From Nitrobacteraceae bacterium AZCC 2146 (GTDB lineage Bacteria; Pseudomonadota; Alphaproteobacteria; Rhizobiales; Xanthobacteraceae): a stretch of 64,000 bases of DNA. This document shows, one piece after another, positions 1 to 64,000 of this stretch. The stretch lies in contig JBAGRP010000001.1 of NCBI GenBank assembly GCA_036924855.1, forward strand, positions 3,844,001 through 3,908,000, written 5' to 3'. Both the position numbers and the translations under genes were made by a program. Below the pieces are notes generated by a model. The model did not search any database. It was not told the origin of the DNA and saw only the letters and a program-made list of their open reading frames with translations. Positions within the stretch are counted from its first letter, which is position 1. Every line of letters starts with the position of its first letter.

Positions 1-396
1 CAATGGGCACAGGTGGCAGCACGTCGCGATGACGGCGACGGGACGTTGCTCGGCCTGCTCGCGGGGGGCGTTTCCGCCGTCGTTTTCCTGATCGGCCAAC
101 TGCTCGCGTGGCAGCAGCTGAACGCTGCGGGCTATTTCCTGGCAGCCAATCCGGCCAATGCCTTCTTCTATCTGATCACCGCGACCCACGGGCTGCATTT
201 GCTGGGCGGCCTCGTCGCCTTGGGCAGGACCACCGTCAAGGCATGGCGCGGTGTCGCGCCCCCGCGACTGCGCCTGAGTGTGGAATTGTGCACCATGTAT
301 TGGCACTTCCTGCTCCTGGTCTGGCTGGTCCTGCTGGCGCTGCTGACAGGCTGGGCGGATGATTTCGCCGCCATCTGCCGCCAGTTGCTGACCTAA
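1..396 (+). CDS. Cytochrome c oxidase subunit III-type protein, 3' part
   Basis: The reading frame is open to the left edge, so only the C-terminal 131 residues are present. Three hydrophobic segments are visible, with the subunit III signatures of a His-rich turn (THGLHLLGG) and a tyrosine/tryptophan-His segment (MYWHFLLLVW) near the end. Subunit III is a membrane component that stabilises the catalytic core of heme-copper oxidases. A second subunit III gene starts 16 bp downstream and subunit IV follows. This matches the end of the Bradyrhizobium alternative oxidase operon coxMNOP, in which coxO and coxP both encode subunit III-like proteins; this gene would be coxO. The family call is firm; the coxO assignment is inference from order. 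Confidence 0.85.
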   Translation, partial: QWAQVAARRDDGDGTLLGLLAGGVSAVVFLIGQLLAWQQLNAAGYFLAANPANAFFYLITATHGLHLLGGLVALGRTTVKAWRGVAPPRLRLSVELCTMYWHFLLLVWLVLLALLTGWADDFAAICRQLLT

Positions 397-412
397 GGAA
401 GGCTGAGACGCG

Positions 413-1135
413 ATGGCCGAAATCGAGCTGAGAAACACCGGAGCATCCCCCATGCGGCCCGCAGGCTGGCGAGGCATTGCCGCCGACTGGTCCTCGGATC
501 AGCGAGCATTCAAGAATGTCTCCTGGGGCAAGGCCATGATGTGGATCTTTCTCCTCAGTGACACCTTCATCTTCGGTTGCTTTCTGCTGTCGTACATGAC
601 GGCAAGGATGTCCACGACCGTGCCCTGGCCGAGCCCCAGTGAAGTCTTCGCCCTCACGATTGCGGGGCACCATATCCCTCTCATCCTGATCGCCATCATG
701 ACCTTCGTCTTGATCAGCAGCAGCGGGACGATGGCGATGGCCGTCAATTTCGGTTACCGCCGCGATCGCGCCAAAACCGCGGCCTTGATGCTGGTCACGG
801 CGGCATTTGGCGCGACATTCGTGGGGATGCAGGCTTTCGAATGGACCAAGCTGATCACGGAAGGGGTGCGGCCCTGGGAAAATCCATGGGGCGCGGCGCA
901 GTTCGGCTCAAGCTTTTTCATGATCACGGGCTTCCACGGCACCCACGTGACTATCGGCGTGATTTTCCTGATCGCCATCGCGCGAAAAGTCTGGCGCGGA
1001 GATTTCGATGTCGAAAGGCGCGGCTTTTTCACGAGCAGGAAGGGAGACTACGAGATCGTCGAAATCACCGGCCTGTACTGGCACTTCGTCGATCTTGTGT
1101 GGGTTTTCATCTTTGCCTTTTTTTATCTTTGGTGA
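413..1135 (+). CDS. Cytochrome c oxidase subunit III
   Basis: A 240-residue membrane protein with about five hydrophobic segments. It carries subunit III hallmarks: a conserved Glu in helix III (QAFEWTKLI, near residue 142), the GFHGTHVTIG segment near residue 172, and a C-terminal YWHFVDLVWVFIF segment. It belongs to the electron-transport oxidase complex of the cytoplasmic membrane and does not itself bind heme or copper. It lies 16 bp after the first subunit III gene and 9 bp before subunit IV, so it is part of one operon. By order it corresponds to coxP of the Bradyrhizobium coxMNOP cluster. The ATG follows a GGAAGG-like ribosome site. Confidence 0.93.
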   Translation: MAEIELRNTGASPMRPAGWRGIAADWSSDQRAFKNVSWGKAMMWIFLLSDTFIFGCFLLSYMTARMSTTVPWPSPSEVFALTIAGHHIPLILIAIMTFVLISSSGTMAMAVNFGYRRDRAKTAALMLVTAAFGATFVGMQAFEWTKLITEGVRPWENPWGAAQFGSSFFMITGFHGTHVTIGVIFLIAIARKVWRGDFDVERRGFFTSRKGDYEIVEITGLYWHFVDLVWVFIFAFFYLW

Positions 1136-1144
1136 GGTCGGCGC

Positions 1145-1546
1145 ATGACACATGCAACGGTACACGTCGAAGGACAACAGCACCCGCTACATGCTCATGT
1201 GCATGACGCACTGGTATCGGGAGCCACGCACGCCAAGGGCCAGCAGCACCCGATCAAGCTTTATCTCGTGGTCTGGGGATGGTTGTTCGTCCTGAGCGCC
1301 TGCTCCTATCTCGTCGACTACTTTGGCTTTCATAGCTATCTCAGATGGTCGCTGATCCTGCTGTTCATGGTGTTGAAGGCCGGCCTGATCGTCGCCGTCT
1401 TCATGCACATGGCCTGGGAGCGGTTGGCTCTGGCCTACGCCATCTTGCTCCCGCCGGTGTTCGTGTTGGTATTTGTGGCGATCATGGTGTTCGAATCCGA
1501 CTACACGCACCTCGTCCGGGTTATGTTTTTCGCGCCACCGACGTAG
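1145..1546 (+). CDS. Cytochrome c oxidase subunit IV, prokaryotic type
   Basis: A 133-residue protein with a His-rich soluble N-terminus (about 40 residues) and three predicted membrane helices (about residues 42-60, 66-85 and 98-118). The segment around VFMHMAWERL fits the prokaryotic COX4 (CyoD/CtaF-like) family, a small accessory subunit that helps assembly of heme-copper oxidases. It lies 9 bp downstream of subunit III in the same direction and is the last clear oxidase gene here. The histidine-rich N-terminus (His residues about every fifth position over the first 36) is unusual; metal handling is possible but only a guess. Confidence 0.88.
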   Translation: MTHATVHVEGQQHPLHAHVHDALVSGATHAKGQQHPIKLYLVVWGWLFVLSACSYLVDYFGFHSYLRWSLILLFMVLKAGLIVAVFMHMAWERLALAYAILLPPVFVLVFVAIMVFESDYTHLVRVMFFAPPT

Positions 1547-1578
1547 ATACCATTGCCTTGCACCAGAAGGAGGAGGAT

Positions 1579-1872
1579 ATGACCACATACGTCATGCTTG
1601 CAAACTGGACCGACCAGGGTGTGCAGAAAGTGAAGGACTCGCCACGTCGCCTGGACGCGGCGAAGAAGGCTCTCAAAGAGATGGACGGCGAGTTCAAGCT
1701 GTTTTTCCTGACCATGGGCGACTATGACATCGTCGCGATCTACGAAGCTCCGGACGATGCTGTAGCCGCACGTTTCAATCTTCAGCTTGGCATGATGGGA
1801 AACATCCGGACCCGAACGCTGAAAGCGTTTCCTGAAGCAGCCTATCGGGAAATCATCAACTCGCTAGGCTAG
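1579..1872 (+). CDS. GYD domain protein
   Basis: A 97-residue soluble protein with the GYD family signature MGDYDIVAIYEAPDD around residues 49-63. The family has a ferredoxin-like alpha/beta barrel fold; its molecular role is not established. I chose the ATG at 1579 because an AGGAGG ribosome site lies at 1571-1576, although the frame stays open upstream. It starts 32 bp after the oxidase subunit IV gene on the same strand and could be co-transcribed, but nothing ties it functionally to the oxidase. Confidence 0.85.
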   Translation: MTTYVMLANWTDQGVQKVKDSPRRLDAAKKALKEMDGEFKLFFLTMGDYDIVAIYEAPDDAVAARFNLQLGMMGNIRTRTLKAFPEAAYREIINSLG

Positions 1873-1930
1873 CTAGGCTAGGTGTTTAGTCCCGGCATGT
1901 GTTGGATCGGGTTCAGCCTGCTCTCGATGG

Positions 1931-3904
1931 CTATTGCAGCGTGCCGAGGTAGCGGATGATTGCTTCGCGTTCCGTGGCGTCGGCGTCGCCTGCGAAATCC
2001 ATGGCGGTCCCCGGACAAACGCCGCGAGGCGCCTTGAGGAACTCGTCTATTCGCTCTTCCGTCCAGATACCCCCCAACTGGCGCAGGCCGGGAGAATAAT
2101 CCGGGTAACTCGTGAGCGAGGCGACACGCCGGCCGACGACGCCGGCCAGATGGGGGCCGATCCGGTTGCCACCGGCCAACGTCGACTGGTGGCAACCGCT
2201 GCACTTCTCTGCAAACAGCGCTTCCCCGCTCGTACCTTCCTTCGGACGCAACGTGACCAAGGTGTCGTCGTCCGTCCACAGAATGATGCGACCGTCATGG
2301 CCCTCGATGAGGTCGCGGATTCGGCTCCCGACCATGATCGGCTCGAGGTAAGCGACATGGCCGTCACGAACGCGCGCGCGAAACAGCGTCTGGGCCTTGA
2401 GCGAGCCAATCAGCAGGTCGCCGCGCCATTGCAAAAACAGCTCATGCTCGACGACGAGCAGATTCGAAACTGCGATCGCCGGAACCCAGGCGAACACCGG
2501 AATCTGATACCCTTGCTGTTCCGCTTCGGGTTTGTTCAGAGGCCACGAGAACGACCCATAGTCTGTTCCGTAGGTCGCGTACGGCCAGCCATAGTTTGCG
2601 CCGCGAACTAGGCGATTGAGTTCGTCCCCCCCCTGTGGGCCATGCTCGGTGGACCATATGGTTCCTGATTGATCGACATAGAGGCCCTGTGGATTCCGAT
2701 GACCAAGCGTGAACGGCGTGGCGCGGCCGTCGGCGATGTTGATGGCGACGGTCTTACCGTAAGACGTCGCCGGATTTTGTGCTTGCGCCTCAACCGCGGC
2801 AACCCCGTCGAAGCCGAAATCACCGACAGTCAGCAGCAGCGTTTGCGCATCAAGCAGCGCCATTCGGCCGCCGCCGAAATAGCCGACGAACGGGATTCCG
2901 TGGCGCCGGCCCTCGCCGCGGACTGGCAGACACGGAGTCGTCTCGTAAAGGGTCTTCCATTCGGGGCCCGCCGCGCCGCGAAGAATTGCCCCGCGATCCG
3001 ATTCCAGCACCGACACCCGCTCGACCCAACACTCCTGGGTGGCGTTCCAGTAGTCGTGCGAGACAAAGACGCGTGCGTTAGGTCCGATCTCCTGCACCAG
3101 CAGGCCGTATGTGCGGAACCACTCACTATTTAGAACCTCGCCTCTGGCATCGACCCTCTGCTCTTCGTGAGGCTGTCCCTCGCCCGGGGGAGTTGCCCAG
3201 GAGCGTCCGGCAGCCGCGGCAAACGCATCTCCGTTGATCGGAGCTCGATACGGCAGCGGCGTGACATTCAGACGATCTGTCTCGGCCTCCCAGCCAAAGA
3301 GATACAGGTGACCGTCTCCCGTCACCAGAAGATAGCGATCGCCGATCCGCGCCAGGGCTCCACCGTGGACCGCAGGCTTCGGCAACGCCTGTGAATATTT
3401 ATCGATGTCCAGATTGTAGTACGCGGTCTTTATCAAAGCCGAGCTGTGCACCGACACCTGCCGGGCGAGATGCGGCGCAAGGACGCCAACGGCCACCATG
3501 GCGACCAGAACACCAAGCGCCGCAACCCGATACGATCGCGAGGGTCCAACCACGTACGGTGCAGGAATAAGGGCCACGGCCGAAACGAACACTGAAAGAA
3601 TGATGACGCGAGAGAAATCGGCCTTCGTGACAAGAAATCCGAAAAAGACCACGCCGAAGGTCGCGACGGTGGACACAAAGACCAGACCAAAGTCCCGTCC
3701 TCGAATCGTGGGTCGGAGCATCGCAGCTATACCGGCACTGACGAAGAAGGCTGCCGCAAGACAGGCGAAGGGCAGCCACTGAGCCCGCGGCAATCGCCAG
3801 ATCGGGAAGCCGAATTCCCAAACCGGTAAAAGCAGCAGCAGACAGAGAGACGCGGCGTGCCACGCTGCAAGATAGCGCCGTGATGGCAATTCGTGTGCTT
3901 CCAC
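1931..3904 (-). CDS. Membrane-anchored PQQ-type sugar dehydrogenase with C-terminal cytochrome c
   Basis: The 657-residue product has an N-terminal part with about four membrane helices (residues 10-160), a beta-propeller domain of the soluble glucose/sorbosone dehydrogenase family (about 175-560; GHRNPQGLYVD, STEHGPQGGDELN and GANYGWP motifs), and a C-terminal heme-binding domain with CSGCH near residue 570. It would oxidise an aldose in the periplasm with PQQ and pass electrons to its own heme. The start is GTG with GGAGG upstream. It is transcribed towards the cox genes, which may supply the terminal oxidase. Substrate is unknown. The four-helix N-terminal anchor plus heme fusion is less common than the small soluble family member. 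Confidence 0.85.
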   Translation of the reverse strand: MEAHELPSRRYLAAWHAASLCLLLLLPVWEFGFPIWRLPRAQWLPFACLAAAFFVSAGIAAMLRPTIRGRDFGLVFVSTVATFGVVFFGFLVTKADFSRVIILSVFVSAVALIPAPYVVGPSRSYRVAALGVLVAMVAVGVLAPHLARQVSVHSSALIKTAYYNLDIDKYSQALPKPAVHGGALARIGDRYLLVTGDGHLYLFGWEAETDRLNVTPLPYRAPINGDAFAAAAGRSWATPPGEGQPHEEQRVDARGEVLNSEWFRTYGLLVQEIGPNARVFVSHDYWNATQECWVERVSVLESDRGAILRGAAGPEWKTLYETTPCLPVRGEGRRHGIPFVGYFGGGRMALLDAQTLLLTVGDFGFDGVAAVEAQAQNPATSYGKTVAINIADGRATPFTLGHRNPQGLYVDQSGTIWSTEHGPQGGDELNRLVRGANYGWPYATYGTDYGSFSWPLNKPEAEQQGYQIPVFAWVPAIAVSNLLVVEHELFLQWRGDLLIGSLKAQTLFRARVRDGHVAYLEPIMVGSRIRDLIEGHDGRIILWTDDDTLVTLRPKEGTSGEALFAEKCSGCHQSTLAGGNRIGPHLAGVVGRRVASLTSYPDYSPGLRQLGGIWTEERIDEFLKAPRGVCPGTAMDFAGDADATEREAIIRYLGTLQ

Positions 3905-4360
3905 TCCCGGACGGTCCTCCAGTCTTCACCGCGTGGCGATAGCAGACCAGCTTGAGCTTTGAGAAGCCAGCGCTTACCTCACGAACGGCGCGTGCCAAAG
4001 GTTGGAACAATTTGTAGTTCACAAGTGCTCAACGAGCAAAACGCATAATGCCCTTTCGCCCATCTTCCGCAGATCCCTCCCGTTAGAAACATGAATTGCG
4101 AACAGTAGTTATCTCGTAGGAGTGCGATAAAGAGGTAACGGCAATTTCAAGTAGTTTTTTTTGCGCTGCGAACGTAGGCTTTGTGCAGAAACGCGCGTAT
4201 CGGCTCAAAAATTTTCTTCCTATCTTCACTTTGGGGAGGGAGGAACAAATCGAGATGCGAGATATTGAGAGGAGTAACTTCGTCGAGAGCCACGGCGCGA
4301 TTTACGGGCACTATCCCGGCAGGGCAGATCGGGCCCTGCAGGCCTAGATCGGCGGCCGCC
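3905..4360. other. Intergenic region, no gene seen
   Basis: Between the divergent dehydrogenase start and a possible small zinc-ribbon gene. I see no convincing coding frame, RNA gene or repeat. The part next to 3904 must hold the dehydrogenase promoter; the stretch 4080-4160 is relatively AT-rich. Confidence 0.5.
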
Positions 4361-4579
4361 ATGCTATTAGGTGCGCATTGCAGTCACTGCGACGCAGATC
4401 GAGCGGTATTCCCGGTCTCGGACTATCGGAATGATTGTTTTGTATACGTCTGCACCGACTGCGGATGGTGGGGGCGTGATCCACTTCGGATGGACTTCCC
4501 GCCAGCCGACGACGAGATCACATCATCGTCTGCGAGAAAGTCCGCCACGAGGCTTCCATTCGGACGTCGCTTTCGCTAG
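4361..4579 (+). CDS. Possible small zinc-ribbon protein
   Basis: A 72-residue frame from ATG 4361 with two CxxC pairs spaced like a zinc ribbon (CSHC near residue 7 and CTDC near residue 30), followed by an acidic and then basic tail. The cysteine spacing is the only support; the ribosome site is weak and the frame is open further upstream. It stands alone between two gene-poor stretches. It may be a genuine metal-binding small protein or chance. Confidence 0.3.
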   Translation: MLLGAHCSHCDADRAVFPVSDYRNDCFVYVCTDCGWWGRDPLRMDFPPADDEITSSSARKSATRLPFGRRFR

Positions 4580-4902
4580 CGGCCATCGGCCGCTTGCAAT
4601 TCCAATCTCATTTTCCCCCTGCTGGATCGCGTTCTTCGGACGGATTTTGATTTTCTTACTCCCTCACGGAACCTATGCAGTTCTAATAATAATAAAGCCG
4701 CGAGAGCGGTCGCGTTTTTACTGAATGTCACTTCCGCTTGCTGCCAGAAACGGCCATTGCATTGTGTTGATCCACCATACAGGCCCATCGTGAACGCGAA
4801 GCGTTGTTTGGTCGGCTCGAGCACCCGCCCTCCCGCAAAGTAACGTCTTCCAAATGGCAGAAAAACGCCCTAACTTAACGTCCTTACCCTCGGTGGGTTA
4901 CG
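4580..4902. other. Intergenic region, no gene seen
   Basis: Frames here are short and of atypical composition. The first half is AT-rich around 4640-4730. No RNA gene or repeat was recognised. Confidence 0.5.
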
Positions 4903-5340
4903 ATGATGCGATCCCGTGTAAGGAGATTCGCCCATGTCCTGGAACGCATCGGGCTTGCCATGGCTGGAGCGGCAAGCGGATTGCTTGTTGCCCTCCATGT
5001 GGGATCTAGCATCACGATGCTTACTTCTCAGAGTTTTATAGTCATCATGATGATTGGTGGCGCAATTGGGTTCTACCTGGGAATTGATATTCCCCCTTTG
5101 GCTTTTCATGGACCGAATGGTGAACTTTCAAAAGACAGCTCCCATGGAAAGGCTGATTTTGCAGAATTTCTCAGTGCCGCAGGCACGTTTCTCGCTGCGT
5201 TGGCGGCTTTTGCATCTGTCAGTGTGATTGCGTTTCGTGAAGATCTACACATCTTTTGGACAATATTGATGATGCTGGGATGGGTAGTTGGCGTGATGAT
5301 GCAAATCATTGCCGGAGCAATTGCACGCAGCCGCAGCTGA
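4903..5340 (+). CDS. Small integral membrane protein, function unknown
   Basis: A 145-residue protein with four hydrophobic segments (about 16-36, 44-61, 88-108 and 115-138). The third and fourth flank a short acidic loop (REDLHIF) and the second is followed by a hydrophilic loop of about 25 residues. I do not recognise a named domain, but its composition and layout look like a conserved membrane protein of Bradyrhizobium. The start is ATG 4903 or the next codon. An AAGGAG at 4920-4925 points to an ATG in another frame that gives only 35 residues, so I do not use it. Confidence 0.7.
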   Translation: MMRSRVRRFAHVLERIGLAMAGAASGLLVALHVGSSITMLTSQSFIVIMMIGGAIGFYLGIDIPPLAFHGPNGELSKDSSHGKADFAEFLSAAGTFLAALAAFASVSVIAFREDLHIFWTILMMLGWVVGVMMQIIAGAIARSRS

Positions 5341-5715
5341 TATTCCGTCGCTTACGTTTCATGTCCGCTTCTTCCTTTAAAGGGGTGAACCAATCTGGGC
5401 GCGCGCGGCATGGAAGACGAGACGGCCAGCGATCAGTGTGTTCGGCAATGATAAGTCCCAAGGACCTACGGAACCAATCGCGGTGCCGGGTCGCTCAGCT
5501 TGATGATATTGGCAACGTTCGGGGCGGTGGTAAGATAGAACTCACTGCGATCGTCCGAGACCTCGATGGCGATCCTTCTTCGCTTAACGAACAGCTTCCT
5601 GCACTGCACTTCGAAGCCGCCCCCGCCTCTGCCTTAATTTGGCCTTCACCCGTTCGGTACCTTGACCAAATCTTGACTGGGGGGCGATCCATTCTCCTTT
5701 GAGTAAGGGACGAAG
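5341..5715. other. Intergenic region, no gene seen
   Basis: No coding frame here looks real. The region must contain the promoter of the downstream DUF2778 gene. Confidence 0.5.
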
Positions 5716-6702
5716 TTGACTGTCTATCAGAGCGACATTTTTGGTCGAGTTCTAGGCCGCAAGACCTATCTGTGCATCGCGGGCGCTACGATTGCGGCCG
5801 CATGGATAGCTTATACGGATGTCGCAGTCGTTCCGATCCATCGCTCGAACGTTGCAATGCATGAACCAGCTATTTCGGAGGCGCCTCAGCCCATCGCCTT
5901 TGCGCAAAGATTTCCAGCGATCTCGGATTTGCAGTCGAACGCTCCCACCATTAACGCGCAGATCGAACAAGCCAGGGCCCACCTTGCCACAGCCATGTTA
6001 GCTCAAATACAGAAACCTGACCTCGACGACGCTCAGAACGACGCTCAAGTAGCTGCTCCCAAAATCCCGCTACCCAGATCACGACCGCCCGAATCGAAAC
6101 TGATGGCCAGCTATGGATCATCGGACGTTGAGCCGAGGCAACCCGCGCCCACGGCACAATCCGATGTCCGCTCGGCGCTTCAGAAGGTTTTTGCGATGCT
6201 GCAACCTTCGGGGTTTGCCTTGGCATCCGCAACTCCCGACGGCGGAATTTCTGGCGACGGACAGGATAGGCCATCTGGATTGGCCGCTTACGACAAGCAG
6301 ACGGCCGTCTATGATATCAACGCGCGAACTGTGTACATGCCAGACGGAACGAAACTAGAAGCGCATTCGGGGCTCGGCGACCTGCTCGATGATCCGCGTC
6401 ATGTAGCAGTACGTGACCGGGGCGCGACGCCCCCTAACCTCTACGAATTGAGCCTGCGAGAAAAGAGATTCCATGGGGTGCAGGCAATACGCATGAAGCC
6501 GGTTGGTGGCGGCGATTTATTCGGCAGGTCCGGGTTGCTAGCGCATAACTACCTGATGGGTCCGAACGGGGACTCGAACGGATGCGTGTCATTCAAGGAC
6601 TACGACGCATTCCTGAAGGCGTTCTTGAGCGGTGACGTTAAGCGTCTGGTCGTGGTGAAAAGCATATCCAATGACGCAACCGGCGAAGCTGGAAAAGCTT
6701 AG
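5716..6702 (+). CDS. DUF2778 (Tlde1-like) periplasmic protein
   Basis: A 328-residue protein with an N-terminal hydrophobic segment (about 18-35), a low-complexity proline/alanine-rich linker to about 190, and a C-terminal DUF2778/Tlde1 domain. The C-terminal motif with His near residue 278 and SNGCVSF near residue 288 supplies the His/Cys pair of an L,D-transpeptidase-like active site. Tlde1 proteins are known as peptidoglycan L,D-transpeptidase/carboxypeptidase effectors of type VI secretion in other bacteria. In Bradyrhizobium many stand-alone copies with an N-terminal anchor exist, probably for the cell's own wall. The start is TTG preceded by a purine-rich ribosome site. No secretion genes are nearby. 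Confidence 0.8.
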   Translation: MTVYQSDIFGRVLGRKTYLCIAGATIAAAWIAYTDVAVVPIHRSNVAMHEPAISEAPQPIAFAQRFPAISDLQSNAPTINAQIEQARAHLATAMLAQIQKPDLDDAQNDAQVAAPKIPLPRSRPPESKLMASYGSSDVEPRQPAPTAQSDVRSALQKVFAMLQPSGFALASATPDGGISGDGQDRPSGLAAYDKQTAVYDINARTVYMPDGTKLEAHSGLGDLLDDPRHVAVRDRGATPPNLYELSLREKRFHGVQAIRMKPVGGGDLFGRSGLLAHNYLMGPNGDSNGCVSFKDYDAFLKAFLSGDVKRLVVVKSISNDATGEAGKA

Positions 6703-6754
6703 TGTAGCTGCATCGCCGATAGTGAACGTTTTCGACGGCACGCAGCGCCGAAGC

Positions 6755-7228
6755 CTACGTGTCGCACCGCGGCTTAAGATGCAAGGCCCTCAATAAGCCG
6801 TCGAAGCCGTTCGGTTGGAAGCATGCTTTAGCGTCAGCAACGGCTTTCGCCCGCGTAACGTCCATCTTCGGCTTTTTATTCGAGGGCGTTGTTAAGGCTT
6901 GTCGAGACGACACGTCGCCTCGACGGGATTTTCCGCTCGGCTCGCGCCAATGCCGGCTTTTGATCTTAGTCGCTGGATCTGGCGTACTTGGTACCGTGAG
7001 TTCAAGATTATCGGCGAAAGGCGCCGGGCGATCTTCGATGGCTTCCCGTACGTAAGCGACATTGAGCTTGTCTGCCTTTGTCAAGGTACCAACGACATTG
7101 CTGGCGGGCCCCATTGAGCGCTCTGGCAATGCGTCCGCAACGGCGGGGTACTGAGTCGTGCTGGCCTGGCTTATGATCAATGTACCGAGACCGAGCAAGA
7201 AAATGAGAGCCAACCAGACTGTCCTCAT
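6755..7228 (-). CDS. Secreted hypothetical protein
   Basis: A 157-residue protein from ATG 7228 (a GTG codon precedes it) with an N-terminal signal-type helix (about residues 3-20) and a polar remainder. A Lys/Arg-rich stretch lies around residues 90-120, and two cysteines near the C-terminus (KACFQ and PRCDT) could form a disulfide. No family is recognised. It converges with the DUF2778 gene and is separated from the UPF0182 gene by about 260 bp without features. Confidence 0.6.
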   Translation of the reverse strand: MRTVWLALIFLLGLGTLIISQASTTQYPAVADALPERSMGPASNVVGTLTKADKLNVAYVREAIEDRPAPFADNLELTVPSTPDPATKIKSRHWREPSGKSRRGDVSSRQALTTPSNKKPKMDVTRAKAVADAKACFQPNGFDGLLRALHLKPRCDT

Positions 7229-7490
7229 CACTGCCGCCCCTCACAAGTGAATGCCCCGCCGAGCCGATCATCGATCAGGTTCACCCTGAATAGGGCGGCA
7301 CAGGGGCAAACAAATATTTCGCGGGGGCCGCCGGCCAAGTATGGTGAGTCCTCGGTAAACGGCGCCATTCCCCGATTCGTGAGTTGCGCTGGAAAAGCTA
7401 TTTATGAGCAGTCGCTTGAGAGCACGTTGAGGTCGGGCATTCGACATTCAGCGTCTTGCGTTATTGCATTGCTGGCTCCTCCAAAGCATC

Positions 7491-10274
7491 CTAGCGGCCG
7501 CCCGATTGCCTGCTCATATCCTCCAAAAGGCCGCGCATCACGTCGATCTGCTTGCCGAAGCCCGCCCAATCCCCAGACCTCAACTTCTCCATTGCTCGGT
7601 TGTAGCGATCGAGCGCCTCCTGCGCCCGATTGTCTGCCGGGTTTGCGCTTGGTGCTTCCATTGCCGCGCTCGGCGCTGCCGGCACCGCGCTGGTTTCCAC
7701 GAAGAGCGCCGACAACGCCTCAGTAAGCGTCTCTTTCATGACGACATGCTCACCATAAGCCGCGATCACACGCTTGAGCTCCGGCAGATGTCCTTGCTCC
7801 GCTCGCAAGTACAGCGGCGATATATAGAGGATCGAATTCTCGATTGGAATCACGAGCAGGTTCCCCCGGATCACCCGCGAGCCCATCTGGTTCCATAGCG
7901 ATATCTGCTGGGAGATTTCGGTGTTCTGATGAATACGCGCTTCGATCTGGAACGGCCCGTAAACGAGCTTTTCCTTGGGAAACTCGTAGACGATCAGTTT
8001 ACCGTAGTCCGGCGCATCGCAGCGCGCGGCGAGCCATGCGATCATGTTGTCGCGGCGGCTCGGCACCATCGGAATCATGATGAAAAACTCAGCTTGTGCT
8101 TCTCCGGGCAGCCGCATGATGATGTAGTAGGGGACCATCGGAGTAGTACCGCCATCGCCGAGCGGCTGGCGTGGGAATTGCCAAAGATCTTCACGGTTGT
8201 AGAAAACGTCGGCCGCTTCCATGTGATAGGTTTGATAGAGCCGCGCCTGAATCAGGAAGAGGTCCTCCGGATAGCGAATGTGTTTTTGCAAATCCGGCGG
8301 CATAGCCGCGAACGGCTTGAACAGTCCCGGGAAGATGCGCTGGTAAGTGGCGGCGATCGGGTCCGCCGAGTCCATCAGATAAAAATCGACGGTGCCGTTA
8401 TATGCGTCTATGACAGCCTTCACCGAATTTCGGATGTAATTGAGATTGAGGTCGGGCGCAGGCTGCGCCGAGGGAAAATATTCGCTCGTCGTATAGGCGT
8501 CCTGCATCCAGAACATCCGCCCTTCACTGATGACCAGATACGGATCGTGATCGAGGCTGAGGAACGGAGCGATCGTGCGCACTCGTTCCTGGATGTTGCG
8601 CCGGATCAAGACTCGACTGTCGTCGGTGATGTAGCTTGAAAGAAGCAAGTTCATGTCGTTGAAGTGGTGGGCGAGAATGATTTTTCGCATCATCCCCCAC
8701 AAGGGGATGCCACCTGTGCCGTCATAGGCTGCGTAGACATTGTCTTTGCCCTTCGGATAGTCGAATTCTGGCGTGGTTCCTTTAACGACGACGTATTCGT
8801 TCTTCTCCTGTCCATAATAGATGCGCGGCTCGCGGATTTCGGGCCCCCCGTCCGCAACGGGAGGGATATCCCGCAAATAGAGGAGCGGAAGCCCTTCACC
8901 GCTCTTTTGAGTTACCGGGCTCATCACCGCACCGTTGCCGTGGGTGAACAGTACGTGGAGGTTGACCCACGTCTGTGCGTTAGGTGGCAGCAGCGAGGAT
9001 TTGAGCTCGCGCGCCGAGAGCATCACGCTTTGGTAGGCACCGCCAAGCCAATAGCGATCCACGTCCAGCTCATGCAGCTTATAGTAGGTGCGAATCTCCT
9101 GCAGTTGAGCGTAGGTATCCGACAATGGCTGCCAGTCCCACAGTCTTATATTTTCGATAGTCGCTTTGTTTGCCTCGAGCGTCTTGAAAGTAAGGTTCTG
9201 TTCAGCGGGAAATGGCTTCGCCACGATCCGATCCAGATTGTAGGCCTCCCGGGTGAGTGTGATGCTGCGTTCGATGTAGGGCCGCTCGAACTCCAGTTCG
9301 TTCGGCTTGACAAGCAATCGCTGAAACAATCCGGGGACCAAGCCGGACAATAGGAACGCGCCTCCGAAGATAAGCACCATCGCAGCGGGCAGCCGGTAGG
9401 TGCGCACCCACAAATTCGCCCACGCGGCGAATGCGGCTGCGATCGAAAGCCCGATCAGAAACCACAACACGGGCAGTTCCACATGCACGTCCGTGTAGCC
9501 TGCACCGACCACTACTCCATTGTCGCCGTAGAGCAGCAGGTAGCGATCGAGACTGTAGGACCACGCCTTCACGGCAAAGAAAAAACCAAGAAGCACTGAG
9601 CCGTGGGCAATCGCTGTCGGCGAGATCGATCGTCGCTGGACCTGGTATTCGATGTCGCCATGCGCCCAATAGATCAATCCAGCCAGGAGCGTGCTCAAGA
9701 AGAGCGTTAGCAAGGCCCAATTCTTGATGGCGATATAGGCGGGCAGCGAAAAGAGATAGAATCCAATGTCTTTGTCGTAAAGTGGCTCGTTCGCGCCATA
9801 CGGCACGTGATAAAGGAACTGCAGAAAAACGTTCCAGTTGCTGACCTCGCCCAAAGCGACAAGCAAAGCGGCGAGTCCGACGCTGCCAGCGACGGTGAGG
9901 GGCCACGGCACCTGATTGCGCATGAATTCGAACAGATCGGATGGCGTCGCTGTGGCCGCGAGCTTCCAGTCGAAGCCGGCGGGAAGCCGGCCTAGCCGCC
10001 GTCGTGTAAAATTAAGTGCGAGCCGTGCGTTCACCCACACGATGGCGGCAGTTGCCGCAAAGACCACAAGAAAAACTCCGGCCTTCGTTCCGATCGTCGT
10101 CCAGAAGACCTGTAAATAGCCGACCTCGGAAAACCACATCCAGTTGACCAGGAAGTCACCTGCGAACCCGAGCAGGAGCAGGCAAATTCCGGCGACGATG
10201 GCAGCAACGATGATCCTTCCCACGGCGTTTCGCCCTGGTGCCTTCCGTTCGGGTCCGGAAATCCCGATCGTCAT
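7491..10274 (-). CDS. UPF0182 family large membrane protein
   Basis: The product (about 927 residues) has seven or so N-terminal membrane helices (to about residue 320), a long soluble region with the YYGQEKNEYVVV and AAYDGTGGIPL segments typical of UPF0182 (COG1615), and a C-terminal charged tail. Length is normal for the family. The molecular function is not known. I place the start at ATG 10274 because the frame upstream has atypical composition; an ATG at about 10343 is an alternative. No operon partner is visible: the next gene upstream runs the other way. Confidence 0.88.
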   Translation of the reverse strand: MTIGISGPERKAPGRNAVGRIIVAAIVAGICLLLLGFAGDFLVNWMWFSEVGYLQVFWTTIGTKAGVFLVVFAATAAIVWVNARLALNFTRRRLGRLPAGFDWKLAATATPSDLFEFMRNQVPWPLTVAGSVGLAALLVALGEVSNWNVFLQFLYHVPYGANEPLYDKDIGFYLFSLPAYIAIKNWALLTLFLSTLLAGLIYWAHGDIEYQVQRRSISPTAIAHGSVLLGFFFAVKAWSYSLDRYLLLYGDNGVVVGAGYTDVHVELPVLWFLIGLSIAAAFAAWANLWVRTYRLPAAMVLIFGGAFLLSGLVPGLFQRLLVKPNELEFERPYIERSITLTREAYNLDRIVAKPFPAEQNLTFKTLEANKATIENIRLWDWQPLSDTYAQLQEIRTYYKLHELDVDRYWLGGAYQSVMLSARELKSSLLPPNAQTWVNLHVLFTHGNGAVMSPVTQKSGEGLPLLYLRDIPPVADGGPEIREPRIYYGQEKNEYVVVKGTTPEFDYPKGKDNVYAAYDGTGGIPLWGMMRKIILAHHFNDMNLLLSSYITDDSRVLIRRNIQERVRTIAPFLSLDHDPYLVISEGRMFWMQDAYTTSEYFPSAQPAPDLNLNYIRNSVKAVIDAYNGTVDFYLMDSADPIAATYQRIFPGLFKPFAAMPPDLQKHIRYPEDLFLIQARLYQTYHMEAADVFYNREDLWQFPRQPLGDGGTTPMVPYYIIMRLPGEAQAEFFIMIPMVPSRRDNMIAWLAARCDAPDYGKLIVYEFPKEKLVYGPFQIEARIHQNTEISQQISLWNQMGSRVIRGNLLVIPIENSILYISPLYLRAEQGHLPELKRVIAAYGEHVVMKETLTEALSALFVETSAVPAAPSAAMEAPSANPADNRAQEALDRYNRAMEKLRSGDWAGFGKQIDVMRGLLEDMSRQSGGR

Positions 10275-10404
10275 CGTTTGACTATAGCAGAAACAGGGAA
10301 TGCGATGGTGTCTATCGGGAGTTTCGTACCTGTTTTTTTGTGCCATGCTACCTACATTAAAGCCGACGCGCGCATGAGGTGATGCGCCAACCGGGAGAGC
10401 GCGC

Positions 10405-10497
10405 ATGAGCCGCGATCTCGCAGCTGCGTTGCGTGCGCAAATCGAGGCGCACCGAATGGTTGATATGTGCGATATGATCTCCGCCTGGTTTGACTAG
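10405..10497 (+). CDS. 30-residue upstream open frame before rocD
   Basis: An ATG-initiated frame of 30 codons ends in TAG nine bases before the rocD start, on the same strand, and has a GGGAGAG ribosome site. Its second half is rich in Met, Asp and Trp (HRMVDMCDMISAWFD). The size, position and ribosome site fit a leader peptide or a very small protein. I cannot tell whether it is translated. It contains no run of arginine or ornithine-pathway codons that would show classical attenuation. Confidence 0.4.
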   Translation: MSRDLAAALRAQIEAHRMVDMCDMISAWFD

Positions 10498-10506
10498 GGG
10501 TGCGCC

Positions 10507-11724
10507 ATGAGTGATCTCGCCAACCTCGAAGCCCGCTTCGGCGCAGAAAATTATGCCCCGTTGCCGGTCACCATCGTTCGCGGGGAGGGAATTTACTTAT
10601 GGGACGAGGCGGGCCGGCGCTACGTTGATATGATGGGAGCGTATTCCGCGGTCAGTTTCGGCCATTGTCATCCGCGTCTCGTCAAGGCGCTGACCGAGCA
10701 GGCGCAGCGACTTGACACGATCTCGCGCGCTTATTTTAGCGACCGGTTGGGGCCGTTTCTTGCCAGGGCTTGTGCGCTCACCGGATTTGACGCCGCGTTG
10801 CCCATGAACAGCGGCGCGGAAGCCGTCGAGACGGCACTCAAGGCAGCGCGCAAATGGGCCTACAAGGTCAAGGGTGTGCCGCCCGATCGGGCCGAAATCA
10901 TTGCGGCGGACGGCAACTTCCATGGCCGCACCATCTCGATCGTTGGCTTTTCTTCCGTGGCGCAGTATCGCGATGGCTTCGGACCGTTTCCGCCTGGCTT
11001 CAAGCTCGTGCCGTTCGGCGACGCATCGGCGCTGGCTGCGGCCATTACCCCTGAAACGGCGGCCTTTCTGGTCGAACCGATTCAGGGCGAAGGCGGAATC
11101 AATGTGCCGCCCCCGGGTTATCTCGCCGAGGTCGCGCGCATCTGCCGGGCAAACAATGTGCTGCTGCTGTGCGACGAGATCCAGAGCGGCCTGGGCCGCA
11201 CTGGCCGGCTGCTCGCGTGTCAACACGAAGGGGTCGTGCCGGACGGGCTGATGCTCGGCAAGGCGCTCGGCGGTGGGCTCCTGCCCGTGTCGCTGTTCCT
11301 CGCTCGCCGGGAGCTCATGCAGGTATTCACTCCGGGGGATCATGGCAGCACATTTGGGGGCAATCCAATCGCTGCGGCGGTTGGGTTAGCGGCCCTTGAC
11401 ACGCTGATCGACGAGGGATTGGTCGAACACGCCGCGACCGTCGGCGCGCATCTGCTCGGTCGGCTCTCTTCCATCAATAATCCGATCATCCGCGAGGTGC
11501 GCGGTTGCGGTCTGTTCGCCGGGGTCGAGTTGCACCGGAACATGGCAAACGCCGGCACGGCGGTAAGACGCTTGCTTCAGGCCGGAGTGTTGACCAAGGA
11601 TACCCACCGAAACACGATACGTTTCGCTCCACCCCTGATCATCAACGAGTCGCAAATTGACTGGGCCGTAGACCGATTAACCGAAGTACTGGAGGAAACC
11701 GCCGCATCGACTGTTCAGGCGTAG
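10507..11724 (+). CDS. rocD: Ornithine aminotransferase
   Basis: A 405-residue fold-type I PLP enzyme of class III aminotransferases that converts ornithine and 2-oxoglutarate to glutamate semialdehyde and glutamate. Visible motifs are NSGAEAVETALK (101-112) for phosphate binding, FHGRT (138-142), the PLP-contacting Asp223 in CDEIQSG, and the Schiff-base Lys252 in MLGKALGGG. The sequence between FSSVAQYRDGFGPFPPG and the VEPIQGEGG block follows ornithine aminotransferase rather than acetylornithine or GABA enzymes. It usually sits beside arginase in arginine catabolism; no arginase gene is in the window. Confidence 0.9.
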   Translation: MSDLANLEARFGAENYAPLPVTIVRGEGIYLWDEAGRRYVDMMGAYSAVSFGHCHPRLVKALTEQAQRLDTISRAYFSDRLGPFLARACALTGFDAALPMNSGAEAVETALKAARKWAYKVKGVPPDRAEIIAADGNFHGRTISIVGFSSVAQYRDGFGPFPPGFKLVPFGDASALAAAITPETAAFLVEPIQGEGGINVPPPGYLAEVARICRANNVLLLCDEIQSGLGRTGRLLACQHEGVVPDGLMLGKALGGGLLPVSLFLARRELMQVFTPGDHGSTFGGNPIAAAVGLAALDTLIDEGLVEHAATVGAHLLGRLSSINNPIIREVRGCGLFAGVELHRNMANAGTAVRRLLQAGVLTKDTHRNTIRFAPPLIINESQIDWAVDRLTEVLEETAASTVQA

Positions 11725-11742
11725 GGAAAACGAAAGTTGGCG

Positions 11743-12537
11743 ATGAAACGAATGTTCGGAGCCGCTGCGCTGTGCCTCGGTCTTCTCGCCGCGACGGCAC
11801 AGGCGCAGAACATGATGCGCAACGTCGACCTGTCGTCGCCCGACATGGTCTCGGCGGAAATGACGCGTGCCGAGGTCGAGGCCGTGCTGGCTGCAGCGAC
11901 CGTCGCCGCGCCCGCCGATTTCACCGGCAAGAGGCTGTCTGGCCTCGACCTCTCCGGGCTCGACCTGTCCGGCGCGATCTTTCGCGCGGCCCGGCTCAAC
12001 AAAACGAAGCTTGTCGGCGCGAAGCTCGATCGCGCTGTCCTCGACCAGGCATGGCTGCTCGAAGCGGACCTCACGGGCGCAAGCCTGAGGGGCGCAAACC
12101 TGTTCGCCTCGCAGATGCTTCGCGCCCGGCTCGACGGCGCCGATCTCTCGCAAGCGCGCGTTGCGGCTGACTTGACTGGCGCGAGCCTCGTCGGAGCTTC
12201 GATCGCGGGCGCGAACCTGGGTGCAGACATGCGCAACCAGTCGATGGGCCTCATCCGGACCGTGTTGAAATCCGCCAATCTGGAGCGCTTGAACGCGCAC
12301 GGCGCCGACCTGTCCCGCGTTGACCTCGAATTCGCTTCGCTGAAGGACGCCGACTTGACCAATGCTTCCCTGAAAGGCTCCCAGCTCGGCGGAACTGACC
12401 TCACTCGCGCTACCTTCATTGGTACCGATTTCGACAGCGCCGATCTCACTTCGGCGAAGCTCAGCGCGCCGATCGGCCTCGACCGGGCCAAAAATTTCGA
12501 CAAAGTAAAAAACCGCGACCGGCTGATAAGAGAGTGA
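11743..12537 (+). CDS. Secreted pentapeptide-repeat protein
   Basis: The protein has a signal peptide (first ~20 residues, ending AQA) and then two blocks of A(D/N)LXX pentapeptide repeats (about residues 65-160 and 175-245), which fold as a right-handed quadrilateral beta helix. Repeat residues such as LSGLDLSGLDLSG and LEADLTGASLRGANL are clear. The start is ATG 11743 with a GGGAAAACGAAAG upstream; a TTG six bases earlier is possible. It follows rocD by 18 bp on the same strand. Export makes a gyrase-mimic role unlikely; the true role is unknown. Confidence 0.85.
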   Translation: MKRMFGAAALCLGLLAATAQAQNMMRNVDLSSPDMVSAEMTRAEVEAVLAAATVAAPADFTGKRLSGLDLSGLDLSGAIFRAARLNKTKLVGAKLDRAVLDQAWLLEADLTGASLRGANLFASQMLRARLDGADLSQARVAADLTGASLVGASIAGANLGADMRNQSMGLIRTVLKSANLERLNAHGADLSRVDLEFASLKDADLTNASLKGSQLGGTDLTRATFIGTDFDSADLTSAKLSAPIGLDRAKNFDKVKNRDRLIRE

Positions 12538-12570
12538 CGGCTCCAAGCGCTCGGTCGCCGTACCATGGCG

Positions 12571-12672
12571 TTAGAGCATGAGAAGCGGACCTGGATTGTC
12601 GGCGGAGACGACAAGCATCAACTCGCTCCGGGCCCGGCTGAGCGCGGCGTAAAGCAGCACCAGTCCCGGGCA
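12571..12672 (-). pseudogene. Remnant of a superfamily 1 helicase C-terminus
   Basis: Reading left from about 12672 to a TAA at 12571 gives about 33 codons that include LLYAALSRARSELMLVV. This closely matches the motif VI region (LYVALTRAR-type) that ends UvrD/RecD/TraA-type helicases. No upstream helicase motifs remain. It is a short remnant next to a plasmid-like small gene. Confidence 0.45.
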
Positions 12673-12874
12673 ATGATCCGTTCACAAGGATCCCTTCCAA
12701 GAATGATAGCCACGCTCGTTGAGCCATATCGCAATTTTGGGCACCAAGCGGTACAGTGATGCCATCGCCATTCTGCGCAAGATTGAAGGCGAGACGCTCC
12801 GGGCGCGCTGAGATTTTGCCCACCGTGTTAGCCTAACAGATCTCGGCTGCACGAGGCTTTGTCTCCAAGAGCTT

Positions 12875-13165
12875 TCAGTCGCCGCCTTGCGGATTACCAT
12901 GCTCCGAGGCTTTTTCCCCTCGGCGCGCCAATCTGGCGTAGCCAACCCTTAATTGATCCGCCGATATCGGACCGCCATCAGCTCGCCGCGCTCCGGCGCG
13001 AGCGAGGAGGGATGCCATGCTGCGCCACGTGAGACCCGACGTGGCGCGGAGCTTGGTGACCTCGTCGAGATGGTGAGCCAGCACGCGCTCGAACGGCACG
13101 CGCTCACCATCAACAGTCAACTCAGCAACGAACTTCTCAGCCCAAGATTTCGAATCGATACTCAT
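12875..13165 (-). CDS. Small plasmid/ICE-type helix-turn-helix protein
   Basis: A 96-residue basic protein from ATG 13165. Residues 35-80 (GLTWRSMASLLARAGAR and following SADQLRVGYARL) look like a helix-turn-helix of the kind found in small proteins encoded on plasmids and integrative elements of rhizobia. I do not recognise an exact family. Its start codon lies only a few bases from where a truncated flgF frame begins on the other strand, so it marks the insertion boundary. A helicase tail lies 200 bp downstream. It is likely intact, but its role is unknown. Confidence 0.5.
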   Translation of the reverse strand: MSIDSKSWAEKFVAELTVDGERVPFERVLAHHLDEVTKLRATSGLTWRSMASLLARAGARRADGGPISADQLRVGYARLARRGEKASEHGNPQGGD

Positions 13166-13170
13166 TGCCG

Positions 13171-13302
13171 CAACCCTTGCTGGAATTGACGCAGATGATG
13201 ACCGCGCAGCGCGCCTTCCAGGGCGTGAGTTCGCTGATCGAGAGCTCCGAGGGCACAATGCAGAACGCCATTCGTACGCTTGGCGAGCCGTCGAAGTCAT
13301 GA
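13171..13302 (+). pseudogene. flgF: flgF 3' remnant (flagellar basal-body rod protein)
   Basis: The frame from about 13171 to TGA 13302 encodes PLLELTQMMTAQRAFQGVSS and a tail ending in AIRTLGEPSKS. This is the C-terminal coiled-coil segment of a FlgF-type rod protein. The remaining four fifths or more of the gene is missing; the left neighbour is an unrelated gene on the other strand. fliI follows 28 bp downstream, the order flgF-fliI seen in other alphaproteobacteria. I read it as a deletion/insertion scar. Confidence 0.6.
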
Positions 13303-13330
13303 TGACCAGCAATGAAAACATGAGAGCCGG

Positions 13331-14626
13331 ATGAACGCGCTCGAACGAATCGAATTCACGCTGGCGTCGCTGCGCAAGGACGTGCCTCCGGTACGGGTTG
13401 GCGGCATCGTTTCAGAAGTCGCGCCAACACACTATCGGGTGTCGGGCCTGTCGCGCTTTGTGAAACTGGGCGAATTGCTCGGGCTGGAGATCGAGGGTCA
13501 GGTGCATCTCGGCGAAATCGTCCGGATCGACGGCGACGGGGTCACCGCCAAGCCATTCGATTCGCATGTCGCGGCCGGCCTCGGTCTTGTGGCCTATCGC
13601 CTGCCGCCCAAGACCTTTTCGCCTCATCCCAGCTGGAAAGGTCGCGTCATCAACGCGCTCGGCGAACCGCTCGATGGCGAAGGCGCGTTGCCAGTCGGCG
13701 AGCGGGTCATGTCGACCGATGCCGGCCCTCCGCCGGCGATGAGCCGCGCGCGCGTGCGTGCGCCGTTGCGGACGGGCGTGCGCGTCATCGATCTTTTTAC
13801 ACCGCTGTGTATCGGCCAGAGAATCGGCATTTTCGCAGGCTCGGGCGTGGGTAAAACAACCTTGCTCTCCATGCTGGCCCAAAGTTCGGGATTCGACACG
13901 GTGGTGACAGCTCTGGTCGGTGAACGCGGCCGCGAGGTCCGCGAGTTCCTGGAAGAGTCGCTGGTTCGCCATAAATCTCGCGCCATCACGGTGGTTTCAA
14001 CCAGTGACGAAAGCCCGATGATGCGACGTCTGGCGGCCAAAACCGCCACGACAATCGCTGAATACTTTCGGGACCGCGGCGAATCGGTGCTGCTGATTGT
14101 CGACTCCGTGACGCGATTTGCCCATGCGGCCCGCGAGGTTGCGCTGGCGACCGGCGAACCCGCGATTGCGCGCGGCTATGCGCCGAGCGTCTTCAGCGAC
14201 CTGCCACGCCTGCTGGAGCGATCCGGTCCGGGCACCGATGGCAAAGGTTCCATCACCGGCATCTTCGCCGTCCTCGTGGACGGCGACGACCACAACGAGC
14301 CGGTGGCGGATACGGTGCGCAGCACCCTCGACGGCCACATCGTGCTCGATCGGGAAGTGGGCGACCAGGGACGTTTTCCGGCCGTCAACGTGCTGTCATC
14401 CGTGTCGCGCCTGGCCCAACACGTCTGGTCGCCGGAAGAGAACAATCTGGTCCGCAAGTTGCGCGCCATGATCGCCCGTTACGAGGATACGCGCGATCTT
14501 CGCCTGATGGGGGGCTATCAGCCGGGCCGCGACAACGAACTCGATCAGGCGGTGCAACTGGTGCCGAATATCTACGACGTGATGCGGCAAGCGCCATCGG
14601 ACCCGGCCTGCACGGAACCGTTCTAG
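13331..14626 (+). CDS. fliI: Flagellum-specific ATPase FliI, slightly shortened
   Basis: A 431-residue F1-beta-like ATPase that energises flagellar type III export at the cytoplasmic face. Walker A is AGSGVGKTT (169-177, Lys175) and Walker B is LLIVDS (Asp258). The export-ATPase signature SDLPRLLERSG and the IPNIYD-like C-terminal helix region (VPNIYDVMRQ) are present. The frame ends EPF-TAG, but the next eleven codons (ELLAVIKNAIG, then TAG at 14660) continue like the normal FliI C-terminus. The annotated stop is therefore probably a nonsense change removing about 12 residues. Upstream flgF is truncated, so this flagellar locus looks to be decaying. Whether the ATPase still works is unknown. 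Confidence 0.88.
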   Translation: MNALERIEFTLASLRKDVPPVRVGGIVSEVAPTHYRVSGLSRFVKLGELLGLEIEGQVHLGEIVRIDGDGVTAKPFDSHVAAGLGLVAYRLPPKTFSPHPSWKGRVINALGEPLDGEGALPVGERVMSTDAGPPPAMSRARVRAPLRTGVRVIDLFTPLCIGQRIGIFAGSGVGKTTLLSMLAQSSGFDTVVTALVGERGREVREFLEESLVRHKSRAITVVSTSDESPMMRRLAAKTATTIAEYFRDRGESVLLIVDSVTRFAHAAREVALATGEPAIARGYAPSVFSDLPRLLERSGPGTDGKGSITGIFAVLVDGDDHNEPVADTVRSTLDGHIVLDREVGDQGRFPAVNVLSSVSRLAQHVWSPEENNLVRKLRAMIARYEDTRDLRLMGGYQPGRDNELDQAVQLVPNIYDVMRQAPSDPACTEPF

Positions 14627-14918
14627 GAACTGCTGGCGGTCATCAAAAACGCGATTGGATAGCCATTGCCACTGACGGCGGGTGAAACCGTTTCGAGCTG
14701 GACCGCGGCACGTCCGCACATCTGTCCCCAGCTTGCGCGGTATTGGCGCACGGATCGCCCTCGACGACTTCGGCAAGCCCGCAACGCCTTCCTAAAAAAA
14801 TCCGCATCCAATTGATGCAGGCAGCTGATCAACGCGCCGCACTTGCCAGTCTGCACGACAAGCAACCGGGAACCTCTGCACCCGGCATCCGCGTCACTTG
14901 CAAGAATGGTGCTGCATT

Positions 14919-16823
14919 TTACGCGAGGTGCGCCCGAGCGCCCGCGGTCACGAGCTTGCCGGCTTCAGGACAGCCGATCCACCGGCGTGAGGCATCATCT
15001 TCAAGTTCAGCGACGTCGGCCGCGCGGCGCGCAAGGATCGCACGTTGATTGACGTAGCCCTTGTCGGTGATCTCGCCGGCATCCACAGACGGCGGCTCAG
15101 CCAACAAAAGCGCGCGGGTCGCGTGGGTCGACGATCCACCGCCCGTGGCTTTAAGTCTTGCAAGCCCCTGCGCAATCGCAGCGCGGACGCCTTCGCTGCG
15201 GAGCACATCGCCGATATCGGCCGTATCCGGCAGACGCGACGCCAGACGACACGCTGCAATATTCGGAATCAGTAGAAAGCGCACCTCGTCGCCACCGTGA
15301 CCGGCAACCACGATGTCCTGTACCAACGGCGACAGCGCAGAAATCCCGGCGACGCGCAACGTGCCGACATTGACCCAGGTTCCGGACGTCAGTTTGAAGT
15401 CCTCGGCGATCCGGCCGTCGAAGAACAATCCTAGCTCCGGACGCTCCGAATCTGCCAAGGCCACGGCATCTCCGATCAGGTAGAAGCCTTCCGCGTCGAA
15501 CGCCTTCGCGGTCAGCTCCGGCGCCTTCCAATATCCCGGCGTGACGTTGGGTCCGCGCACTCGCACTTCGAGCTTGTCATCTGACGGCACCAGCTTGAGT
15601 TCGGTACCGGGGGTCGGCACGCCGATATTGCCGGAACGTCGCGCCTGGAAATGACAATCCGTAGCCAATGGCGAGGTCTCTGTGGATCCCCAGGCAGAGA
15701 CCATGGGCATCGCACGGCCGACCGTCTTGATCGAAAGATCCTCCAACGCCACCCAAAGACTTTGCGGCAACGCTGCGCCGGCATAGAAGACAAACTTGAC
15801 TTCGGTAAAGAAGCGGAGCCGCAAGGCCTCATCTTCGCGCAGGGCTCCGATCAGCATGTCGAAGCCGCGCGGTACATTGAAATAGACCGTCGGCATCACG
15901 CTGCGCAGATTAGCCAAAGACGTCGCAAACAGGCCGGGCGCCGGCTTTCCGCTATCGATGTACAGCGTCCCGCCATTGCGCAGCACCATATTGAAATTGT
16001 GGTTGGCTCCGAACGTGTGGCTCCACGGCAGCCAATCGAGAATAACGAGATCGGTCTGCGGCGTGTCGAGAAACGGCCAGGTCTGAGCCTTCGCCTGCTG
16101 GCTGGAGGTCAACATGCGCTGGGTATTGATCACCGCCTTCGGCGCCCCCGTCGATCCCGACGTGAAGAGAAATTTTGCAATCGTGTCTGCATCGATAGCT
16201 GCAAAAGCCTCGTCAACCGCGGCATTGACGGGCGTGGCTGCAACATCGCCAAAGGATGTCGCGTCGCCGCTCGCATCGCCGCTGATGACGGTTCCTGTAT
16301 GCAGAGATCTGATCGCTGCCAGCGCCGGCCCGAATGCGCCGAGGTTCGAGACATAGATCGCGCCGGGATCGAGCAACGCGACCGTGCTGCGGAGCTTCTC
16401 GAAGTCCTTCGACACCAGCGAATAGGCCGGCGACACCGCGGCAACGGGGACGCCGACATGCATGGCAGCAAGAGCAAGCACCGCGTGCTCGATACTGTTA
16501 TCCGAGAGCACGGCGAACGGGCGCTGCGCGCTCATGCCTTGGGCCAGGATCCAGGCACCCACGGAGCGTACCTTGCGCAGCGTTTCGGCGTAGCTCAGCG
16601 TCTTCCAGGGAAGGTCCACGCCTGACCGCTCGGCGAGAAAGATCTTGTCCGGCACCTGCCCTGCCCAGTGTTCGAGCCAGTCGCCGACACAGCGCGCGAA
16701 AGGCCGCAACGGCGTCGTCGACCGCAGAATGATCGAACCGTCGGGTCGCCGTTCGGACGTTACGCCCGGCTTCAGGAAGAGATCATCACCAGAATCGCAT
16801 GCGTCCTCGCTCGCCAAAAGCAT
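14919..16823 (-). CDS. Feruloyl-CoA synthetase-like AMP-forming acyl-CoA ligase
   Basis: The 634-residue protein belongs to the ANL adenylating enzymes. The P-loop LFTSGSTGAPKAV lies at about 225-237, the core GSTETSP motif at about 385, and the YLIGDA motif at about 450. Overall sequence, length and C-terminus resemble the feruloyl-CoA synthase branch (Fcs), which activates hydroxycinnamates with CoA and ATP. I start at ATG 16823, which has GGGGGAGG upstream; a GTG six codons earlier is in frame. It follows boxA on the same strand after about 190 bp, so it may be expressed with the benzoate genes. The exact aromatic acid is uncertain. Confidence 0.75.
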   Translation of the reverse strand: MLLASEDACDSGDDLFLKPGVTSERRPDGSIILRSTTPLRPFARCVGDWLEHWAGQVPDKIFLAERSGVDLPWKTLSYAETLRKVRSVGAWILAQGMSAQRPFAVLSDNSIEHAVLALAAMHVGVPVAAVSPAYSLVSKDFEKLRSTVALLDPGAIYVSNLGAFGPALAAIRSLHTGTVISGDASGDATSFGDVAATPVNAAVDEAFAAIDADTIAKFLFTSGSTGAPKAVINTQRMLTSSQQAKAQTWPFLDTPQTDLVILDWLPWSHTFGANHNFNMVLRNGGTLYIDSGKPAPGLFATSLANLRSVMPTVYFNVPRGFDMLIGALREDEALRLRFFTEVKFVFYAGAALPQSLWVALEDLSIKTVGRAMPMVSAWGSTETSPLATDCHFQARRSGNIGVPTPGTELKLVPSDDKLEVRVRGPNVTPGYWKAPELTAKAFDAEGFYLIGDAVALADSERPELGLFFDGRIAEDFKLTSGTWVNVGTLRVAGISALSPLVQDIVVAGHGGDEVRFLLIPNIAACRLASRLPDTADIGDVLRSEGVRAAIAQGLARLKATGGGSSTHATRALLLAEPPSVDAGEITDKGYVNQRAILARRAADVAELEDDASRRWIGCPEAGKLVTAGARAHLA

Positions 16824-17014
16824 CGTCTTCGCCTCCCCCACATCACACCCTGAGCTTTTTATTTGGGCTCTCGATCGACACAGGTCTTCCAGGACGTGTT
16901 TCGAACGATCGCCAACTTACTCTGCTTCTAAGGTCTAAACCGGGTCATCCGAACCGAGGTCCCGGGCATTCTGCAACATCCGACTCCTGAGTCGGAGACA
17001 ATTCCGCGCTTGGA

Positions 17015-18217
17015 TCAGTAAGTTTCGACGTGATAGCGCCCGTTCGCGCGCATCAGACCTTTTAAATCAGACCAATCGATCGAGGCGGCGCGACACACAT
17101 CAGAAAATGCCTGTTCGACGCCGCTCTCCATTCCCTTGAGGCCGCAGATGTAGATGTGGGTATGCTCGTCATTCAGGAGGGCTGTGACGACGGCAGCCTC
17201 GCTGCGGATCCGGTCTTGCACGTAGACACGTGGCTCGCCGGGTACCCGCGAATAGCAAAAATGCTTGCCGAGCAACTTCTCCGGCACCTTCTGCAGCGGC
17301 CCGAAATACGGCAGTTCCTCCGGGCGGCGCGCGCCGAAGAACAACAGCAACCGGCCGGGCGCGCCCGGCATGGCGCGGCGGCGGCGCTCGGTGAAACCGC
17401 GGAACGGCGCCGAGCCTGTGCCGGTGCAGACCATGAAGATATTCGCGGCAGGATCGTTCGGCAGCAGGAAGGTCGCGCCGAACGGGCCGGTGATCTCAAC
17501 CTTTGCCCCACGCGACAGATCGCACAGATAGTTCGAGCACACCCCGCCAGGTTCGCGCTTCACGGTCAGCGCGAGATTGTTGGCGTTCGGCTTTTCGCCG
17601 TCGCGTGAACTGGCGATCGAGTAAAGGCGGACCTGGTGTGGCTTGCCGTCGGCCGCCAACCCTGGCGTGATGATGCCGATGCTCTGGCCTTCCAGCACGG
17701 GAAATGGCAGATCGCCTAAATCCAGGATGATGTGCCGGACGTCCGAATCGGCATCCGCATGGGTCAGCCGGAAATTTCCCGTCACCGTCGCCAAAGCCGG
17801 CTTGCCGCGATTGTAGATGTTGACCGACGCCTTGCTCGAAGAAAGCGGCGCCACCGGTTTGCCGCCAAGACCTTTACGGGCTTCCTCCAGCAGAGCATCG
17901 ATCTCATCTTCCAGCGCTTCGATGGTTTCGCCGGCTGCGCCGCCGCTCTCAATCTCCTGCTGAGCGGGCAGATCGCTCCAGGAGTACTGTTCGTCGAGCG
18001 AATAGGGGACGGCGACCACGCGCCAGTTGTCGATCGCGCCGGTCGGGCATGGAGAGATGCAGTCCATGCAGTAGTTGCAGATTTCCGCGTTGACGACGTA
18101 ATTGTTGTCGTCGTGCGTCACCGCATCGACCGGGCAACTCTCCTCGCAGGTATTGCACCTGATGCAGATTTCGGGATCGATCAGATGCTGTTTGAGGGGA
18201 GCGACGTGCGTGTTCAT
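17015..18217 (-). CDS. boxA: Benzoyl-CoA 2,3-epoxidase reductase subunit BoxA
   Basis: A 400-residue flavoprotein that feeds NADPH electrons to BoxB. The N-terminus holds two ferredoxin-type [4Fe-4S] motifs (Cys18-21-24-28 and Cys47-50-53-57). An acidic linker follows (about 85-130), then a ferredoxin-NADP reductase-like FAD/NAD domain with RLYSIASS near residue 200 and the nucleotide-binding MVCTGTGSAPFRG near 265-277. The C-terminus GRYHVETY is typical of the family. The start at ATG 18217 is supported by GGAGG; the frame upstream of it is not BoxA-like. It lies about 100 bp downstream of boxB on the same strand. Confidence 0.95.
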   Translation of the reverse strand: MNTHVAPLKQHLIDPEICIRCNTCEESCPVDAVTHDDNNYVVNAEICNYCMDCISPCPTGAIDNWRVVAVPYSLDEQYSWSDLPAQQEIESGGAAGETIEALEDEIDALLEEARKGLGGKPVAPLSSSKASVNIYNRGKPALATVTGNFRLTHADADSDVRHIILDLGDLPFPVLEGQSIGIITPGLAADGKPHQVRLYSIASSRDGEKPNANNLALTVKREPGGVCSNYLCDLSRGAKVEITGPFGATFLLPNDPAANIFMVCTGTGSAPFRGFTERRRRAMPGAPGRLLLFFGARRPEELPYFGPLQKVPEKLLGKHFCYSRVPGEPRVYVQDRIRSEAAVVTALLNDEHTHIYICGLKGMESGVEQAFSDVCRAASIDWSDLKGLMRANGRYHVETY

Positions 18218-18318
18218 GGGGTACGCCTCCGGCGGCCCGCGAGTAGCGAATGCCAAGCAGCGAATGAGTATCTCACTTTTCTTTCTCTATTCGCCATGCG
18301 ACACTCACCATTCGCTCA

Positions 18319-19764
18319 TCAAGCTGCGATCTTCACATACTCAAAATCTCCGGGCTTGTTATCGATGCCGACCTTCGGCGCCGAGATCCAGCCCGCGAAC
18401 CGTCCGGGCTCGCTGACCGGCGTCATCAGCGACGAGATGAAATCACCGTCCTCGTTCGACGGCAGATATTCTCCCTTGGCCTTCGCCCAGTCCGCATCGC
18501 TAAGAATAATGCCTTTCGGCGTTGCATTGACGTCGCGGAATTCCCCGATCTGACGATGGAACGCGGTGTGTGGCAACTCGAAGCGGAAGTTGACGCCGGC
18601 TTTCTCGATGATCTTGTTCCAGCGCTCGACGCCCTTGGCGCAATCGGCGGTATAGTCGTCGCGCAGCCGCATGTTGAGCGCGGTCAGCGCCGGCTCGTCC
18701 ACCAGCTTGATCTCGCCATCGACGAACTTCAGCACCTGATAGATGTCGCTGGTCAACCGATGATCGTCCTCGATCCTGGTCTCCTGGAAACGCCCCTTCA
18801 ATCCCGAATTATAGAAATTGGCGGCATTGGTGGAGACTTCGGAGCCGAACAGGTCCAGCGACAGCGAATAATGCAGGTTCATCTTCTTCTGCATGGTCGG
18901 CAGGTCGATGACACCGAGCGCGCGGATCTTTTCGATCGCGTTGGGATCCTCGATCCCCGCGGCCTTCATCGCCTCACAGGTACGCTGCAGGACGCGGCCG
19001 ACGCCGGTTTCGCCGACGAACATGTGATGCGCCTCCTCGGTCAGCATGAAGCGGCAGGTGCGCGACAGCGGATCGAAGCCGGATTGCGCAAGGCTCTCGA
19101 GCTGCATCTTGCCGTCGCGGTCAGTGAAGAAGGTGAACATGAAGAACGACAGCCAATCCGGCGTCGCCTCGTTGAAGGCACCCAGCATGCGCGGCGCGTC
19201 GGCGTCGCCAGAGCGGCGGCGCAGCAGATCGTCGGCCTCCTCGCGGCCGTCGCGACCGAAATACTTCTGCAGCAAATAGACCATCGCCCACAGATGGCGG
19301 CCTTCCTCGACGTTGACCTGGAACAGGTTGCGCAGGTCGTAGAGCGATGGTGCGGTCTTGCCGAGGTGGCGCTGCTGTTCGACGGACGCCGGTTCGGTAT
19401 CGCCCTGAATCACCACCAAGCGCCGCAACATCGCACGGTATTCACCCGGGACTTCCTGCCACGCCGGCTCGCCCATGTGTTGACCGAAATTAACCTTGCG
19501 GCTCTCGTCCTGCGGCGCCAGCAGCACGCCCCAGCGATATTCCGGCATGCGCACGTAGTCGAACTTGGCCCAGCCTTTCGGATCGACGCTGATTGCGGTG
19601 CGCAGATAAACCAGCGAATCCTGAAAACCTTCCGGGCCCATATCGTTCCACCAGTCGAGATAGCCGGGATGCCATCCTTCCAGCGCCTTCAGCACCTGGC
19701 GATCCTCCGTGAGATTTACGTTGTTGGGAATCTTGGTGCTGTAGTCGACATTCATGATGTTCAT
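18319..19764 (-). CDS. boxB: Benzoyl-CoA 2,3-epoxidase oxygenase subunit BoxB
   Basis: A 481-residue class I di-iron protein that inserts one oxygen atom of O2 into benzoyl-CoA to give 2,3-epoxybenzoyl-CoA, using electrons from BoxA. Two iron-binding helix motifs are visible: VEEGRHLWAM near residue 150 and LTEEAHHMF near residue 240. A GGGAGA ribosome site precedes ATG 19764. Its length matches characterised BoxB proteins. It sits between boxC and boxA in the order boxC-boxB-boxA, all on the minus strand. Confidence 0.96.
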   Translation of the reverse strand: MNIMNVDYSTKIPNNVNLTEDRQVLKALEGWHPGYLDWWNDMGPEGFQDSLVYLRTAISVDPKGWAKFDYVRMPEYRWGVLLAPQDESRKVNFGQHMGEPAWQEVPGEYRAMLRRLVVIQGDTEPASVEQQRHLGKTAPSLYDLRNLFQVNVEEGRHLWAMVYLLQKYFGRDGREEADDLLRRRSGDADAPRMLGAFNEATPDWLSFFMFTFFTDRDGKMQLESLAQSGFDPLSRTCRFMLTEEAHHMFVGETGVGRVLQRTCEAMKAAGIEDPNAIEKIRALGVIDLPTMQKKMNLHYSLSLDLFGSEVSTNAANFYNSGLKGRFQETRIEDDHRLTSDIYQVLKFVDGEIKLVDEPALTALNMRLRDDYTADCAKGVERWNKIIEKAGVNFRFELPHTAFHRQIGEFRDVNATPKGIILSDADWAKAKGEYLPSNEDGDFISSLMTPVSEPGRFAGWISAPKVGIDNKPGDFEYVKIAA

Positions 19765-19852
19765 GGCCTGGATCTCCCGTTCCTGCTTTGCTTCTTTTCT
19801 GAAGGCGAGAATGCAACTGGCTGGCAGCGGCCAAGGCAGCTGTTTTCCGCCG

Positions 19853-21541
19853 CTAAACGCGCGTCATGTCGAACTGCGCTTTCTGGCCGGTTCCGTAGCG
19901 CCCCAGCGCACCGTTCTCGCCGACCGCATTGGGGCGCTGGAAGATCCAGTTCTGCCACGCAGTCAGCCGCGAGAAGATCTTCGATTCCATCGTCTCCGGA
20001 CCAACGAAGCGCAGATTGGCTTCCATGCCGGTGAGGCTGTCCGGAGAGAAGCTGGTGCGCTCCTCGAAGAACACCCGGACCTCGTCATCCCAGTCGATGT
20101 CATCAAGCGCGAAGGTCACGAGACCCAATTGGTCAGCAGTGTCCGCATCCAGCGGCTCGCCGATCTTCGCCTCGGCGCGGGCGACATCTTCCGGATCGGC
20201 CTGAAAGCGCGACTGCAGGCGCGTGAGGCCGTGACTCATCGGATAGGGGCCGAAGTTCATCTCGCTCAGCTCGATCGCCGGCGGCGCGCGGTTGTCGCCC
20301 TGCTTTTGGCCGACCAGCATGTAGGAGCGGTCCGCGGCAAATACGAGTTCGGCCAGCGTGCCCACGAAGCAGGACCCCGGCTCGACCAAAGTCACGAGCG
20401 TGCGCGACGTCACATCGACGCGCTTCAGCACCCGCTTCCAGTACTGCCGGATCTCGTTGACCAGCCAGTGCGTTTTATGCGCTTCGAGGAAGGCGTCATG
20501 CGCGAGCACATTGGCACTGTCGCCGTGCGACTTGAACACCAGCATCGCGATCTCGAGCTCGTTGATCCGCAGATGCAGGATCGCATCGTCGAGTTCGCGT
20601 GCGGCCTGCAACGGCCAGAAGCCTGCACCTTGCGCCATCATGCCGTCGATATCCGACGGCGCCGAAGCTTCGGGTGCTTTGATCGAAATGGTCGCGATCC
20701 GATCCGCGCGATTGATATCGACGCTGACCAGGCCGTAGCGAATGCCGCCATCATCGAAGCTGCGAGCCAATGGCGCGAGCTTGATGCCCTCCCCGCTTCC
20801 GTTGCGGGTGGAGGCGGCGGCGAACTCCCTGGTGCGCTCGGCGACCTTGGCTTCGAGCTTGCTGTTGGGAACGATTTCATCGACAAGCCGCCATTCGACG
20901 GCTCGTTTTCCCTTGATGCCTTCTTCGATTGTACAGAAGTAGTCGGCGTGGTCGCGACGGACCTTGCGCTTGTCGACGACGCGGGTGAGACCGCCGGTGC
21001 CCGGCAGCACCGCGAGCAGCGGCACTTCCGGTAGCGCAACCGCCGCGGAGCCGTCGTCCGCAAGAATGATATGATCGGTGGCAAGTGCCAGTTCGTAGCC
21101 GCCGCCGGCTGCGGTGCCGTTGATGACAGTCACGAAGCGTTGACCGGAATGCTCGCTCGAATCCTCAAAGCCGTTGCGCGTCTCGTTGGTGAACTTGCAG
21201 AAATTGACCTTGTGGGCATGCGTCGCGCCGGCCAGCATGCGGATATTGGCGCCGGCGCAGAACACCCGGTTCTTACCGGAGCGCAGCAACACCACCTTCA
21301 CACGCGGATGCTCGAAGCGAAGCCGTTGCACCGCATCGGCAAGCTCGATGTCGACGCCGAGATCGTAGGAATTGAGCTTGAGCTGATAGCCTTCGAACAG
21401 CCCGCCGTTTTCATCGACATCCATCGTCAGCGTCGCGACATCGCCGTCAACAGCGAGTTTCCAATGCCGGTAGCGCGAAGGGTCGGTCTGAAAGTCGATA
21501 TGTTTGGCGCCGTTCGAAAGAACGCGATGCTCACCGGCCAT
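19853..21541 (-). CDS. boxC: 2,3-epoxybenzoyl-CoA dihydrolase BoxC
   Basis: A 562-residue double crotonase-fold enzyme that opens the epoxide ring and hydrolyses it to 3,4-dehydroadipyl-CoA semialdehyde and formate. The first crotonase core carries FCAGANIRMLAG near residue 90 and NGTAAGGGYELALA near residue 140. The second lies after residue 300 and contains EPGSCFVGTLAELVFAADRS. I start at ATG 21541, which has AAGGGTGG upstream; the frame continues upstream without family resemblance. A TGCA-N6-TGCA element at 21586-21599 marks its own promoter region, so boxCBA can be transcribed apart from the upstream ligase genes. Confidence 0.95.
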   Translation of the reverse strand: MAGEHRVLSNGAKHIDFQTDPSRYRHWKLAVDGDVATLTMDVDENGGLFEGYQLKLNSYDLGVDIELADAVQRLRFEHPRVKVVLLRSGKNRVFCAGANIRMLAGATHAHKVNFCKFTNETRNGFEDSSEHSGQRFVTVINGTAAGGGYELALATDHIILADDGSAAVALPEVPLLAVLPGTGGLTRVVDKRKVRRDHADYFCTIEEGIKGKRAVEWRLVDEIVPNSKLEAKVAERTREFAAASTRNGSGEGIKLAPLARSFDDGGIRYGLVSVDINRADRIATISIKAPEASAPSDIDGMMAQGAGFWPLQAARELDDAILHLRINELEIAMLVFKSHGDSANVLAHDAFLEAHKTHWLVNEIRQYWKRVLKRVDVTSRTLVTLVEPGSCFVGTLAELVFAADRSYMLVGQKQGDNRAPPAIELSEMNFGPYPMSHGLTRLQSRFQADPEDVARAEAKIGEPLDADTADQLGLVTFALDDIDWDDEVRVFFEERTSFSPDSLTGMEANLRFVGPETMESKIFSRLTAWQNWIFQRPNAVGENGALGRYGTGQKAQFDMTRV

Positions 21542-21585
21542 GAATCCACCCTTTTGCCATTTGCGCCTGGAGCGCCTTCCTTGTA

Positions 21586-21640
21586 TGCACAATAATGCAT
21601 TATTTTGAACTAGTCCAGCTAAAAACGGCAAAAAGATGCA
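21586..21640 (-). promoter_or_regulatory. BoxR/BzdR-type operator upstream of boxC
   Basis: TGCA occurs at 21586-21589 and 21596-21599, separated by exactly six bases, and again at 21637-21640. BzdR of Azoarcus, the anaerobic paralogue of BoxR, is known to bind TGCA repeats including TGCA-N6-TGCA in its target promoter. The site lies 45-100 bases before the boxC start and boxR is in the window. Binding here is inferred. Confidence 0.6.
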
Positions 21641-21647
21641 CTTTGTT

Positions 21648-22148
21648 TCATAGTAGAACGAGGCAGATTGTTGCTGGATCGAGATGCTCGTCCTTCAATC
21701 GTTCGCGGATGGAGGAATTCAGGCCGTCCACCGCAAAGCAGCCGGCGAAGCCGATAGACGCGCCGCTGCGCGCGCGGACCGCGACTTCGTCCAGCTCCAT
21801 CGCAGCGTCAAGCAACAGCCGCGCCGCCGCGCGAGGCCTGTCCATTTTCATCTTGAGATTCGCGTTGGCGACCTGAATGCAGGCCCGAAGCAGAGTCCGA
21901 TCACGTCCGCCCTGCGGCGCCACTTTCCAGACCGCTTCGAGGATCTCATGCGCCTCCCAGAAGAATCCGCTATCGTTCAATGCAAGGCCGTAGCGAAGGG
22001 CCGGATCGGATGCCGGGACACAACCATCGTAACGGACCGGCACCAGAGCTTTCGCATATTCGAGCGCATCGTGATCGGCCGCAGGGTGCTCCCCGGGAAC
22101 ATAGGCCCAGCGCGGCAGCGCGAGATCGTGATGGGCTTGCACGACCAT
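21648..22148 (-). CDS. DUF309 family protein
   Basis: A 166-residue all-helical protein with the DUF309 core GLALNDSGFFWEAHEILEAV near residues 53-72 and the following KMKMDRPRAA helix. DUF309 proteins are small metal-site-like helical proteins of unknown function. The start ATG 22148 lies 7 bp after the stop of the alpha/beta hydrolase, so the two are co-transcribed in the ligase-hydrolase-DUF309 operon, directly before the boxC promoter. Presence inside a benzoate cluster does not by itself define a role. Confidence 0.75.
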   Translation of the reverse strand: MVVQAHHDLALPRWAYVPGEHPAADHDALEYAKALVPVRYDGCVPASDPALRYGLALNDSGFFWEAHEILEAVWKVAPQGGRDRTLLRACIQVANANLKMKMDRPRAAARLLLDAAMELDEVAVRARSGASIGFAGCFAVDGLNSSIRERLKDEHLDPATICLVLL

Positions 22149-22155
22149 CCTTCTG

Positions 22156-22974
22156 TCAGGCCGCGCGCAGAACACCCTCGCCATGGAAGCGCAGGATGCG
22201 ATCGGCAAAATCCGTGACGGCTTTCAGAGTGGCATCCGGCGCTTCGCGATGTGGCGAATGCGCGGCGCCGCTGATGATCTCGACCTCGACGGGACAATAA
22301 CACTCGGCCTCGGCAATCTCGATTTGCTTCATCGTTCCGTAATGATCATCGGCGCCCTGCACGATCTGGACGGGAACACGGACGTAAGCCAGATAGTCCG
22401 AAATATCCCAATCGCGAAATTTCGGATCGAGCCACGCGCCGTTCCAACCGTAGAACGCATTATCGACATCCTTGTGCCAGCGCCCGAGCTTTCCTTTCAG
22501 ATCGCTTTGCTCGTAGGCCAGCTTGATGTCCGCGATCGAGCTGACCGAGATTTCCTCAACGACAAAATGCGGCGCGATCATCGCGAGCCCGCGGATGCGA
22601 TGGTCCTGAATGCCGCCGGCATAGATCGCCGCGATCGACGCGCCATCGGAATGGCCGATCAACAGGCCGCGGCGAAAGCCGATGGCCTCGAGCAGACGCG
22701 GGAGCACCTCAAGGGCTTCGACATGCATGTAGTCGAGCGGGCGCGGCAGCGGGGTCGGGCTTGATGCGCCGTAGCCGGCGCGGGAATAGACGAAAACGCC
22801 GGCTCCCGTGGCAGCCTGCAGCTTCTCCGGGAAGTCGCCCCACAGCGCCGCCGAGCCCAGACCTTCATGCAGCAGCACAATGGTCGGCGCGACATCGGGT
22901 GCCGGGCCAATCATGCGGTATTCCAGTTCGGACGAGCCGACGGCGAGAAAGCCGGAGGATTGCAGGGTGCTCAT
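22156..22974 (-). CDS. Alpha/beta hydrolase of the benzoate cluster
   Basis: A 272-residue alpha/beta-hydrolase. The oxyanion segment LLHEGLGS (about 34-41) is followed by the nucleophile elbow GHSDGAS (Ser near residue 104), an acid around GADDHYG (about 218-224), and a catalytic His in SGAAHSPHREAP (about 243). It lies 22 bp downstream of the benzoate-CoA ligase and shares its operon. Similar hydrolases accompany box and other benzoyl-CoA genes. A thioesterase or lactone/ester hydrolase role is plausible, for example release of dead-end CoA esters. The substrate is not shown by the sequence. Confidence 0.85.
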   Translation of the reverse strand: MSTLQSSGFLAVGSSELEYRMIGPAPDVAPTIVLLHEGLGSAALWGDFPEKLQAATGAGVFVYSRAGYGASSPTPLPRPLDYMHVEALEVLPRLLEAIGFRRGLLIGHSDGASIAAIYAGGIQDHRIRGLAMIAPHFVVEEISVSSIADIKLAYEQSDLKGKLGRWHKDVDNAFYGWNGAWLDPKFRDWDISDYLAYVRVPVQIVQGADDHYGTMKQIEIAEAECYCPVEVEIISGAAHSPHREAPDATLKAVTDFADRILRFHGEGVLRAA

Positions 22975-22996
22975 ATCTTCATTCCATCGTTTGAAT

Positions 22997-24550
22997 CTAG
23001 GCGGCGGCTCCGTCGCGCAATTTGAAGCGCTGAATTTTCCCGGTCGCGGTCTTGGGCAAGGCATCGACAATTTCAATCCAGCGCGGATATTTCCACGGCC
23101 CGATCTTCTGCTTGACGTGCTCTTTCAACGACTCGCGCAGCCCATCGACGACGGCATCCGCCCTGAGCACCACGAACGCCTTCGGTTTCAGCAGACCCTC
23201 CGGATCCGACTCCGGCACGACGGCCGCTTCGAGGACGGCGGGATGCGTGATCAGGGCACTTTCGACTTCGAACGGCGAGACCCAGATGCCGGATACCTTG
23301 AACATGTCGTCGGCGCGGCCGCAGAATGTGTAACGGCCGTCGGCGTCGCGGATGTACTTGTCGCCCGTGCGCGTCCAGTGCCCCTCAAACGTCCGGCGGG
23401 TCTTGCTGCGCTGATTCCAGTATCCCTCTCCGGCCGACGGTGCATCGACGAGCAACTCGCCGACCTCGCCGTCGGCAATATCCGCCCCGGCCTCGTCGAC
23501 GAGACGCACGCGATACCCCGGCACCGGCCGGCCGGACGTTCCGTATTTGATGTCGTTCGGTGCGTTCGAGAGAAAGATGTGCAGCAGCTCTGTCGATCCG
23601 ACGCCGTCGAGGATGTCGACGCCGAATCGGCTCTTCCAGCTATTGCCGACGGACTCCGGAAGCGCTTCACCGGCAGAGGTGCAAACCCGCAGCCGCTGAA
23701 AACGTGGTTCGTTCTTGAACCCCTCGTCGTTCAGCATCGCCGCGAACAGCGTCGGCACGCCGAAGAAGATGCTGGGTTCATAGCGGCGCATCAGGCCGAA
23801 CATGGTGGCCGGCGTGGGACGTTCGGAATTCAGGATTGTCGTGGCACCGACAGACATCGGAAACGTCAAGGCGTTACCAAGGCCGTAGGCAAAGAACAGC
23901 TTTGCCGCGGAGAGCCCGACATCGTCCTCGCGAATGCCGAGGACTTGCCTGGCATAGGTCTGGGCGGTCGCCTCAAGACTTGCATGCAGATGCCGCACGC
24001 CTTTCGGCATCCCGGTCGATCCCGACGAATAGAGCCAGAACGCCGGCTCGTCCGGATGGGTCGCGACCGTCTTGAACGTTACGCTCTCTTCGGCGATTTC
24101 ATCTGCCAGGCGCTTGTAGCCTGCGGCATCGCTGCCGCCGACGACGATGACATGTTCGATATCAGACATGCGCCCAAGCATGTCTCGCACCGCGGGCAGC
24201 AGCGCCCCCGAAATGAACAGCACACGCGCCCGACAGTCCGCCAGCACATAGGCGTATTGTTCTGCGGTCAGCAGCGTGTTCAGCGGCACAGGAACGATGC
24301 CCGCACGCATCGCACCGAGGAACACCACCGGGAAATCAACGGTATCGAGCATGATCATCGCGACGCGTTCTTCGCGCCGCACGCCGAGCCGCTTCAGCAG
24401 ATTCGCCAGCTGGCAGCTCTTCGCCTGGAGTTCGCCATAGGTCAGTTCGGACACGGTGTCGGTGAAGGCAAGCTTGCCGCCGCGGCCCTCATCGACATTG
24501 CGATCGAGCAGCCAGGTCACCGCATTGTAAGAATCGAACGACCCGCTCAT
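22997..24550 (-). CDS. badA: Benzoate-CoA ligase
   Basis: A 517-residue AMP-forming ligase that activates benzoate to benzoyl-CoA in the cytoplasm. The P-loop YSSGSTGMPKGVRH lies near residues 175-188, the GSTELLH adenine-binding motif near 310, the hinge GRADDMFK near 415, and the catalytic PKTATGKIQR Lys near residue 504. Sequence and length fit benzoate-CoA ligases (badA of Rhodopseudomonas, bclA in other genera) better than the 4-hydroxybenzoate enzymes. It is the first gene of the minus-strand operon and is divergent from boxR. The 160 bp gap carries an AT-rich palindrome. Confidence 0.9.
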   Translation of the reverse strand: MSGSFDSYNAVTWLLDRNVDEGRGGKLAFTDTVSELTYGELQAKSCQLANLLKRLGVRREERVAMIMLDTVDFPVVFLGAMRAGIVPVPLNTLLTAEQYAYVLADCRARVLFISGALLPAVRDMLGRMSDIEHVIVVGGSDAAGYKRLADEIAEESVTFKTVATHPDEPAFWLYSSGSTGMPKGVRHLHASLEATAQTYARQVLGIREDDVGLSAAKLFFAYGLGNALTFPMSVGATTILNSERPTPATMFGLMRRYEPSIFFGVPTLFAAMLNDEGFKNEPRFQRLRVCTSAGEALPESVGNSWKSRFGVDILDGVGSTELLHIFLSNAPNDIKYGTSGRPVPGYRVRLVDEAGADIADGEVGELLVDAPSAGEGYWNQRSKTRRTFEGHWTRTGDKYIRDADGRYTFCGRADDMFKVSGIWVSPFEVESALITHPAVLEAAVVPESDPEGLLKPKAFVVLRADAVVDGLRESLKEHVKQKIGPWKYPRWIEIVDALPKTATGKIQRFKLRDGAAA

Positions 24551-24618
24551 GATGCGGACGCACCATCTTGGGTTCTCCCAGGACCGTTGCTCACGGCTCG
24601 TCTCCCTATGGTCTTTTT

Positions 24619-24638
24619 TGAATTATAATTCATATAAA
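24619..24638. promoter_or_regulatory. AT-rich palindrome in the badA-boxR intergenic region
   Basis: TGAATTATAATTCA at 24619-24632 is a perfect 14-base palindrome followed by TATAAA. The core ATAATTCATATAAA (24625-24638) recurs, with one change, upstream of the ABC transporter operon at 30806-30819. The palindrome core GAATTATAATTC is repeated at 30833-30844. It lies about 70 bases before the badA start and 80 before boxR. The binding protein is unknown; no TGCA repeat is found in this gap. Confidence 0.5.
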
Positions 24639-24712
24639 GTCACCAGAGTGGCTTGCTGTCAATCTTTATCGGCACTATTATTCCGAATTCCTCGTCCGAG
24701 TCCTGTTTCAGA

Positions 24713-25624
24713 ATGACCGAACAGCCCGATCCCGAAGCCGATTTCCTCGAGCAACTCGGACAGAGCGTCCGCACGATGCGGGCCCTGCGCGGCATGTCGC
24801 GAAAGGTGCTGGCGAAGGTGTCCGGAATTTCCGAGCGCTACATCGCGCAGCTGGAAGGCGGCAAGGGCAATGTTTCCATCGTGCTGCTGCGCCGCGTCTC
24901 GAACGCCATGGGCGCGCATCTCGAGGACTTGATACCAGCGGGAGAACTGGCACCAGAATGGCCGGTGATCCGCGACCTGGTGCGCAAGGCGACGCCGAAC
25001 CAGATCGCTCACGCCAAGGACGTGCTTGCCGGACACGGCAACGGCACATTCCAGCATCACGCATCGTTCAATGGCATCGCTCTGATCGGCCTGCGCGGCG
25101 CCGGCAAATCGACCCTCGGCAAATTGCTGGCCGACAAGATTGGCTGGACCTTCGTCGAGCTCAACAAGGAAATCGAGCAGCAAAACGGGCTGTCGATTGC
25201 CGAGATCATTGCGCTCTACGGGCAAGAAGGTTTTCGGCGCATGGAGCAAACGGCATTGACCAATCTGCTCGGGCGCAAAGAGTTGATGGTGCTCGCCACC
25301 GGCGGCGGCATCGTGTCCGAGCCTCTGACCTTCGACCGCGTGCTGTCGTCGTTCTATACGATCTGGCTGAAGGCGAAACCCGAAGAACACATGGCGCGAG
25401 TCCGGCGCCAGGGCGACCTGCGTCCAATGGCCGACGACCGTTCGGCGATGCAGGAACTACGGACGATCCTGCTGAGCCGTGAACCGCTATACGCCCGCGC
25501 ATCGACCGTGGTCGATACCGCCGGGCTCAGCAAGGACAAGGCTGCGACGCAGCTTATTAATACCGTGGCGCGCGTGCTGCACAGCGAAGCCCAGGCCTTT
25601 GGTCTGCGCAGCGCTGCATCGTGA
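24713..25624 (+). CDS. boxR: BoxR, benzoyl-CoA-responsive repressor
   Basis: A 303-residue regulator with an XRE-type helix-turn-helix (about residues 18-72, with LAKVSGISERYIAQLEGG), a short linker, and a shikimate-kinase-like domain from about 120. That domain keeps the Walker A motif GLRGAGKST (126-134). This architecture defines the BzdR/BoxR family. In Azoarcus it represses the benzoate pathway, with benzoyl-CoA bound by the kinase-like domain as inducer. The start at ATG 24713 gives the usual BoxR N-terminus; the frame is open upstream. It is divergent from badA, and the GTGA overlap with the next gene suggests coupled translation. Confidence 0.92.
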   Translation: MTEQPDPEADFLEQLGQSVRTMRALRGMSRKVLAKVSGISERYIAQLEGGKGNVSIVLLRRVSNAMGAHLEDLIPAGELAPEWPVIRDLVRKATPNQIAHAKDVLAGHGNGTFQHHASFNGIALIGLRGAGKSTLGKLLADKIGWTFVELNKEIEQQNGLSIAEIIALYGQEGFRRMEQTALTNLLGRKELMVLATGGGIVSEPLTFDRVLSSFYTIWLKAKPEEHMARVRRQGDLRPMADDRSAMQELRTILLSREPLYARASTVVDTAGLSKDKAATQLINTVARVLHSEAQAFGLRSAAS

Positions 25625-26094
25625 CCTTGAGCGAACTGCTGAGTGCGCGCAGTTTCGATCCCGCCGGCATGATCGCAATCCGCAATACTTTGCATCCGGA
25701 CGACGTCTCCACGGAGTTCCGTAGCATCGCCGACGTCATCAGCGCCAATGCGCTGCCGATGTATGACCGGATGCAGGATGGCCCGCAGATCGCGCACCAG
25801 GCATTGGTGCTGTCATTTGCCGCGATGGGCGACGGACAAGCACGGCTGACCAGCCTGCGCACCTTCCTGCTCAGGCGGCAGGGCAACGTCCCCGGCGACA
25901 TCGTCTACGACTACGACGCAGCGCATCTGCTGCACAGTTTCATCGCGCGCGCAGCAGCGCCCTGTTTCTACGATGCGATCGAGCAGGCCGGCCTCGACGA
26001 CCTGTTCGGCCGTCTGGTGGTGCAATGGCCGGAGCCGCTGGCGCGAAATATCCTGACGGCGACCGACGAGGCGCTCGCCATCATCGCGATGTAG
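25621..26094 (+). CDS. Hypothetical protein coupled to boxR
   Basis: A 157-residue soluble protein whose GTG start overlaps the boxR stop in GTGA. It is predicted mostly helical, without signal peptide or membrane segment, and no domain is recognised. Its last residues converge on livF with a gap of 6 bp. Its tight coupling to boxR suggests a role in benzoate metabolism or its control, but that is inference from position only. Confidence 0.7.
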   Translation: MTLSELLSARSFDPAGMIAIRNTLHPDDVSTEFRSIADVISANALPMYDRMQDGPQIAHQALVLSFAAMGDGQARLTSLRTFLLRRQGNVPGDIVYDYDAAHLLHSFIARAAAPCFYDAIEQAGLDDLFGRLVVQWPEPLARNILTATDEALAIIAM

Positions 26095-26100
26095 TCCGTC

Positions 26101-26811
26101 TCATACCCCGAGATGACGTTCAAGCAGCTCCGGCTGCGTGGCGAGTGTGGCGGGTGGCCCGTCGAACACGATGCTGCCTTTCGACAACAGCACCATGCGA
26201 TCGGTGACCCTGGACAAGCTGCGAAAATCCTTGTCGACGACGATAGTCGCGATTCCTTCGCCGCGGATGATACCGAGCGTCTGCCAGATCGACTGCGCCA
26301 CCAAGGGCGCGAGCCCCTCGGTGGCCTCGTCGATCATGATCATGTCGGGATTGGTCATCAACGCACGGCCGATGGTCAGCATCTGCTGCTCGCCGCCGGA
26401 CAATTGGTGCCCGCCATTGTTGCGGCGTGCATGCAGGCGCGGAAACAGTTCGAATATCTTCGGCAAGGTCCAGGCACAGCGGCCGTCACTACCTACCCGC
26501 GCCGCCATCACCAGGTTCTCGATGACGGACAGCGAGCCGAAAATGCCCCTGCCCTCTGGCACCAGGGCAAGGCCGGCGCGTGCAATCGTCTCGGGGGCGG
26601 CATTGCGGATGTCCCGACCATGAAAACGCAAAGATCCGCGGCAGCCGGGCAGCAATCCCATCAGCGAGCGCAGCAGTGTCGTCTTGCCCATTCCGTTGCG
26701 GCCAATCAGCGCCACCTGCTCGCCGCGCGCAAATTTCAGATCGATGCCATGCAGGATCTGACTGGCGCCATAAAACGCCTCGAGCCGTTCCACTTCAAGC
26801 AGCGCGGTCAC
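26101..26811 (-). CDS. livF: ABC transporter ATPase, LivF type
   Basis: A 236-residue ATP-binding subunit with Walker A GRNGMGKTT (37-45), the signature QLSGGEQQM near residue 138 and Walker B MIMIDEATEGLAP near residue 158. It pairs with LivG to drive import through LivH/LivM. Its ATG overlaps the livG stop by 4 bases. In this setting, and given the shared promoter motif with badA, the cargo is more likely an aromatic acid than leucine. Confidence 0.92.
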   Translation of the reverse strand: MTALLEVERLEAFYGASQILHGIDLKFARGEQVALIGRNGMGKTTLLRSLMGLLPGCRGSLRFHGRDIRNAAPETIARAGLALVPEGRGIFGSLSVIENLVMAARVGSDGRCAWTLPKIFELFPRLHARRNNGGHQLSGGEQQMLTIGRALMTNPDMIMIDEATEGLAPLVAQSIWQTLGIIRGEGIATIVVDKDFRSLSRVTDRMVLLSKGSIVFDGPPATLATQPELLERHLGV

Positions 26812-27566
26812 GCAACGTCTCCATGATTGCCAAGATAGGCCGTGCGCACCGCCGGATGGATGCGAACCTCTTGTGGCAAACCCGTGGCAATGACACCGCC
26901 ATCCTGCATCACGGTGAGACGGTCGGCGAGTTCGAACACCGCGTCCATGTCATGCTCGACAATCAGCACAGCGCGACCGATTTTCAGGGATGCGATCAGC
27001 GCGATGATCTCTCGCGCCTCCGACTGCCCCATGCCCGCCAGCGGTTCGTCGAGCAAAATGATACGCGGATCGGTGGCCAGCACCATCGCGATCTCAAGCT
27101 GCCGCTGTTCGCCATGGCTGAGCCGGTCGGCGATGACCTGCGACCGCCCGGACAGTCCGGCCTTGCCGATGGCATCGGCAGCGCGTCGGTGGCATTCGGA
27201 ATCGGACCGCACGCCGCCGAACATCCGCAACGGCGCGAACGAACGTGCCTGGGCCGCGAGCCGGACGTTTTCATGAACGCTGAACTTCGGGAAGATCGTG
27301 GTCTTTTGGTAGGCGCGGCCGAGGCCGGCACGCGCGCGGCGATCGGGCGCGAAGGCCGTGATATTCGTGGCACCCAACAGGATCTCGCCGGCATTAGCGA
27401 ACAGCTCCCCGGACAGGAGATTGATCAGGGTCGACTTGCCAGCACCGTTGGGACCAATCACCGCATGGATCTCACCGACAAGAACGTCGATCGAAACATC
27501 GCGGACGGCAGCAAGCCCGCCGAAGCGCTTTTGCAATCCTTTGGCGCGGAGAGCGATTTCATGCAT
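26808..27566 (-). CDS. livG: ABC transporter ATPase, LivG type
   Basis: A 252-residue ATP-binding subunit with Walker A GPNGAGKST (38-46), signature LSHGEQRQLEIA, and Walker B IILLDEPLAGMG. I start at ATG 27566, which overlaps the end of livM by 8 bases; the longer frame upstream lies inside livM. It forms the ATPase dimer with LivF on the cytoplasmic side. The LivG-specific insert between Walker A and the signature (KTTIFPKFSVHENV region) is present. Confidence 0.92.
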   Translation of the reverse strand: MHEIALRAKGLQKRFGGLAAVRDVSIDVLVGEIHAVIGPNGAGKSTLINLLSGELFANAGEILLGATNITAFAPDRRARAGLGRAYQKTTIFPKFSVHENVRLAAQARSFAPLRMFGGVRSDSECHRRAADAIGKAGLSGRSQVIADRLSHGEQRQLEIAMVLATDPRIILLDEPLAGMGQSEAREIIALIASLKIGRAVLIVEHDMDAVFELADRLTVMQDGGVIATGLPQEVRIHPAVRTAYLGNHGDVA

Positions 27567-28587
27567 GTCCGGCCTCCGCGGCGCCATGCTTGGCTTCTGC
27601 GCGGCCAGCGTCGACCGGCACTTCCGGCGACGACCCAAAGATCATGGGCCAGATCTGCCTGATGCCGTTCGGCAGCATGACGACGATGGCGATGATGATC
27701 AGGCCTTCTGCGAGCTTCCAGTTGTCGAGATGTGCTTTCAGCACCTCCTCGAGGCCGATCAGCACCAGAGCACCCGCCAAAGGCCCTGTGACCGACCGCA
27801 AACCGCCGATCAACACCATGACCAGCACCGTCGCCGACTGGTGCCAACCTAGCATCTGCGGCGCGACGAAGCCGAACTGCACCGCAGCAAGATAGCCAGC
27901 GATACCGGCCAACCCGCCGGACAAAGCGAATACGATCAGGCGAATCCGGAAGATCGGAAAACCAAGCGAGCGCGCCCGTCGCTCGTTGTCGCGGGCGGCC
28001 GCCAGAGCATGGCCGAACGGCGAACGGACCACCATCGTGAGCAACGCAACGACGCCGACCAGACTGGCCAATACAAGGAAATAAAACGTTATCGGCTTGT
28101 CGAGATCGAACAACTGTCGGCCCGCAATGGCGATCTCCGGCCTGACGTTGATAAAGATGCCGTCCGATCCGCCAGCGACTTTTGTGTCGTGGAAGAAAAA
28201 GAACAGCATCTCGCCGAACGCCAGCGTCACCATGATGAAATAGATGCCGCGGGTGCGTAGTGCCAACGCGCCGATCACCAGCGCCGCGGCGGCGGAAGAC
28301 AACACTGCGAGCGGGAATGTCGTGAGCAGCGACGCGGCGTCGTAGCGCGGCGACAACAGCGCGAGCACGTAACCGGCAAGGCCGAAGAACGCCGCATGGC
28401 AAAGGCTGACCAGTCCGCCATGGCCGACGACGAGGTTCAGCGCCATCGCCAGCATGCCCATGATCAACGCCTTGGCGAAAAACTGGACGTAGTATGTCGG
28501 CGCGAGAAACGGCAGAGCGATCGCCGCGATCAGACATGCCAGGGTGAAAAGCCGGATGCGCAGGCGAGTCGCGTTCATTTCAAACAT
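27559..28587 (-). CDS. livM: ABC transporter permease, LivM type
   Basis: A 342-residue permease with about nine or ten membrane helices and the LivM landmarks LVVGHGGLVSLCHAAFFGLAG (near 50), ARDNERRARSLG (near 195; the coupling loop that meets the ATPases), and GGLRSVTGPLAGA (near 270). The start is ATG 28587 or 28578; both overlap or abut the livH stop. It is one half of the membrane channel together with LivH. Confidence 0.9.
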   Translation of the reverse strand: MFEMNATRLRIRLFTLACLIAAIALPFLAPTYYVQFFAKALIMGMLAMALNLVVGHGGLVSLCHAAFFGLAGYVLALLSPRYDAASLLTTFPLAVLSSAAAALVIGALALRTRGIYFIMVTLAFGEMLFFFFHDTKVAGGSDGIFINVRPEIAIAGRQLFDLDKPITFYFLVLASLVGVVALLTMVVRSPFGHALAAARDNERRARSLGFPIFRIRLIVFALSGGLAGIAGYLAAVQFGFVAPQMLGWHQSATVLVMVLIGGLRSVTGPLAGALVLIGLEEVLKAHLDNWKLAEGLIIIAIVVMLPNGIRQIWPMIFGSSPEVPVDAGRAEAKHGAAEAGHA

Positions 28588-29455
28588 CCCGACGCCCGAG
28601 AATTCCGCTGGGCCGCCACACCAGGACCGCCGCCATCAACAGGTAGATCAGGATGCTCGAAACGCTCGGGAAAAATACCTTGCCGAACGTGTCCGTCAGC
28701 CCGATCAGCAACGCGCCGACGGCCGCACCAGCCACCGAGCCTATGCCGCCAAGCACGACGACAACGAAGGACAGGATGAGCATTCCATCCCCCATGCCAG
28801 GGAACACTGTTGAGATCGGCGCAATCACGATGCCACCGAGCGCAGCCAGGGCAATGCCGACGGCAAAGACGTAGCGGTTGACGCGATCGAACTTGATGCC
28901 GAGTACGCGAGCCATTTCGCGATTTTCCGCGCCGGCACGCACGATCATGCCGATCTTCGTCCGCGTGATAACGAAAAATATCGCGGCCGCCACCATGAGA
29001 CAGAAGACGCAGATCGCGAGCCGGTAGACTGGATAGGACAGATTGTCCGTGAGTTGGATTGATCCCGACAACCACGCCGGCGGCGCCACAGCGTGGACGT
29101 CCTTTCCAAACAGCAGCTGCCTGATTTCATCGATGACCAGGATCAGGCCGAAGCTGAGCAGCACCTGCGCCAGATGATCCCGGCCATACAGCAGCCGCAC
29201 GAACACGGTCTCCAGCAACATCCCGATGATAAAAGCGATGAGGACGCCGCCCAGCATCGCCAGGACGAAGCTCCCTGTCATCAGCACGATCCAGTACGCG
29301 AGGTAGGCGCCCAGCATGTAGAACGCACCGTGGGCAAGATTGATCACGCCGAGAATGCCGAACACCAGCGTCAGGCCGCTCGCCACCAGAAACAGGACCG
29401 TTCCGTACTGAACGGCGTTCAGGAGTTGAACGCTTACCGTGATGAGGTCCATCAA
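28580..29455 (-). CDS. livH: ABC transporter permease, LivH type
   Basis: A 291-residue permease with about eight membrane helices. LivH landmarks are ILGVINLAHGAFYMLGAYLA (about 33-52), the coupling loop RAGAENREMARVLGI (about 176-190), and GGIGSVAGAAVGALLIG near residue 240. Two ATG codons open the frame. It lies 30 bp after the binding-protein gene and overlaps livM, so the five genes form one operon. Confidence 0.92.
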   Translation of the reverse strand: MMDLITVSVQLLNAVQYGTVLFLVASGLTLVFGILGVINLAHGAFYMLGAYLAYWIVLMTGSFVLAMLGGVLIAFIIGMLLETVFVRLLYGRDHLAQVLLSFGLILVIDEIRQLLFGKDVHAVAPPAWLSGSIQLTDNLSYPVYRLAICVFCLMVAAAIFFVITRTKIGMIVRAGAENREMARVLGIKFDRVNRYVFAVGIALAALGGIVIAPISTVFPGMGDGMLILSFVVVVLGGIGSVAGAAVGALLIGLTDTFGKVFFPSVSSILIYLLMAAVLVWRPSGILGRRDV

Positions 29456-29485
29456 TACGATCCAACTCGCCCGACACGGGACGGT

Positions 29486-30694
29486 CTATGAAATCTTGCA
29501 GCCGCGCGCCGGATCATCGACGCTCGCCTGCGCCACCGAGATCATTTCGTTGCGGCCATTGCGGACTTCGCGCAGGTAGATGTTCTGGATCGGGTTATGC
29601 GCCTTGTTGAAGGACAGCGGCCCGCGTGGACTGTCGATCTTCGCGGCTCCCATCGCCGCGATCATCTTGTCGCGCGCGGTAAAATCACCGCCGACAGCGG
29701 TGAGGCCGACGTCCAGCAATGCCGCGCCATCGTAGCCCTGCACCGCATAGATGTCGCCGTCCTTGCCGGTCTTGGCCTTGAAGGCCTTGAGGAAAGCCAC
29801 GTTGGCCGCGTTGTCGAGGTTGTCGGCATAATGCAGCGTGGTCTTGATGCCGTTTGCGGCTTCGCCCTGCGCCTCGATGGTGCCGTCAGTGAGGAAGCCC
29901 GCGCCATACAATGGAATGGTCTTGTTGAGTCCGGCCGCCGCATAGTCCTTCACGAACTTCACAGCGCCGCCGCCTGCGAAGAAGCTGAACACGGCATCCG
30001 GCTTCAGCGTCGCGATCTGGGTGATCAGCGCCTGGAATTCGACCTCGGGAAACGGCACCGTCAAGTCCGCGACGATCTTGCCACCGTTTTTGGTGAAATT
30101 TTCTGCGAAGGCGCCGATCATCTCGGCGCCGGCGGTGTAGCGCCAGGTAATGGTGACGACGTTCTTGATGCCGCGCTCGGCCATCACCTTGCCCATCGGG
30201 AACGTGGTCTGCCAGTTCGAGAACGAGGTGCGGAAGATATTCGGCGCGCAAGCCGGGCCCGTTGCATCGTTGGCACCGGCATTGGGAATGATCAGAAGTG
30301 TATTGGTGTCGCGTGCGACCTTGACCATCGCCATCGCGACGCCGGAGTGCACGGTACCGACGACAACATCGACCTTCTCGCGGCCGACCAGCCGGTTCAT
30401 GTTGTCGGTAGCGGCTTCGGGCTTTGATTCATCGTCCACCTGGACGAAGGAGATGGCGCGGCCGCCGAGCTTGCCGCCCTTCTGCTCCACATACAGCCGG
30501 AAGCCGTCGTCGATAAACTGACCGAGTTTTGCGTAGGTCCCGGTGTAGGGCAGCATCATGCCGACTTTGAGCGGCGCATTCTGCGCAATCGCGGGGGACC
30601 GAAACGGCGACACGGCAGCGAGCGTGGTGGCACCGGCGGCGCCCGACAACAAGGCACGACGCGACAGCGGCCGCAGCAAACCATGACTGGACAT
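29486..30694 (-). CDS. Periplasmic binding protein of the LivK/aromatic-acid type
   Basis: A 402-residue type 1 periplasmic binding protein (Peripla_BP_6). Its N-terminus has a twin-arginine-like signal (LSRRALLSG, then a hydrophobic stretch, cut near AIAQ). The mature part begins with KVGMMLPYTGTYAKLG and carries the typical VDVVVGTVHSGVA block. The ATG at 30694 is spaced correctly from AGGGAG; an ATG two codons upstream is too close. Related proteins bind benzoate or hydroxybenzoates in Rhodopseudomonas and Bradyrhizobium. With badA and the box genes next to it, benzoate or a close relative is the likely ligand, but this is inferred. Confidence 0.88.
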   Translation of the reverse strand: MSSHGLLRPLSRRALLSGAAGATTLAAVSPFRSPAIAQNAPLKVGMMLPYTGTYAKLGQFIDDGFRLYVEQKGGKLGGRAISFVQVDDESKPEAATDNMNRLVGREKVDVVVGTVHSGVAMAMVKVARDTNTLLIIPNAGANDATGPACAPNIFRTSFSNWQTTFPMGKVMAERGIKNVVTITWRYTAGAEMIGAFAENFTKNGGKIVADLTVPFPEVEFQALITQIATLKPDAVFSFFAGGGAVKFVKDYAAAGLNKTIPLYGAGFLTDGTIEAQGEAANGIKTTLHYADNLDNAANVAFLKAFKAKTGKDGDIYAVQGYDGAALLDVGLTAVGGDFTARDKMIAAMGAAKIDSPRGPLSFNKAHNPIQNIYLREVRNGRNEMISVAQASVDDPARGCKIS

Positions 30695-30805
30695 TGGCAT
30701 TTCTCCCTTTGGATGGCTCCAGTGATCGGTTGAGCCCGATCTACTGACGGTGCTGCGAGTCGAAGTGTCCCGGAGGGGACCGCAAGCTCTCGCGACATGC
30801 GCATC

Positions 30806-30851
30806 ATAATTCACATAAATTTGAGAAAGCAAGAATTATAATTCATATTCT
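30806..30851. promoter_or_regulatory. Two copies of the badA/boxR motif upstream of the ABC operon
   Basis: ATAATTCACATAAA at 30806-30819 differs by one base from the copy at 24625-24638. GAATTATAATTC at 30833-30844 is identical to the palindrome core found there and is again followed by ATATT. The pair lies 110-155 bases before the binding-protein start. It suggests one regulator controls benzoate uptake and activation. Confidence 0.5.
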
Positions 30852-31539
30852 TCAGCCCGACCGCCGCGTAAATCTGATCCAAATCCGGTTAGTCGAAACC
30901 ATCAACGCCAAACTCGTGCCGCAAGGTGCCCGGACAAATTCGTAAGCCAGCGGTGCCGCAGAGAGCGCCGCAGGGCAGCCGCAGCCATCCGCGAGGCCGC
31001 CAGCTCTTCGATGATCCGCCACGCTCAAGATTGCGGCATTCTGGACCGACGTGGACATCTATCCGCCGGCTGTCACTAATTGTGCCAAGGGAGAACTTGA
31101 TTTCCCCGCCTTCCCATGAAGGCAACCAGGTCGGCCGGGGCCGGGACCCGGCGCCGAAACCAGAGGTTCTCGCTGCGTGGGTTGCACGCGCGTTGCCATT
31201 GTGGACCACCTTTGTGTACCACCGGGCGCCTGCAGAAGGCCTTGTTCTATCTATACAACCTGGATTTGTTGCACTTTTCGGGAGGGCTGGCGGAGGGAGA
31301 GAACCTGGGGTCGAACCTTCTCCGCGTAAACCGGCGTAACGGGAGGTACACCAGCGTGCCCCCGCAGGAGCCCTTTCCGGCCTAACGCGGGCGCCCAGAT
31401 TTTGAGCCGCTCAGACGCCTGTTCGGAGGTACTGTTCTCGGCGCCGGGTCTCCGTCGTGACGGAGCGCCGACACTTAGCCAGCCCCACTGGGACCGCTGC
31501 CGCATCGAAGCCACACATCGCTCGCGCGGCTGGTCGCCT
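30852..31539. other. Intergenic region with decayed sequence
   Basis: No complete gene is seen. Several frames run through but none resembles a protein, and composition is mixed. The right end continues into an integrase remnant, so part of this stretch is probably old mobile DNA. Confidence 0.5.
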
Positions 31540-31713
31540 CTGGAGCTTTCGGACCTCACCGATCCGGATTCCCGTGTTCGCCAGGATCAGAATATAAAGC
31601 ACGAGGTAGTATCGCTCGCGTTGTCGCCGTTTAAGACTTGCCCACTTATGGCGATAGCTAACCACCCTCATTTGATGGAAACGTATCTCTCTCCCACTCA
31701 GAGCACGTGCCAT
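31540..31713 (-). pseudogene. Tyrosine recombinase (integrase) remnant
   Basis: Reading left from 31713, the frame encodes QRERYYLVLYILILANTGIR followed by IGEVRKL. This matches the start of the catalytic domain of phage-type integrases (LxLxTGxRxGE, with the first catalytic Arg in TGIRIGE). After that the resemblance ends abruptly and the HxxR/Tyr box is absent. It is a short broken fragment. Confidence 0.55.
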
Positions 31714-31973
31714 TTTGCTTCGATGATAGTTTCATGAGCGAGATGCCGAAGTCCTGTGCGTAGTTTTGCGGGTTCCTCAGCACGGCTTGAGATCGCAGAC
31801 ATTTGCGCCACACTTTGCAACACATACCAAGGTTGGGTGCACCGCAGCCAAGGTACTATGGACGATATGGATTCTCACAATTAGTTTTTTCAGAGCGCCT
31901 GTATGACAGAATCATGCGGCGTTGAAATGGGGCCATTGCCACTCGTACCCGGGCTCGGGGGGGAGGAACCAAC

Positions 31974-32879
31974 TTGAGGCTCGTGAGGTCGCGCGATTTT
32001 CGCGGTTGGGCGCTGCTTGGCGCCGCCGCTCTTTGCATCGCATTGCCCGGCGTCGTCGCTACGCTGGGCGGTTCGGCACATGCCGGCGTCATCCTCGAAG
32101 AACGCAAGTTGCCGTTGAAGTTCAGCTGGGTCGCGTGCCAGCCGAATTGCCGGGGCTGGGTCAGCGCAGTCGGCATCGTCACCGCCGATAGTCCACGTGA
32201 TTTCGATGAGTTCGCGCGCGGGCGTCAGCTCAACGGCACGACCATCGTGTTGGATTCTAGCGGCGGCTCCGTCAACGATTCCATCGCGCTCGGACGACGC
32301 TGGCGCAGTCTCGGTGCGCTGACCACTGTCGGCACCAGCACCCAGACCCGCACCGCGCAAGACGATCGTGCGAGCGTTTCGCCCGAAGCCTATTGCGAGT
32401 CGATGTGCGTGTTCCTGCTGCTGTCGGGCAAGACGCGTTATGTGCCGGACGAGGCACATGTCAGGGTGCATCAGATCTGGATGGGCGATCGCGCCGACTA
32501 CGCCGAAGCCGCCAGCTATACCGCGCAGGATCTGGTGATCGTCGAGCGCGACATCGGACGTCTCGCCAAATACGCCTTCGATATGGGCGGGACGGGCGAT
32601 CTGTTGTCGCTGTCGCTCAGCGTGCCGCCATGGGGCGACCTACACGAACTGTCGAGAGCGGAATTGCGGCTGACCAATTTGGTGACGACAGACGCCGTCG
32701 CCGAAGTGCTGTCACAGGAAATCACGACGCCCGTTGCAGAGCTGAAGCCCAAGCCGACACAGGACCGGTTCGTCAGTAGCACTGCTGACGACAAACATCC
32801 GCCAGCGGCGAAATCGACCAAGACGGCGGAAGCTGCCGTTCCGACTGGCGGCGCCGCCCCGGCGGCGCCGACCAAGTAG
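31974..32879 (+). CDS. ClpP-like periplasmic protein
   Basis: A 301-residue exported protein: a twin-Arg-free signal peptide (to about residue 37, ending AHA), then a ClpP/crotonase-like domain with VLDSSGGSVNDSIALGRRWR (about 91-110) and YCESMCVFLLLSGKTRYV (about 141-158) followed by HVRVHQIW. The Ser-Met-Cys position equals the nucleophile segment of ClpP-like serine proteases. A Pro/Ala/Lys-rich tail ends the protein. The start is TTG, with GGAGG seven bases ahead. Families of this type (COG3904) are widespread in Bradyrhizobium without known function. It stands alone between two remnants. Confidence 0.7.
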   Translation: MRLVRSRDFRGWALLGAAALCIALPGVVATLGGSAHAGVILEERKLPLKFSWVACQPNCRGWVSAVGIVTADSPRDFDEFARGRQLNGTTIVLDSSGGSVNDSIALGRRWRSLGALTTVGTSTQTRTAQDDRASVSPEAYCESMCVFLLLSGKTRYVPDEAHVRVHQIWMGDRADYAEAASYTAQDLVIVERDIGRLAKYAFDMGGTGDLLSLSLSVPPWGDLHELSRAELRLTNLVTTDAVAEVLSQEITTPVAELKPKPTQDRFVSSTADDKHPPAAKSTKTAEAAVPTGGAAPAAPTK

Positions 32880-33277
32880 GCGCCATAATCTGTTCCTCAT
32901 GGTGAGGAACGCGCACTTGCGGGCGTCAGCTGCTCGCCTTGATCGGAATCCTCTGGAAGTAAAGTTCTTCAATACGGATAGCGCGAGGGTGTGGGGCTGG
33001 TCACGCGATGACTAGCTCATGGCTTTAGCGGCGACCCGATTTGAACTGCCTTTTTGGAGGTACGGTCCTCATCCAACCACGATCGCGATACGCTGCATAC
33101 CGGCTTTCCAGACTCGACCATGGGCTGGCGCCCATCGAGGAGACCGGACCCCAGGCGCAGAACACGCCCCCGCGGGGCAGCCGATGTGACCGGTTCTGAA
33201 GGCCGGCGGTGCGGCCCCGGCGAACCCGCTCCTGCCGCCCGGCATATCCGACGTTCAGAACGGACGCGCGCCCGCCT
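32880..33277. other. Intergenic region with repeat-like start
   Basis: CCTCATGGTGAGGAACGCGC at 32896-32915 resembles a short interspersed repeat that I associate with Bradyrhizobium and Rhodopseudomonas genomes. No gene is seen; the right part may be decayed sequence of the pRiA4b ORF-3 remnant. Confidence 0.35.
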
Positions 33278-33460
33278 GGCTACGCCGAGACCCTCGAAGC
33301 GATCGCCAATCCGACGCACGAGCGCCATTAAGAGTGCAGAGAGTGGATGCCGGAGAACTTCGATCCGAAAATCGTCGACACTCAATGGCTCACCGATGAG
33401 CTCATGATCCTCGCCAAGCGCTGGTCCCGAAAACCCGCCAAACGCGCCAAGACGGCTTGA
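33278..33460 (+). pseudogene. pRiA4b ORF-3 family remnant
   Basis: The frame encodes GYAETLEAIANPTHERH, a TAA stop at 33329-33331, and then continues in the same frame with EWMPENFDPKIVDTQWLTDE and a basic tail ending at TGA 33460. This order (YAEFLEAI, H-E-R-H, FDP) is the C-terminal end of plasmid pRiA4b ORF-3-like proteins. The upstream part is absent or scrambled, so it is a dead copy. Confidence 0.6.
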
Positions 33461-33529
33461 CCCGCGGTCTTTGGCGAATGGTTACCGCTCGCTGAGAGAG
33501 GTGAGGCACTGCGAAGCAGTCGAGAAACG

Positions 33530-35335
33530 TTAACGGCGCAAGAGAGATCTCAAGGGAAACTTGGAAGCCTGACGGTGCTGTTCGCAAGATGGCGGTGACG
33601 AAGGTGCCGCGAGCACGTCGCACAAGGCGTTCGTTAGTCGCGCGCGCGCCGCCGAATGGGTGAAATCGTGGTCGGCATCAGGAATTATCGAAAACGACGC
33701 CTTCGGATAGCGGCGTAGCCGCGCGCCCCTTCTTCCCATATACGTGCGGAATTCGCCCAGCGCGTGATCTCCTTCCGAAAACAACATCGCTAGACAAACG
33801 CCGCGACTTTCGAGAATTTGGAAACGGCGATGACCCTCGCTGTAGAGCTTCTGGCCGACCCGGCCCGGGATGTGGCTGGCTATCAATGAGACAGTTCGAA
33901 CAAGGCGTTTTAAGAAAAAGATAACTGGAGCTTGGACGCGCAAATTGCCTGACAGCAGTCGTCTCAGGCTTCGCTTGCTAAACAACATCGCAACGGACCC
34001 GCCGATGGTTCGATGGGCCGATAACAAGGCTTCAGCGACGGTTTCCCTGGGGTCCCAGACAAAACGCATGATATTGATGGCGACGACATTGCGCACGCGC
34101 ACATCTTGCACCGCTGCCTGGAATGCGGCGTAAGCACCACTGCAGCGTCCGACCAAGGCGATCGGGCCGGCATCGAGCTTCTCTACATAGTCGATCGCGT
34201 GACGCAGGTCAGCAGTTTGCTCTTCCGAATAAAGCACTTCGGCCGGCGCGCCTACCGACGCCGCACTGTCGCCTATACCGCCGGCGTCGATTCTCAACGA
34301 AGCGATCCCGCGCTTCGCGAGGGCGCGAGCCTGTTCTACTGCCGCGCGACCCCAGCCGATGTGATAGTCGCGCCCCGAATTAGCGAGCACTGCGATAGCT
34401 GAAGGCCTTCGACCGAGCGGCAGACACAGGACTCCGAAGAGCCGCTCGTCTGGCCCAAACCGAACCGGTAACTCGTCATAGTGAGGTCCGGCGATTGGCC
34501 GCGCGGGCCCTACCACTTTGGCAGAACAGTTGGCGCCCGCGATTGGAAAATGCCCGAGATTGTCGATCCATGACACGATGCGTGTCAACGTGCCGAGCTG
34601 TGGACCAGCCAAACTTGGATTTTGCAGGATATTTTCATACCCCTCGTAGTCGATGGACGAAACATCGGCTCCGAGCGTCTTCAGGTGGTTGCCGATTGAG
34701 CTGTCGCGGGACATTTGACTGCGCTCAACCAAAAGGACCCGTGCGGCGGGAGGCTCAGTTGTCCGAGTAAGATCGATAGTTTTGATGGCTGCGGCGCGGC
34801 TACTTGCCAGTGGAATACCAGCGACGCTGTAGCCGTTGTCGGAAGGGTCGGGCCTGATACCCATCCGGTCGGTCAGCATGCGCGACCAGGCCTGAAGTTC
34901 ACGAAGATAGGCGCGGCCTTTGACGACCGGCGCCATCAGGACCGTTGCTGCGACGTCGGGTAATTCGGTTCCGAGTTGGGCGGCCAGACTAGCGCCAAGG
35001 CCTTGTCCGACAAGAACGAGTTCGATGCCGGGATTGTATTCCCGCAAGAATGCAACGCACTGACGGGCAGCAACAAACCAGTCAGAGATGCCTTCGGGGT
35101 CGCCAGCGAGATCGACAGCATCTGCCGTGCCGGGATAATCGAATCTGAGGCATGCATGACCTGCCGCGGCAATGTACTCGGCCAAAGCACTCCATGTGGC
35201 GCGGGTACACAATTCCTCATATCCGATCGGTGCGAGCAACAGCACCGCCTTGCGTCCGCACCGGTCAATGCAGCCCGCGTGATAAAAGCCGCCGAAATTA
35301 TCGAACGTTACAGGTGCGCCATATCGGGATGTCAT
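33530..35335 (-). CDS. Double alpha/beta hydrolase beside the aa:CP ligase operon
   Basis: A 601-residue protein built of two alpha/beta-hydrolase units (about 1-260 and 280-580). In unit one the nucleophile elbow reads GQGLG (110-114), with Gly where Ser is expected. In unit two it reads GRCSG with Cys398 as the possible nucleophile, and a HxxxH-like DADHDF segment near residue 560 may supply the His. It has no signal peptide. It is divergent from the carrier-protein operon, sharing a 500 bp promoter region. It could act on carrier-bound or released acyl products. A Cys-type elbow favours acyl transfer or slow thioester hydrolysis; this is inference. The first ~20 codons before ATG 35335 are not protein-like. 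Confidence 0.8.
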   Translation of the reverse strand: MTSRYGAPVTFDNFGGFYHAGCIDRCGRKAVLLLAPIGYEELCTRATWSALAEYIAAAGHACLRFDYPGTADAVDLAGDPEGISDWFVAARQCVAFLREYNPGIELVLVGQGLGASLAAQLGTELPDVAATVLMAPVVKGRAYLRELQAWSRMLTDRMGIRPDPSDNGYSVAGIPLASSRAAAIKTIDLTRTTEPPAARVLLVERSQMSRDSSIGNHLKTLGADVSSIDYEGYENILQNPSLAGPQLGTLTRIVSWIDNLGHFPIAGANCSAKVVGPARPIAGPHYDELPVRFGPDERLFGVLCLPLGRRPSAIAVLANSGRDYHIGWGRAAVEQARALAKRGIASLRIDAGGIGDSAASVGAPAEVLYSEEQTADLRHAIDYVEKLDAGPIALVGRCSGAYAAFQAAVQDVRVRNVVAINIMRFVWDPRETVAEALLSAHRTIGGSVAMLFSKRSLRRLLSGNLRVQAPVIFFLKRLVRTVSLIASHIPGRVGQKLYSEGHRRFQILESRGVCLAMLFSEGDHALGEFRTYMGRRGARLRRYPKASFSIIPDADHDFTHSAARARLTNALCDVLAAPSSPPSCEQHRQASKFPLRSLLRR

Positions 35336-35834
35336 GATCTTGAAACTATCACAGTTTTCCGAATCCAATTCGTCGGCCGAATGGCGCCAGCACATCGATA
35401 TTTTCGCTGCTAAGCAGCCGCCCTTGCCGGATGCTCATTTCTTAACTCAGGGGCGGCGAAGGTGTCATTCGATATCGCGTTCCATCATTAACGTGTGCTC
35501 GGCGCGGTGCGTTGCGCCGATAGTTAGCTATTTGCTAATCATGGTTCATTATCTCGCGCGATCGACTTGAACCCGCTGATCCTGACATCGGCGCCGTTGC
35601 TCGAAAGCACCCGACTAATAATCGCGACCGCAGCAGCCCGCGCCAGGATTGACGAAAGCGTCCATTTTACGTGATTGCATCTTCATTTTGTTAATCTTGA
35701 CGCCGGAACGGTCTGTTGCATTTGAGGCTTATTACGATTTTCTCTACCTTTGATTGGTATCTGGTCCATATCACTATGAGCCACTCGCATCCCCTGGCGA
35801 AGCGATGGACTTTTTGTAGCGTTGGAGAAACTTC
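35336..35834. promoter_or_regulatory. Divergent promoter region of the aa:CP ligase locus
   Basis: A 499 bp gap between the double hydrolase (leftward) and the carrier protein gene (rightward). It holds no convincing gene. AT-rich stretches at 35670-35760 are suitable for a promoter. GGAGAAAC at 35825-35832 is the ribosome site of the carrier-protein gene. I could not identify a specific operator. Confidence 0.45.
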
Positions 35835-36080
35835 ATGCGTGACCGTGTCCGCACCATTGTCGGATCGCTGAACCTGCTTCCCGTTCCAGTCGATGGCTTA
35901 TCCGACCAGGACAATCTGTTCGATGCAGGCATGACGTCGTTCGGTTCAGTTCAACTGATGCTAGCGGTCGAGGAAGAATTCGATATCGAATTTCCCAACA
36001 GTCTGCTGACTCGCAAAACATTTGCGACGCTTGGTGGGTTGATTGCTGCTGTCGAGCAGCTCGTCTCTGAGAAAGTCTAG
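35835..36080 (+). CDS. Carrier protein of the amino acid:[CP] ligase system
   Basis: An 81-residue acyl-carrier-type protein: four short helices and the phosphopantetheine attachment site DAGMTSFGSV with Ser35 at the start of helix II. The Thr-Ser-Phe form differs from the DSL of fatty-acid ACP and fits the stand-alone carriers that serve amino acid:[carrier protein] ligases in rhizobia. It is the first gene of a five-gene operon and ends 4 bp before the dehydrogenase start. It would carry a thioester-bound amino acid after 4'-phosphopantetheine addition by a transferase encoded elsewhere. Confidence 0.9.
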   Translation: MRDRVRTIVGSLNLLPVPVDGLSDQDNLFDAGMTSFGSVQLMLAVEEEFDIEFPNSLLTRKTFATLGGLIAAVEQLVSEKV

Positions 36081-36084
36081 GGTC

Positions 36085-37293
36085 ATGATCCCGAACGCGG
36101 TGAAGCAAGGCATTGACGTGCCCGAAGCCGTGTCCTGGCGTGACGCGATGCGGCGGGTTGCCATCGACGTTGCTTCGCCAAATGCCGCTCTCGCGGACCT
36201 AACCGCGACGTTTCCAGCGCAAACATTCGAAGCTCTTCGTCGTAACAAGATGCTCGGCTTGATGGTACCTAGAAGCCTTGGTGGCCAGGAATTGGAATTG
36301 CGCAAGATTGCCAATCTTTGCGCGATTCTCGCGGGCGCGTGCGGCGCCAGCGGCATGATTTACGCCATGCATCAGATCAAGCTATCGAGCCTGGTCGCCC
36401 ATGGGATGCAAACCGAATATCATCGCGCCCTCATGCGCGATGTAGCTATCAAGCAGCTACTGATCGCGTCGTCGACCACGGAGGTTGGTATCGGCGGCGA
36501 TCTGCGGATATCGAATTGCGCGATCGAGACGACGGGTGATCGGATTTCGCTGACAAAGCAGGCAAGTGTCCTGTCTTATGCCGCGGAAGCCGATATCATC
36601 ATGGCGACCGCGCGGCGCGGTCCGGCGTCGGTCGGGTCCGATCAGGTCCTGATCGCGCTGCGGCGTAGCGACTATCAACTTCAACGCACAGCCGAGTGGA
36701 ATACGTTGGGCATGCGCGCCACCTGCTCCGAGGGTTTCCTGCTGACGGCAACGGCCGGAGCCGATCAGATCTTTCCCAAGCCGTTCCACGAGATCGCAGT
36801 GCAATCCATGCTGGCCACCGCGCATGTGCTGTGGGCGAGCGTCTGGTTCGGGATCGCGACCGATGCTTTGTCGCGCGCGCATGCCTCGGTTCGAGCAACG
36901 GCGCGGCGCGTGCCGTCCGATTTCGCGGGGCCGCTCCCAGGCGCGGCTCGACTGGCCGCGGCCACCGCCAAATTGCAGACGTTCAAGTCCACGCTCGTCG
37001 CCCATATTGAGCGGTTCGAGACGGCGAAGCGCAACGAAGACGATCTCAGCTCGATCAATTTCGCGATCGAAATGAACAATCTCAAGGTCATGGCTTCGAC
37101 CATGGCCGTCGACATCGTACGTGAAGCGCTGATGGTGACGGGCATCGCCGGCTATCGCAACGACGGTCCATTCTCGGTCGGCCGCCATCTCAGGGATGTG
37201 CTGTCGGCGCCGCTGATGGTGGCTAACGATCGCATCCTCGCCAACACCGCTGGCCTCGTGGTCGCGAGCCGATTTGACTCAGATCTGGAGTAA
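36085..37293 (+). CDS. Acyl-CoA dehydrogenase-family flavoprotein
   Basis: A 402-residue member of the acyl-CoA dehydrogenase superfamily: helical N-domain ([12 protein letters not shown] near residue 55), middle beta domain ([13 protein letters not shown] near 130), and C-terminal helical domain. The middle domain and C-terminus resemble the DszC/HpaB-like branch that acts on unusual substrates. The usual catalytic Glu could not be placed with confidence. ATG 36085 follows the carrier-protein stop by 4 bp and its stop overlaps an ATG of the ligase gene. By context it may oxidise the carrier-bound aminoacyl group, as similar dehydrogenases do for prolyl-carrier proteins. Confidence 0.85.
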
Positions 37294-37298
37294 TGGTG

Positions 37299-38228
37299 AT
37301 GAACGCGCCTGTTAAAGCCGTGCAAAGTCCGGAAGCATTTCTCGACGCCCTGTTCGACGAGTCGATCCTGATCAGGACCGGCGTCGATGGCCTCTATGGC
37401 CGCGCCGGTGTGTTCGAAGAGGTCATCGACGGGTTCGAAGCCGCGGTGACGAAAATAGCCGTCGGCGATCAGGCGACGCGGATTCATTTTCCGCCGGGCA
37501 TGCCGCGCAAGAATCTTGAGAAAGCCGGTTACCTGAAGAGCTTTCCGCAATTGGCCGGCTGCGTCCACTCTTTCATGGGCGACAACGCCGACCATGCCAA
37601 GCTCATCGGCATGATCGAGCGGGGCGAGGACTGGACCGAGATGCAGGATGCGACTGAAGTCGCACTGACGCCGGCTGCCTGCTACCCGCTGTATCCCACT
37701 GTCGCGGCGGAAGGTCCGGTGCCGGAAGGCGGTCGGCTGTTCGATCTCAAGTCATACTGCTTCCGCCATGAGCCCTCGAAGGATCCGGCGCGGATGCAGC
37801 TGTTCCGGATGCGCGAATTCGTCCGCATCGGCACGGCCGACGAAGTGACGTCTTTCCGGGCCACCTGGCTCGAGCGCGGCGAAAAGCTTATCGCTTCGTT
37901 GGGCCTGCCTTGCGTTATCGATGTGGCCAACGATCCCTTCTTCGGGCGCACTGGCCGTGTCATGGCGTCGAGCCAGCGCGACCAGGGTCTGAAATTTGAG
38001 TTGCTGATCCCGGTCGCCAGCGATGAAAATCCGACCGCGTGTCTGTCATTCAACTATCATCAGAACCATTTCGGCAGCCTGTGGGGCATGCATTTCGCAG
38101 ACGGCGAAGTCGCACATTCGGCCTGCGTCGGCTTCGGCCTGGAGCGGACGGCGCTGGCGCTGTTCCGTCACCACGGCACCAAGGTCGACGCGTGGCCCGC
38201 GGATGTCCGCCGCGTGCTGTGGGGCTAG
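37299..38228 (+). CDS. Amino acid:[carrier protein] ligase (SerRS-like)
   Basis: A 309-residue class II aminoacyl-tRNA synthetase homologue without tRNA-binding arm. In Bradyrhizobium and Agrobacterium such enzymes activate glycine or alanine with ATP and load it on a small carrier protein. Motif 2 is visible as [20 protein letters not shown] and motif 3 as [13 protein letters not shown]. The zinc site of atypical SerRS is kept: Cys128 (AACYPLYP), Glu173 (RMREFVRIG) and Cys276 (HSACVGFG). I start at ATG 37299, eight bases after GGAG; an ATG at 37293 overlaps the upstream stop but is too close to the ribosome site. Which amino acid it uses cannot be read off. Confidence 0.92.
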
Positions 38229-38231
38229 GCC

Positions 38232-39224
38232 TTGCAAACCGCCTGCGCCATCGATGGACTGGATCCCGCAACCTATGTGCGTCACGGGCTGCATGATCCC
38301 GCGCGCAACTGGCCCGAGACGAACTGCTACGTCGATCTGCTGATCGAAGTACTGGCCCGACGCGGGCATGATCCCCGGGCCGCGCTGGCTTTCACGGTCG
38401 CGCAGGATTACGAGGGCGACCAGTTCACGTTTTTCAAGATCCCGGCCGCCGATCTCGCACTGTTGTACGGCGTCGAGATTCTGGAGCTCGCGATCTTCGA
38501 TCAGCTGGAAGATCACGCGCGCGTGCAGTTGACGCGGGGCCGTCTGCCGCTGATCGAGGTCGATTCTTACTACCTGCCGGATACCCGCGGCATCACCTAT
38601 CGCCACAGTCACAGCAAAACGACCATCGGCGTCAACGTCCTGGATTCGGTCGACCGCCGGCTCGATTACTTTCACAATGGCGGATACTTCCGCCTCGAAG
38701 GCGAAGACTTCGAGGCGCTGTTGCGGCCCGTGCGTGACAACGGCCTGCCGCTTTTCCCTTACGTCGAATTCATCCAGTTCGGTCCGGCGTCTTCTGCCCA
38801 TAAGCAGATCGAAATGTCTCGCACGTTGCTGGCGCAACATCTGCGTCGTCGTCCGGCGCGGAATCCATTTACCGCATGGGGCGACGTGATCGGTGCCGAC
38901 ATCGGCCGGCTGATGGGACGGCCTCCCGAGTGGTTTCACACTTACGCTTTCAGTACATTACGTCAGGCCGGTGCGAATTTCGAACTGCTCGCGACCTATC
39001 TGGCGTGGTTGCAGGAGCACGGTGACCCGGCGCTGGAGCGCGCCAGGCTGGCCGCGGAGGCGATCGCCAGCGGCACCAAGATCATGCAGTTTCAATTCGC
39101 CCGCGCCTCGGCCCGCGGCAAGGTTCCGGATGTGGCGGATGCCATCCGCCAGCTCGCGACCGATTACGATATCGCCCTGGACAGCCTCATGAACGGTTTC
39201 GCGGCTCGCGGCGCCGCGGCATGA
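38232..39224 (+). CDS. DUF1839 protein, possible thiol acyltransferase
   Basis: A 330-residue DUF1839-family protein. Its first half has a pattern like papain/C39/BtrH-type thiol enzymes: an N-terminal helix starting with Cys32 (ETNCYVDLLIEVL), then IEVDSYYLPDT, then His125/His127 in YRHSHSK, and Asp145 in RRLDYFHN. The second half is helical. BtrH of butirosin biosynthesis transfers an acyl group from carrier protein to an aminoglycoside; by analogy this protein could move the amino acid from the carrier to an acceptor. That step is inference. The start is TTG 38232, just 3 bp after the ligase stop. DUF1839 is known to co-occur with these ligases in rhizobia. Confidence 0.8.
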   Translation: MQTACAIDGLDPATYVRHGLHDPARNWPETNCYVDLLIEVLARRGHDPRAALAFTVAQDYEGDQFTFFKIPAADLALLYGVEILELAIFDQLEDHARVQLTRGRLPLIEVDSYYLPDTRGITYRHSHSKTTIGVNVLDSVDRRLDYFHNGGYFRLEGEDFEALLRPVRDNGLPLFPYVEFIQFGPASSAHKQIEMSRTLLAQHLRRRPARNPFTAWGDVIGADIGRLMGRPPEWFHTYAFSTLRQAGANFELLATYLAWLQEHGDPALERARLAAEAIASGTKIMQFQFARASARGKVPDVADAIRQLATDYDIALDSLMNGFAARGAAA

Positions 39225-39257
39225 TTTCTCTGTGACCTGATCGGCCTGTTGATTGCC

Positions 39258-41738
39258 ATGACCGACATCCGCGCCATGACGGGACGCAAGGTTCAGCCGC
39301 TCGACAGCGGCTGGGAACTGGCGCTGTCGCTCCCTCACGCATGGCAGGAGCCCAGCGGGTTGAGTGAAGCGGTCTGGTTGCCCGCGATCGTCCCTGGAAC
39401 GGTCGCGGGCGCGCTGCGGGCCCTCGGACAATGGAGTTTCGATGACCCTCAACCGCTGCATGGCAAGGACGTCTGGTACCGGCTCCAGGTCAGTGGAAAC
39501 GGCAAGCGCAAGCTGCGGTTCGAGGGGCTCGCGACATTCGCCGAGGTTTTCCTCGATGGCAGGCTCATCCTGACCGGGAGCTCGATGTTCGAGCCGTATG
39601 AGGCCGAGATTGTGCTCGGCGGTGAGCATTGGATGCATATCGCCTTCAGGAGCCTCCGCGGCGCGCTGGCAAGAACGAAAGGTCCACGGGCACGCTGGAA
39701 GACGATGATGATCGAGGAGCCGCGGCTGCGGTTCCTGCGCACCACGCTGATCGGGCATATGCCCGGATGGTGCCCGCCCGTCGATGTGGCCGGCCCGTAC
39801 CGGTCTGTGCTGCTGATCGAAGAGGGAATTGTTCGCGCCGACAATGTCGATCTGCGCAGCCGGCTCGACGACACCGAAGGCGTTCTGACGCTCGCGCTCG
39901 ATCTGTCGGGAGTGGCCGAAGGCGTGACGCCGGTCCTGCACTGCGCCGGGGCGGAGGCGCTGCTGAGGCCGCTCGGCACGGAAGCGCCGCCGGCCGGTGC
40001 GGCGCGCTGGCAGGGCACACTGCGGATCCCCGATGTGGAGCTGTGGTGGCCTCACACCCATGGTAGCCCGACGCTCCATGCGGTGACCATCGACATCGGT
40101 ACCGTCCGGATCGATTTGGGAGAGGTTGGATTTCGCCGGATCGCGGTCGACCGCGGGCCGGACGGAAACGGCTTCACCCTGCATGTCAACGGCGTCCGCA
40201 TTTTCTGCCGCGGCGCATGCTGGACGCCGATCGACGTGGTGAGCCTGCAGGCATCTGACGCCGATTACGCGCAGGACCTTGGCCTGATGCAAAGTGCTGG
40301 CCTCAACATGGTCCGTCTCAGCGGGACCATGGTCTATGAGATCCCGGGTTTCCACCGCCTCTGCGACAGGCTCGGCATCATGGTCTGGCAGGACGTCATG
40401 ATGGCCAATTTTGATTACCCGTCGGATGAGGCCTTTGCTGAAGTCATCCGCAGCGAAATCACGACGGTCGTTCGCCGGCTGAGCGCGTCGCCGTCATGGG
40501 TCGTGATGTGCGGCGGCAGTGAGGTTGGTCAGCAGGCTGCGATGATGGGCCTGCCGCGCCAGATGCGCGACGTACCGCTGGCGGAAACCGTCATTCCCGA
40601 AGTTTTGGCGGACTGGTGTGACGTCGCCTATGTGCCGGGTTCGCCGTCAGGCGGCGTCCTGCCCTTCGTGGCCGAAGCGGGCCCGTCGCATTATTACGGC
40701 GTTGGCGCATATTTGCGGCCCCTCGACGATGCGCGCCGCGCCAATGTCCGCTTTGTCTCCGAGTGCCTAGCTTTCGCCAACCTGCCGGACGATCGCCACT
40801 TCGCTGACCATCGGCTCGATCCGACCGGCGATCCGGAACGCTGGCTCGCCGGCGTCCCGCGCGACGGAGGCGCGTCCTGGGATTTCGACGATGTGCGCGA
40901 GCATTATCTTCAGGCGCTGTGGAACGAAGACGGCCGCAGCCTGCGCCCCAGCGAACCCGGGCGCTGGCGCCAGCTATCGCGCGCGATCACAGCCGAGGTC
41001 ATCGAACGGACGATCGACGAATGGCGCCGCCCGGCCTCCACCACCGCTGGCGCGCTGATATGGCTGTGGCGCGACCTGCAGCCCGGCGCAGGCTGGGGCC
41101 TGCTGGATTGCCATGGCCGCCCGAAATCGGCCTTCTACGCACTGCGCCGCGCCTCGCTGCCGCTTCGCTTGTCGATCACTGACGAAGGCACCAACGGGCT
41201 CTACCTGCATCTCGTCAACGACACGCCGCGGGCCGCCGCAGGCAAACTGACATTGCGTTGCCTGAGAGACGGCAAGACGCCGGTGATCGAAGTGGCGCGC
41301 AATGTGACCATCGCGCCGCATGCCGGGCTTTCAATCGGAGCGTTCGAGATGTTCGACCGGTTCTTCGACGCCGGTCACTGCTATCGCTTTGGGCCAGCGG
41401 CGCATGACACCGTGCATGCAACATTCGCAGCCGAGGACTCCGATCAACCTCAAGAGGCCTTTCATTTTCTTTGCCCCCCGACGTCGGCGGTTGACCAGAC
41501 GATTGGCGCAGTGCTTGGTGAGGACGCCGCCGGTTTCTTTCTCGACCTGCAAGCCGCCACGGCGACGCGTTTCATTGAAATCGCGGAGAACGAATTCCTG
41601 CCCGACGACAATTATTTCCACATGGCATTTGGGCATCGCAAGATCGTGCGTCTGGCACCGCCCCGGCATTCGTCCGATAATCTGCGCCCATCGGGGCGGG
41701 TCTCTGCGCTCACTCTGAGAGATCACGTCAAATACTGA
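39258..41738 (+). CDS. Glycoside hydrolase family 2 protein, beta-mannosidase-like
   Basis: An 826-residue GH2 enzyme: jelly-roll sugar-binding domain (about 15-180), immunoglobulin-like domain (about 185-280), TIM barrel (about 290-620) and C-terminal beta domains. In the barrel, the acid/base Glu422 lies in CGGSEVGQ (beta-mannosidases normally have an Asn-Glu pair) and the nucleophile Glu502 lies in RFVSECLAF. Both glutamates are kept, so it is probably active. It is the last gene of the carrier-protein operon, 33 bp after DUF1839. It has no signal peptide, so it acts inside the cell, perhaps on a glycoside that receives or loses the amino acid. Ribosome site is weak; TTG 39249 is an alternative start. 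Confidence 0.87.
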   Translation: MTDIRAMTGRKVQPLDSGWELALSLPHAWQEPSGLSEAVWLPAIVPGTVAGALRALGQWSFDDPQPLHGKDVWYRLQVSGNGKRKLRFEGLATFAEVFLDGRLILTGSSMFEPYEAEIVLGGEHWMHIAFRSLRGALARTKGPRARWKTMMIEEPRLRFLRTTLIGHMPGWCPPVDVAGPYRSVLLIEEGIVRADNVDLRSRLDDTEGVLTLALDLSGVAEGVTPVLHCAGAEALLRPLGTEAPPAGAARWQGTLRIPDVELWWPHTHGSPTLHAVTIDIGTVRIDLGEVGFRRIAVDRGPDGNGFTLHVNGVRIFCRGACWTPIDVVSLQASDADYAQDLGLMQSAGLNMVRLSGTMVYEIPGFHRLCDRLGIMVWQDVMMANFDYPSDEAFAEVIRSEITTVVRRLSASPSWVVMCGGSEVGQQAAMMGLPRQMRDVPLAETVIPEVLADWCDVAYVPGSPSGGVLPFVAEAGPSHYYGVGAYLRPLDDARRANVRFVSECLAFANLPDDRHFADHRLDPTGDPERWLAGVPRDGGASWDFDDVREHYLQALWNEDGRSLRPSEPGRWRQLSRAITAEVIERTIDEWRRPASTTAGALIWLWRDLQPGAGWGLLDCHGRPKSAFYALRRASLPLRLSITDEGTNGLYLHLVNDTPRAAAGKLTLRCLRDGKTPVIEVARNVTIAPHAGLSIGAFEMFDRFFDAGHCYRFGPAAHDTVHATFAAEDSDQPQEAFHFLCPPTSAVDQTIGAVLGEDAAGFFLDLQAATATRFIEIAENEFLPDDNYFHMAFGHRKIVRLAPPRHSSDNLRPSGRVSALTLRDHVKY

Positions 41739-42489
41739 CCAGGCAGCGATCCGCTAATTCTTGCAGGGGCTTTTACATCGGAGAGCGGGGCCCGCTATGC
41801 CACCTGGTCTGAGGCGGATAATCACCTGCGGTTTCTGTCTCGCTTCACCTAACGCGCGATGGGTCACCGCTTGCAACAGCACGAAGGGGCCTTTTTGCAC
41901 ACTTGCACATCGCTACATATCGACTTTTCAACACATGGCTGAGCTGAACGAAACTAGGTCGAAAGCCATGTCGTGCCACTGATAAGCTTTCGCCGAAAAT
42001 CTATACTGTTGGCTGTCGTCGGCCCTCGCTCGAGACGATCACTCAGTGCAGAACAGCGATTTTCCACTACATTGGTGAGCTGAATTTGACGATCGCTTAG
42101 AGCCTAAATCAGCCACCCGCTCGGACCACCGCTCACGCAGCGCGCGGACTGAATCTTCGAATCTCGGTTCGGCCCTGCCGAAGACCGGTGAGAAGTTCAC
42201 TTCTGCCCGCGGCAGGCAGTACGTAGCGGGACATCCCAAAATCGGCCCAGCCACTCCGGAAACTCGCGAGATGGCTGCTCGGGCCCGGCCATTCAGCAAA
42301 GGTCGAACCAAGTCTCCGCACCCAGTCCCCCGAAACGGGCGTTTCTGCGGTGTCAGCCGGAGACTTTCGGGAATTGTCCAGTGGCTGAGCCCGATTTCGC
42401 CACTCCAAAACTTTGCCGCTCGAAGAAAAGCCGCCCGGTACCGGCCTTTCTGGACAAACTGGGGTAGGTTCCCGTCTGGCAGGACTGCT
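41739..42489. other. Intergenic region at island boundary, no gene seen
   Basis: Frames here look random. A short hyphenated palindrome (AGCGGGGCCCGCT, 41784-41796) lies 45 bases after the GH2 stop but lacks a T tract, so I do not call it a terminator. Confidence 0.45.
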
Positions 42490-42569
42490 TGGCTGGGGCG
42501 GGAGGATTCGAACGTCGATATGATGAATTGGTATCGGATCTAGTCCCCCGTCCGAGAGGGATTCGAACC
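42490..42569 (-). repeat. tRNA 3'-end-like segments (possible att site remnants)
   Basis: On the minus strand, 42513 to 42490 reads as T loop (GTTCGAATCC), a C/G-rich acceptor half and GCCA. It resembles the last 24 bases of a tRNA-Gln-type gene; the rest of the tRNA is absent. A second T-loop-like piece (GGTTCGAATCCCTCTC on the minus strand) lies at 42554-42569. Duplicated tRNA 3' ends are usual scars of integrase-mediated insertion. No complete tRNA can be folded here. Confidence 0.4.
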
Positions 42570-42851
42570 GATTTTAAGGCGGGTGCTGCGGGGCTAGTAA
42601 ATTGTAGCCTTCGAGAACCGTATCAAATCACCGGAGTACGAAGCTTTGGAGAAAAACAGCGTCTCCAGACCCCAATCTCTGAAACAGGCGCATCTCTGCT
42701 ACGGCGTGTGTCCAGGTGAAGGCCCTATTTATTAGGTTTTCTTGGGGTTTTGTGGACGGTGGGTCAGGTGCCTGGCACGGCAGTGGCGGAGAGAGTGTCA
42801 GTCAACTACCATTGAAAGATAAAGCATTTTCGACCTTCCCGGGCCAAAATC

Positions 42852-44509
42852 GGCTCTGACGCAACTTCGATGACGGTTTGCCGCAACTAGGTGGCGCCTA
42901 TCAGCCGAGCTTGCAGAAGGTCGATCTTCGCCCTTCCATACATCTGGCGTTTCACGAGCTTTAGTTTCGTGATCTGCCCTTCTGTCTGGCCATTGGACCA
43001 AGGCTCGGTGATGGCGGCACGGACGGCGGCTTTGTCTTTGATGATGCCACTCGCAAAAGAGGCGATCAGGCTCATGCTGGCGGTGGCGATCCATGGATCG
43101 AGATCTGCGACGAGCTTCTTGCGCACCATGGCCTGAAAGCTTTCGACGAGCATGCGGGCTTCGACGAGCGCGGGAACGCGCGCCTCGATGGCGGCGATGG
43201 TGACCGTATCTGCTTTGCTAAGATTGTCGCGCGCCGTGGTCATCAAGCGTGAGATTGTTCTCGCGGATGGAACTTTTTGCAGTTGTTGATTGGTAGCCTT
43301 CTCGGCCCGTCGTCGCCGTGTTGTCCACTCACTGACTACACGCAAGGAGCCTTGGAAGCCTTGCCCTTGCAAACGACGCCAGATCTCTGCGCCGTTACGG
43401 CAGCCCTCGCTCCATCGCGCATCCAGAAAGGGCAAGTGGGCATCGAGCGTGCTTTGCCGTGTCCGGAAGACATCCGCGCTCTCGCCGCGACTAACTTGGC
43501 GAACGAGTTTGCGGCTGTGTCCTGTTCGACGGACGATCTCCTTAAGCGGCACGGCGTCTCTGACGAGCGCCATGATGGCGGCATTCGTCTGCTTGCGCTG
43601 GAGATACCCTTCATACTGCAGCCGTTCCGCGCAAGTGAGCAGTTCAGTATTGATCGTCGTCGCACCGATTGCGGTGCGGATCACCCGCATGGAACGGCGT
43701 ACCGCGTTGAGAAAGGCCGCGCTTGCGTTCTCCATCAGGTGCCACCGGTCGGCAACCTGGATGGCGTCGGGCAGCGCCTTTGCCGCGGCCTCACCGTAGC
43801 CTCCGCCGCGGTCGCGCGATACGACCCTGATCTCCGGATGGTCGGAAAGCCAAGCCCGCACCGTTGCAATCTCGCGATCTGGAAGCAGCGTTACGATCCG
43901 CCGCCTCTCCAAATCGCACACGATTGTTCCGTAGCGATGGTTCTTACGAAAAGCCCAGTCGTCGATGCCGGCGACGATCAGAGGCTCCATTCGCGGGCGG
44001 GTTCGTCGCCTAACAACACGCAGCAGAGTATCGTTGCTCACCGGCAGCATCAGTCGCTTGGCGAAGCTCGCTGCCGGTCTGCCGCCGAGGGCCAGCCCCA
44101 GATGGTGGACGATGCATTCCAGCCGTGCCGTCCGGCGCGACCGGGTCGGGAGAACATCGTCCCCGAACCGTTCCGCGAAAATCCGCCGCCGACAATGTGG
44201 AACCTCGCAAACGAACCGTCGCGTGATCACCCGGAGGCGTATTTGCTTGCCTGCACACGGCAAATCCGCGACTTGTCTGTCGTATCGGCTATGGATTCGG
44301 CGCGATCTCGCCCCGCACAATGGGCACTCCGCCATGCCGCCTTCGGATCGGACGGCTAAAATAATCGAGTCAGATGAATCGCTTACGCTCTCGATAACCA
44401 ACCCACTCGGCACAAGCGACGAAATTCGAATACCGGCTTGCATGGCGCTGGTTCCCCCGTTGGAGAACCGCAAGCTCGGCAGAAAAATCATCAGATGTGA
44501 GTCAGACCC
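42852..44509 (-). mobile_element. ISL3-family insertion sequence
   Basis: Imperfect terminal inverted repeats are visible: 42852-42873 (GGCTCTGACGCAACTTCGAT and GA) and the complement of 44488-44509 (GGGTCTGACTCACATCTGAT and GA), matching at 16 of 22 positions. The element is about 1,658 bp and holds one transposase gene. The eight flanking bases on each side do not match, so there is no clear target duplication. Either the flanks have diverged or recombined, or my ends are off by a few bases. Confidence 0.75.
42887..44443 (-). CDS. ISL3-family transposase
   Basis: A 518-residue transposase with an N-terminal zinc-ribbon (CPLCGARSRRIHSRYDRQ, then Cys and FVCEVPHC by about residue 85), a helix-turn-helix, and a DDE domain beginning with GIDDWAFRKNHRYGTIVCDL (about 160-180) and continuing with SRDRGGGYGEAA and QVADRWHLMEN. 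The C-terminal catalytic segment includes SNGQTEGQITKLKLVKRQMY. I start at ATG 44443 because the longer frame would begin outside the right inverted repeat. The gene looks intact. Confidence 0.92.
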   Translation of the reverse strand: MQAGIRISSLVPSGLVIESVSDSSDSIILAVRSEGGMAECPLCGARSRRIHSRYDRQVADLPCAGKQIRLRVITRRFVCEVPHCRRRIFAERFGDDVLPTRSRRTARLECIVHHLGLALGGRPAASFAKRLMLPVSNDTLLRVVRRRTRPRMEPLIVAGIDDWAFRKNHRYGTIVCDLERRRIVTLLPDREIATVRAWLSDHPEIRVVSRDRGGGYGEAAAKALPDAIQVADRWHLMENASAAFLNAVRRSMRVIRTAIGATTINTELLTCAERLQYEGYLQRKQTNAAIMALVRDAVPLKEIVRRTGHSRKLVRQVSRGESADVFRTRQSTLDAHLPFLDARWSEGCRNGAEIWRRLQGQGFQGSLRVVSEWTTRRRRAEKATNQQLQKVPSARTISRLMTTARDNLSKADTVTIAAIEARVPALVEARMLVESFQAMVRKKLVADLDPWIATASMSLIASFASGIIKDKAAVRAAITEPWSNGQTEGQITKLKLVKRQMYGRAKIDLLQARLIGAT

Positions 44510-44617
44510 AAATTTGAGCGCCGATTGACACTGAACTCTTCCCACACCTCGCCACGGGTAATTTCCTCAAGCGCGATTGATGGCCACGCCTGTTGGCCTA
44601 CCTGATGTAACGAGGTC

Positions 44618-46834
44618 CTACGCGTCGACGTCGTGGAAGATCGAGCCCGCTGTGTCAGGGGGCGGCACACTCGATTTTGCCATCGAGGAGGGGCTCCATG
44701 CCGAGCTATCCGGAGATGGCTGTTGGTCCTCGAGCATTTTAACATGGGCGTCGATCTCGGCATATAGCTCGTCGAAGGCCTCATCGCACTCGAGCTCGAA
44801 GTAGGCCTGAGCCAACTGCAAATTCTCTTTGAAGTCCTTGTACATGCCCACCTCGTCATCGGAGGAAAAGCGGCCGAATTCGCTAAAGACTGCGGGAATG
44901 TCCGAGAGCCACTCCTTACGGAACGCCTCTGTGTATTCCGCGAACTCTGCCTCCTTGAAGACCTGCTGCAGTATCTTGTCCTTAAGCGGCTTTGCGTCTA
45001 GCCAGGTGATCGAACGCTTTTGTATGTCGGCAACGATGCCTTGGCGCGCCTTCTCGGGAAGCAGCTCCCACGACGCCAGGGCGGCGATCAGGAGTTTGCC
45101 GCCAAACGTCTGAACGCTCGCTTTCCCTTCGGCAACCCACTCCAATATGTCGGGTCGCGCTTCCAAGATCAGGGCGAGGAAAGCCTTTTCGCACCGAGCG
45201 CCCAGGAAGGACTTCAGAGATTCGTCCAAAGGGCAGGCCTTCAGCCGGGCAACCAGCCCCGGATAGAGCACGGGCGGGATGCGGATGGACTCGTCTTCGG
45301 CTGCCTTCGGACGGCACGCCACTTCATTGAGCAGACGGTCAAGCGTTGCACCATGAGCGTAGAGTTCCACCAACTCGGGCGAAGCAGAGACTAGGGTGGC
45401 GAAGGCATCGGAGACCGTGGCATGGCGGAATACCCACCGATCGCCGTCATCTTCCGACACTAGCCGCGTCAGGCTGTCGTTAAGGTGCTGCATCGCGCGA
45501 GCCAAGTCGGCTTGCTTCACGCCCATAAGACGGGTGACCATTTCGAGCGCCGGTGTAGCCGTGATCGGAGAAGGTACTCCGGTTTGCGAATTAAGGAAGA
45601 TTAGAGCGACCGCGGCGCGGGACGCATCGTCCAACTGCGCTAGCACCTCGGTCAGGAACTCGACCGGGTGCTCCACCAGGCGCGTTAGCCGCTGTTCGCT
45701 GATCACGAGGTTTTTGGTGAAAAGCGGATCGCCAAGCCGACGGGCGGTTTCTGGTAAGAAGGCCTTGTTGACAGCGATCGCCAGCAGGAACGGCTTCAGG
45801 CGGTTGCGCATCTTCTGGGGTTGGACCCGGCGCACGTGATTATAGAGCATTTGGGCGCGTTCTTCATCGGAAAGCGCGTGCACGTTGACGACGACCTGAC
45901 TCTCCTTGAGCAGTGAGAAGGCACTCGTCTTCAAGTGGGGTCGGGCTGCCTCCCAGATGTAGTTGCGAGAGGTGAAGACGATGCGCGCGCCGCCTTCGAC
46001 GGCGGCACGCAAGGTGCCCAGTTCGGCGTTCCAACGGCTCATCCGAGAGGCGTCGAAGTGGTTGGGGCCAAAAGCATCGTCGACCCAAAGGAACTGCTTC
46101 TCGCCGGGGTGCCAGAGGTGCAATTGGTCTGGTGAGTTTATCTTAAGGGCGCCCAAGCAACCATCGTCGATGGCGCCGAGCGCCAGGATCGCCGCGATCG
46201 TTGATTTGCCCGAGGCTGGGTCGCCCAGAAGGATGACGAAGCCATGCTCCTGCAACGCTTTTACCGCGGACCGGTACGCATCCGTCGGCACGAAGCAGCT
46301 GAGGTCAGACCCCATGGAATCCAAAATGGCTTTAGCCTGCTTGTAACCATGGCCGGTGATGATGTGGGACAGGTCACCGATGCCGTAGACACGCGGCACT
46401 AGCATCCGCAGTATCGGGTTCTCGGTTAACTGCTGGACGATCCAGGTCCCGCCGAACGTCCGGCACTTTTTGACCCCAACGGCTTCGAACGCGGCGCAGA
46501 TCTGGGCATCAGCCTCACCGGAGACGCCGGCATTGGTCAGGATGACATAGTCATCAGCGAGCCCGTCAGCCGCAAGCTTCTCGGCCTTGGGCAGTTCGTC
46601 TTTCAGATCGGACAGACCCAGATTGGCTCCGGGCTTCCCGAGAAATTTGCATTGAATGGTAGACTTAACCGTCGTCCCATCCGGCCCTTCCCAGCGCCCA
46701 AGGAACGCGGCGTCGCGCCCGCCGTCGTTCGATCCGAGAAAGGTCTGCACCGGCCGCTTTAAAATCTCCGCGACCACGGCCGCGGCCAAGTCCTGAAATG
46801 CCTTCCAACCCAGCTGACTGAGGTCATAACTCAC
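44618..46834 (-). CDS. Mrr-like nuclease fused to a STAND-type NTPase (defence)
   Basis: A 738-residue protein with a restriction-endonuclease-like N-domain (about 1-140; GGRD with Asp41, then Gln61-Cys-Lys63 as the QxK motif). A P-loop NTPase domain follows (Walker A GDPASGKST 204-212, Walker B FLWVDDAFG near 252, arginine-rich VFTSRNYIW near 295), then an alpha-helical C-terminus without recognised repeats. This layout matches nSTAND3-type anti-phage proteins in which a sensor NTPase controls a DNA nuclease. The start is GTG, 18 bp downstream of the AbiEii-like gene on the same strand, so it belongs to that operon. Family call is by motifs; the phage trigger is unknown. Confidence 0.8.
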   Translation of the reverse strand: MSYDLSQLGWKAFQDLAAAVVAEILKRPVQTFLGSNDGGRDAAFLGRWEGPDGTTVKSTIQCKFLGKPGANLGLSDLKDELPKAEKLAADGLADDYVILTNAGVSGEADAQICAAFEAVGVKKCRTFGGTWIVQQLTENPILRMLVPRVYGIGDLSHIITGHGYKQAKAILDSMGSDLSCFVPTDAYRSAVKALQEHGFVILLGDPASGKSTIAAILALGAIDDGCLGALKINSPDQLHLWHPGEKQFLWVDDAFGPNHFDASRMSRWNAELGTLRAAVEGGARIVFTSRNYIWEAARPHLKTSAFSLLKESQVVVNVHALSDEERAQMLYNHVRRVQPQKMRNRLKPFLLAIAVNKAFLPETARRLGDPLFTKNLVISEQRLTRLVEHPVEFLTEVLAQLDDASRAAVALIFLNSQTGVPSPITATPALEMVTRLMGVKQADLARAMQHLNDSLTRLVSEDDGDRWVFRHATVSDAFATLVSASPELVELYAHGATLDRLLNEVACRPKAAEDESIRIPPVLYPGLVARLKACPLDESLKSFLGARCEKAFLALILEARPDILEWVAEGKASVQTFGGKLLIAALASWELLPEKARQGIVADIQKRSITWLDAKPLKDKILQQVFKEAEFAEYTEAFRKEWLSDIPAVFSEFGRFSSDDEVGMYKDFKENLQLAQAYFELECDEAFDELYAEIDAHVKMLEDQQPSPDSSAWSPSSMAKSSVPPPDTAGSIFHDVDA

Positions 46835-46852
46835 TATTGCCCACCGTGTTCG

Positions 46853-47722
46853 TTACCCTCTTAGGCCGAGCGCTCGTAGCCAAGCGTCCACCTGCCCGAA
46901 TGCATCCTGCTGCCACTGTTCGGGGCTGCGATCACCGAGAGTTTGCGTGTCTTGCACGAACTCGCGGACGCTGGTCGGGCCGAAGCTGTCCACTGTTTCA
47001 AACTTTCCATTGATATAGGTGTAACCCTCTTTACCTTCGCCGTGGGCGAGAACCGGCCCACAATCCTCGGCGAGCACTTCAGGCCCACCCAGATAGTTTC
47101 GAATGCAATAGTAGATGTCGTACGCATCCTTCCGTTTCAAACGGTTCTGGATCGCAAAGCCTTTCATGGCGAGCAGCGCAGGAATGGAGGCGACCGCGAT
47201 GTTGACGTGGTTTGCGCCGCCATCAGGCATGTCACCGGAAATCGCGACGAGCTTGTAGAACCGGAGGGCCAATTCGGCACCCGATGCGCGCTGCACGGCA
47301 AAATGTTCGATCAGTGGCGGCTTGTTCTTTTTGAAAACCGCGTCGAATGGACGCAAGAAGTCGACCACCACATCGATAGGCTCACCACCATCCCCGACAG
47401 GCACGGTTCTGACGAGCTGGAACAGGCGATGATCGTCTCGCTGCTCATAGCCGTTGCCCATAAGTGCCTCGACAAGTCGGGCATACTCGCCATCACCTAA
47501 GGCTTCAGCATCGAGACTGAGATCGACGTCGAGCGTCCCGACATGCGGCATTTCTTCATTCTCGAGGAGAAGCCATGGCACCGCACCGCCGATCACAGCG
47601 AATTTGCCTTTAAAACTTCCGAGTATTTGGCCGATTTCAAGGAGCACTGATTTTACGGCGGCAGTGGTGCGGTCATCGTACTCGGCCGCTGATTGCGGAT
47701 CTGGCGGCACTACTGGGGCCAT
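46853..47722 (-). CDS. AbiEii-like nucleotidyltransferase
   Basis: A 289-residue protein of the nucleotidyltransferase superfamily. The helix-turn GGAVPWLLLE (45-54) followed by TLDVDLSLD (63-71, Asp65 and Asp67) forms the metal site, and Lys-Arg-Lys-Asp-Ala-Tyr-Asp near residue 200 is the AbiEii-type second motif. AbiEii toxins are nucleotidyltransferases of type IV toxin-antitoxin systems that block growth during phage attack, some by adding nucleotides to tRNA. ATG 47722 has AGGAG eight bases ahead and overlaps the end of the upstream gene by 13 bp. Toxin activity is not shown. Confidence 0.8.
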   Translation of the reverse strand: MAPVVPPDPQSAAEYDDRTTAAVKSVLLEIGQILGSFKGKFAVIGGAVPWLLLENEEMPHVGTLDVDLSLDAEALGDGEYARLVEALMGNGYEQRDDHRLFQLVRTVPVGDGGEPIDVVVDFLRPFDAVFKKNKPPLIEHFAVQRASGAELALRFYKLVAISGDMPDGGANHVNIAVASIPALLAMKGFAIQNRLKRKDAYDIYYCIRNYLGGPEVLAEDCGPVLAHGEGKEGYTYINGKFETVDSFGPTSVREFVQDTQTLGDRSPEQWQQDAFGQVDAWLRALGLRG

Positions 47723-48789
47723 TGTAATTTCTCCTGACGCAGATACTCCGCAGCCTCTTGTCCCCTCTCCCCTGCTGCAGTCAGGTCGAGATAGGTTTGA
47801 ACTGGACTTGAACAGACGACACCGGGTGCGGGCTCGACTGTATCAAGCAGTGGTCCTTCATCCCTCAGGACCGTTACCACGACATTCTCACCTTTCGTGG
47901 CGGATGAGAGCTTAAAGGCATGTTGTAGGCGTTCAAGACCTCCTTCATCGGCGTACAAGAACTGGCTGCCTACCCGCGCATATGGCGCGATCCATTGCGC
48001 TGCGGAGAACGATGCGAGAATTGCACGGCCGCCTTGCTTTGACGCGTTCAGCACACCGCGAGCAGCTTGATCGAAGGCCTTGCCGTGCAGCGTACTATAG
48101 AAGGTTTGGCGATCGCCGGCCGGCGGGTCATAGGAATTCCGCCAGGCGTCCAGCACGGCGTCCGGTCGAGTGAGCGACATGCCATCGTCGCCAATTTTAA
48201 CCCATTCCCGATCCACAAGTGCAGTACGCACATTGCTGACGTGACCGAGACTGACATCGGCTGCTTCTGCAAGCTCGGCGACACGCCAGGCGTAGCGGGG
48301 GTCGCGCAACATAACTCTCAGAATCTGGGCAGACTTTGGTTTGAATATCGATTTCAACTCGCGGCGTTCGATCGCAGGACGGGTTGGTACTTTGCGATCG
48401 ATGAACACGCCCCCAAAGACGAGGCGGCAATTTCCCTCGAAATCGAGAAACCCAACGCCCTCTTCTTGGCAAAGAGCCTGCGCTTCGGGAGATAGATACG
48501 GTGCGATGAAGACGGGAACTGCATCTTTCCGTACACGCTTCATAGCTCTGTGTATCTGGAGGAGGCCCGCGTGGACGTGGCGCGGCTGTCCATTTGATTT
48601 GGCTTCGCAGACAAGAATGTGTTCGCGCCCAAAGGCGCTGACATGCGCAATAACATCGATTTGGTGATCGAAGGCGATCGGCTCGACCTCAATTCTTTCA
48701 ATGGAGACGGGCGGAACATCATTGAGAACGGAGCGCAGAGCCTCCGCAGCTTGGGTCTCGACGTTCATTATTTCGCGAAATTTCAGCAT
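47710..48789 (-). CDS. AbiEi-like antitoxin/regulator with nuclease-like N-domain
   Basis: A 359-residue protein whose middle is a winged helix (about 148-205; ILRVMLRDPRYAWRVAELAE) and whose C-terminus resembles AbiEi-type antitoxins. The N-terminal 100 residues show the order Asp45, Glu62-Ala-Lys64 (DVIAHV then LVCEAKSN), which is the core of PD-(D/E)xK nuclease folds. It probably represses its own operon through the inverted repeat just upstream and offsets the downstream nucleotidyltransferase. Whether the nuclease-like domain cuts or only binds DNA is open. ATG 48789 is used; an ATG seven codons later lacks a ribosome site. Confidence 0.75.
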   Translation of the reverse strand: MLKFREIMNVETQAAEALRSVLNDVPPVSIERIEVEPIAFDHQIDVIAHVSAFGREHILVCEAKSNGQPRHVHAGLLQIHRAMKRVRKDAVPVFIAPYLSPEAQALCQEEGVGFLDFEGNCRLVFGGVFIDRKVPTRPAIERRELKSIFKPKSAQILRVMLRDPRYAWRVAELAEAADVSLGHVSNVRTALVDREWVKIGDDGMSLTRPDAVLDAWRNSYDPPAGDRQTFYSTLHGKAFDQAARGVLNASKQGGRAILASFSAAQWIAPYARVGSQFLYADEGGLERLQHAFKLSSATKGENVVVTVLRDEGPLLDTVEPAPGVVCSSPVQTYLDLTAAGERGQEAAEYLRQEKLQWPQ

Positions 48790-48810
48790 CCGTTGAAAAT
48801 AGCAGAAATG

Positions 48811-48835
48811 GTGAAATCGTCAAAGATAATTTCAC
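48811..48835. promoter_or_regulatory. Inverted-repeat operator upstream of the AbiEi-like gene
   Basis: GTGAAAT (48811-48817) and ATTTCAC (48829-48835) form a perfect 7-base inverted repeat with an 11-base spacer, 22 bases before the start codon. Further GAAAT/ATTTC half-sites flank it (around 48805 and 48849). AbiEi proteins are known to repress their operons by binding inverted repeats in the promoter. Confidence 0.5.
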
Positions 48836-49085
48836 TATATGTCGTCATTTCAGCAATTGTTGAAAAGACCACTAAGGATGAAAATGGCGATTTCATCGCT
48901 CAAATTCAGCCCGAAAGGATGTTCGTTGAGGTCCAAGATACACATAAGGCGCTGGGTCTCAGAGCGGTATTCGAGTGTTGGTGGGCGAGATCGATCGAGG
49001 CGGCCGCTCCACTCTGGGTGTTCACTATGCACCAGCAGGCGACATCGTGGCCTAGCACTCAGTATCGACGTGAGGGGAGCCTGCG

Positions 49086-49116
49086 AGAGAGGGCCTGTCG
49101 GCGACAGGCTCTCTCT
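49086..49116 (-). terminator. Strong hairpin after a small minus-strand gene
   Basis: Arms 49086-49100 and 49102-49116 pair over 15 bases with a single G-T wobble. It lies 3 bases after the stop codon of the small minus-strand gene. No clear T tract follows on that strand, so termination is likely but not certain. Confidence 0.5.
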
Positions 49117-49119
49117 GTT

Positions 49120-49311
49120 CTAGCTTCTACCGATCCAGGCAGGCCGCTCCCCTAGCCATGGCGGCAACGCATCCCATTCAGCAGATCTCATCCGACGCTC
49201 TTCGCCACCTACATTGATGAAAACAAACCGCGCGTCTTCGGCACCCGTCTTGGATCCAGCGAAAATCGCTGGAACGCCGTACGCATCTCGAATAACAGCT
49301 TTAGCTGACAT
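49120..49311 (-). CDS. Small hypothetical protein
   Basis: A 63-residue soluble protein with a plausible compact composition (IFAGSKTGAEDARFVFINVG in the middle and an acidic/Trp-containing end). No family is recognised. A stable hairpin directly after its stop supports it as a real transcript end. Ribosome site is weak. Confidence 0.5.
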   Translation of the reverse strand: MSAKAVIRDAYGVPAIFAGSKTGAEDARFVFINVGGEERRMRSAEWDALPPWLGERPAWIGRS

Positions 49312-49427
49312 TTATTGTTCTCGATCTGCGACGATGCGATGCCGCAACGCATATGCGCCTAGTTACATTCGAAGCAGTGCATTTCACGACGCCGAAAATG
49401 GCGCCCGTGCCCCACAGCGGAAGCGCA

Positions 49428-49556
49428 CTATTTCTTCTTAGCTGCACTTAGCGATGGCATTATCTTTGGGCCGCCGCCCTTCAGGCTTTCAGCGGCAGCG
49501 ATCGTCTTGACCGCGGCTTTCTTGGGCTTCTTCGTTTCGCGGTTGCCTTTGGCCAT
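49428..49556 (-). CDS. Small Lys-rich protein
   Basis: A 42-residue strongly basic protein (MAKGNRETKKPKKAAVKTIA and a Ser/Lys tail ending AAKKK) with a good GGGAGC ribosome site. Very small basic proteins beginning MAKGNRETKKPKK occur commonly in Bradyrhizobium. Its function is unknown; nucleic-acid binding is possible from charge. Confidence 0.7.
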   Translation of the reverse strand: MAKGNRETKKPKKAAVKTIAAAESLKGGGPKIMPSLSAAKKK

Positions 49557-49839
49557 GTTGTGCTCCCGATTTTGTAAGTTTGAGCGGTAGCATGAATGCG
49601 CGTGAAGCACGGCTTTATTTTCTCAAACCTTCTCTGGACCCAGCGACTTGTTCCGGCGCAAAGATACTAATAGCTATTGCCAAAGAAAGAGCGCACGCTT
49701 CGCCCGACGCCATCGCGGCCAAGTCGGCCGCGCTTTAACGCGTTGTCCGAGCCAAGGTGGCTCTGAGTGCCGCGGCTTGCATCGCGTCCAGTATCTTGGG
49801 CGCGTCTTTTCCTATTCCTTCACATGACGAGGCTGCAGA

Positions 49840-52116
49840 TTGACGGTGTTCAGCCGTATTGCGTTTATTGGAAACTCGCTCCCACGCCGATGTGGAATTG
49901 CGACATTTACGACCGACTTACAAAGCGCAGTAGCTGCTTCGCGTGCAGACGCCAAAACCGTCATTGTGGCAATGACTGATCACGGCCAGTCTTATGCTTA
50001 TCCGGCCACTGTTGGCATTCAGGTTCATGACGACCTCATCAACGATTACATTCGTGCCGCTGAATTCTTGAGCGCCGGTCAATTCGACGTTGTGTCGCTC
50101 CAACACGAATTTGGTATTTTCGGCGGCGAAGCGGGAGGCGATATCATTCAGCTTCTCTCGTTGCTCAAAATGCCGATCGTGACGACCCTCCATACTGTAC
50201 TCGCAGAGCCCAGCGCAGTTCAGAGAGATGTCTTCGCAAAGATCGTCGAGATGTCTTCAAAGGTCGTGGTCATGGCGGAGAAGGGGCGCGAGCTGCTTCG
50301 AACCGTGTATCAGGTCTCTGAAGAAAAGATCGAAGTGATCCCACACGGGATACCCGACTTTGCGTTTGTCGAGCCAGACGATGCCAAGGCCAGACTGGGT
50401 TTCGCCGACAGGTCCGTCATTCTGACATTTGGGTTGCTTTCGCCTAACAAAGGCATCGAGTTTATGATCGATGCAATGCCGTCCATCCTGAGTACCTGTC
50501 CGGATGCGGTCTATGTCGTACTTGGCGCCACCCATCCAAATCTGGTGCGCGATGAAGGCGAATCCTATCGCGAAAGCCTAATAGCAAGGACCCGCGCGGC
50601 GGGTGTCGCCGACAACGTTCAATTTCTCAATCGTTTTGTCGACCAAGAGACCCTGCTCGAGTTCATCTCCATGTGCGACGTCTACGTCACGCCGTACTTG
50701 AATGAAGCACAGATGACCTCGGGCACCCTCGCGTATAGTTTTGGTCTAGGTAAACCGGTTGTCTCGACTCCTTACTGGCATGCACGCGAACTGCTGTCCG
50801 ACGGGCGCGGCATTATTGTCCCATTCTCGGATTCGGAAGCTATCGGCGCTGAGATAGAAAAGCTTCTGGTCAATGCGCCCCTGCGCCAGGCCATGCGTAA
50901 GCGCGCATATGCCAGCAGCCGCTCGATGACTTGGGAGAGAACCGCCGATCGATATATCTCTGTGTTTGAAAGCGCCGGTCGTCGACACCGACTGAAGACC
51001 ATCGCTAAATCGGATACAAACACGCTCCTGCGTGACAGTCGCGCTCCGCCGGAGATGCAAATCGGTCATTTCCTGTCGATGTGTGACGATACCGGTCTCT
51101 TCCAACATGCAGTCCATTGTGTGCCGGATCGCTCGCATGGCTATTGCATCGACGACAACGCTCGCGCGTTGTTGCTCGCCTGTGCGTTGAACACTCCAGG
51201 AGAACTGCGCCTCTCGGAGGTGCTGACCTCTCGGTTTGCCGCGTTTGTCCAGCATGCTTGGAACCCCGAATCGCAACGGTTCCGGAATTTCATGGCCTTC
51301 GATCGTGGTTGGCTTGAGGACAAGGGGTCCGAGGATAGCCACGGGCGCACGCTCTGGGCTCTGGGCGTTTGTGCCCTTTCGGATGCAAATCATTCACGAA
51401 GGACTTGGGCCGCATCATTGTTTTCTAAAGCACTGGTTGCGGTTGAACAATTCCTTTCACCTCGTGCCTGGGCATTCACGTTGCTGGGACTCGATGCATA
51501 TTGCGCGAGCGTCGCCGACGATATTCAAGCTACTACGACCCGGGCTTTACTTGCTGACAGGCTTGTCACGCTCTTAAAGAGTACCGAGACGGCCGATTGG
51601 GTTTGGTTCGAAGAAGGACTTTCCTATGACAATGCCAGACTCTCGCAGGCCTTAATCCTCACAGGATCAGCGTTGAAGAGGCAGGACTATCTGGACTCCG
51701 GGCTGAGAAGCCTGCGCTGGCTGCTGGCACAGCAGACCTCTGCCAGCGGTCAGTTCAGGCCGGTTGGAACTGAGGGGTTTCACGACGTCCGACGCCAACC
51801 GCGGAGCTTCGATCAACAACCCGTCGAAGCTGCCGCCACAATCGCCGCCAGTCTCGCTGCGTGGCGAGCCGATCAGGACGCCGAATGGAAAAGCGAAGCG
51901 GCGCGGGCATTCGCGTGGTTTCTTGGCAGCAATGACCTTTCGATACCGCTCGTCGATCTGGAGACAGGAAGTTGCCGTGACGGGCTGCATCCCGACCGCG
52001 CGAACGAAAATCGTGGAGGCGAATCTGTTGTGTCCTACCTACTGGGGCTGTCTGAAATTCGGCATATGGCCCGTATTGCCGAGGATCAGTCGAAGTCGGC
52101 GGCGCGAGTGGCTTAA
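49840..52116 (+). CDS. GT4 glycosyltransferase with C-terminal helical domain
   Basis: A 758-residue two-part protein. Residues 1-380 form a GT-B glycosyltransferase of family 4 (FIGNSLPRRCGIATFTTDL near the start; VIPHGIPD near 165; FGLLSPNKGIEF near 192; the donor-binding EX7E-like segment NEAQMTSGTLAYSFGLGKP near 290). Residues about 400-750 are all-helical with HGYCIDDNARALLL, resembling an (alpha/alpha) toroid seen in mannan-acting proteins. The start is TTG. The GH130 gene follows 33 bp downstream, so both likely act on one oligosaccharide, probably mannose-based. Direction (synthesis, trimming or phosphorolysis) is not shown. Confidence 0.85.
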   Translation: MTVFSRIAFIGNSLPRRCGIATFTTDLQSAVAASRADAKTVIVAMTDHGQSYAYPATVGIQVHDDLINDYIRAAEFLSAGQFDVVSLQHEFGIFGGEAGGDIIQLLSLLKMPIVTTLHTVLAEPSAVQRDVFAKIVEMSSKVVVMAEKGRELLRTVYQVSEEKIEVIPHGIPDFAFVEPDDAKARLGFADRSVILTFGLLSPNKGIEFMIDAMPSILSTCPDAVYVVLGATHPNLVRDEGESYRESLIARTRAAGVADNVQFLNRFVDQETLLEFISMCDVYVTPYLNEAQMTSGTLAYSFGLGKPVVSTPYWHARELLSDGRGIIVPFSDSEAIGAEIEKLLVNAPLRQAMRKRAYASSRSMTWERTADRYISVFESAGRRHRLKTIAKSDTNTLLRDSRAPPEMQIGHFLSMCDDTGLFQHAVHCVPDRSHGYCIDDNARALLLACALNTPGELRLSEVLTSRFAAFVQHAWNPESQRFRNFMAFDRGWLEDKGSEDSHGRTLWALGVCALSDANHSRRTWAASLFSKALVAVEQFLSPRAWAFTLLGLDAYCASVADDIQATTTRALLADRLVTLLKSTETADWVWFEEGLSYDNARLSQALILTGSALKRQDYLDSGLRSLRWLLAQQTSASGQFRPVGTEGFHDVRRQPRSFDQQPVEAAATIAASLAAWRADQDAEWKSEAARAFAWFLGSNDLSIPLVDLETGSCRDGLHPDRANENRGGESVVSYLLGLSEIRHMARIAEDQSKSAARVA

Positions 52117-52149
52117 TCAAATTGCCTTTCCCTTTCTCAACGACTGATC

Positions 52150-53457
52150 GTGATTCCCTTGTCCTCATCTCCGATACTTAATCGCCAAACGCTTTATCTG
52201 CGGCCAGACGCATCGCGCGTCATCGTGCGGCCATTCAAACCCGCGACTGAGCCACGTGATCTCAATCCGACAGATAAGACGCGCGCCAATCATATTGTCG
52301 ACCGCATTCTTGCGCTGGATCCGCAGGCGGCCGAAGCCCAACTGGCCGATGTGTTGGAGAATTTTCTGGGCCGTCATCGAAATTTGCTTCAGACATTCGA
52401 GACACGCGCCGACGAAATGGAGGACGCGTTTCACGGCCACACCCAGTTTACGAAGGTTCAACGTCAACTCATTGGCGCGTATTTCTTAAGTGAATACTCG
52501 TTTGAGGCGTCAGCACTATTTAATCCCAGTATTGTGCCTCACCCCGATCAATCGGGAATCGAGGACGGTTCCCTTCGCTTTGTCCTTAGCCTGCGCGCAG
52601 TCGGAGAAGGTCATGTCTCGTCGTTGACATTTCGCACGGGACAGGTGCGGGCGGATGGCTCGGTCAGCATTGATCCAACTTCGCGCCTTGCATCGAATCC
52701 AACAGTGCACCGTCTAAATTGCGGCCCCCAAGGCGAAGATGTCCAGGTAACATTCAGCGGGAGTGAGGATATTAGCGAACGGGTCATTTTTCCGATCACG
52801 GAATCACAATCAAACGGCATAGAGGATGCGCGTTTCGTAAAATTCGAGCATCCCGAAAGGACCGTGTATTACGCGACCTACACGGCCTATAGCGGCAGGG
52901 CAATCCGCTCGGAAATCATCGAAACATCTGACTTCATCTCGTTTCGCCTGTCGGCCCTTCTAGGCAGTGCGTCACATAACAAGGGAATGGCGCTCTTCCC
53001 TCGGAAGATCGCCGGCCGATTTGCTATGATCGCGCGGCAGGACAATGAGAACCTCTATCTGATTTATTCAGACGACCTTTACAAGTGGGATGGCGGAACA
53101 CCGATCTTAAAGCCGGCTGCTCCTTGGGAGTTCGTGCAAATCGGCAACTGTGGCTCGCCAATCGAATTGGATGAGGGCTGGTTGCTGCTTACACACGGCG
53201 TTGGTCCGGTTCGCAAATATTCGATTGGAGCAGCACTTCTCGACAAAAATGATCCGACGAAGGTATTGGGGCGTCTGCGAGAGCCCCTCCTTCGTCCTGC
53301 GCCTTCGGAACGCGAAGGTTACGTCCCGAATGTCGTCTACACGTGCGGAGCAATGCGGCACGGCAACAGGATCATCTTTCCATATGCAATCTCTGATAGT
53401 TACTCGAACATCGCAACTATCGATATTGGAAGTCTGTTGGCGGCAATGGAGCCTTGA
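52150..53457 (+). CDS. GH130 family glycosidase/phosphorylase
   Basis: A 435-residue five-bladed beta-propeller of glycoside hydrolase family 130. The catalytic Asp226 is in GIEDARFVKF and the substrate/phosphate-region residues lie around HNKGMALFPRK and WEFVQIGNCGSPIE. GH130 members phosphorolyse or hydrolyse beta-mannosides, most often beta-1,2- or beta-1,4-linked. An N-terminal helical extension of about 110 residues is typical of the subgroup that accompanies GT4-helical fusion proteins. GTG start, in the same operon as the glycosyltransferase. Whether it is a phosphorylase or hydrolase cannot be decided by eye. Confidence 0.85.
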   Translation: MIPLSSSPILNRQTLYLRPDASRVIVRPFKPATEPRDLNPTDKTRANHIVDRILALDPQAAEAQLADVLENFLGRHRNLLQTFETRADEMEDAFHGHTQFTKVQRQLIGAYFLSEYSFEASALFNPSIVPHPDQSGIEDGSLRFVLSLRAVGEGHVSSLTFRTGQVRADGSVSIDPTSRLASNPTVHRLNCGPQGEDVQVTFSGSEDISERVIFPITESQSNGIEDARFVKFEHPERTVYYATYTAYSGRAIRSEIIETSDFISFRLSALLGSASHNKGMALFPRKIAGRFAMIARQDNENLYLIYSDDLYKWDGGTPILKPAAPWEFVQIGNCGSPIELDEGWLLLTHGVGPVRKYSIGAALLDKNDPTKVLGRLREPLLRPAPSEREGYVPNVVYTCGAMRHGNRIIFPYAISDSYSNIATIDIGSLLAAMEP

Positions 53458-53504
53458 TGTCCTGCAACGGCACGAACGCCCCCTGATCTCAGATTGGAGG
53501 ATCA

Positions 53505-53693
53505 ATAACCCCCGAAGACCTGGAACTCATCCGAGAGATCGTCTTGCACGGGGGCGCAAAATATACGGCAGGCAAGATTGATCGCTCAAAGTATCAACGA
53601 CTCGTCGATCTAGGATGGCTATCTCCCCTTGTCATGAACAAGACGGACATAGCTTACGAAACCACTAAAGCGGGAGAACTTGCCGCCGGCTGA
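53505..53693 (+). CDS. Small winged-helix-like protein with unclear start
   Basis: The frame (TPEDLELIREIVLHGGAKYT, then a SKYQRLVDLGWL segment and KAGELAAG at the end) is clearly protein-like, about 62 residues, and resembles short winged-helix proteins. A GGAGG lies at 53496-53500, but the in-frame codon at the right place is ATA (53505), and no ATG, GTG or TTG occurs before the conserved part. Either ATA is used, or the start codon has been lost and this is a fresh pseudogene. Confidence 0.5.
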   Translation: MTPEDLELIREIVLHGGAKYTAGKIDRSKYQRLVDLGWLSPLVMNKTDIAYETTKAGELAAG

Positions 53694-53722
53694 GGCGCTC
53701 TTCGGGATTGATGGTGTTGGCA

Positions 53723-53932
53723 TCAGCCTCTCGCTACGAGTTTTCCAGTCGCAAACTGCTCGAGTGCATGGAGTGCACTTTCCTCATATGTCGCTCCTGG
53801 CATCGGTTTCGCGACCACCGTAAGTTTGTCGACGACCGTAAGATGGATCATTTCATTAACGGCTTCGTAGCGGGCTTCGTACTTCACGCCAGCCAGAACC
53901 AATTCCACATGCCCCTGCCAGAACCCCTTCAA
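53723..53932 (-). CDS. Small hypothetical protein, second of a coupled pair
   Basis: A 69-residue protein starting at TTG 53932, whose codon overlaps the upstream stop in TTGA. It begins MKGFWQGHVELVLAGVKYEA and has a beta-rich first half and a helical end. The frame stays open further upstream inside the other gene, but that part has shadow-like composition. Function unknown. Confidence 0.5.
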   Translation of the reverse strand: MKGFWQGHVELVLAGVKYEARYEAVNEMIHLTVVDKLTVVAKPMPGATYEESALHALEQFATGKLVARG

Positions 53933-54267
53933 TTGCGGCCGCCCGCAAGGTCGATAAATTTCTGGAGTTCCGTAGAAAAGCGATTGGCATCCTCGGCACT
54001 CAAACAAAGTTTTGTTGTCGAGGTAGGCGATCGCTCGAAGACCACCCCGAAGCCACCTGAGTTCGGCACGATTTGGGCGGACCAAGTCTCAGCTTCACTG
54101 ACGATCTTGCGGTCATTTGTCCTTGCGGTTTCCAGGACGTGGTTGATCTGAATTTTGAACTCGATCGCGTCATCGAAGGACAGAGAGATTGGCTCTCCGC
54201 TAAATTCGAGGATTAACCAGCAATCATGCTGCTTCGCATTGACGTCCGAGGTGAGTTTAAAAGGCAT
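53929..54267 (-). CDS. Hypothetical protein, first of a coupled pair
   Basis: A 112-residue soluble protein from ATG 54267 (an earlier ATG at 54312 is possible). Residues such as DCWLILEFSGEPISLSFDD and SGGFGVVFERSPTSTTKLCL suggest beta structure. No domain recognised. Its stop overlaps the start of the next small gene, which suggests coupled translation of two interacting proteins. Confidence 0.5.
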   Translation of the reverse strand: MPFKLTSDVNAKQHDCWLILEFSGEPISLSFDDAIEFKIQINHVLETARTNDRKIVSEAETWSAQIVPNSGGFGVVFERSPTSTTKLCLSAEDANRFSTELQKFIDLAGGRN

Positions 54268-54470
54268 TCCCGACCATGCGCTCATCGCTGCAATCGTCAA
54301 TCGAATTCGCATGGCCGCGGGGTCCCCAGCCTACTTAGACACGCTAACCGTACCGTTGCAAAGTTTCCGCCAAGCCCTAAACGTTTCGGGCGCGACCTTT
54401 TCCTGCCGCCTCTGACTAGATCCACAGGGGTGCGCTTGAGTCGCACGAACCAAAGCAAGGGACCTGTCGA

Positions 54471-54725
54471 ATGAGCGATGGATGGCAGCCGATCAGTACC
54501 GCGCCGAAAAATGACGAACGGATCATCGTTGCCGGCGGAACTTGGATTCGGGGAAATAAAGAAAAGCTACCTCAGGAGTTTCCTTGCCTCGTCATCTGGG
54601 ACGAGACGGAGTGGCTCATCTGCGACAACGAGGGACCACGCGCCCTGATTCGCGGCCCTAAAGTCTGGATGGCAATCGCGCCCTACGCGATGCTGCATCG
54701 CGATAAGCGCTGCCCCGATTCTTGA
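54471..54725 (+). CDS. DUF551-like small protein
   Basis: An 84-residue protein beginning MSDGWQPISTAPKNDERIIV. The WxPIxTAPK-D opening followed by a short beta-rich body ending in a W-M-PxP-like segment (VWMAIAPYAML) fits the DUF551 type found in phages and rhizobia. ATG at 54471, weak ribosome site. Function unknown. Confidence 0.6.
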   Translation: MSDGWQPISTAPKNDERIIVAGGTWIRGNKEKLPQEFPCLVIWDETEWLICDNEGPRALIRGPKVWMAIAPYAMLHRDKRCPDS

Positions 54726-55047
54726 GACGTCCTCATTGGAGCCAATGCCCCACGGACATCCCGCATTCGCACTGCACGTCACATCCTTCGTCCGGAATGC
54801 AACATATATGCAGGCTGGTATCAAATAACTACATTAAATTCCTGGATCATATACGTTAACTTCCTAGAAAAGATTCGCGCGCATCATTGCATCGTTAAAT
54901 AGAAATTCTTTTTGGATTTCTCCGGCATTTAATGTCGCTGCGGACGCATTTTTAAAGCTGCACTGAAATTCAATTTTCGAAGCAAGGGTGCCGATACTGG
55001 CATCAATTGCACGTCGTATCTCTGGCTGTGAAGCGTGGGAGTTGGCG
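54726..55047. other. Intergenic region, AT-rich promoter area
   Basis: The stretch 54800-54950 is notably AT-rich and gene-free. It must contain the promoter for the PilZ gene. No other feature is seen. Confidence 0.45.
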
Positions 55048-55365
55048 ATGGTGTGGGGTAATCGCAAAAGCAATCGTGTTTCATTCGAACGCGGGATCGA
55101 TGCCGTGATGATGGGGATCGACGGCACATGGCGTCGTAATTGCAAACTGTGTGACGTATCAGAAACTGGAGCACGTCTTATTGTAGACGGCTCCCTATCT
55201 GGAATTTCTGCCAAGCAGTTCTTTCTCCTGCTCACTCCAAGGGGCTTGGCTTTCCGACGATGCGAGTTGGTAAGAGTGAACGGGGATGAGATTGGCGTTC
55301 GATTTCTTACCCCGCGTGAGATGCGTGAAAAACAGCCTCGGAAGCTCGCTCCCTCACTTCCGTGA
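55048..55365 (+). CDS. PilZ domain protein
   Basis: A 105-residue single-domain PilZ protein. The c-di-GMP-binding RxxxR-type motif is NRKSNRVSF (residues 4-12) and the second motif is CDVSETGARL (about 34-43). PilZ domains bind cyclic di-GMP and regulate motility, polysaccharide or other outputs through partners. I use ATG 55048 with GGGAG ahead; the frame continues 20 codons upstream. It is followed within 9 bp by a small hypothetical gene. Confidence 0.8.
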   Translation: MVWGNRKSNRVSFERGIDAVMMGIDGTWRRNCKLCDVSETGARLIVDGSLSGISAKQFFLLLTPRGLAFRRCELVRVNGDEIGVRFLTPREMREKQPRKLAPSLP

Positions 55366-55374
55366 AGGGACCAG

Positions 55375-55644
55375 ATGAGGCGTGACCCTCTTTTCCAGAA
55401 AGTCATTTCCATGCGACGCAGAACCAAAAATTCTTCATCGAGTGGGCCACCGGTTGAACGCCGGGTCACAAGTCTCCCGGACACTCACGTCGCGCCCATG
55501 CGAGGCACCCCCGAGTGGACCGCGCGCGCAACCGAACTCATGCAACGCAATCGCCTCGAAGATTTTGATGAGTTGTGTCGATTGACGGGCGCTGAAGAAA
55601 CTTCAGTCGCCGCAGTGGTTAGAGTCAGGCTGAAGCTGGTTTGA
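55375..55644 (+). CDS. Small basic hypothetical protein
   Basis: An 89-residue protein with a basic, Ser/Pro-rich first half and a helical second half (EWTARATELMQRNRLEDFDE). The start is ATG 55375 or 55411. No family recognised. Lies between the PilZ gene and a 43-residue membrane-type gene on the same strand. Confidence 0.5.
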   Translation: MRRDPLFQKVISMRRRTKNSSSSGPPVERRVTSLPDTHVAPMRGTPEWTARATELMQRNRLEDFDELCRLTGAEETSVAAVVRVRLKLV

Positions 55645-55666
55645 AGCCTTACCGGAGACGTTTGTC

Positions 55667-55798
55667 ATGAAGCTTGTCTCAATTCTGATCGGGATCTCGT
55701 TGAGCCTCTATTTGGCAGACAAGTTCTATTCGGACGGACGCGTTATCGATAAGGCCCAGATCATGGGACGACAGATAGCTGCGAATTTTGGATGGTGA
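55667..55798 (+). CDS. 43-residue membrane-associated small protein
   Basis: ATG 55667 with GGAG upstream. It begins MKLVSILIGISLSLYLADKF, an N-terminal hydrophobic helix, followed by a short polar tail ending AANFGW. Composition and ribosome site support a real small gene; many Bradyrhizobium genomes carry proteins of this type. Function unknown. Confidence 0.6.
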   Translation: MKLVSILIGISLSLYLADKFYSDGRVIDKAQIMGRQIAANFGW

Positions 55799-55829
55799 TA
55801 TTTCAGCAGGTATTTGAAGGTGTGGTCGG

Positions 55830-56924
55830 ATGGCCGAAACCGGTTCCTTTTTGCAAGAACTAGACGACGCGGTCTCGCGCGGATCGCCGGAAAGCAGTTT
55901 GAACGCTTTGTGGCATGCGACCGATTTGTTGATCTCTGGACGATACACCGAGGAGCAAATTTGGATCTTTGGAGAAGTGATCGGGCGGCTCGCGGAAGAA
56001 ATCGAGATGGCGGCTCGCTCCCAGCTCGCAACGCGGCTGGCACATAGCGAAAACGCGCCGTTTAGCGTGATCCTGAAACTTGCGTTTGACGATTCGATCA
56101 ACGTCGCAGGCCCCATCCTACGGGAGTCGGAGCGCATCGATGTTCGAGCCTTGATTGCGAATGCCAGATGCAAGGGCCAGCAACATCTTCTCGCGATTTC
56201 CAAGCGAAGGTCTATCAGCGACACCGTTACAGATGTGCTGATCGCGCGCGGCAATCAGGAGGTCGTGGCCTCGGTTGCGGCAAATCACGGCGCCCGCTTT
56301 TCAGATCTTGGCTTTCTACATCTGCTCAAGCGGTCCGAGGGCGATTCCATTCTTGCCGAGAATCTCGGAGCCCGAACCGACATCCCCAGGCACGTGTTCC
56401 AGCAGTTGATCGCGAAGGCGTCCGACGATGTGAAAAAGAAGCTCGAGCAAGAACAGCCCGAGGCGGGAAACCAGGTTCAAACCGTGGTCACGGATATCAC
56501 CGGCGCGCTGCACGCGAAGTTCGGGCCAGCCTCGAAAGACTACTTCGTTGCGAAACGAACAGTGGGAGCGCTGCATCAATATGGCAATTTGAATGAAGAC
56601 AAGATCTTTGAGTACGCTCAGTCTCACAAGTTTCACGAAGCTACAGTGGCGCTATCCTTGTTGTGCGCCCTGCCTGTCAACGTGGTGGAGCGAGCGCTGG
56701 CCGACAAGAACAGAGAAATGGTGCTGATTCTGTCCAGGGCAATCGACCTGTCATGGCCGACGACCATGTCGTTGCTATTCCTGGGCGCAGCGGATCACCG
56801 AATTGCGTCAGGCGACCTGGAACGGATGAGGCAGGAGTTTGCCCGGCTGAACATCGAGACATCAAGGAAAGTTCTAAAATTCTACCAGTCGCGCAAGGAA
56901 TACGCGGCTATCGCCTCCGGCTAA
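55830..56924 (+). CDS. DUF2336 family protein
   Basis: A 364-residue all-helical protein of the DUF2336 family common in alphaproteobacteria. Family features are the RLAHSENAPFSVILKLAFDD segment (about 69-88), the ISDTVTDVLIARGNQEVV segment (about 129-146), and repeated helical pairs consistent with a HEAT-like fold. No enzymatic motif or membrane segment is seen. Role unknown; neighbours (PilZ, small proteins) suggest cell-surface or signalling regulation only by association. Confidence 0.85.
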   Translation: MAETGSFLQELDDAVSRGSPESSLNALWHATDLLISGRYTEEQIWIFGEVIGRLAEEIEMAARSQLATRLAHSENAPFSVILKLAFDDSINVAGPILRESERIDVRALIANARCKGQQHLLAISKRRSISDTVTDVLIARGNQEVVASVAANHGARFSDLGFLHLLKRSEGDSILAENLGARTDIPRHVFQQLIAKASDDVKKKLEQEQPEAGNQVQTVVTDITGALHAKFGPASKDYFVAKRTVGALHQYGNLNEDKIFEYAQSHKFHEATVALSLLCALPVNVVERALADKNREMVLILSRAIDLSWPTTMSLLFLGAADHRIASGDLERMRQEFARLNIETSRKVLKFYQSRKEYAAIASG

Positions 56925-57050
56925 CATTATTGAACAGCGATCTTTCGGCAGCGAGCGCCTTGGCAAACAAGTCGAGAAATTTCGTTACATCGTTCCTTGC
57001 AGCCTCCCTCCGATGGGATTAATATCACATATGCGAGATTGTGGAGCCTA

Positions 57051-57069
57051 CATTCCTATAACAGGAATG
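57051..57069. repeat. Perfect inverted repeat between converging genes
   Basis: CATTCCT, five bases, AGGAATG: a perfect 7-base-pair hairpin between the converging DUF2336 gene and the truncated gene at 57101. There is no T tract; it could be a bidirectional termination aid or an operator. Confidence 0.35.
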
Positions 57070-57100
57070 GCGGGCAATGTTCGCGATCTCCGCACGGCGG

Positions 57101-57757
57101 TCAGTCACGGTAGGTCCATTCCGTGATGGAAGCGACCGCTTCAAATATTTTGGTTGCGCCGCCATTGATCGTATCTGCGGTATTGAGACGATCCTCCGCC
57201 CAGGATAGCCAATCCCGCAAACTTCGACCTTCAATTTCCTGATCAAGGTCGATGTCGTCCCGCCTGAGGGAAGCCAAGAAGTTGCGAGCGATCTCAGCCT
57301 CTCTCCAGCTGTGAGCCTGGCCGACAAAGCATCTCCAACGATTGTCATCGCGTTTGCGCTGTTGTTGTCTTTGATAGCGCAGATATTCGGCAGCCTGGCG
57401 TTGGCGTTCAGCCTCTTCTGGTTGCCGGCGCTGTTCGACCAATAGCGGGCCAGCAGCGATAAACGTGACCAGGATTTCCGAAACTAGGCTCTCCAACGTT
57501 TTCCCATCGGTCTCCATCCATTCGCGCTTAAACCCATCAGGCAGATATGTTTTGATGGTGAAGATTAATTTTCCGGACGGCTGAAGCTCCTGCACCCAAC
57601 CTCTGTCGCGGTTATAAGAGTACTTCTTCTCATCTTCTGTAAGTGGCCGTCGAATCTGTTTTTGTTTCTCACGAAGCTGAAATTCGATTTTCTCACCCTG
57701 CAACTGTACAAAGAGCTCTAGGCGGTCTCCTTGTATAACCGTCGCGCTCGCCAACAA
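57101..57757 (-). pseudogene. C-terminal part of a larger helix-turn-helix-type protein
   Basis: The 218 residues (RLELFVQLQGEKIEFQLREK near the start; EQRRQPEEAERQRQAAEYLR coiled coil near 110; KIFEAVASITEW at the end) correspond to the C-terminal half of a roughly 400-residue protein family common in alphaproteobacteria. The N-terminal DNA-binding part is missing. Upstream sequence in all frames shows no resemblance. It is probably a 5'-truncated gene; a short form starting at 57757 could still be translated. Confidence 0.5.
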
Positions 57758-58029
57758 GATGGCGCGGATCAGCTGGGCGCTACTTGTAAAGCAGGAAAAC
57801 TACAGAGCTCCGGTCGCAGCCAAGGCGTGAGCCTGGCAGACCTGAGGCCGGACAGATGGCAGCATCCGACTACGTGCCGATATTCTTCAAACCCCATTCC
57901 GGTCGTTCAAATTGCTTGCATAACGCAGCCCCTCACGGCGATACTGTCGCTAAGCGATTTGAGTCCAATCCACCGTCCTCTCCTTTTCGCAAACTCAAGG
58001 AATCCGACCACCGAGGAAAGGAGTCTCTT

Positions 58030-58803
58030 ATGAATAAGCGCCATACCTGCGGGGGTAATCGATTGCTTGCTGCGCTGCCGCCAGCGGACTTTGGTTTGCT
58101 CGCCCCTTACCTCCAGCAAGTATCGCTCAAACAAGACGCAGTGCTAGTGCGATCGGGAGATCGGAATGAGCAAGTCTATTTTCCCCACAGCGGGACGATC
58201 TCGTTCATGCTCGACATGCCGAACGGGCAAACAGTAGCGACGTCGGTCATCGGGCGTGAGGGAGCGGTGGGGTTGCTATCAGTGCTGGGGCCCTCCCGCT
58301 CTCCTACTACGGCGGTCGTACGCGTGGCCGGAATCGCATCGCAAATTTCCGCCTCACGATTTCAAGCAGCCTTCGGCCAGAGTAGCGCCATCAAACATGC
58401 GGTCCAGACGCACACGAGGGCGCTGCTAATGCAGTTCCAGCATGTGGCCGCCTGCAATGCTCTGCACCCTGTCGAGGCGCGCACGGCCCGTTGGCTGCTC
58501 CACATTCAGGATCGAATTGATGGCAACTTAATACCGCTGACGCAAGAAGTGCTTTCGCAGTTGCTCGGGGTACGACGAACGACAGTGACGCTGATTGTGC
58601 GCAAGCTCCGGACTTCGGGTGCTATCCGATCTGCTCGGCGGGGCTTGGTCGAGATTGACAGACCGCCGCTCGAAGAAGCGGCATGCGAATGCTACAAGGT
58701 TATGCGCTGCAAATTCGACCAGATTTTTCCGTTGGAACCTCGCACTCATGCTGCGCCGGCACGCGAAACTCACGGCGATCGAGATTCACTTTTGGCCGAA
58801 TAG
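58030..58803 (+). CDS. Crp/Fnr-family transcription regulator
   Basis: A 257-residue regulator with a cyclic-nucleotide-binding-type beta barrel (about 12-130; the SGDRNEQVYFPHSGTISF strand pattern) and a C-terminal winged helix (about 160-225; LTQEVLSQLLGVRRTTVTLI). The canonical Arg/Ser of cAMP binding is not evident and there is no FNR cysteine cluster, so the signal is unknown. AAAGGAG precedes ATG 58030; the upstream frame is not protein-like. It is monocistronic. Confidence 0.85.
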   Translation: MNKRHTCGGNRLLAALPPADFGLLAPYLQQVSLKQDAVLVRSGDRNEQVYFPHSGTISFMLDMPNGQTVATSVIGREGAVGLLSVLGPSRSPTTAVVRVAGIASQISASRFQAAFGQSSAIKHAVQTHTRALLMQFQHVAACNALHPVEARTARWLLHIQDRIDGNLIPLTQEVLSQLLGVRRTTVTLIVRKLRTSGAIRSARRGLVEIDRPPLEEAACECYKVMRCKFDQIFPLEPRTHAAPARETHGDRDSLLAE

Positions 58804-59322
58804 GATTTCACATCACTTTTCGCATAACTTGATCGTTTTCAAAACCCAATTAGCCGAAGACTTGAGGTCCGCAACTCTTGGGTTGGAGGCGCCCTCATTG
58901 GTTCGTTGGCTGGCGCAAATCCAGTGGGCGTACTTTTGCGCGAGCGGAAGGAGGCAGCCTTCGTGCGTCGATCTGAAACGACGTTTGCCAAGCGATGACG
59001 TCGCTCAATCTGTTTCGCACTCTTAAGTCCCGCCCGAATTACCCGAATCTCGTTCAAGCAGATCTCGCGTAACTTGATCTGGAAAATCAGGGCGGCAGCC
59101 GTGGGCAGATTTATCGTCATTGGCAGAAGCTCTCTTCTTGCTGCCTGGATATTTCTGAGGGATCGAACCACTGCTTTGGGCAGCTCGACGGCGGAGAAAT
59201 TCACTTCTAGCTGCTTCATCTGCGCAACGTCTCCGCGGTGGACTATATAGATACGGGCGCTGCGCCACTCGGCCTGCGCAATACTTCCTCGGTTTGCCAA
59301 GGCTCCCTTTGATGATCGTGAC
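58804..59322. other. Region without a convincing gene
   Basis: A long minus-strand frame crosses 58839-59390, but its start and end look random. Only a middle stretch (about 59050-59220) has protein-like composition. I see no firm gene; the right side leads into a transposase remnant. Confidence 0.4.
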
Positions 59323-59517
59323 GTGCACCGCGCTCTGGTCGCCGGGCATGACGATCTTGACGATGCGTTTGCCTGGAAGGAAGAACGCACGGTCTCTGTG
59401 AACCTGACGTTGCAATACGATCAGGTCCTGTTCATCCTTGAGCCGACCGGGATCGCGCGATCACTGGCGCGCACCCTCTACGTTCTCCAGCCGAGGTGCA
59501 CGCTCCTCTTACGATAA
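59323..59517 (+). pseudogene. ISNCY-type transposase remnant
   Basis: The frame encodes FAWKEERTVSVNLTLQYDQV followed by LFILEPTGIARSLA. This matches the region after the catalytic core of ISNCY-family transposases (WKEERxVSxxLTLQYD, EPxxxxRxLA). The catalytic residues upstream and the C-terminus are missing. A broken insertion-sequence remnant. Confidence 0.5.
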
Positions 59518-59760
59518 GGTCGAAGAGAGAGCAGCGCCACTTGATTACTATCTAAGGATGCTGTTCTATGTACCGGACACGTAGAACCGGTGGTCTACCA
59601 ACTAAGGCTATGGCTGTCTTCAAGCAGCCGTCACTGGAGCGCTTCTGGTGATTGAACAGGAAGCGCTATCGAGGATAGGCAACTCAATCATCATAACGAT
59701 ACATTTTTCGATCAAGCTCGGCTCATTTTGACGGTTAAGATTTTTTTCAAGGAGTCGTCG

Positions 59761-61428
59761 ATGCCCGTGACGATCCGTCCCTTCACATCGCCCACCCTCG
59801 TCTTACTGGCGTTTGACTGGCCCGAAGGAAACACGAAGCCCGATTTCCTCGGGTTTGCGATCGAAAGGACGCCAGGCTTCGACGGGGCGACGTCAAGCTG
59901 GTTGCCCAATCGCATCGGCTTCGACGGACCGAAGCCCGATCATTCGGACTTCAGAAGCGTGGATGCCCCGATCCAGAAATTTACCTGGTGGGATGCGCGG
60001 ATCGACACGAAGGATCGGGGAAGCAAATTCAGCTACCGCGTCATCCCTGTAACCGGCAGTCCTGGCGCCCTTAAACTGGAGGAAGACGAGGAAGGACAGA
60101 TAGACGTCCTCGTTCCGCAGGTCGAGGAGCACGGCATCACGTCGCACTTCAATCGCGCCGTCGTGAGTTCGCAGGCTTTCTCGAAGCAATTTCCCGACCT
60201 CAACACCCCGTCGCAGCAAAAGGCAGCCAGAGCTTGGCTCGCCAACGGCATGGAACAGGCAATCCCTCGGTTTCTCGACCGAGCCGCGGGCAAGGACATC
60301 GAAGGCGCCATCTACCATCTCACGGACGATATCTGGATCATTCCCAGCCTGAGGCACTACGGCGGCTCCGTCTCGCTCGCGTACAATCACACAAGTGTCG
60401 ACGACGCGTCGGACGCCGCCATCGATCAATTGATTGCAGGTGGTCGACCAGAATCCGGCTTCGCGCAGCGCACCCATGCCAACATCATGCATAACAAATT
60501 TCTCGTCCGCGTCGGCGCGGCCGACTACGCAGAGGCGCTACTCGCAGGGTCCGCAAATTTCACCAGCGAGGGATTGTCAGCGCAGGCAAACGTGCTTCAC
60601 GCCTTCGAATCCCCGGCTCTCGCGAAACTGTACCTCGAGAGAAAGAGACTGCTGGATTCCGACCCGATGCTTGCAGCGACCAAGCAAGAGCAATCCGGTT
60701 GGTCCGACAAGATCGCGGTAGGAGACGCATCGATACGGGTGTTTTTCCCCCCGGAACCGGAGCCAGAGCGCGCATCCATCGACGCCATCGTAGACGCCGT
60801 CAAGGCTGCGAAGCACTCCGTGCTGTTCTGCGTCTTCGCGCCTACCGACATCACGTTGCTGGATGCAATGTTCGCCGTCGCTGACGACAACAAGATGATG
60901 CTCGCGCTGATCAACCGGGTACCGTCATCCGAGCCAATGGGAGATCCGACCCATGCCGACGTCGCGGCAAAGATCGAGATCTTCCATCGATCGCGCGACA
61001 ACCACGACATCGTTGGATTCGGCGCGTTCAAATCAGGAAGCACACCAACGGATTTCGCGGTGGAGCGCGTGCTCTGGCCGCACGAAGATCCGAAGAAGAT
61101 GGTCCGTGTCCATCATAAGTTCGTCATCATAGACGGCGAGGGCGACCATCCCGTGATCTTCACCGGCTCGCCGAACCTCAGTGGCAACTCACTCCACAAG
61201 AACGACGAGAACCTCCTTGAAATCACCGACTGCCCGCGACTGGGCCGAATGTACTTCGCCGAATTCCACCGCCTCTACGAACATTACCGGGCGCGCGCAG
61301 CAGATCACCGGAGGCAGGACGGCCAGCAGGGCACCTTCACGCTGACCAAGGACGCGAAGTGGGCGAAGAAATACTTCACCGCCGGCTCGCCCGAGGAGAA
61401 ATCCCGAAAAGCGATGGCCGGCACCTGA
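59761..61428 (+). CDS. Phospholipase D-like nuclease/hydrolase
   Basis: A 555-residue protein with a beta-rich N-domain (about 1-115) and two PLD half-sites. The first is MHNKFLV (His244, Lys246) followed by AGSANFTSEG; the second is HHKFVIID (His451, Lys453, Asp458) followed by TGSPNLSGNS. The first HxK lacks the usual Asp five residues on (Val251). PLD-superfamily enzymes cut phosphodiester bonds in lipids or nucleic acids through the paired His residues. No signal peptide is seen. AAGGAG precedes ATG 59761. Neighbours are an SGNH hydrolase, a LOG-family protein and an S1/P1 nuclease, all running the other way or further on. Confidence 0.82.
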   Translation: MPVTIRPFTSPTLVLLAFDWPEGNTKPDFLGFAIERTPGFDGATSSWLPNRIGFDGPKPDHSDFRSVDAPIQKFTWWDARIDTKDRGSKFSYRVIPVTGSPGALKLEEDEEGQIDVLVPQVEEHGITSHFNRAVVSSQAFSKQFPDLNTPSQQKAARAWLANGMEQAIPRFLDRAAGKDIEGAIYHLTDDIWIIPSLRHYGGSVSLAYNHTSVDDASDAAIDQLIAGGRPESGFAQRTHANIMHNKFLVRVGAADYAEALLAGSANFTSEGLSAQANVLHAFESPALAKLYLERKRLLDSDPMLAATKQEQSGWSDKIAVGDASIRVFFPPEPEPERASIDAIVDAVKAAKHSVLFCVFAPTDITLLDAMFAVADDNKMMLALINRVPSSEPMGDPTHADVAAKIEIFHRSRDNHDIVGFGAFKSGSTPTDFAVERVLWPHEDPKKMVRVHHKFVIIDGEGDHPVIFTGSPNLSGNSLHKNDENLLEITDCPRLGRMYFAEFHRLYEHYRARAADHRRQDGQQGTFTLTKDAKWAKKYFTAGSPEEKSRKAMAGT

Positions 61429-61484
61429 ACGGCGAACTCTCCGGTTGAATTCCGCCATTACTAGCCGGACGGGTGGTGAAACCT

Positions 61485-62171
61485 CTAGGCGGAAGCGACG
61501 GCGATGGCTTCGCTCAGTTCGTAGCCGATCCGCTGCGCCGCCCAGTCGCTTTGATGGAGACGCTTCTCGTCGTTTGGGTCGATGATCCGGTCGAATGCCG
61601 CCTTCTCGACCTCGACGAGCTTCCTCATGAATTCGAACCGCCCGAAGACGTTGATGCTTTGGGACGCCGCTGCGCCCGTGATCGCGGACATCATGTACCT
61701 TGTGCCGTCGATCTTGTCGTCCGTTAGAAGCGCCGGCACGTACTGAAGATCCATCAGAACGACATCCAGTTCGCAGGAGCTTAGCCGCTCAAGACCCTCG
61801 ACGATCGCGGCGGCGGTGACGCGGCTGTCCCGCCCACGCTGCCAAACCGCGTTCGTACCGACCTGCCATACCAGCAACGACGGGCGCTCTTCGAGCACGT
61901 CCTTCTGCATACGCTCGAGTTCGTCCGGCGCTTCCTGCCCGATGACGCCCCGGTTCAGCACATCGACCATCCGGCCGGGATACTTGTTCCGGAGAGCGGC
62001 TTGGAGTCGATAGGTGTAGGGCACTATGTCTCCCTCTCCGGCGGTCGACGACGACCCCAGCGCTACTATCTTGAGTGCACCGTCTCCGGCGACATTTCTG
62101 GCGAAATGGACCAGGCGGTGCCCGAAAGGTTCGGCGTGGGCGGGAATGTAGAGGTTGTCCTGTTCGGGCAT
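61485..62171 (-). CDS. SGNH/GDSL-family hydrolase
   Basis: A 228-residue hydrolase with block I ALGSSSTAGEGD (nucleophile Ser41), block III VGTNAVW (oxyanion Asn near 110), and a C-terminal Asp/His pair (RIIDPNDEKRLHQSDWA). SGNH enzymes remove acyl or acetyl esters from lipids or carbohydrates. No signal peptide if the start is ATG 62171; a longer start at 62228 has no ribosome site. It lies about 110 bp downstream of the LOG-family gene, on the same strand, and converges with the PLD gene. Confidence 0.8.
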   Translation of the reverse strand: MPEQDNLYIPAHAEPFGHRLVHFARNVAGDGALKIVALGSSSTAGEGDIVPYTYRLQAALRNKYPGRMVDVLNRGVIGQEAPDELERMQKDVLEERPSLLVWQVGTNAVWQRGRDSRVTAAAIVEGLERLSSCELDVVLMDLQYVPALLTDDKIDGTRYMMSAITGAAASQSINVFGRFEFMRKLVEVEKAAFDRIIDPNDEKRLHQSDWAAQRIGYELSEAIAVASA

Positions 62172-62278
62172 TCTTTTCTCGGTTGGGGATCGGATGTCTT
62201 GGATATGATCTCCCACACCGGGCGTCACGGCGGAGAGGCAGGAAGTGGCCGATCGCGCGGTCGAGCCCGGACAGGTCG

Positions 62279-63388
62279 TTATCGCCGGTTCATCCTCAGA
62301 CCGCTCAACATCATCGGCTGGGCGGCTAGGGCATAGTTGAGGTTTCGCTTCGAAGCCGCTGCATGGCTTTGGAGCGCGCTGATGGTGACATCGACATCGT
62401 TCGTGAGTCTAAGCTTTTCGTCGAGGCACCGTTTCACGTCCGCCGGCGGAAGTTTTCCGGACCGTAGACCGAATTCGAGAGCGTTCCGGACCGTGACGTC
62501 GAGCTTGATGCCCGGCACTGTCTTGGCCGGATCACCGTAGTCCGCGTCCCTGCGCCAATAATCATCTCGATCGAAGAAGATCATCGGCGTCACTTCGTCG
62601 AGCTTCTTCGCGTAGTAGTTCCGCTCTACGTCCTGGAAGATCTCTCTCATCGTGCCGCCTCCGCCGCGACCGTAGACGATGCCGGCGCGCGAGTTGTTGA
62701 TGAGAGCTTCTTCGCGCAGGCTGTTCTGGAAATACTTGGCGTAGTGGGTCGCGAAAGGCATCGTTGGCTCGGCGCCGTAGAGCCAGGTCGGAATTGCGAG
62801 GCTTACCGGAAGGATTGCGGGCGCCATTTCGCGTGCTTTCAAGGCCTTCGTCAGCCAATCGCGGGCGGCGACGAGCGCGTCCAGTTTCGACTCCTTGATC
62901 GTTCCGTCGCCCTCGAACAATTCATCCAGGACGGGTACGTAAGGTGTCTCGGACAATATTGAAATCGCATCCTCGAGATGGCTCTCGTCGTCAAAGGACG
63001 AGAAGGCCACGCCGAGATGGGCCGCCTCCATCACGCCCGGACCTCCGCCCGTGACGAGAAGAAACCCTTTCCGTGCAAGCGTGCGGGTCAGATACGCGAT
63101 GTCCCTATAGGGATCGGAGTTCCGCGCGACGCCGTGCCCACCCATCACGCCGACAAGCGGCCTCTGCATGTATGAGAGAAACCGACGAAGAGCATCGGCG
63201 ATCCCCGCATCGTGCTCCGCTTGGGACATGCGAACGGCGATCGAGGCCGGGACGGGTCCGCCGTCGGTGACGAACTGCCTGAACACGGAGAAGTCGCGCG
63301 TGAGCATATAGCCCATCGGATCCCAGGGATTGAAGCCATCCAACAAATCGGAGGCCGAATAAAGTTGTCTCGGGGTAACCTGGCTCAT
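62279..63388 (-). CDS. LOG-family (Rossmann) nucleotide-processing protein
   Basis: A 369-residue protein of the LOG/TIGR00730-like Rossmann family. The nucleotide-binding strand PLVGVMGGHGVARNS is near residue 76, VTGGGPGVMEAAHLGVAF near 112-129, and YGRGGGGTMREIFQDVE near 257-273 stands where cytokinin-activating LOG proteins have PGGxGTxxE. LOG enzymes release the base from nucleoside monophosphates; long versions like this one are less well studied. The start ATG 63388 begins the conserved part. It may be co-transcribed with the SGNH hydrolase. Confidence 0.75.
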   Translation of the reverse strand: MSQVTPRQLYSASDLLDGFNPWDPMGYMLTRDFSVFRQFVTDGGPVPASIAVRMSQAEHDAGIADALRRFLSYMQRPLVGVMGGHGVARNSDPYRDIAYLTRTLARKGFLLVTGGGPGVMEAAHLGVAFSSFDDESHLEDAISILSETPYVPVLDELFEGDGTIKESKLDALVAARDWLTKALKAREMAPAILPVSLAIPTWLYGAEPTMPFATHYAKYFQNSLREEALINNSRAGIVYGRGGGGTMREIFQDVERNYYAKKLDEVTPMIFFDRDDYWRRDADYGDPAKTVPGIKLDVTVRNALEFGLRSGKLPPADVKRCLDEKLRLTNDVDVTISALQSHAAASKRNLNYALAAQPMMLSGLRMNRR

Positions 63389-63579
63389 GCGGCAGTCCTT
63401 CGCTTGCGGGTATCGACAGGCGCGGCGGAAGTCCAAGAGACCAAGCGTTGCACCGTAGTGCAACGGAAATAATACAACCAGTGCGTTTATTTCGCTAGAA
63501 GTCTCCGACGCTAGAGGATACGAATCCGGCTTGCGTGCCGTTGCGGCAGACCGTCGATTGCCAACCATTGGGAACAGGT

Positions 63580-64000
63580 ATGCGCAGTATCTTGCTTTGG
63601 ACCGTTGCCTGCTGCTCGTTGGCCACCCAAGCCTTGGCGTGGGGGCCCGACGGCCACTCGATCGTCGCGGAAATCGCACAGCGGGAAGTGTCCCTTCCTA
63701 CACGTGAAGCGATCGATAAGCTGCTCCAGCACCGCACACTCGCCTCCATATCGGCGTGGGCCGACGACGTCAAGTTCACCGATCACCCGGAAACATACCC
63801 ATGGCATTTCACGGACATGCCTCTCAAGAACGAGAAGTATTCGCCGACTGATTGCCATTGGTTGGACAAGAAGACGAACACCGAATACCGGACATGCCTG
63901 AACACGGCGCTGGAGGAATTGAAGACACAAGTCAAATGCGCAGCGAGCGACGACGCAAAGCGGGATGCCTTGCGCTATATCGTCCATCTTGTGGGGCGAT
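63580..64000 (+). CDS. S1/P1-type nuclease, 5' part
   Basis: The gene runs off the right edge; 140 codons are present. A signal peptide (first 20 residues, cut after ALA) exposes Trp21 of the WGPDGH sequence. In S1/P1 nucleases the N-terminal Trp and nearby His bind zinc, exactly as here (Trp21, His26). Later segments WADDVKF and YPWHFTDMP carry the next metal ligands (Asp and His), and cysteines for disulfides follow. These secreted enzymes degrade single-stranded DNA and RNA. The zinc-binding HLVGD motif is just beginning at the window end. Confidence 0.88.
   Translation, partial: MRSILLWTVACCSLATQALAWGPDGHSIVAEIAQREVSLPTREAIDKLLQHRTLASISAWADDVKFTDHPETYPWHFTDMPLKNEKYSPTDCHWLDKKTNTEYRTCLNTALEELKTQVKCAASDDAKRDALRYIVHLVGR

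Follow-up and report, generated by a model that had tools for sequence, protein, structure and literature searches.

The five-gene operon described here, which includes a SerRS-like amino acid:[carrier protein] ligase, would, on a narrow balance of probability, constitute a stand-alone miniature non-ribosomal assembly line, in which an amino acid is loaded onto a carrier protein, oxidized there, and passed to an amine, likely that of an amino sugar of a surface polysaccharide. The module is widely conserved and likely represents an aaRS-driven aminoacyl-sugar pathway, the core of which was predicted in 2010 (see below).

Organization of the Operon

The operon is situated in the window, i.e., the whole stretch of 64,000 nucleotides analyzed, which belongs to a genome assembled as a single contig of 7.64 Mb and holding one such ligase. 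The closest ligases (94–97% identical) come from two Tardiphaga MAGs and a strain labelled Bradyrhizobium sp. NFR13. The first-pass annotation had described five genes on one strand separated by no more than 33 bp, and all five ORFs are indeed intact, tightly packed, and located where it placed them (Table 1), with intergenic gaps of 4, −1 (an overlap), 3, and 24–33 bp, the GH2 gene starting with TTG at 39249 or ATG at 39258. The divergent two-domain hydrolase gene had gone unnoticed in that annotation.

Table 1. Genes of the operon and the adjacent divergent gene (window coordinates)
Feature	Position	Strand	Profile matches and sites
Carrier protein (CP, 81 aa)	35835..36080	+	PF00550, 40.9 bits; NF005480, 90 bits; phosphopantetheine site Ser35
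ACAD-fold flavoprotein	36085..37293	+	PF02771, PF00441, PF08028 above cut-off
Amino acid:[carrier protein] ligase, SerRS-like core	37293..38228	+	NF005479, 486 bits
DUF1839, predicted Cys-dependent aminoacyl transferase (CcbD/CtaG fold)	38232..39224	+	PF08893, 394 bits; predicted nucleophile Cys32
GH2 beta-mannosidase-like glycosidase	39249..41738	+	PF22666; acid/base E425, nucleophile E505
Two-domain alpha/beta hydrolase, divergent from the operon	33530..35395	−	TIGR03101, TIGR03100 below cut-off

Conservation and Distribution

The five-gene order is kept far beyond chance. A comparison of gene order, proposed in the first-pass annotation, was run and revealed the arrangement CP–ACAD–ligase–DUF1839–GH2, in the same order and on the same strand, in 75 of 80 relatives, these being the best 80 of the 556 found in named genomes with the window's own ligase, a sample that leans towards the window's type. 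The median gaps in the 75 complete modules are 3, 3, 4, and 15.5 bp. Of the remaining five loci, four (L059, L075, L092, and L097) sit on short contigs that terminate inside or close to the module, and L067 comprises CP and ligase alone.

The ligase family is present in 95 of the 397 genomes of the order (88 above the cut-off). A sample of 398 genomes spanning the phylum yielded DUF1839 in 16, all of which possess the ligase: 12 are among the ligase genomes of the order, and 4 represent a family outside it, with the ligase adjoining the DUF1839 gene. Among 80 ligase genomes (77 of the 88 in the order plus three), 63 carry DUF1839 and 17 do not; hence, loading and oxidation would also serve other ends.

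The same five genes, in order, reside on all eight annotated plasmid records, i.e., those of Rhizobium, Azospirillum (2), Mycetohabitans, Caballeronia (2), Shinella, and Phyllobacterium; two more records have no gene table. The organisms hosting the module include partners of plants, insects, and fungi. Second copies of DUF1839 occur in L135 and L137, with no carrier or ligase gene beside them, and an MFS exporter gene is situated directly upstream of the module on the Phyllobacterium plasmid.

Carrier Protein and Ligase

Both components of the loading step exceed the cut-offs of their families: CP passes that of NF005480 (72 bits), and the ligase scores 486.3 bits against the 357 bits required by NF005479. 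Ser35, named in the first-pass annotation as the attachment site, lies within the attachment motif and is present in 80/80 aligned sequences. The Cys/Glu/Cys zinc site, likewise noted there, corresponds to C130, E175, and C278, which we take, from the work on Bll0957, to be the zinc ligands and which are invariant in 81/81 aligned sequences. Aminoacyl-carrier ligases were reportedly first described in 2010; the homologs studied are said to load glycine or alanine on the carrier, with glycine as the reported substrate of Bll0957. By homology, the ligase of the window is predicted to charge CP with a small amino acid.

Two types of these ligases can be distinguished, which the first-pass annotation did not separate. 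In eight genomes of the window's family (L138–L145), the ligase gene follows an ACAD gene, the carrier gene is transcribed divergently, and the ligase stretch contains no DUF1839 or GH2. The crystallized Bll0957 (PDB 3mey) aligns with the L138 ligase at 714 bits over 327 residues vs. only 318 bits with the ligase of the window; the latter scores 324 bits with the PDB variant 4h2w. The segment following the DPFFGR motif ends with AVSQKQQ in the ligases of L138–L145, whereas the ending is AxxQR in the window ligase, in the 11 loci compared out of the 80, and in four relatives from outside the order. The AxxQR form is also carried by 4h2w, reportedly an engineered segment swap that changes the choice of the carrier. 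Judged by sequence, Bll0957 resembles the ligases of a sister neighborhood without DUF1839 and GH2, so the results obtained with it should not be transferred unchecked to the operon of the window. The Bradyrhizobium system of Bll0957 (PDB 3mey, 4h2s–4h2y) shares the ligase family with the window and, according to a passage of PMC10888616, an ACAD gene (bll0958) adjoining the ligase; it differs in being of the sister type, as set apart via the genomes with Bll0957-like ligases (L138–L145).

The ACAD-Fold Flavoprotein

The structure model of the flavoprotein (pLDDT 90) displays the ACAD fold, which, as modeled, does not separate dehydrogenases from monooxygenases. In the Foldseek search, the monooxygenase DszC ranks first and the nitrososynthase DnmZ tenth; by VIA Z, dehydrogenases lead, within 1–2 of monooxygenases, and they also lead the sequence search. 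The position of the catalytic Glu of SCAD/MCAD is occupied by I or V in 78/78 sequences with a residue there, and that of the IVD-type Glu, placed by hand alignment, by A, S, T, or C in 80/80.

The flavoprotein is likely a hydroxylase of the carrier-bound aminoacyl group. It is doubtful that it is a true alpha,beta-dehydrogenase, like ColB1 or prolyl-ACP dehydrogenase, using another base and yielding a dehydro-amino acid for transfer: both usual positions of the carboxylate base lack Glu, the Foldseek ranking of DszC and DnmZ points to the monooxygenases, and glycine, if this is the amino acid loaded, has no beta carbon to desaturate. In two Azospirillum records, ETF-type genes are located about 8 kb beyond the module, which would fit a dehydrogenase. 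Among the genes common to most loci, neither a flavin reductase nor an ETF was seen; a hydroxylase might be supplied by housekeeping reductases.

DUF1839 as a Putative Aminoacyl Transferase

The predicted fold of DUF1839 matches, over the full length, those of CcbD, CtaG, and AziU2/U3, and the protein is predicted on this ground to be a Cys-dependent aminoacyl transferase. No sequence similarity to these proteins or to the PDB members was detectable, there was no Pfam match to BtrH_N (PF14399), and hhalign of DUF1839 against nine BtrH_N proteins returned a probability of 4% and an E of 0.011 (0.044 for an unrelated control). In the model, C32, present in 79/79 sequences, stands at the start of a helix (32–43), and T130 and H148 are invariant in the alignment. 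Modeling reported in part of PMC10318531 gave the triad as Cys-(Thr/Ser)-His, not Cys-His-acid. K283 and R291 are found in 78/78 sequences with residues at these positions and R295 in 62/78; the three were placed at R312–R324 of CcbD, in the basic patch of the C-terminal helices by which the carrier is held, by a fixed offset, not by residue alignment.

The transfer of an aminoacyl group to a sugar is supported as a prediction because the model matches carrier-dependent enzymes forming amides, including one with an amino sugar as its substrate. It is very unlikely that DUF1839 is a hydrolase resembling proteases or amidases that acts on glycans of the cell wall or frees acyl groups, a reading put forward on the basis of genomic context in a passage of the 2023 survey of papain-like enzymes.

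The Glycosidase and a Sixth Partner

The glycosidase possesses the N-terminal domain PF22666, and its best PDB relatives are the beta-mannosidases 5n6u and 2je8. E425 is present in 75/75 and E505 in 74/75 sequences with residues at these positions, both of which were placed by alignment to 2je8.

A relative of the two-domain hydrolase was encountered within about 10 kb of the module in 57 of the 80 loci (best 80 of 556). Its gene directly follows GH2 in 29 of the 57 (20 on the same strand, 9 on the opposite one), precedes the carrier gene by up to 0.6 kb in 5 (4 of them divergent, as in the window) or by about 2.4 kb in 3, and lies elsewhere in 20. In the Azospirillum and Mycetohabitans records, a 4-bp overlap with the end of GH2 places it in one operon with the module. 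In all eight proteins scanned, the N-terminal half matches exosortase-A-associated hydrolase 2 and the C-terminal half hydrolase 1; in contrast to those proteins (TIGR03100 for hydrolase 1 and TIGR03101 for hydrolase 2), the halves are fused here, and all eight proteins score below both cut-offs, the protein of the window reaching 81 vs. 168 bits for TIGR03100 and 52 vs. 203 bits for TIGR03101.

The nucleophile elbow of the N-terminal half harbors Gly or Arg (28 and 30 of 58 sequences, respectively) where Ser is expected, and that of the C-terminal half harbors Cys in 52/52 sequences with a residue there. A Cys elbow is characteristic of acyl transferases, PHA synthase among them; by this analogy, it is conceivable that the protein carries out transfer rather than hydrolysis.

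Polysaccharide Genes around the Module

Polysaccharide genes are enriched near the module in the relatives. A gene for the chain-length protein Wzz lies no more than 25 kb from the ligase in at least 27 of the 63 genomes carrying DUF1839 (2.0 expected under uniform placement), spread over at least 6 of 10 families, and in at least 5 of the 17 genomes without DUF1839 (0.5 expected). Eight loci picked for their proximity to Wzz jointly encode GT, Wzz/Wzc, Wza, Wzx, Wzy, WecG, GH5, and polysaccharide deacetylase; in one of them, L174, the two-domain hydrolase is embedded in a GT–GH5–hydrolase–flippase–GT–WecG run. In relatives from outside the order, ManC (GDP-mannose synthesis), Wzc, and an initiating sugar transferase are encoded near the module.

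The surroundings of other copies are different. In the genome of the window, no Wzz was found nearer than 1.4 Mb, and the window's own copy has no polysaccharide cluster around it, the nearest sugar genes scanned being GT4 and GH130 (49840–53457). A polysaccharide cluster accompanies one of the eight annotated plasmid loci, that of Shinella, as read by eye from incomplete gene tables. No gene for making the acceptor was seen in the shared gene block.

The module might make a free small aminoacyl-sugar metabolite, similar to the lincosamide core or a thiol cofactor, with the polysaccharide genes as mere neighbors. Such a role would suit the cassettes of 5–6 genes on the plasmids of Rhizobium, Azospirillum, Phyllobacterium, Caballeronia, and Mycetohabitans, the lack of an annotated polysaccharide cluster within 12–18 kb in seven of the eight plasmid loci, the exporter gene adjoining the module in Phyllobacterium, and the distance to Wzz in the window genome. 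We nevertheless regard it as unlikely, given the recurrence of Wzz in the vicinity of the ligase across six families and the position of the hydrolase inside the L174 run.

Proposed Pathway

In the proposed scheme, the SerRS-like ligase would charge CP with a small amino acid, which the ACAD-fold flavoprotein would oxidize, likely by hydroxylation, on the carrier. DUF1839 would then accept the aminoacyl group on Cys32 and hand it over to an amine in a ping-pong fashion. A sugar amino group is the likely acceptor, and the sugar would probably end up in a surface polysaccharide. In the late steps, GH2 would act on the sugar part and the two-domain hydrolase on a thioester or ester; which bond either of them cleaves or forms is where the scheme is least certain. 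Direct observations comprise the conserved gene order, the domain assignments, the conserved catalytic residues, the predicted fold of DUF1839 with its structural matches, and the polysaccharide genes enriched in relatives; carrier charging is drawn from family membership, and the hydroxylation, the ping-pong transfer via Cys32, the amino-sugar acceptor, and the polysaccharide destination are inferred.

In its most specific form, the scheme is tentative and on the improbable side: starting from a ligase descended from a translation enzyme, an aminoacyl group hydroxylated on the carrier would be amide-linked to an amino sugar within a secreted polysaccharide by DUF1839, as a rearranged Cys-Thr-His relative of the condensing enzymes of antibiotic synthesis, and the Cys-elbow hydrolase pair would complete the transfer. 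If true, bacteria associated with plants, insects, and fungi would carry N-(hydroxyaminoacyl) polysaccharides as a hitherto hidden class.

The first-pass annotation envisaged the formation of an aminoacyl-carrier, its modification, and transfer to a sugar, which holds as a prediction, in view of the fold of DUF1839 and the polysaccharide genes nearby in relatives. The trimming of the sugar that it assigned to GH2 is a putative role of an enzyme with both catalytic Glu residues conserved. Its description of the pathway as uncharacterized is apt, as far as found, for the chemistry; the neighborhood and its functional reading had been stated in 2010, in a passage of PMC2922099.

Comparison with Known Systems

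The lincosamide synthetase CcbD/LmbD shares with the scheme predicted for DUF1839 the transferase fold, the Cys nucleophile, and a carrier-bound amino acid as the donor; it differs in that the carrier is part of an NRPS-type protein, the acceptor is a thiooctose, and the triad is Cys-His-Glu. CtaG (closthioamide) and AziU2/U3 (azinomycin) are alike in fold over nearly the full length, with donors and acceptors other than those proposed for the module. The loader of the butirosin pathway is not known to be an aaRS homolog. The logic of its side-chain assembly, involving BtrH, is similar, comprising a loader, a carrier, a flavin oxygenase, and a papain-like transferase acting on an aminoglycoside, as described in parts of PMC2922099 and PMC10318531.

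The closest precedent is a prediction. A note added in proofs to PMC2922099 in 2010 linked the SerRS paralog with liposaccharide genes and with genes for a carrier, a redox enzyme, Atu2574, and a glycosidase. The authors predicted that the amino acid would be amide-bonded to a cell-surface sugar through the amino group of the sugar, considered monooxygenation likely, and presented Atu2574 as a highly conserved uncharacterized protein and predicted amide ligase; from gene numbering, Atu2574 would correspond to DUF1839. That neighborhood resembles the window in its carrier, redox enzyme, SerRS-like ligase, predicted amide ligase, and glycosidase, and it differs in that the passage offers a prediction with no fold evidence and does not name the two-domain hydrolase. 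The present analysis agrees with the 2010 prediction and adds the fold match, the catalytic residues, the statistics, the sixth partner, and the distinction of two types. In the open-access literature searched, we found neither an experimental test of that prediction or of any DUF1839 protein nor an established end product of the aminoacyl-carrier ligases.

The fold assignment of DUF1839 turns the gap left in 2010 into an in vitro test with three proteins. The module is possibly present in several hundred genomes, a relative of the ligase being encoded in 556 places. If the proposed scheme is right, the module represents an unrecognized way of attaching amino acids to sugars that derives from a tRNA synthetase, and it parallels the assembly of mycothiol, with its CysRS-like ligase, and of the lincosamides.

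Ligase and DUF1839 relatives in other settings

Relatives of the ligase and of DUF1839 were also encountered in other gene settings. Carrier protein and type I amino acid:[carrier protein] ligase genes occur at one locus (L067) without ACAD, DUF1839 or GH2 genes, in the proximity of genes for an alpha/beta hydrolase and luciferase-like monooxygenases; other enzymes may have naturally replaced those for oxidation and transfer here. DUF1839 is, in turn, found in second copies at two loci (L135 and L137) from genomes outside Rhizobiales, near ManC, Wzc and two-domain hydrolase genes.

Table. Genes flanking the operon in the window and relatives of its genes at loci (L) of other genomes
Feature	Location	Strand
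Benzoate-like gene block	window ~17015-30832	
ISL3-type transposase gene, between operon and AbiE-like genes	window 42887-44545	-
nSTAND3 NTPase and AbiEii/AbiEi-like toxin-antitoxin pair, three consecutive genes	window 44618-48789	-
GT4 glycosyltransferase, then GH130 gene (mannooligosaccharide phosphorylase-like)	window 49840-53457	+
Carrier and type I ligase genes	L067 9655-14225	
Second DUF1839 gene, apart from any carrier/ligase gene	L135 91-1317	
Second DUF1839 gene, apart from any carrier/ligase gene	L137 11934-13193	

Neighborhood of the operon

The transposase gene hints at a mobile border. The NTPase, partially matching PADLOC candidate PDC-S73, and the AbiE-like pair possibly represent a defence cluster adjoining the operon. 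The GT4 glycosyltransferase possesses a long C-terminal part, and the GH130 gene encodes a second mannose-type enzyme in the vicinity, besides the beta-mannosidase-like GH2 of the operon. The benzoate-like block harbors genes resembling those of a box-type pathway for aerobic benzoate metabolism, including an AMP ligase, along with branched-chain-type ABC transporter genes; these names were assigned by reading the sequence, with Pfam applied to three genes only.

Distant SerRS-like ligases

At five further loci (L146-L150), distant SerRS-like ligases (approximately 410-450 codons) scoring below the family cut-off adjoin an MBOAT acyltransferase gene and a gene for a protein, common to these loci, that has no Pfam match, perhaps constituting a different aaRS-driven acylation system.
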